From: a virus | Direction: 5' to 3' (one strand) | DNA: 25,458 nucleotides | Virus record (IMG/VR): IMGVR_UViG_3300043448_000586 | Coordinates: 1-25,458 of that record | In this document: piece by piece, positions 1 through 25,458 of the stretch | Layout of the letters: each line of letters opens with the position of its first letter | How positions within the stretch are numbered: position 1 is the stretch's first letter | Position numbers and translations under genes: made by a program | Notes under the pieces: generated by a model | Told to the model about the DNA's origin: nothing | Seen by the model: only the letters and a program-made list of their open reading frames with translations | Database searches by the model: none

Positions 1-326
1 GGAATATATTTGCCAAACTCTACACTATGAATATCTCGTTTATCTTTATAGTAGAGATCATGATTACCAGGAAAGAAAAAGAACTGATCAAATGCTTGGC
101 CAAGTTTTTCCAAACTGCGTAAACTATAATCCATAGTAACGATATTAAGACTATTGCGATTATGATGCCAATCGCCCAAAAAGAATCCAGTATCACATCC
201 GTTCTCCCGTGCGGTTTTAATAAACCAATCTACAAAATCTTCACAGTCTTGGTTGTGTACTTGACTGTTAGATTTTAGGCCAAAGTGTATGTCTGTAAAA
301 AATGCTGCCTTTTTAAATAAACTCAT
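1..326 (-). CDS. gp47: gp47-like recombination nuclease subunit (Mre11/SbcD-type metallophosphoesterase), 5' part only
   Basis: Reading the minus strand from the ATG at 326-324 gives 108 codons that run off the left edge of the window. The calcineurin-type metallophosphoesterase motifs are visible: D12-x-H14 in 'FTDIHFGLK', G51-D52 in 'FLGDWHHNR', and N88-H89-D90 in 'PGNHDLYYKD'. T4 gp47 has the same three blocks (GDWHLG, GDIFD, GNHDLHYK), from memory. In this family gp47 pairs with the SMC-like ATPase gp46 to resect DNA ends for recombination-dependent replication. The start codon overlaps the gp55 stop by 4 bases (ATGA), so it is probably translated by coupling from gp55. The family call is strong; the exact role rests on the neighbouring gp55 and on gp46 lying further left, which cannot be seen here. 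An unrelated phage phosphoesterase is the main alternative. Confidence 0.85.
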   Translation of the reverse strand, partial: MSLFKKAAFFTDIHFGLKSNSQVHNQDCEDFVDWFIKTARENGCDTGFFLGDWHHNRNSLNIVTMDYSLRSLEKLGQAFDQFFFFPGNHDLYYKDKRDIHSVEFGKYI

Positions 327-1144
327 TCCTCTTCTCTTTCATACCTTTTTAAGCTGGCTGTGTGTTCAGCGTTGCTAGTTCTGGTATAACTTGGTGTCAT
401 ATCATTCATTTCTAAAATATCATCTCTAATATTTTGATTACGTTTTTCAATATTAATTATTCTAACAAAACTATTAGTAACAGCAGCAGTAAAATAAGCA
501 AAAGGATTGTTCGACTTGGCTTCATTAAATTGTAGTCCTACCTGTGTAAGTTGTAGTATAGCCTGTGCTCGCATTTCATCATTGTAAGTATATCCACGAA
601 CATTGCCACGGGTAGCATAGCGTTCACACAATTTCATATACATACGAGCTAGTGTGTTAGTTATTTGCCCGTGATCTTTACTGAACTTGCCACTTTTTAC
701 ACCACCCTTCCAATGACTTTTACCTACACAGACAAGTTCGTCATTTTCATCAAACTTCCAGTGTTGGAACGGTGGAAAATTTACACGATCATGCCCATCT
801 GCCTCAGTTTTTTGATTTTTCTTTCGTGTTTTATTCACAGGAATGTGTTCGTAGGTCATAATCCTAAAAACTAGATCAGTTTTAGCCATTTTTTTATAAT
901 CGACTTCACATTCAGCTTGTTTAACTTTTTCGCCTGCGTCTTTTCTACGATGATATTCTTGATCACCTAATCGTTTAGCACGATTGCGCTTGGCTTCAGC
1001 GATAGTACGTATATTAATCTTGTCTAAACTGGTAAGAATTATATCATATTGATTATATTCTGGTCTGCTAAAACTAGAATATGTGTTCTTGCTTTTATGT
1101 ATTTCTTCAAGTAAATCTTTATTATTAAGATAATTTACACTCAT
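323..1144 (-). CDS. gp55: late transcription sigma factor gp55, N-terminally extended form
   Basis: This 273-residue protein contains a sigma region-2-like helical core at about residues 156-245, including 'GYTYNDEMRAQAI' and 'NNPFAYFTAAVTNSF' followed by the basic 'IEKRNQNIRDD'. That block is the hallmark of T4 gp55, which directs host RNA polymerase to late promoters. T4 gp55 is about 185 residues; here about 150 residues precede the core, with a Lys/Arg-rich stretch (51-85) and a conserved-looking 'EADGHDRVNFPPFQHW' block (115-129). The extreme C terminus is acidic (ends EREEE) without an obvious hydrophobic clamp-binding cluster. The start at 1144 is supported by AGGAGAGG (1160-1153) eight bases upstream and by the sigma70 promoter at 1195-1167. 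It is divergent from the baseplate operon and overlaps gp47. Confidence 0.88.
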   Translation of the reverse strand: MSVNYLNNKDLLEEIHKSKNTYSSFSRPEYNQYDIILTSLDKINIRTIAEAKRNRAKRLGDQEYHRRKDAGEKVKQAECEVDYKKMAKTDLVFRIMTYEHIPVNKTRKKNQKTEADGHDRVNFPPFQHWKFDENDELVCVGKSHWKGGVKSGKFSKDHGQITNTLARMYMKLCERYATRGNVRGYTYNDEMRAQAILQLTQVGLQFNEAKSNNPFAYFTAAVTNSFVRIINIEKRNQNIRDDILEMNDMTPSYTRTSNAEHTASLKRYEREEE

Positions 1145-1166
1145 TGAGTAATCCTCTCCTAAAGTT

Positions 1167-1195
1167 ATTATAAACTACGCACATTTAAAAGTCAA
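1167..1195 (-). promoter_or_regulatory. sigma70-type promoter for gp55-gp47
   Basis: On the minus strand there is TTGACT at 1195-1190, a spacer of exactly 17 bases, and a perfect TATAAT at 1172-1167. The match to the bacterial housekeeping consensus is 11 of 12 bases with optimal spacing. Transcription would start around 1160, leaving a leader of about 15-20 bases with the AGGAGAGG ribosome site. This fits expression of gp55 before late transcription, by unmodified host polymerase. The functional assignment is inference. Confidence 0.8.
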
Positions 1196-1202
1196 ATAAA
1201 TA
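1195..1202 (+). promoter_or_regulatory. T4-type late promoter motif for the baseplate operon
   Basis: AATAAATA on the plus strand differs by one base from the T4 late -10 consensus TATAAATA recognised by gp55. It ends 21 bases before the ATG at 1224 and 8 bases before the GGGGA ribosome site at 1211-1215, giving a very short late leader. The same arrangement recurs before gp6. In AT-rich DNA an 8-base motif alone is weak, so its position and recurrence carry the call. Confidence 0.6.
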
Positions 1203-1223
1203 TTTGCCAAGGGGAAGCAAATT

Positions 1224-2192
1224 ATGTCATTTTTAAAAGATAGTTTGAAAGCGGCTGCTACAGGTTTAGCTTTAGGCGTTGTGGGTAATTTATTATCCCA
1301 AACACGCAGCATTAATCTTCCTAAAGGTGGCGAACTCAACAAGCCTAAAGGTATATCAAAAGCCACAATGGGCAGCAATGATCCATCAGATTGGCGTGTA
1401 CGACTAAGCATACCACCTATGACCATATTTCAAAAAAGTCCTTATACTATTCAACCCCTAATAGATGCTGGTGGTCTAGTTTTTCCCTACACACCAAGTA
1501 TAACAGTGAGCCATAGTGCTAGTTATACAGAAACACCAATTATACATCAAAACTATCAATTTATTACCTATCAACACAGTAAGGTAAGTGATATACAAAT
1601 TGTAGGTGATTTTCCTGTTCAAGATGCCAAAGAAGCACAATATTGGTTGGCTACTGTACATTTCCTAAGAACAGTTACTAAAATGTTTACTGGAGATAGC
1701 CCAGATACTGGTAATCCACCACCTATACTATTATTTAACGCCTACGGAGATTTTGTATTTAAAAATGTCAGTGTAGTAGTTAAAAGTTTCAGTGTAACAT
1801 TACCCAAAGAAGTTGATTATATCAAAACCAATTTAAAACAACTGCCCTTAACTAGTAATCCTTTGGGTGGTGATAATTTTGTAGATTCATCACCAACCAG
1901 CAAATTAGGTGTAGGATCTATGCTCAAGGCAGGTGTTATGAACGCCTTCAGTCAAACTCAAGCTGGTCAAATTGGTGCCAAATTAATGGGTGTGGCAGAT
2001 AAATTTAATAACGGTGTTCCTAAATCCGCAAATTTAAAACCTTCAACTAAGAGCACTGATAAAGATAGTCATGTACCATCTCAAAGTACTATAAGTGTAA
2101 CTGTAATGCCAGTATACAGTAGAACTAAGGTGCGTGAATTTAATTTACAAAAATTTATTAATGGTGAATACGTAGATCAAGGATACATCTAA
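1224..2192 (+). CDS. baseplate tail-tube cap/initiator (gp48/gp54-like)
   Basis: This 322-residue protein has a middle portion (about 55-205) that reads like a tail-tube fold: 'WRVRLSIPP', 'FPYTPSITVSHSASY', 'DIQIVGDFPVQDAKEAQYW', then a Pro-rich 'GNPPPILLFNAYGD' and 'SFSVTLPKEVDYI'. Tube-like domains of this type top the baseplate hub in gp48 and gp54 of T4 (364 and 320 residues). The C terminus ('SVTVMPVYSRTKVREFNL') is a second compact block after a polar linker (about 210-285). Residues 8-24 form a small-residue hydrophobic helix-like segment. The start is supported by GGGGA eight bases upstream. It is first in the operon and its stop overlaps the gp53-like start by one base (TAATG). I cannot decide between gp48 and gp54 equivalence. 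Confidence 0.65.
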   Translation: MSFLKDSLKAAATGLALGVVGNLLSQTRSINLPKGGELNKPKGISKATMGSNDPSDWRVRLSIPPMTIFQKSPYTIQPLIDAGGLVFPYTPSITVSHSASYTETPIIHQNYQFITYQHSKVSDIQIVGDFPVQDAKEAQYWLATVHFLRTVTKMFTGDSPDTGNPPPILLFNAYGDFVFKNVSVVVKSFSVTLPKEVDYIKTNLKQLPLTSNPLGGDNFVDSSPTSKLGVGSMLKAGVMNAFSQTQAGQIGAKLMGVADKFNNGVPKSANLKPSTKSTDKDSHVPSQSTISVTVMPVYSRTKVREFNLQKFINGEYVDQGYI

Positions 2193-2494
2193 TGCCTGCT
2201 AACTATACAAACCTAAGTCCTTGGTATCTTACCAAACCTATAGCTTATTATTTAGATGTACTAACAATTAGACCAGTTAGCGCAGAAGATGATGATTTTT
2301 TGTATACTCTAGAACCTCAATATGCCTATAGACCAGACCTATTGGCCTTTGACCTTTATGGAACACAAAATTTATGGTGGGTTTTTATTCAACGTAATTT
2401 AGATGTAATACAAGATCCAATTTTTGATTTTGTTCCTGGTGTACAAATTTACATTCCTAAAAAGACCAGTTTGCTTCAGGCCCTAGGAGCTTAA
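2192..2494 (+). CDS. gp53: baseplate wedge protein gp53-like, LysM-type short form
   Basis: This is a 100-residue protein containing 'YAYRPDLLAFDLYGTQNLWW', 'VFIQRNLDVIQDPIFDF' and 'PGVQIYIPKK'. This is the LysM-like fold found in the C-terminal half of T4 gp53 (196 residues), which ties neighbouring wedges into the hexagonal baseplate. Here essentially only that domain plus about 45 N-terminal residues remains. The position between the tube-cap-like gene and the hub/spike genes fits marine T4-like gene order as I remember it. The ATG overlaps the upstream stop by one base, implying translational coupling. In the phage context the LysM fold is structural, not a peptidoglycan hydrolase. Confidence 0.82.
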   Translation: MPANYTNLSPWYLTKPIAYYLDVLTIRPVSAEDDDFLYTLEPQYAYRPDLLAFDLYGTQNLWWVFIQRNLDVIQDPIFDFVPGVQIYIPKKTSLLQALGA

Positions 2495-4840
2495 ATGTCC
2501 ATATTAAAAAACGCAGTTGGCGCTACAATTAATCAGGCCAAACAAAATTTAATTAATACTGTAAGCAATAGTCAACTAGTTGGTAGTTTAAACCAAACTA
2601 TGGATCAAATGAGTGGTGCTGCTAAAAACTTTGCCAGTCAATTTAATACACAGATACCAGGATTAGACATAAGTGCTTTTGGTTTAGATTTTCCCGTGGC
2701 ACCTCCTATTATACCTGATCTTAAAAGTAGTCAAGGAAAGGAAACAGTAAAGGTAGATAAAAAGAAAGTATTTCCACTACGTAATCCTTTACATGATTAT
2801 GCTACTTACAACTACATATGGACTCTTAGTGTAATGACACCGTATGATTTCAACTTTCCAGACCTTACCTATAAAAAAGGTATCATACATGACATAATCA
2901 TTAAAAGCGGTAGTGGAGTTCCTGATGATAGACCTGAACTTAAACCATATGCTGTACCACCTGCTAATCCAACTGGCAAATACGATTACTTTATTGAAAA
3001 TGCTAGATTCACAGGTGTAATTGGTTTAGATAAAAATACAGGAAATACTAACAGCACAGGGATTAATTTTACAGTGGTAGAACCCTACAGTATAGGATTA
3101 TTTTTTCAAAGTCTCAGCGTAGCAGCCACTAAAAATGGATATAAAAATTGGGTCGAAATGCCTCTACTGCTTACTTTAGAATTCTTTGGACATAAGAATT
3201 TCTATGAACAAGGAATAAAAGGTGAAAAGATTACAACTAAACATTTTCCCTTAAAACTAACTGAATTAGATATGAAGGTCAGTACTGAAGGTTCAAAATA
3301 TGAATGTACTGCAGTGCCTTGGAACGAAGTAGCTTTTAGTAAACAACAGGCTACAGTAAAAAGTGATATACAAATAAAAGGCGCCACAGTACAAGAAATG
3401 TTACAAAAGGGAGAAAAAAGTCTTCAAGTTACAGTTAACAAGGCACTACGTGAACAGGCCAAAAAACAAAAACTGAAAGTAGCAGATCAAATTCTTATCC
3501 TATTTCCTGTTAATGCTGACAGCCAAAAAGGCAACTATAGTGATGAAGATTCCAGCAGGCCCACCACAGCAACAACAAACAACCAATCTGCTAGTTCTGG
3601 AGATATATTAAGACAATTAAATGTAGAAAAAGCCGCAGATGGTTATAATTTAGAACAAAAAACTGGTATAAATGCTTTAGGTCGTGCTCCTTTAGGTTAT
3701 AATGCTGCTAAAAAAGATAAAGCAAGTTTTGGTAAAGATGGTGAAGTTTGGGACGAAGAAAAGCAAGTTTATGTCAGAGGCAGTGTTATAATTAAAAGTA
3801 ATGAAGGTGAAGCTAGTTTTAAAACTGGAACTAACATACCAACAATTATAAATCAAATACTTTTAGGCAGTGACTATGGTAGGCAAGCCCTAAATCCAGC
3901 TAATATTATAGATGGTAAAGTTAATTGGTGGCGCATAGATACTCAAATTTATGTAATTAAAAATGACGGTAATATGAATACTAGTGGTAGATATCCTGTG
4001 ATAAGAGTCTACAGAGTCTTACCCTATCCAGTAAATCATGCTAAATTTTTACCACCAGATCAAACACCTAGTGGTGTTAAAAAAATGAAAGAGAATGCTC
4101 TGAAAAAATACGAATATATCTATACTGGTAAAAATGAAGAAATTATTAATTTTGCCATCAACTTTAATACAGGATTTTATAACAGCTTGGTAGCAGATTC
4201 AGGTAAGAGCAATCAAGATGTTAAGAACAAGGATAAAAATGCTGATGTAGCTACTGACAGTAAGAAAACAGAAAATGCTCCACAAAATGATACTGAAGAA
4301 CCATCCAACCCATTATTTGATGATAATTTAAAAACACCTAATATGCCAGATCAACTAGATGCTAAGGCCAATGCAGGTGGACCTATGCCTGAAGATCCTA
4401 GTACACTGGCAGCAAGACAGTTTCATTCTGCTATTACCAGAGGTGGTGATATGATAGAATTACAAATGACTATATTAGGAGATCCTTTTTATCTAGGTGA
4501 TAGCGGAATGGGTAACTATACAGCTAAGGATACTGACGCAGATGGTCTTACTTCAGATATGAGTATAAACTACCAACGTGGTGAGATTTACGTGTACGTG
4601 CAATTTAGAAACCCTGTGGACATAGATCATGAAAAAGGTAGCTTTAGCTTTGGTAGTCCCATAGTACCACAATTTAGTGGTCTATACCAAGTCACAGAAG
4701 TTGAAAGTACTATGGATAAAGGTATGTTTACACAAAGGTTACAAATGTATAGAATGTTGAACCAAGACATAAATGAAAAAGGTGAAATTTTAGAAAAACC
4801 ACCTAGCAAACCACTTGGTTATGAGGACACTTGGACGTGA
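2495..4840 (+). CDS. virion structural protein, candidate baseplate hub (gp27 position)
   Basis: This 781-residue protein sits immediately upstream of the gp5-like spike. The N terminus (1-45) is an amphipathic, coiled-coil-like stretch. A conserved-looking block follows at about 93-115 ('PLRNPLHDYATYNYIWTL'). Polar low-complexity linkers occur around 342-369 and 566-636. The C-terminal block (about 645-757) has 'DMIELQMTILGDPFYLG' and 'SGLYQVTEVESTMDKGMF', a pattern seen in beta-rich hub/tube-interface proteins of contractile tails. I do not recognise a named T4 homologue; the gp27-equivalent suggestion rests on position beside gp5 and on the C-terminal pattern. The start codon directly follows the gp53 stop, with TAGGAG at 2484-2489. 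The last bases overlap the downstream GTG start (GTGA). Confidence 0.7.
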   Translation: MSILKNAVGATINQAKQNLINTVSNSQLVGSLNQTMDQMSGAAKNFASQFNTQIPGLDISAFGLDFPVAPPIIPDLKSSQGKETVKVDKKKVFPLRNPLHDYATYNYIWTLSVMTPYDFNFPDLTYKKGIIHDIIIKSGSGVPDDRPELKPYAVPPANPTGKYDYFIENARFTGVIGLDKNTGNTNSTGINFTVVEPYSIGLFFQSLSVAATKNGYKNWVEMPLLLTLEFFGHKNFYEQGIKGEKITTKHFPLKLTELDMKVSTEGSKYECTAVPWNEVAFSKQQATVKSDIQIKGATVQEMLQKGEKSLQVTVNKALREQAKKQKLKVADQILILFPVNADSQKGNYSDEDSSRPTTATTNNQSASSGDILRQLNVEKAADGYNLEQKTGINALGRAPLGYNAAKKDKASFGKDGEVWDEEKQVYVRGSVIIKSNEGEASFKTGTNIPTIINQILLGSDYGRQALNPANIIDGKVNWWRIDTQIYVIKNDGNMNTSGRYPVIRVYRVLPYPVNHAKFLPPDQTPSGVKKMKENALKKYEYIYTGKNEEIINFAINFNTGFYNSLVADSGKSNQDVKNKDKNADVATDSKKTENAPQNDTEEPSNPLFDDNLKTPNMPDQLDAKANAGGPMPEDPSTLAARQFHSAITRGGDMIELQMTILGDPFYLGDSGMGNYTAKDTDADGLTSDMSINYQRGEIYVYVQFRNPVDIDHEKGSFSFGSPIVPQFSGLYQVTEVESTMDKGMFTQRLQMYRMLNQDINEKGEILEKPPSKPLGYEDTWT

Positions 4841-6474
4841 CTTCAGAACTTTCAAGACAACCTATTGACAGTGATTTTACTGAACCCTATCCCATGTTGG
4901 CCAAGGTGGTCAGTCATCTTGATCCAAAATATATGGGTAGTTTGGAAGTTGAACTGCTGCGTCAAGTTGGTAATGATGATAGAGCAGAAGGTCAACTACG
5001 CATAGTAAAATATGCTAGCCCGTTTATGGGAACCACTGATGTTGAATATAATAGTTCTGAAAATACCTATGATGGAACACAAAAAAGCTATGGTTTTTGG
5101 ATGGTACCACCAGATGTAGGCAGTACAGTAATTGTAATTTTTATTGATGGTGATCCTAAAAAAGGATATTGGTTAGCCTGTGTACAAGACCTAAGCATGA
5201 ACTTTATGACGCCAGGATATGCTGCCACAAGTTTTGTAGAAAACGGAATAGAAGAACGTGTACCTGTAGCAGAATACAATAAAAAAACACAAGAATCTAT
5301 ACCCAAAGATACAACTAGAGCCAAAAAACCACAACATAAGTTTGCTGATATCATTAAGGAACAGGGATTACTATTAGATGATATAAGAGGAATTACTTCT
5401 AGCAGTGCTCGCAGAGATATACCCAGTGCTGTATATGGTATAAGCACTCCTGGACCACTTGACAAAGATGGACCAAAGGGCAAAGTAGGTAAAAAGGAAC
5501 ACGAACATAGAGCTCCAATTAGCCGTCTTGGTGGCTATAGTTTTATTATGGATGATGGTGATGACAAGTTTTTGCGTAAGACCACAGCCAGCGAAGGCCC
5601 TCCAGAATATGCCAGTGTAGAAGAAGGAGAAACCGGCGATAAAAAAATTCTACATAATGAACTTTTTAGAATACGCACACGAACTGGACATCAAATTTTA
5701 CTACATAATAGTGAAGATTTAATCTATATAGGTAATAGTAGAGGTACAGCGTGGATAGAATTAACCAGTGACGGTAAAATGGACATATATTGTGAAGACA
5801 GTATCAGTGTACATACCAAACAAGATTTTAACCTCTATGCTGATCGTGACATTAACATGGAAGCAGGACGTAATTTTAATGTTAAAGTCAAAGAAGAAAT
5901 GCACACACAGGTTATAAAAGATAATATTTTAATGATAGATGGCAACTATAAGGTCAAGGTAGTACAAAAAACTGACATGACCTACGAACAGGATTATAAA
6001 CATAAGGTCATGGGTGACGTGGATCTATTACATAGCCAAAATTTTAAACATGGTGTAAATGGTAATTTTGATCTTAAAGTCAGCGGACACATACATCAAA
6101 CCAGTGGAGGCCCTAATCATACATTGGCTGGAGGTAATATAGTAGAACAAGCTCCTCAAATTCACATGAATGGCCCCAGTGCTAACCAAGCAGATCAAGC
6201 ACAAGAAGCTGAAAAACCTTTAGTTTTAAAGACTCATAGCGTACCTGATCAAGAAGGCAGTGAGTTATTTCAAACAATCATGCGTCGTGTACCAATAAAA
6301 GAACCATGGCCTGCTCATGAAAATCTAAGTCCTTTGGATTTTAAACCTGAAAAAACTGATAGAGATATAGATGGAAGATATGAAGATAACAGTGAAAGTA
6401 TCCTAATTACTCCTGCTTTCTTCAAAAAATATACTACAAAAATTGATACTTTTGCTAAAACTAGGAAAGATTAA
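4837..6474 (+). CDS. gp5: baseplate central spike gp5-like, without lysozyme domain
   Basis: This is 546 residues if started at GTG 4837, which overlaps the preceding stop as GTGA and lies 10 bases after GAGG (4823-4826). An in-frame TTG at 4831 is possible but too close to that site. Residues about 14-118 form an OB-fold-like domain ('PYPMLAKVVSHLDPKYMGSL', 'WMVPPDVGSTVIVIFIDGD'). Residues about 275-440 are short beta-strand repeats ('RIRTRTGHQILLHNSED', 'YIGNSRGTAWIELTSDG', 'DINMEAGRNFNVKVK'), matching the gp5/VgrG trimeric beta-helix needle that pierces the outer membrane. T4 gp5 carries a lysozyme domain between these parts; here that region (about 120-270) is polar and shows no such fold. 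The tail after about 450 is acidic and linker-like. Confidence 0.88.
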   Translation: MTSELSRQPIDSDFTEPYPMLAKVVSHLDPKYMGSLEVELLRQVGNDDRAEGQLRIVKYASPFMGTTDVEYNSSENTYDGTQKSYGFWMVPPDVGSTVIVIFIDGDPKKGYWLACVQDLSMNFMTPGYAATSFVENGIEERVPVAEYNKKTQESIPKDTTRAKKPQHKFADIIKEQGLLLDDIRGITSSSARRDIPSAVYGISTPGPLDKDGPKGKVGKKEHEHRAPISRLGGYSFIMDDGDDKFLRKTTASEGPPEYASVEEGETGDKKILHNELFRIRTRTGHQILLHNSEDLIYIGNSRGTAWIELTSDGKMDIYCEDSISVHTKQDFNLYADRDINMEAGRNFNVKVKEEMHTQVIKDNILMIDGNYKVKVVQKTDMTYEQDYKHKVMGDVDLLHSQNFKHGVNGNFDLKVSGHIHQTSGGPNHTLAGGNIVEQAPQIHMNGPSANQADQAQEAEKPLVLKTHSVPDQEGSELFQTIMRRVPIKEPWPAHENLSPLDFKPEKTDRDIDGRYEDNSESILITPAFFKKYTTKIDTFAKTRKD

Positions 6475-6482
6475 ATAATTTT

Positions 6483-6923
6483 ATGGCTATTCAACGCTTA
6501 TATGATAGAATAGAAGTTCAAGGTAAAGAACGTAGAGAAACGCCACCTTTGCCTAGAACTTACAGAGGTTTTAGCACAATTAGTCCTGATAGCGAAAATT
6601 TTAGTATATATGACCTAGCACTAATAAAACAGGATTTATTAAATCATTTTCACATACGCAAGGGTGAAAAACTCAGTGATCCTAATTTTGGTACCATAAT
6701 ATGGGAAATTATATTTGAACCCATGACTGAGTCTATAAGAGATATAATTTTACGAGATGTTGAGGAAATTATTAATTATGACCCTAGGATACAAGCAGAA
6801 AATATTGTGGTAACTGCTTATGAAACAGGCATACAAATAGAGTGTGATTTAACCTACTTGCCCTATAATATCAGTGAATCACTGCGCTATAGGTTTGATC
6901 AGAGCGCAGGGATCATTGGTTAA
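6483..6923 (+). CDS. gp25: baseplate wedge protein gp25
   Basis: This 146-residue protein has the GPW_gp25 domain: 'IKQDLLNHFHIRKGEKL' followed by 'DPNFGTIIWEIIFEP' (about 49-80), then 'ILRDVEEIINYDPRI'. T4 gp25 is 132 residues. In contractile tails gp25 is the sheath-initiator-like wedge component that binds the gp6 dimer and the first sheath ring. It lies eight bases after the gp5 stop, with AGGAAAG about 12 bases upstream of the ATG, and directly before gp6, its structural partner. About 35 Pro/Arg-containing residues precede the domain. Confidence 0.93.
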   Translation: MAIQRLYDRIEVQGKERRETPPLPRTYRGFSTISPDSENFSIYDLALIKQDLLNHFHIRKGEKLSDPNFGTIIWEIIFEPMTESIRDIILRDVEEIINYDPRIQAENIVVTAYETGIQIECDLTYLPYNISESLRYRFDQSAGIIG

Positions 6924-6943
6924 AATAGCAGTTAATTAGTTAC

Positions 6944-6951
6944 GATAAATA
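6944..6951 (+). promoter_or_regulatory. late promoter motif before gp6, inside a short palindrome
   Basis: GATAAATA differs by one base from the T4 late consensus TATAAATA and ends 19 bases before the gp6 ATG, nearly the same spacing as the motif before the 1224 gene (21 bases). A ribosome site AAGGA lies at 6960-6964. The motif sits in the 12-base inverted repeat CGATAAATATCG (6943-6954, arms of five). The gap 6924-6970 is the largest inside the plus-strand operon, which supports an internal start. It could also be a chance match in AT-rich DNA. Confidence 0.5.
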
Positions 6952-6970
6952 TCGAGTACAAGGATGGGCA

Positions 6971-9900
6971 ATGTCAGCAACTGATAGACAAAATAGATTA
7001 TTAGTGGCAGAAGACTGGCGTAGAATATACCAAAGTTTTCGTAATGCTGATTTTCAAAGTTATGATTTTGAAAATCTTCGTAGGGTAATGATTGATTATC
7101 TTAGAGAAAATTTCCCTGAAGATTTTAATGATTATATAGAAAGCAGTGAATATCTAGCCTTAATAGATATGATAGCATTTTTAGGTCAAAGTTTGGCCTT
7201 CCGTGTGGATCTAAATGCCCGTGAAAACTTTTTAGAACTAGCAGAACGTAGAGAAAGTATATTACGACTAGCCCGTACTTTAAGTTATAATGCCAAGCGT
7301 AACAAGCCAGCTAATGGTCTGCTTAAATGGTCTAGTATCAGTACAACAGAAAATATATTTGATGTAAATGGAAGAAATTTATCTGGTCAAGAAATAATTT
7401 GGAATGATCCTGCTAATAGTGATTGGTATGATCAATTTATTAGAGTAGTTAACAGTGCTTTACCAAGCACTAATCAATTTGGTGATCCTTTAGACAAGGC
7501 AGTAATTTATAATATTCCTACCGAACAATATAGGTTTCAAAGCGCCAGTACTGTAGTTCCTATCTATGCTTACAATAAAGTTGTAGATGGCAGAACAATG
7601 AACTTTGAAATTGTTAGTACAATAATTAAAGATGGTGAAAGTATAGCAGAAGATCCTCCACTATTAGGTAAAGATTTAAGTTTTATCTACAAAGATGATG
7701 GTCGTGGTAGTGCCAGTAACAACTCAGGTTTCTTCAGTCATTTTAGACAAGGTACATTGAATACAGGAACTTTTAATCTTAGTCAACCAAGCACAAATGA
7801 AATTGTAGACATCAATGCTATCAATATTAATGATACGGATGTTTGGCTCTATAAATTAGATAGTCAAGGACTTGAAGTAGAATATTGGCAACAAATACCT
7901 AACTTTGAATCAAACAACGTAATTTATAATAGTCTCAATAAAAATATTAGAAACATCTACAGTGTAGTAACAAGAACTAATGATAGAGTAAGTTTAGCAT
8001 TTAGCGACGGAGTATTTGGTAATTTACCAGTAGGTGATTTTAAAATATACTATAGGACCAGTAACGGATTAAGCTATACAATTAATCCAAAAGATATGAG
8101 AAATGTTACTATTGAATTTTCATATTTTAGTAATACAGGCCAATTAGAAGTAGTTAGTATAACAATGGGACTAGTTTCCAGCGTAAGTAATAGTGCTAAT
8201 ACTGAATCTAATGATCAAATAAAAACCAAAGCTCCTGCAACTTATTACACTCAAAATAGAATGATCACTGCTGAAGACTACAATATTAGTCCTTTAAGCG
8301 TAGATCAAGATATAATAAAAGTAAAATCAATTAATAGAACTAGTAGTGGTATTAGTCGTTATTATGATCTTATTGATCCAACTGGCAAATATAGTAGCAT
8401 CAGTCTATTTGGGGATGATGGTATTTTATACAAAGAGGAATTTGAGGATAGTATAAAATTTAAATTTGCTACCACTGTAGACATTGAAGGTATTATCTAT
8501 AATCAAATTATACCAATATTAAAAGAAATTAGTATTAGGAATTTTTATTATGATAAGTTTGCTAGAATAACTGTAAGCACTGATCTTAATTATAGATGGG
8601 TAAGAAAAACTAATGGCACTAACTATGGAACTGGATATATTATTGATTTTAGCAATGACATAGTCGGTTATGATACTAGCACCTTACTTAGACATTTGGA
8701 AGTAGGAAGTTTATTAAAATTTCAATCACCACCTGGAAAATTGTTTGACAAAACTAATGATAATAATTTAATTGATTACGATAGTACTCAAAGTAAACCA
8801 GCTAATGCCAGCACTTATATATGGGCAAGAGTAGTAAACATTATAAACAATGGCAATACTATGGAATTAGATAATGGTGATGGCAGTGTTTATCTTAATA
8901 TTAATGTGCCTACTAGTAGTTTACTAGTAGAAATTATTCCTAAATGGAGGACTAATTTAGATTCAAATACTATTACTACAATGGTAGGACTTGTATTTTC
9001 AAATAAACCATTTGGTCTAAGATATGACATAGAAACAAAAACTTGGAAGATTATTTTTGAGAATAACTTGAATACTGCCAGTATTTTTAGTATTGGTAAA
9101 AGTGGCGATCTAACACAACAAAAATTAGATTCAAGTTGGTTATTGTTGTTCAGTAGTGATACTGAATATTATACTGTAAAGTCGAGGAATTTAAGATATA
9201 TTTTTGAAAGTGATAAGAAAATTAGATTCTTTTATGATGGCACGAATAAGATTTACGATACTAAAACAAATACAATTATTAAAGACAAAATTAATATTCT
9301 TAGTATTAACAAACTGGCCAATAGTAATCAACAATTTAGTTATGATTTGCCTTGGGAAATAGTCAATGAATATACTGGATTAGATGGTTACATTGACACA
9401 AAGAAAATACAAATAAGCTTTTTTGATAATAACGATGATGGAGTTGTAGATAATCCAGATTTATTTGAAGAAATAGTTGAACCTTACAATAATGATCAAA
9501 CCCTAGATAAATCCAAGTTTATCATATTAGAAAAATATGAAACTAGTACAGGACAATTTGATTATAGATATACTTTTAATAATAAAGTACTAGTCAAATA
9601 TAATCAAAATGATGTAGCATTTATAGAAAAAATAGACAAACAATATTTTTATTTTACTGAATCTAACAGTGTGGCCAGATGGGATAATACACAGGGAAGA
9701 TATGTTTTCAATGTAGATTATAAGGTATTTCAAGGCAGGGATAGTTTAAAGTTTCAATATGTACACAGTGCTGATTATGAAACAAGAATTGATCCAGGTC
9801 AAACTAATATAATGGATATTTTTATATTGACCAAACAATATGACATAGAATTTAGAAAATGGTTAAGTGGAACTATAGAAAATGAGCCATTACCACCAAG

Positions 9901-10423
9901 CAGTGATTCTTTATCTCTACTTCTAAGTCCTAGTCTAAATGAAATTAAGGCAATGAGTGACGAAATAATATATCATCCTGTAAAATATAAAATTTTGTTT
10001 GGATCTAAGGCCAGTATTAATCTAAGAGCTATTTTTAAATTAGTTAAGAACCCTGAGCAAACTATCAGTGATAACGATATTAAATCTAGAGTATTAGTAA
10101 CTATAAACGAATTTTTTAGTTTAGACAACTGGGATTTTGGTGATAGTTTTTATTTCAGTGAGCTTGTAGCTTATATAATGAATAAAACTAGTCCATATCT
10201 AGTTAACATTTTAATAGTACCAAGAAATCCAGAACTTAGTTTTGGTAGTTTATTTGAAATAAAGGCAGAAAATAATCAAATTTTTATTAACGGTGCTATC
10301 AGTGAGGATATTGAAATTATTGACAGTATTACAGCCAGTAGTATCATGGCATCAGGTCTAATTGACAGCGTTTCAAATGTCAGCAGCCAACAAAATATAA
10401 TTAGCAGTTTGGGGAGTTATTGA
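6971..10423 (+). CDS. gp6: baseplate wedge protein gp6-like, enlarged
   Basis: This is a 1150-residue protein. The N-terminal 130 residues ('YDFENLRRVMIDYLRENFPE', 'YLALIDMIAFLGQSLAFRVD', 'ARENFLELAERRESILRLAR') and 'MITAEDYNISPLSVDQDIIK' (about 430-450) are typical gp6/baseplate-J elements. The C-terminal region (about 940-1120, with 'ILFGSKASINLRAIFKL' and 'FSLDNWDFGDSFYFSELVAY') is also gp6-like. gp6 dimers form the inner ring of the baseplate together with gp25 and gp53. T4 gp6 is 660 residues, so about 490 residues are extra, mostly a beta-rich, Asn/Asp-rich region around 510-900. The start is supported by AAGGA six bases upstream. The stop overlaps the next start by one base (TGATG). 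Confidence 0.92.
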   Translation: MSATDRQNRLLVAEDWRRIYQSFRNADFQSYDFENLRRVMIDYLRENFPEDFNDYIESSEYLALIDMIAFLGQSLAFRVDLNARENFLELAERRESILRLARTLSYNAKRNKPANGLLKWSSISTTENIFDVNGRNLSGQEIIWNDPANSDWYDQFIRVVNSALPSTNQFGDPLDKAVIYNIPTEQYRFQSASTVVPIYAYNKVVDGRTMNFEIVSTIIKDGESIAEDPPLLGKDLSFIYKDDGRGSASNNSGFFSHFRQGTLNTGTFNLSQPSTNEIVDINAININDTDVWLYKLDSQGLEVEYWQQIPNFESNNVIYNSLNKNIRNIYSVVTRTNDRVSLAFSDGVFGNLPVGDFKIYYRTSNGLSYTINPKDMRNVTIEFSYFSNTGQLEVVSITMGLVSSVSNSANTESNDQIKTKAPATYYTQNRMITAEDYNISPLSVDQDIIKVKSINRTSSGISRYYDLIDPTGKYSSISLFGDDGILYKEEFEDSIKFKFATTVDIEGIIYNQIIPILKEISIRNFYYDKFARITVSTDLNYRWVRKTNGTNYGTGYIIDFSNDIVGYDTSTLLRHLEVGSLLKFQSPPGKLFDKTNDNNLIDYDSTQSKPANASTYIWARVVNIINNGNTMELDNGDGSVYLNINVPTSSLLVEIIPKWRTNLDSNTITTMVGLVFSNKPFGLRYDIETKTWKIIFENNLNTASIFSIGKSGDLTQQKLDSSWLLLFSSDTEYYTVKSRNLRYIFESDKKIRFFYDGTNKIYDTKTNTIIKDKINILSINKLANSNQQFSYDLPWEIVNEYTGLDGYIDTKKIQISFFDNNDDGVVDNPDLFEEIVEPYNNDQTLDKSKFIILEKYETSTGQFDYRYTFNNKVLVKYNQNDVAFIEKIDKQYFYFTESNSVARWDNTQGRYVFNVDYKVFQGRDSLKFQYVHSADYETRIDPGQTNIMDIFILTKQYDIEFRKWLSGTIENEPLPPSSDSLSLLLSPSLNEIKAMSDEIIYHPVKYKILFGSKASINLRAIFKLVKNPEQTISDNDIKSRVLVTINEFFSLDNWDFGDSFYFSELVAYIMNKTSPYLVNILIVPRNPELSFGSLFEIKAENNQIFINGAISEDIEIIDSITASSIMASGLIDSVSNVSSQQNIISSLGSY

Positions 10424-13400
10424 TGTCAGATCAGTCAGTACCTCCATTTAATAACAGTAAAAGAAAAAGTGAAAGCTTTTTACCTAACATATTTAAGAGT
10501 CCTAGCAACAAAAAATTCTTAGCAGGGACATTGGATCCATTAATTCAAGATGGCACAGTAAAGAGATTAAATGGATATATAGGTAGACAAACATCCAAAA
10601 CTATTGTTGAATCAGACATTTACATAGATAGTCCACTAAAAAACAGACAGGATTATCAATTAGAACCAAGTCTATTAGCTGAAGATAATTTAGGTAATGT
10701 AAAATATTTTAAAGATTATATAGACTATGTTAATACTATTTCAGTACTAGGTGGTATTACTAATAATCATCAACGATTAAATCAACAAGAGTTTTACAGT
10801 TGGGAACCACACATTGACTGGGATAAAATTGTAAATTATCTACAGTATTATTGGTTACCATATGGTCCAGAAACTATTTTAATCAGTGGAACAAAGGTAT
10901 TAGATACTGTCAGTACATTTACAGTATCTATTGTTGATGAAGGTGATAACTTTGCCTATTTGTTCACACCAAATGGACTAACACGTAATCCAGATTTGAG
11001 ACTGTACAGAGGTGAAACTTATAGGTTTGAGTTAGATACACCTGATCAACCTTTTACAATAAAAACAGAAAGACTGGCTGGTGAAGATTTTAAGTACTCA
11101 AATGGAGTAACTAATAATGGTATAGCCAAAGGTATATTAGAATTTAAAGTTCCTTTAGATAGTCCAGATGTATTATTTTATGTCAGTGAAAATAATGTTG
11201 ACAGTAGCGGTGTTATTAAAGTATTTGACATAGAGGAAAATAGTCAAATTAATGTGGATGAGGAAGTAATAGGTAAAAAGTCCTATACTCTTAGTAATGG
11301 ATTAAGTCTCACTAATGGCATGAAAATAAAATTTAGGGGACTAGTCACTCCCAGTTCTTATAGGGATAATACCTATTATGTTGAGGGTGTAGGCGATGCT
11401 ATTACCTTGATCGATGAAAAGAATTTAGAAGTTGTATCAAGTTACACTAACTACCTAGACGTAAATTATGACAGTGTAGGTTTTGATGATTTACCATTTA
11501 ATAATATAAATTATGCCGCTGTTAATAAAGATTATATCACTATCAACCGTAGCAGTAGAGATAGAAATCATTGGTCAAGACACAATAGATGGATACACCA
11601 AGAAGTTATTATAAAAACAGCACAGATATTAGGTAAGCAACCTATTTTTGACCAACTACAGAGAGCTACAAGACCAATAATTGAATTTAAGCCAAATATA
11701 AAATTATACAACTTTGGGACAAAAAGTAAAATTAATATTGATCTTATAGATGATTTTACTAGAGATGCTTTCAGTGTTATAGAAGGAAGTTTTGGTTATA
11801 ATATAGATGGTGTAAAATTACTTAATGGACATAGAGTAATTTTCAAAGCAGATGAAGATATTACTGTAAGAAATAAAATTTATAAAGTAGAATTTTTAAA
11901 TATTTTCGATGAAGATACCGGTGAGGAAAAAAGACAAATACATTTAGCTGAAGAACCTGACAGCATACCTAATCTGGATGAAGTAGTTTTAGTCTTAGGT
12001 GGAACCAAATATTTAGGTAAAATGTTTTGGTTTAATGGAACAACATGGACACAGGCACAAGATAAAACTGGTGTAAACCAATCACCCTTGTTTGATCTTT
12101 TTGATAATGATGGGTTTAGCCTTAGTGATCCAGTAAAATATAGTGGTAGCACATTTAAAGGAACAAAATTATTTTCTTATAAAAATGGTAATGGTACCAA
12201 GGATACAGAGTTAGGATTTGCTTTATCCTATAGAAGTATCAATAACATTGGAGACATATTATTTGATTTTGATTTACTTAATGATAATTTTACCTATAAA
12301 CAGGATATTGACGTATTAGAGGAAAGCACTAATAACAAATTTCTTAAAAAATTTAATAGTGTTGGTGTAGAAAGTTTTGTCAATGGATGGACTAGATCAT
12401 TAGTAGAAAATTATCAACCTATAATAAGAATATTTAAAAAGGAATTTCGTCAGATTGGTGTAGTGAATCAAGTAATTACTAATAATTTTCCAATTGATGT
12501 TTATGATGATAGAACTAATCTACAAGATTTAGATGTGAAAATATATGTTAATGGTAAACGTATATATAGAAATCAATATAAAATTGTTGATGGCTTAATC
12601 AATAAGGAAGTTTTGCTTGATAATGATATTAATGAAACAGATGTTGTTGTTTTGAAATGCTACTCAAAGCAAGAAAAAAATAGTAATGGATATTATGAAT
12701 TCCCAATTAATTTTCAAAATAATAGTTTAAATGAAAATTTAACCAACTTTACACTAGGTGAAATACTAGATCATGTAGACACTATAGTTGATCATATTAG
12801 TGGTTTTGAAGGTGTATATCCTGGAATAAGTAATCTTAGAGACCAATCTAATCTAAGCAGTTATGGTACTAAATTTGTTAAACATTCAGGTAGTTTAAAT
12901 TTAAGCTTATACCACCTTACTGATAAAACAGCCAACTTAATACGTGCTTTAGATAAAGCTAGAGATGATTATGGCAAATTTAAAAGATCATTTGTTTATA
13001 ATTTTGATTTTTTAGAAGATGATATAAATGTTAAGGAAAATGTAGATAAAATTCTTTTTAACATAAGCAAAGGTAAATCAAAAACTAGTTCCTATTATTT
13101 TAGTAATATGTTGGCCTATAGTGGTTCAATCAAAACTAGTTTTAATGTAATAGATGGAGATATTAAAAAATATCCTTTATCAAGTGTTGTTATCAGTAAT
13201 GTTTTAGATCCAAGAGTAATCTATATCTATGTTAATAAAAATTTATTACTACATGAACGTGATTATATCTTTACTCTAGATGGCTATGTAGAGATTCTAA
13301 GTAAACTAAATGAATTAGATGTTATAGATATCTATGAGTATGATAATACAGATGGATGTTTTGTTCCTCAAACTCCAACCTGTTTAGGACTTTATCCTAA

Positions 13401-16400
13401 ATATGAACCAAAAAAATATTTAGATACTACATTAGTTGAACCTAAAAATGTAATACAAGGTCATGATGGAAGTATAATTTTAGCATTTGATGATTTTAGA
13501 GATGATTTAATTTTAGAATTAGAAAAAAGAATTTTCAACAATATTAAAATCAACTATGATCCTAAAATCTTTGACATATTTAATTTTATTCCAGGATCCA
13601 ACAGACCTACAGATTATTCTCTAAGCGAATTTAATACAATACTGGCTCCTAATTTTTTTACTTGGTCTACACTGATTGATACAGATTTTACCAAACAGTT
13701 ATTATTCTTATCAACTAATCCATTTACCTACAATTACAGTGAAGCTCCTAGTGTAGACAACTCAGTACTTGCTGGATTTTGGAGAGGTATTTACAAATGG
13801 TATTATGATACAGATCGTATACACATTTGTCCTTGGGAAGCATTAGGATTTAGTATAAAACCAAAATGGTGGGAACATGTTTATGGGGCTGCTCCCTATA
13901 CCAGTAATAATCTTATACTTTGGGAAGATTTAAAAAACGGTATTATCCGTGAACCAGGTCGTGTTCCTATTGTAAATACAAAGTATATTAGACCGATATT
14001 ATCAAACATACCAGTTGATGAACAGGGTAATTTGTTAGATCCTATTAATAATAACATAGCCACTGGTTTATTCAATATAAAAACAGATAAAGGTTATGAA
14101 TTTGGAGATCAAGGACCTGTAGAAACAGCTTGGCGTCGCAGTAGTTATTATCCTTTTAGTCTAATTAAATCATTGATTTTAATGTTCCCTAATCACTGTT
14201 TGGGACTGCTATTAGATAGAAGTAGAATAAAAAGAAATGCTGCTGGACAAATAATCTATGAACCAACAGGATTACATATAAGATTAAAAGATATAATAAC
14301 ACCTAGTGTATATAGTGATGATCAAAGAACTTACACTAGCGGTCTGATAAATTACGTTATTGAATATCTAACCAAGGATAATATAATAAATTTAACTGAG
14401 TATCGCAATACTTTGAGTATTTTGACCAATAAACTTAGTCATAGAATTGGTGGGTATACCAGTAAGGAAAAGTTTAATTTAATTTTAGACAGCAAAAATG
14501 TCAGTTCTTCTGGTGGTGTTTTTGTACCACAAGAAAACTATAAAATTTTCCTTAATACATCTAGTCCAATTAAAAAATTATTTTACAGTGCTGTAATTAT
14601 TACAAGACTTAATACTACTTATGGAGTAGGATATGAGATAAAAGGTTATAGTCAAACACAGCCATATTTTTACTATTACCCATGGACCAAAGTAGGATAT
14701 AATGTAAATGTAGGCGGAATAAGCGAAAGTTATATAAATTGGGAAAATGATCAAAGATATGTGGCAGGAAATATAGTAAAAATTGATAATGGTTATTATA
14801 GAGTAAAAATTAGTCATACAAGTTCAAGTTTTCCTGATTATGATCTACTACAAAAACTTCCGTCATTACCAATTATAGGTGGACGAGACGCAAACATTCG
14901 TAGTGAATTTAGTGATGATATCAAATTATTAAACTATGGAACTATTCTAACAACTATTCAAGATGTTGTTGACTTTTTATTGGGATACGGAGTTTATTTA
15001 GAAAGTCAAGGATTTGTTTTTGATAATTTTAATAAACAAATACAAAATATAACAAATTGGGAACTAAGTGTAAAAGAATTTTTATTTTGGACTACACAAA
15101 ATTGGAGCTCAGGTGCTAGTCAATACACTGACTGGTCCAGTGATACATTGTATAGATTTGGAAATATAGTTTACTATGAGGGTGAATTTTACAAAGTTTT
15201 TGTAGAACATACAACTAGTGAAATCTTTAATCCAGAATACTATTTAAAAATTGACGAGCTAGATAATGATGGAGCCAGCGCTATAAGTCTAAGTCCAGCT
15301 AGTCTTAAATTAGATTTAGATTTAGACTATTTTATCGTAGATGATATTAGAGAAACTAATAATGATTATGAAATTTTTGCTGCTGATGGATCAAAATATG
15401 ATTTTGAAGAACTAAATTACCTACGCTACGATAATACTTTCAGTATACAGCCTAAACAGGAAAATAAAGGAATTTACGGAGCAGGTCTATATCTAATTCA
15501 AAAAGAACATGTACTTATTATAGATAATCTTACACAATTTAATGACGTAATCTATAATATAGAAACAGGTTATAGGCAAGAAAGAATTAAAACTGTTGGT
15601 TATAAAACTACTAATTGGAATGGAAGTTTTGATGCTCCAGGGTTTATCTATGACCAAGCACGCATTCAAGAATGGAATCAATATACAGATTATAAATTAG
15701 GTGATATTGTAAAATACAAAGAATTTTATTATACAGCCAAAGAAAGTTTAATAGGACAGGAAAAGTTTGATAATAATCAATGGATCAGAGTTAATGAAAA
15801 AATAACATCTAGACTAATACCTAATTGGGACTATAAGGCTTTACAGTTTACTGACTTTTATGACTTGGACAGTGATAATTTTGACATTAATCAACAGCGT
15901 ATAGCACAACATTTAATTGGATATCAAAAAAGAAATTATTTAGAGAATATTATACAAAATGATGTCAGTGAATTTAAATTTTATCAAGGAATGATCACTG
16001 AAAAAGGGACTTTTAACAGTTTAAATAAATTATTTGATGTACTAAGCAATGCTGACCAAGATAGTTTAGATTTTGTAGAAGAATGGATGATTAGAGTAGG
16101 GCATTATGGAGCCAGTGAAGCCTTTGAAGAAATTGAATTTGTTTTAGATGAGTCATTGTTTAAAATTGAACCACAAAATTTTGAACTTGTTAGCAGCGTG
16201 GATAATAGTATTCTAGATTTTGTTGTACGTCAAACTAAACATGACTTATATGTTCAACCAATAAACTATCAAAATGATATTTGGCCAAAGAACAATAATT
16301 TTAAACCATATCTAAAAACTCCTGGGTTTGTTAGACTAGATCATGCCAAATATGCTATAGATAAAAAATCAGATATACTTAATTTAGATATAAAAACATT

Positions 16401-19400
16401 GACCAATAGTGATTATATTTGGTGCGGGTTTGAATCTAAAATTAATCAATTTGGTGATGATTGGGGCATATATAGATTTAGTTATATAGATATACGTTTA
16501 CAATCTATAGCATCAACTAACACTATTACAACTATTACTTTTGATGTAGATCCTAGTTTTGTAGTAGGAGACATAGTAGGATTTACCAGTAAAACTTATG
16601 ATTTTAATTTATGGGCAGTGGTCACTGAAAGTACAAATAAAACTGTTAAGTTTAGTGGAATTTCAAGAACATTACCAGGAAATGTAAATTATAGACTAGT
16701 TGATGTTTACAAAATCATTAATCAAAGATATACAAATATAGATTATTTAGAAGTTCCTAAATTTTTAAAATCAAACGACAGTGTTTGGAACTATGGAGAA
16801 CTTGTTTGGTTTTATAATAATAAGAATGAGATTTGGCAAAACATACCAATTTATGAAAAAAAGTTTATTACAGATAGTTCTCTACTTGATGATAGCTTTT
16901 ATGGATACAAAACTGTTATCAATAAATTAAGCACTGTAATGCTGGTTAGTACCTATGGTATAGATAAAAAAGTTTTTGTATACAAAAAACCATTTAACAC
17001 CTATACTTGGGTCAAACTACAAATTTTAAAAGATTCTGAAACTCAAAATAATTTTGGTAAAGAATTAGCTATTTCAGTAAATGCTTCTTACCTAGCAGTG
17101 GCAGCACATACTTTGGGTAATAATGGCATAGTAAATATTTACAAACGTAGCGCAACAGGTGAATACGATTTACAAAGTACAATTATTAATCCAGATGTAC
17201 AGGATGAATTTTTTGGATATAATATAAAATTTGCTGAATATAATAACGATACGTTTGTTTTTATAAGCAGTACTGATAGTATTAGTATTAGTGGCAAAAT
17301 TTATATTTTTAAATTAACTGTCAATAATTGGAACTTATATGATGTAATAGGACCTTTAGACAATTGCAATGAAGAACCTTTTGCCTACGCATTTGATGTC
17401 AATGAAGATGGTAGTATATTGGCTACTAGTGCCTGCTTAAATGATGGTGGCAAAGTTTTTGTTTATAATAGAAATAACACCACAAATCAATATGATAGAG
17501 AACAGGTATTAGACTTGCCTAATAATCAAGAAGAACGATTTGGGTTTGATATAGCACTTAGTGAAACAGGAAATTTAATGGCTATATCAAGTACCATGGA
17601 AGATATATTGTATAAAAATCAGGGAAGAGTGAGACTTTATAATTATAATACTTCTAATTGTACATATTCACTAGAACAAGTTATAGACAATAGAAGTCCT
17701 GAATCAGATGAAGAATTTGGTGAACAGTATGGATATGGAATTAAGTTTGCTAACAATGAAAAAACTTTGGTCATTTTTAGCAAATATGGTGACGCAAGTG
17801 TCAACAGTGTCTTTGGATTAGATAGCAGTCAAAATTTTATAGATACTGGCAGAATAGATGTTTATGATCAATATCTTACTAAATTTGTATTCTCAGAATC
17901 ATTACCAATAAGTTCAAAATTAGAAGGATATGGAGCTAGTTTTGATGTAGGTAATAATATTATTATTGTAGGTGCTCCTAACTATGATTCTAATAAGGGT
18001 AAAACCTATGTTTACACCAAGCCTAATAATGAATTTACATGGAAAAAATATTTAGAAGAGACAGATAAAACTGATCCTACAGTATTCAAAAAGATATTTT
18101 TATATGATAAGAAAACTAGCACACTAGTAAAATATTTAGATATAGTAGATCCTATACAAGGTAAAATATTAGGTGTTGCCGATAAAGAACTTAGGTACAA
18201 AACTTACTATGATCCAGCTATCTATAGCGTAAAATCAAATACTGCTACTGTAAACGTAGATGTTGATATGGCTTGGCTTGATAAACAGGTAGGTACACTA
18301 TGGTGGAATTTAACAAGAGCCAAGTTTATAGATCCTTGTATGGGTGATACTACTTATAGAAATACTACATGGAGTACTCTATTCCCTACAGCCAGTATTG
18401 ATGTTTATGAATGGGTAAGCAGTAGAGTGAATCCTGTACAGTGGGATGAACTTAGTGATACTGAGGATGGGTTTTCTTTAGGCATTAGTGGTAAATCATT
18501 ATATGGTTCAAATGCTTATAGTATTAAGAAAACCTACGATACAATAAGTAAAACTTTTATTTCAACCTATTATTTTTGGGTTAAGGGTAAACAAACTATA
18601 CCTTCAGTTAGTTTTAGGACTTTAAGTTCAATAGATGTAGCTAATAACATTGCAGAACCTAGAAACTATGGAATAAGTCATATTAATTTTATAGATTTTA
18701 ATGCGTTTAGTCTGGTTAACTGTAAAAATCTTCTAAAAGATAAGGATATTATCCTTAGCGTACAATATTGGACTGTACCAGAAAAAGAAAAACAGCATAT
18801 ACACAACGAATGGCGCTTAATTAGTGAGAATGAAAAAACTGAAATTCCTAAACATATTGAAAGAAAATGGATTGATAGTTTAGTAGGGTTTGACGAAAAT
18901 GGTAAAATGACACCTGATCTAGAACTAAACCCCAAACAAAGATATGGTGTAGAATTTAAACCAAGACAGGGCATGTTTGTCAATAGAATTGAGGCAGTCA
19001 AACAAGTTATTGAACGCTTTAATTATGAAATGAAAAACGTTCAAATAGATAATATTGATCTAAGTGATTTATTTTTAAAAGATGAAATTCCAAATAAAGA
19101 TTATGGTCATTATGATTTTATAAAAGATACTGATGCAGAGCTTAGATTCATTAATATTAATAATTTTAAACAGCCCATACTAGAACCAATTCTAGAATTT
19201 GGACGAATTGTAAAAGTTAATATATTAGATGCAGGGCTGGGTTATCAATATGCTCCTACTGTTCAAGTCATAGGATCTGGTGTTGGCGCAAAAGTTAAAA
19301 CAACTATTAATAAGTCAGGCAGTATTACATCAGTAACAGTTATAGAATCAGGTCAAGGGTATGACGAAACCAATATTGAATTAAGAGTTAGATCTCTTAG

Positions 19401-22400
19401 TGCTCTTGTAATTAGTGATAGTAATAGCATAGGATTATGGACAATTTATAGTTTAAATGGATCAAATTGGTATAGAACAAGAACTCAACAGTACAATGTA
19501 TTGAATTTTTGGAACTATATTGATTGGTATCAACCAGGATATAATCAATTTACAAAAATAGATTATGTTGTTGACGGTGTTTATCAAATATATAGTCTAC
19601 CAGTAGAAATTGGACAAATTGTTAAGGTCAATACTTCTACTAGTACAAGTAAATGGATGCTATTAGAAAAATATAACAATATAGATACATTAGATTATAC
19701 ACTAAATTATCGTGTTGTTGGAAAAAATAATGGATCAATACAATTAAGCGATAAATTTTACAATTTTGGAAAAAATAAATTAGGTTTTGATAGTGAATTG
19801 TTTGATTCAAACACTTATGATAGTATAGGCACTAATGAAATAAGAATTATTTTAAACAGCTTTAAAAATAAAATTTTGATAGATGATAGAAGAATCATTT
19901 ATATAAAATTATTTTTTGTAACTCTAAGATATATTCTAAGTGAACAGTTGTTTACTAATTGGATTGTAAAGAGTAGTTTTATAAAAGCTCTACATAATGT
20001 AGGAACACTAAAACAAAAAATTAATTATAAAAATGATAATCTTATAGATTATGAAAAATATATTCAAGAAGTCAAGCCATTTAGAACTAAAATACGTGAA
20101 TTTATCAGTATCTACAATAATATAGATAGTAGCCAAAGCTTAATCAGTGACTTTGACCTACCTTCATATACAACAAATAAAATTGTAAGCATATCTACAC
20201 AGTTTTTAAACAATGAAATTTTAGTTAATGATCCAACAATAAATGAATTTCCTTGGAGTTCTTGGCGCAGTAGTTTAGGTTTTAGTGTTAATGAAATTAT
20301 AATCACTGAACAGGGAGAGGAATATACTGCTAAACCTATTATAAGATTTGAAGGGTCATGTACAAGACCAGCTAAGGCCATGCCCTTTATAGTCAAAGGG
20401 CGTGTGGTTAAAATAGAATTATTAGATGGTGGTGAAGGGTATTTTGCTCCACCAAAAATTATAATTGAGGGCAATCTAAGTAGAACAGGAAAATTAGCCA
20501 AAGCCTACGCATCAATTGGTAACAATCTTGTTAGAAGTAACTTGATTGGTATGAAATTTGACAGATATACAAAAGAAAGTATGGTAGATCTTTTACCTTT
20601 GGTTATGGAAGAAACATTTGTAGGTGATAATGTTTCTACTAGTTTTAATCTAAAATACAGCCCAAAAACTGATCTCAATACTATTATAGTGCTGGTTAAT
20701 AATCAAGAACTTGTACCAACAAATTATACAGTGGAAAAAACCTATAGTGTTACAAAGGGTCATCATGTTTATTATGGAATATTGAAATTAAATGATGTCG
20801 TTGAAGAAGGGTTAGAAATTAGAATAACCTATCAAAAAGACTTTGTACATCTAAATGCCAGTGAAAGAATCAAACATTATTATGAACCAGATACAGGTCA
20901 ATTAGGTAAGGATCTCAGTCAACTGATGACAGGCATAGATTATGGTGGAGTCAGTGTTACAGGTTTAGGTTTTGAAAAATCAGATACATGGGATGGGGAA
21001 TATGGTTGGGGAGAAAGACCATGGGATGAAGGTATACCTGCCGATGAAGATTTATATGATACATTTATTGAAGGTGGAAATCTAAACCCAAATAGTGCTT
21101 ATAGAACAGCAAATGGTCTAAGAGCTGATGATATTATTATAGATGGTGATGGATTTATTACACCAACCACTAGCCCTGCTCCAGAGGAAATGGTTCCAGG
21201 GCACATTAGTGACAGCCTAGCTATCAGTGTATTTGAAAGAAGATTAGGAGCTAGTAGTGAAATAATAACCAACGTATTTCTAACTAATGGTATAGAAGAT
21301 GAATATAAAATTGGACAATATCCTAATAATAAAAATGCTCTAATTGTAAAAATAGATGACAATATTTTAAATCCTAACGAAGATTATGAACTAGATTATA
21401 ATAATCAAAAGATTAAACTTGTAACAATACCAGCAGCCAACAAAATTTTATCAATAACTAGTTTAGGTTTTAATGGTTCAAATATTTTAGATATTGGTGT
21501 TGCTATAGTTACACAAGAAACTGATACAGTGATAACTGATTTTAGTTTTATAGAAGATTTAACATCATTTACTTTGGTTTCTGGATCTGTTCAAAACAGT
21601 AGTATATTTGCCACTACAGAAGCTGATGGTAAAAAAGATCTAGTTGGTATAAAATTTCCTTTTACTCTCCCAGTAGGTACAGTTGTCAATTATACAATTT
21701 TTAAGAAAGGTGATGATAGTCAAAGTTTAGTTTCTAGAGAAACAATTTATACAACTGGAACAACTAAAAAATATTATCTAAATAATCCTATAGGAAATAG
21801 ACTACCGTTTACCAGCAATGTTATTGTAAGAGTAGAGGACATTATATTAGATAGTGTAGATACTTTTCAATTTTATTTAAAAAATGGTGAATTAACCTAT
21901 GATATGCCTTTAGATAAGGTTAACATTGACCTCTATAGTTTAAATGATTATATAGTTTATATTGACAACGTCCGTGTTGACCTAAGTACAGGCTACACAT
22001 TAGACTTGTTTAATAAACAAATTAATATTAAGTCAAACTACTATAAAGATAATGCTCTAGTAGTTGTTGCTATTACTAAAGAAGCTGATTATCAAATTAA
22101 TCAAGATGTTAATGGTACATTTATTAACCTACGTTCTACATACCCAAACAATACTGAAATAGAAATAATAGCTATGTTTAATCATGATATATTAGACATA
22201 GAACGTTCATATAGCAGAATACAAACCGATATATCCAGTTATGTTAACAATGTTTTCTATCTAAAATTAAATCAAATTGGATCTGGAGTATTTAAACTGG
22301 ATAGAAAAATGATAAATGCCAACTATGTATGGGTGACTAAAAATAAAAAGTTACTAACACCTAATATAGATTACATTTTATTGGAAGATCGCGAATCTAT

Positions 22401-23271
22401 CAGTGTAAGTGAACTGCCAAAAACTACAGATAGATTTGGTATTATGACTTTTAGTGCAAATGTGGTTAGAAATCCTATTGAATTCATGCAATTTAAAGAC
22501 ATGCTGAACCGAGTCAGCTACAAGAGACTACACCCAAATAGAACAACTGAATTAGATAGAGATCTATTACCTAGTGATAGAGAAATATTGGTAAAACATA
22601 GTGGGAGACTACGAGATCCAAATAAGGACACTAACAGTCCAGGCGTTGTATATGTAAATGGCGAGCGTATAGAATACTTTGTTAAGGTTGGAGAAAAACT
22701 AAGTCAATTACGCAGAGGCACTTTGGGCACTGGCGTTCCTAGTGTACATCTAAAAGGTACATTAGTATATGATATTGGTCCAGCGGAAACTATACCATAT
22801 AACGATGAAGTTATTGTATGGACTAAAAACAATGTTAATTTTGATGACAGTACAAACACCTTAATATTACCATTTGTGCCTAATAAGGATAATATTGAAG
22901 TATTTGTTGGATCAAAGCGTTTAAGAAAAAATAGTTACACTTTACACGATAGAACTATACATCCAGAAAGTCCTGAGGGTGATCAAATTCATCCTCCAGA
23001 ATTTATAGCAGATGGTATAAATCATGGCACAGCTGACAACAGAATAGGTTATTTGGTTCTAGCAGAAGAACCACCAATGGGATCTCCTATAACTGTAGTA
23101 TTGAAAAGATTAACTTATTGGAGTGATCCAGATCGTAGCCTAAGTGAGAGTGTAAGTAAACAAGCACACTTCTTAAGATACAATGTGGAAGAAATAGAGG
23201 GCACAGAACCTACATTAGACAGTGGTTTATATCGTGCTGATTCAGATGACTTAAATGTAGACGAGGATTAA
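10423..23271 (+). CDS. giant gp7-like baseplate wedge/virion structural protein
   Basis: One uninterrupted reading frame encodes 4282 residues. ATG 10423 is chosen over the preceding in-frame TTG 10420 because GGGGAG (10411-10416) is six bases upstream of the ATG. Position directly after gp6 and the N terminus ('LDPLIQDGTVKRLNGYIGR', 'EPHIDWDKIVNYLQYYWLP') match the gp7-position structural proteins of marine and jumbo T4-like phages, as I recall them; T4 gp7 is 1032 residues. Modules in order: cupredoxin-like sandwich (about 187-270); long conserved region with 'DQGPVETAWRRSSYYPFSL' (about 1230); three W/Y carbohydrate-binding-like repeats (1437-1791); seven-bladed beta-propeller (2158-2546); wedge-like block with 'GTLWWNLTRAKFIDPCMGD' (about 2625); Gly-x-Gly-Tyr repeats (2918-2990, 3291-3351); 'LMTGIDYGGVSV' block (about 3505); a VNG-type beta-module tail; and 'QLRRGTLGTG' (about 4100). 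No catalytic motif or transmembrane segment is seen. The structural role is firm; the gp7 equivalence is inference. Confidence 0.82.
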   Translation: MSDQSVPPFNNSKRKSESFLPNIFKSPSNKKFLAGTLDPLIQDGTVKRLNGYIGRQTSKTIVESDIYIDSPLKNRQDYQLEPSLLAEDNLGNVKYFKDYIDYVNTISVLGGITNNHQRLNQQEFYSWEPHIDWDKIVNYLQYYWLPYGPETILISGTKVLDTVSTFTVSIVDEGDNFAYLFTPNGLTRNPDLRLYRGETYRFELDTPDQPFTIKTERLAGEDFKYSNGVTNNGIAKGILEFKVPLDSPDVLFYVSENNVDSSGVIKVFDIEENSQINVDEEVIGKKSYTLSNGLSLTNGMKIKFRGLVTPSSYRDNTYYVEGVGDAITLIDEKNLEVVSSYTNYLDVNYDSVGFDDLPFNNINYAAVNKDYITINRSSRDRNHWSRHNRWIHQEVIIKTAQILGKQPIFDQLQRATRPIIEFKPNIKLYNFGTKSKINIDLIDDFTRDAFSVIEGSFGYNIDGVKLLNGHRVIFKADEDITVRNKIYKVEFLNIFDEDTGEEKRQIHLAEEPDSIPNLDEVVLVLGGTKYLGKMFWFNGTTWTQAQDKTGVNQSPLFDLFDNDGFSLSDPVKYSGSTFKGTKLFSYKNGNGTKDTELGFALSYRSINNIGDILFDFDLLNDNFTYKQDIDVLEESTNNKFLKKFNSVGVESFVNGWTRSLVENYQPIIRIFKKEFRQIGVVNQVITNNFPIDVYDDRTNLQDLDVKIYVNGKRIYRNQYKIVDGLINKEVLLDNDINETDVVVLKCYSKQEKNSNGYYEFPINFQNNSLNENLTNFTLGEILDHVDTIVDHISGFEGVYPGISNLRDQSNLSSYGTKFVKHSGSLNLSLYHLTDKTANLIRALDKARDDYGKFKRSFVYNFDFLEDDINVKENVDKILFNISKGKSKTSSYYFSNMLAYSGSIKTSFNVIDGDIKKYPLSSVVISNVLDPRVIYIYVNKNLLLHERDYIFTLDGYVEILSKLNELDVIDIYEYDNTDGCFVPQTPTCLGLYPKYEPKKYLDTTLVEPKNVIQGHDGSIILAFDDFRDDLILELEKRIFNNIKINYDPKIFDIFNFIPGSNRPTDYSLSEFNTILAPNFFTWSTLIDTDFTKQLLFLSTNPFTYNYSEAPSVDNSVLAGFWRGIYKWYYDTDRIHICPWEALGFSIKPKWWEHVYGAAPYTSNNLILWEDLKNGIIREPGRVPIVNTKYIRPILSNIPVDEQGNLLDPINNNIATGLFNIKTDKGYEFGDQGPVETAWRRSSYYPFSLIKSLILMFPNHCLGLLLDRSRIKRNAAGQIIYEPTGLHIRLKDIITPSVYSDDQRTYTSGLINYVIEYLTKDNIINLTEYRNTLSILTNKLSHRIGGYTSKEKFNLILDSKNVSSSGGVFVPQENYKIFLNTSSPIKKLFYSAVIITRLNTTYGVGYEIKGYSQTQPYFYYYPWTKVGYNVNVGGISESYINWENDQRYVAGNIVKIDNGYYRVKISHTSSSFPDYDLLQKLPSLPIIGGRDANIRSEFSDDIKLLNYGTILTTIQDVVDFLLGYGVYLESQGFVFDNFNKQIQNITNWELSVKEFLFWTTQNWSSGASQYTDWSSDTLYRFGNIVYYEGEFYKVFVEHTTSEIFNPEYYLKIDELDNDGASAISLSPASLKLDLDLDYFIVDDIRETNNDYEIFAADGSKYDFEELNYLRYDNTFSIQPKQENKGIYGAGLYLIQKEHVLIIDNLTQFNDVIYNIETGYRQERIKTVGYKTTNWNGSFDAPGFIYDQARIQEWNQYTDYKLGDIVKYKEFYYTAKESLIGQEKFDNNQWIRVNEKITSRLIPNWDYKALQFTDFYDLDSDNFDINQQRIAQHLIGYQKRNYLENIIQNDVSEFKFYQGMITEKGTFNSLNKLFDVLSNADQDSLDFVEEWMIRVGHYGASEAFEEIEFVLDESLFKIEPQNFELVSSVDNSILDFVVRQTKHDLYVQPINYQNDIWPKNNNFKPYLKTPGFVRLDHAKYAIDKKSDILNLDIKTLTNSDYIWCGFESKINQFGDDWGIYRFSYIDIRLQSIASTNTITTITFDVDPSFVVGDIVGFTSKTYDFNLWAVVTESTNKTVKFSGISRTLPGNVNYRLVDVYKIINQRYTNIDYLEVPKFLKSNDSVWNYGELVWFYNNKNEIWQNIPIYEKKFITDSSLLDDSFYGYKTVINKLSTVMLVSTYGIDKKVFVYKKPFNTYTWVKLQILKDSETQNNFGKELAISVNASYLAVAAHTLGNNGIVNIYKRSATGEYDLQSTIINPDVQDEFFGYNIKFAEYNNDTFVFISSTDSISISGKIYIFKLTVNNWNLYDVIGPLDNCNEEPFAYAFDVNEDGSILATSACLNDGGKVFVYNRNNTTNQYDREQVLDLPNNQEERFGFDIALSETGNLMAISSTMEDILYKNQGRVRLYNYNTSNCTYSLEQVIDNRSPESDEEFGEQYGYGIKFANNEKTLVIFSKYGDASVNSVFGLDSSQNFIDTGRIDVYDQYLTKFVFSESLPISSKLEGYGASFDVGNNIIIVGAPNYDSNKGKTYVYTKPNNEFTWKKYLEETDKTDPTVFKKIFLYDKKTSTLVKYLDIVDPIQGKILGVADKELRYKTYYDPAIYSVKSNTATVNVDVDMAWLDKQVGTLWWNLTRAKFIDPCMGDTTYRNTTWSTLFPTASIDVYEWVSSRVNPVQWDELSDTEDGFSLGISGKSLYGSNAYSIKKTYDTISKTFISTYYFWVKGKQTIPSVSFRTLSSIDVANNIAEPRNYGISHINFIDFNAFSLVNCKNLLKDKDIILSVQYWTVPEKEKQHIHNEWRLISENEKTEIPKHIERKWIDSLVGFDENGKMTPDLELNPKQRYGVEFKPRQGMFVNRIEAVKQVIERFNYEMKNVQIDNIDLSDLFLKDEIPNKDYGHYDFIKDTDAELRFININNFKQPILEPILEFGRIVKVNILDAGLGYQYAPTVQVIGSGVGAKVKTTINKSGSITSVTVIESGQGYDETNIELRVRSLSALVISDSNSIGLWTIYSLNGSNWYRTRTQQYNVLNFWNYIDWYQPGYNQFTKIDYVVDGVYQIYSLPVEIGQIVKVNTSTSTSKWMLLEKYNNIDTLDYTLNYRVVGKNNGSIQLSDKFYNFGKNKLGFDSELFDSNTYDSIGTNEIRIILNSFKNKILIDDRRIIYIKLFFVTLRYILSEQLFTNWIVKSSFIKALHNVGTLKQKINYKNDNLIDYEKYIQEVKPFRTKIREFISIYNNIDSSQSLISDFDLPSYTTNKIVSISTQFLNNEILVNDPTINEFPWSSWRSSLGFSVNEIIITEQGEEYTAKPIIRFEGSCTRPAKAMPFIVKGRVVKIELLDGGEGYFAPPKIIIEGNLSRTGKLAKAYASIGNNLVRSNLIGMKFDRYTKESMVDLLPLVMEETFVGDNVSTSFNLKYSPKTDLNTIIVLVNNQELVPTNYTVEKTYSVTKGHHVYYGILKLNDVVEEGLEIRITYQKDFVHLNASERIKHYYEPDTGQLGKDLSQLMTGIDYGGVSVTGLGFEKSDTWDGEYGWGERPWDEGIPADEDLYDTFIEGGNLNPNSAYRTANGLRADDIIIDGDGFITPTTSPAPEEMVPGHISDSLAISVFERRLGASSEIITNVFLTNGIEDEYKIGQYPNNKNALIVKIDDNILNPNEDYELDYNNQKIKLVTIPAANKILSITSLGFNGSNILDIGVAIVTQETDTVITDFSFIEDLTSFTLVSGSVQNSSIFATTEADGKKDLVGIKFPFTLPVGTVVNYTIFKKGDDSQSLVSRETIYTTGTTKKYYLNNPIGNRLPFTSNVIVRVEDIILDSVDTFQFYLKNGELTYDMPLDKVNIDLYSLNDYIVYIDNVRVDLSTGYTLDLFNKQINIKSNYYKDNALVVVAITKEADYQINQDVNGTFINLRSTYPNNTEIEIIAMFNHDILDIERSYSRIQTDISSYVNNVFYLKLNQIGSGVFKLDRKMINANYVWVTKNKKLLTPNIDYILLEDRESISVSELPKTTDRFGIMTFSANVVRNPIEFMQFKDMLNRVSYKRLHPNRTTELDRDLLPSDREILVKHSGRLRDPNKDTNSPGVVYVNGERIEYFVKVGEKLSQLRRGTLGTGVPSVHLKGTLVYDIGPAETIPYNDEVIVWTKNNVNFDDSTNTLILPFVPNKDNIEVFVGSKRLRKNSYTLHDRTIHPESPEGDQIHPPEFIADGINHGTADNRIGYLVLAEEPPMGSPITVVLKRLTYWSDPDRSLSESVSKQAHFLRYNVEEIEGTEPTLDSGLYRADSDDLNVDED
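10981..11229 (+). other. cupredoxin-like domain in the giant protein, metal ligands lost
   Basis: Residues about 187-269 of the giant protein read 'NPDLRLYRGETYRFELDT', 'QPFTIKT', 'GVTNNGIAKGILEFKVP' and 'VLFYVSENN'. This is the order of strands in phage and bacterial cupredoxin-like domains, where the equivalents are typically G-H-P-F and Y-x-C-x-x-H. Here the histidine before Pro-Phe is Gln, and the Cys/His of the last loop are replaced by Val-Ser-Glu-Asn. The fold therefore seems kept as a structural or binding sandwich without copper. This is a fold guess from pattern only. Confidence 0.55.
14731..14862 (+). repeat. carbohydrate-binding-like module 1 (CBM5/12-type pattern)
   Basis: Residues 1437-1480 of the giant protein fit W-x5-Y-x2-G-[ND]-I-V-x-[IY]-x3-[FY]-Y: W1440, then 'RYVAGNIVKIDNGYYRV'. 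This Trp/Tyr-spaced, G-[ND]-x-V pattern is that of small CBM5/12-type chitin-binding modules. It is the first of three copies. Confidence 0.55.
15124..15255 (+). repeat. carbohydrate-binding-like module 2 (CBM5/12-type pattern)
   Basis: Residues 1568-1611 carry W1571 and 'LYRFGNIVYYEGEFYKV', aligning without gaps to modules 1 and 3 over 44 residues. 'YYEGEFYKV' is closest to the classic Y-x-G-x-x-Y arrangement of CBM5/12 modules. Confidence 0.6.
15664..15795 (+). repeat. carbohydrate-binding-like module 3 (CBM5/12-type pattern)
   Basis: Residues 1748-1791 carry W1751 and 'DYKLGDIVKYKEFYYTA', followed by 'NNQWIRV' near the end, which is the usual closing strand of such modules. Copies differ at most positions, so the repetition is old and would not be found as DNA repeats. 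Confidence 0.6.
16894..18060 (+). repeat. seven-bladed beta-propeller inside the giant protein
   Basis: Residues 2158-2546 contain seven degenerate repeats of about 55 residues. Each has an aromatic-Gly-aromatic opening, a strand ending in small residues, and a G-x-[VI]-x-[VIL]-[YF] strand. Openings/closings include 'FYGYKTVI'/'KKVFVYKK', 'NNFGKELAIS'/'GIVNIYKR', 'EFFGYNIKF'/'GKIYIFKL', 'EPFAYAFDV'/'GKVFVYNR', 'ERFGFDIAL'/'GRVRLYNY', 'EQYGYGIKF'/'GRIDVYDQ' and 'EGYGASFDV'/'GKTYVYTK'. This is the FG-GAP/integrin-alpha style of propeller. No clear DxDxDG calcium loops are seen. Phage propellers of this kind may act in receptor contact or as rigid spacers; the role here is inference. Confidence 0.7.
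19174..19392 (+). repeat. Gly-x-Gly-Tyr beta repeats, first pair
   Basis: Residues about 2918-2990 of the giant protein contain 'VNILDAGLGYQYAPTVQVIG' and, 30 residues later, 'VTVIESGQGYDETNIELRV'. The unit is a strand, G-x-G-Y turn and second strand. Similar units recur in marine phage tail proteins, from memory. Confidence 0.6.
20293..20475 (+). repeat. Gly-x-Gly-Tyr beta repeats, second pair
   Basis: Residues about 3291-3351 contain 'IIITEQGEEYTAKPIIRFEG' and 'VKIELLDGGEGYFAPPKIII', the same unit as in residues 2918-2990; the first member has E-E-Y in place of G-x-G-Y. The two pairs are separated by about 300 residues of unrelated sequence. Confidence 0.6.
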
Positions 23272-23274
23272 AAC

Positions 23275-24525
23275 ATGGCCAAGCAAACCATAAACATAGG
23301 AGCGAGCCCAAATGATGGTACAGGAGATACCTTACGTAGGGCAGCAATTAAGGTAAATGATAACTTTACAGAATTATATAATAGTCTACAAAATATTATA
23401 TTGACTCCTGGACCACAAGGTATACAGGGAACTCAAGGTGCTCAAGGACGTCAAGGTACACAAGGACGTCAAGGATTACAGGGTATAGGATTGATTGGTG
23501 ATCAAGGGCTACAAGGTATACAAGGACTACAAGGAGCAAATGGGTTTTTAGGTCTACAGGGTGAACAGGGACTACAAGGTTGGGCAGGATTTCAAGGTGT
23601 TCAAGGAGCACAAGGTCTCCAAGGATTACAAGGTCGTGATGGAGTAAATGGAGTAGACGGAAATCAAGGTACACAGGGTCTACAAGGTCCTGGTAATCAA
23701 GGTACACAGGGTACACAGGGTACACAGGGTAATAATGGTACCACGGGACCAACAGGTAGTCAAGGTACACAAGGTCCACAAGGCTTACAGGGACTACAAG
23801 GTAGAGAAGGTGTACAAGGTCAAATGGGTCTACAGGGTGCCGGTATACAAGGATTTGATGGTCGCCAAGGAGCACAGGGATTCAACGGTATACCAGGAGC
23901 TAATGGCATACAGGGTATACAGGGATTACAGGGCAATTTAGGTAATCAAGGTACACAAGGTCCACAAAGTACGCAAGGTACACAAGGTATACAAGGTGAT
24001 AATGGGCCACAGGGACTACAAGGCCCTATTGGCAATGATGGTAATAATGGCACACAAGGTATACAAGGTCTACAAGGACCTAGTAGTGGAGCACAAGGAA
24101 CGCAGGGATTACAAGGTGCTAATGGTGGTGGAGGTGGTACTGGACTAGGTTCAAGAACTACAAGTCAAGCAACTACTCCAATAATTACTAATAACAGCAG
24201 TGCTAATCTTGATTTTACAGGATTTAAAGGATATGTATTATACAAAATTCAAACTAGTGAAGCAGCTTGGGTAAGATTATATGTAAGTAATGCTGCTAGA
24301 ACTGCTGATGCCAGTAGAACACAGGGTACTGATCCAGCTTATGATGCCGGAGTAATTACAGAAGTTATTACAACAGGCCTAAGCACAGTAGTTATGGCGC
24401 CTGCTGTACATGGATTTAATGATGAAAGCCCAGTAACTGACATTATTCCAGTAGCAGTCACTAATTTAAGTGCTAGTGCTGCCACCATTACTGTAACATT
24501 AACTTTATTACAGGCAGAAGCATGA
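23275..24525 (+). CDS. collagen-like fibre/tail appendage protein
   Basis: This is a 416-residue protein. Residues 1-45 contain 'NIGASPNDGTGDTLRRA' and 'VNDNFTELYNSL', an N-terminal module shared by many phage fibre and structural proteins and probably the attachment or trimerisation end. Residues 46-284 are about 80 Gly-X-Y triplets with Gln at most Y positions and very little Pro. Breaks occur at 'GIGLIG', 'GPGNQ', 'GAGIQ', 'GPQSTQ' and 'GPSSG'. Residues about 290-416, after a Gly-rich hinge, form a beta-rich C-terminal domain ('YVLYKIQTSEAAWVRLYV', 'MAPAVHGFND', 'ITVTLTLLQAEA'), a plausible trimeric tip. GAGGA lies seven bases before the ATG, four bases after the giant gene. The last four bases overlap the protease start. 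A fibre or whisker is likely; its place on the virion is unknown. Confidence 0.82.
   Translation: MAKQTINIGASPNDGTGDTLRRAAIKVNDNFTELYNSLQNIILTPGPQGIQGTQGAQGRQGTQGRQGLQGIGLIGDQGLQGIQGLQGANGFLGLQGEQGLQGWAGFQGVQGAQGLQGLQGRDGVNGVDGNQGTQGLQGPGNQGTQGTQGTQGNNGTTGPTGSQGTQGPQGLQGLQGREGVQGQMGLQGAGIQGFDGRQGAQGFNGIPGANGIQGIQGLQGNLGNQGTQGPQSTQGTQGIQGDNGPQGLQGPIGNDGNNGTQGIQGLQGPSSGAQGTQGLQGANGGGGGTGLGSRTTSQATTPIITNNSSANLDFTGFKGYVLYKIQTSEAAWVRLYVSNAARTADASRTQGTDPAYDAGVITEVITTGLSTVVMAPAVHGFNDESPVTDIIPVAVTNLSASAATITVTLTLLQAEA
23410..24121 (+). repeat. collagen-like coding repeat array
   Basis: The Gly-X-Gln triplets are written with a small set of 9-base words such as GGTACACAA, GGTATACAA, GGACTACAA and GGTCTACAA, so the DNA is itself strongly repetitive in a 9-base rhythm. 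It is not a CRISPR array: there are no spacers of constant length and the frame stays open throughout. Confidence 0.85.
23701..23727 (+). repeat. perfect tandem 9-base repeat, three copies
   Basis: GGTACACAG occurs three times head to tail, encoding three Gly-Thr-Gln triplets. It is the longest perfect tandem run I see within the collagen-like region and keeps frame when copies are gained or lost. Confidence 0.9.
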
Positions 24526-25458
24526 GAGAATACATAGTTACTCTAAATAACATGGACGATTTAGATGCGTTCTATGAGGACATGGAAACACCTGGTGGTA
24601 ATCTTTACATACCAAATAGAAGTGTAGAATGTGTTAATCGTAGACCAATAAGCCGTAATACGCACTACATGCTCACTGATGAAGAAGCTGAACAGGTTAG
24701 AAATGATCCTAGAGTGCGTGCCTGTAGTCTTAGACCAGAAGAATTAGGTATGATCATTAGACGTAGTTGGACACAAACAAGTGAATATTGGGATAAATCT
24801 GTATCTAATAATAGTAATTATAAAAACTGGGCCCTGTTACGCTGTGTTGAAGGAGTACAAAGAAACAATTGGGGAGACAATGGTATACCAACTCAGTCTG
24901 GAACTATCAATCTAAACGCAGAAGGTCGAAATGTAGACATAGTTATAGTAGATGGATTTATCAATCCTAATCATCCTGAAATGGCTAAGAATAGTGACGG
25001 CTCAGGTGATACTAGAGTAGTTCAATATAACTGGCTACAACATGCTAGCCCACCTAGAGTCTATCAATATACTCCCTTAACAGCCAACGGTGACAATAAT
25101 CATGGCATGCATGTGGCTGGAACTGCTGCGGGAAATACACAAGGATGGGCAAGAAGTGCTAATGTCTATAATTTACATCCTTATTCCACAGATCCAAATG
25201 GACTGGATGTACTTACATTATTTGATTATATTAGAGCTTGGCACAACAGTAAACCTATAAATCCTCAAACAGGGCGCAGAAATCCTACAATCTGTAATAA
25301 TAGTTGGGGATATGGATATAGTTTAGATATAACTTACATTACACAAGTAAATGTTAGAGGTGTTAATTATAATTCAGGATTATCTAGTGCATTTTTAGAA
25401 AGTTTAGGGGTTATAAATGATGGAGTATATGCCTATGCTCCAGCAAGATATCAAGCTA
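24522..25458 (+). CDS. subtilisin-family (S8) serine protease with prodomain, 5' part
   Basis: The open frame from ATG 24522 runs 312 codons to the window edge. The N terminus (about 2-70: 'REYIVTLNNMDDLDAFYED', 'YMLTDEEAEQVRNDPRVRAC') resembles the I9-type propeptide that folds and inhibits subtilisins. S8 motifs follow: Asp144 in 'VDIVIVDGFINPNHPEM', His194 in 'NNHGMHVAGTAAG' (classic H-G-T-H-V-A-G), and 'ICNNSWGYG' (about 257-265) at the substrate-strand S-x-G position. The Ser block (G-T-S-x-A-x-P) should lie beyond the right edge. No signal peptide is seen, so it acts in the infected cell or as part of the virion. The ATG overlaps the collagen-like stop by four bases (ATGA), which points to coupled translation and a shared job. 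Protease family is firm; substrate is unknown. Confidence 0.85.
   Translation, partial: MREYIVTLNNMDDLDAFYEDMETPGGNLYIPNRSVECVNRRPISRNTHYMLTDEEAEQVRNDPRVRACSLRPEELGMIIRRSWTQTSEYWDKSVSNNSNYKNWALLRCVEGVQRNNWGDNGIPTQSGTINLNAEGRNVDIVIVDGFINPNHPEMAKNSDGSGDTRVVQYNWLQHASPPRVYQYTPLTANGDNNHGMHVAGTAAGNTQGWARSANVYNLHPYSTDPNGLDVLTLFDYIRAWHNSKPINPQTGRRNPTICNNSWGYGYSLDITYITQVNVRGVNYNSGLSSAFLESLGVINDGVYAYAPARYQA

Follow-up and report, generated by a model that had tools for sequence, protein, structure and literature searches.

In phage T4, the baseplate wedge protein gp7 is a monomer present in six copies per tail (PMC3004832), and a gp7 orthologue of 242 residues (gp17) is enough for the wedge in the structure of phage XM1 (PMC10457771). 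The protein encoded directly after gp6 ranges from 246 aa in PhiW-14, through 896 in Melnitz-1, 1006 in phiN3, 1032 in T4 and 1164 in K491, to thousands in cyanophages and jumbo phages. At the small end, PhiW-14 gp64 (L204:8587-9327) is annotated as 'head closure Hc2', lies directly after gp6 and matches PF23786 with an E-value of 2e-33. We consider it a minimal gp7-type wedge protein, and both phrog_3465 and the PhiW-14 record seem to be mislabelled. At the large end is the cyanophage protein Syn19_088 (6483 aa, L011:14655-34106), which is annotated as a 'hypothetical protein' and is encoded directly after gp6. Its residues 696-724 contain the motif of T4 gp7 (hhalign E 3.4e-5), phrog_17744 matches the protein (E 4e-16), and insertions interrupt its T4 gp7 core. 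'Giant gp7' is the most fitting description of this protein, which sets a clear precedent for a post-gp6 protein with a gp7 core reaching 6483 aa. A further post-gp6 giant, from cyanophage S-8S55, is a 'baseplate wedge initiator' of 3891 aa.

The giant proteins of jumbo phages that are closest to the one described here belong to family phrog_10938, and are among the largest phage virion proteins, being found in more than 500 viral contigs. Isolates that carry them infect Escherichia, Klebsiella, Pseudomonas, Agrobacterium and Vibrio, and the proteins are listed only as 'virion structural protein', which is also the label of the family itself.

The window analysed here is a whole viral record of 25,458 bases. 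About half of this phage fragment is a single gene on the + strand (10423..23271, the giant gene), which encodes 4282 aa with a computed mass of 491.5 kDa. The open reading frame spans 10420-23271, with a first start at TTG 10420 and an ATG at 10423, and has zero internal stops; the ATG shares one base with the TGA stop codon of the preceding gp6-like gene (10421-10423). Third-position GC is low in every block of the frame. When compared to L025 (84% identical over residues 1-3589), all nine 400-aa blocks gave dN/dS values of 0.06-0.08. When compared to the more distant L013 (53% identical), dN/dS stayed under 0.3 in all but the propeller region and residues 3601-4000, and the frame was kept through the last block. 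No RNA families or tRNAs were found in a search of the window.

The profile phrog_10938 matches most of the giant in five stretches (E 0, 1036 bits), which adds the protein to a family already on record. Using tblastn, relatives were found in jumbo phages of Klebsiella, Escherichia, Salmonella, Erwinia and Pseudomonas, and additionally in those of Xanthomonas, Agrobacterium, Sinorhizobium, Vibrio and Salicola. Eight jumbo phage records were opened, and in seven of them the homologue is immediately downstream of the gp6-position gene: PA5oct gp355 (3857 aa), RaK2 ORF070 (3326 aa), Atu_ph07 gp180 (4449 aa), Phosso (4555 aa), 121Q gp582 (3323 aa), Vibrio 2.275.O (3771 aa) and CBB_236 (3340 aa). 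In Vibrio 2.275.O the annotation names the CBM5/12 domain, and in the other six it reads baseplate wedge. In the eighth record, the homologue (Salicola phage SCTP-2 gp140, 3807 aa) is preceded by an unannotated 9.3-kb ORF of 3096 aa (L004:8630-17920), which may be a giant gp6. In Klebsiella phage K64-1 (NC_027399.1, ~52591-59820), unlike RaK2, the annotation divides the corresponding region among several hypothetical proteins, possibly through a fault of annotation or sequence. A scan of IMG/VR confirmed at least 536 relatives. Of these, 80 were examined, and 36 have complete frames (3680-5276 aa, median 4774), placing the giant of the window at the small end among the relatives examined.

The first-pass annotation had described an intact single frame of 4282 residues starting at 10423, and the ORF listing, the dN/dS values and the intact homologues agree on this point. 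No frame break is seen, the frame being conserved against L025 and L013 and intact in relatives. An assembly artefact or a decayed frame is a reading to which we give almost no credence, as it is already refuted by purifying selection along the compared frame and by many intact homologues of similar size. Eight isolated jumbo phages carry complete frames of 3323-4555 aa, and IMG/VR adds 36 more, so there is no need to invoke an artefact of assembly. The ORF is real and intact, far beyond chance. The giant was also said to be about four times as long as T4 gp7, and the ratio is indeed 4.15 (4282 to 1032 aa).

The gene order in the window, all on the + strand, is gp25, gp6, giant and a gp9/10-type fibre gene. 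The gp25-like baseplate wedge gene (6483..6923) matches phrog_261 and phrog_43, and the gp6-like wedge gene (6971..10423, 1150 aa) matches phrog_10646 (E 2e-294) and phrog_219 (E 1e-15). Downstream of the giant lies a collagen-like fibre gene (23275..24525) with a T4 gp9/gp10 N-terminal domain (PF07880, E 3.4e-9 at 23281-23394). Because the next gene bears this domain, the giant fills the slot that in T4 is occupied by gp7 and gp8. The gp7 position proposed in the first-pass annotation is thus borne out, and phrog_10938 homologues follow gp6 in other jumbo phages. As a separate observation, the fibre gene has a G+C content of ~0.43, compared to ~0.30 in the giant gene.

Evidence from relatives of the window phage places proteins of this kind in the virion. 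ESI-MS/MS detection is stated in the record of PA5oct gp355, and CBB_236 was found in virions with 21 peptides (PMC5259590). In phAPEC6, the 382 kDa protein gp245 was detected in virions with 17 peptides and adjoins the wedge protein gp244 (PMC7247149); from its size and position we infer that it is a homologue of the giant. Absence from virions, which the first-pass annotation named as evidence against its reading, is not what these relatives show. The PHROG category of phrog_10938 is 'head and packaging', which would fit a structural protein of the head or neck. We find this very improbable, as the gene sits between gp6 and the gp9/10-type fibre gene, and as phrog_701 and phrog_4406, which are in the same category, also match gp7-core proteins. 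The category seems to collect virion proteins of any kind.

The anatomy of the giant was derived from an alignment of eight giants, by distinguishing conserved blocks from stretches that are missing in many distant relatives. The scaffold blocks comprise residues 49-144, 360-900, 980-1440, 1500-1560, 1621-1740, 1801-1980, 2540-2880 and 3020-3250. The N-terminal block (residues 49-144; 10567..10854, this and all further features on the + strand) is conserved in all isolated relatives. It is followed in the alignment by residues 360-900 (11500..13122) and by the strongly conserved residues 980-1440 (13360..14742), which contain the motifs GHDGS, WRGIY, PWEMLGF and WW in that order. Further conserved blocks lie at residues 2555-2880 (18085..19062) and at residues 3020-3250 (19480..20172), the latter with long helices, and a conserved C-terminal block lies at residues 3480-3600 (20860..21222). 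The phrog_10938 giants of jumbo phages resemble the giant of the window along the whole scaffold and in their place after gp6, but are only ~25-30% identical to it and differ in their sets of inserted modules.

The segmented structure prediction proposed in the first-pass annotation was performed with AlphaFold2 for residues 960-1960 (mean pLDDT 75) and 2555-3600 (mean pLDDT 72). A Foldseek search of the PDB with the two segments gave no solved baseplate protein at E <= 0.001 and only weak CBM-type matches. Foldseek against BFVD returned relatives from the same family. A sequence search of the PDB with the giant returned only chitin-binding domains and one tailspike repeat.

Several modules are inserted in the scaffold. 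Residues ~160-270 (10900..11232) resemble a domain that occurs in gp9 connectors and tail fibres of cyanophages (38.9% identity and E 2e-12 to S-B05, for example), and this module is missing in RaK2/121Q-type relatives. Three modules of CBM5/12 type are found at residues 1437-1482 (14731..14868), 1568-1613 (15124..15261) and 1748-1792 (15664..15798). The Pfam model PF02839 scores above its gathering threshold (38.6 vs 26.2 bits) in two stretches, the second module being the best, and a further copy was found via a local model. With Foldseek, fold matches of these modules to chitin-binding domains have high probability and weak E-values. As judged from sequence, these are three chitin-binding-type domains and carbohydrate binding is predicted for them. 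By the local model, RaK2, 121Q and SCTP-2 have no CBM5/12, whereas the giant of the window has three. Residues 2159-2544 (16897..18054) form seven FG-GAP-type blades, for which PF14312 scores barely above its cut-off (23.4 vs 23) when the segment is scanned alone; these repeats probably close into one β-propeller. Several hundred residues interrupt the series of propeller repeats in many relatives, so that the insertions are nested. Repeats of the type GxGYxxxPxVxIxG occur at residues ~2910-2990 (19150..19392), in common with Syn19_088, and again at residues ~3287-3365 (20281..20517), where phrog_22827 matches. The first-pass annotation had described wedge-like blocks combined with many binding-type modules. 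A conserved scaffold bearing binding-type modules is what we see, but derivation of that scaffold from gp7 is only suggestive.

The curated gp7 models phrog_964, phrog_17744 and PF23786 do not match the giant, nor do they match in the related jumbo phages, although PF23786 also misses T4 itself and is thus a weak test. T4 gp7 itself found no match in the giant, whether by direct BLAST or by hhalign over the full length. Seven jumbo phage records and the 400-kb contig G001 gave no match to phrog_964 (gp7) or PF09215 (gp8), whereas T4 and Syn19 are positive for both in the same tests.

A broad gp7-core profile combines T4-like gp7 cores with cyanophage giants and with the smaller gp7 proteins from phiN3, PhiW-14, Melnitz-1 and K491. 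Against residues 1778-1927, it aligns over 79 collinear columns (1800-1878) with an hhalign probability of 44% and a pairwise E-value of 2.4e-4. The aligned stretch (15820..16056; F..FY ... FYQGMI.EKGT.NSL.KLF) is the most conserved of the giant, and we consider it a candidate gp7-like core. The hhalign score of 32.0 was reached by none of 150 column shuffles, whose maximum was 20.3. Because the motif was picked after inspection of the alignment, a scan of all windows along the giant is a fairer control than a single E-value; windows over the 1800-1878 stretch come top at 29.7, with the next at 22.7. The gp7 core consists of a helix-turn-helix and an FYxxKG motif; its helix-turn-helix half, used alone, gave no significant match, and no region stands out. 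In the isolated AlphaFold2 model, residues ~1809-1902 are helical with low confidence, a pattern that would fit a segment in need of a partner without proving it.

The giant could instead be a peripheral baseplate or fibre-anchoring protein that does not derive from gp7 and shares only its gene position, the real gp7 being undetected elsewhere or lost. The failure of the curated models, the large conserved scaffold that has no counterpart in T4 gp7 and the limitation of the motif evidence to ~80 residues all favour such an origin. Yet the position is kept across very different jumbo phages, the models used find no other gp7 candidate, and the motif result exceeds all shuffles, so we hold this alternative to be unlikely, while still deserving serious consideration. 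Overall, descent from gp7 is suggested by these sequence comparisons as likely but unproven. The wedge identity assigned in the first-pass annotation is thus supported by gene position and by a tailored profile-profile match, and not by the standard gp7 models phrog_964 and PF23786.

Compared to the known systems, the giant shares with T4 gp7 the order gp6, gp7 position and gp9/10, and possibly a short core motif, but T4 gp7 is four times smaller, its standard models give no significant match, and the giant's scaffold is unrelated to it in sequence. The minimal gp7 proteins PhiW-14 gp64 and XM1 gp17 occupy the same wedge slot beside the gp6 protein, but are seventeen times smaller, indicating that only a small core is needed. 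The cyanophage giants similarly follow gp6 and have insertions and GxGYxxxPxVxIxG repeats, but they have a clear gp7 core, and no match to the conserved jumbo scaffold was seen in Syn19_088.

Taken as a whole, we favour with reasonable confidence the reading that the giant is a baseplate virion protein, occupying the slot of gp7 (and probably that of gp8 too) in a T4-like jumbo phage, with binding modules inserted in its scaffold. We take it as a probable substitute for gp7 in the wedge, enlarged by insertions that include sugar-binding modules, and infer a peripheral-baseplate role. The giant would then join gp6 in the wedge complex as its third partner, one copy per wedge in a core bundle of the (gp6)2-gp7 type, with a scaffold of ~2500 residues that would attach to gp6 and build the baseplate rim, the short helical gp7-like core being the best candidate for the contact to gp6. 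The scaffold may also attach to the gp9/10-type fibre encoded next door. The CBM5/12 domains, the seven-bladed propeller and the repeats shared with cyanophages would project from the rim, where they may touch host-surface polysaccharide or hold fibres. By analogy with T4 (PMC3004832), six copies, if present, would amount to a calculated 2.95 MDa; contact with gp6 is likewise proposed by this analogy, and glycan binding from the types of module.

More tentatively, and with doubts somewhat outweighing our confidence, the gp7 slot may be an open-ended growth site of T4-like baseplates. Starting from a core of fewer than 250 residues, the protein in this slot would have grown more than once, in part through insertions within the core, to 1000 residues in T4, 3300-5300 in jumbo phages and 6500 in cyanophages. 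In jumbo phages, the giant would have taken over from both gp7 and gp8 and would form a multi-megadalton sugar-binding baseplate rim. If the giant is a swollen gp7, then the size of the jumbo baseplate, its modules and part of host recognition would come down to one gene, whose insertions could be compared across phages.

Finally, genes similar to SbcD/gp47 and to the late sigma factor gp55 lie at the other end of the window (3-1144, - strand) and point away from the baseplate genes. We see the same arrangement of these two genes relative to the baseplate genes in PA5oct and RaK2.
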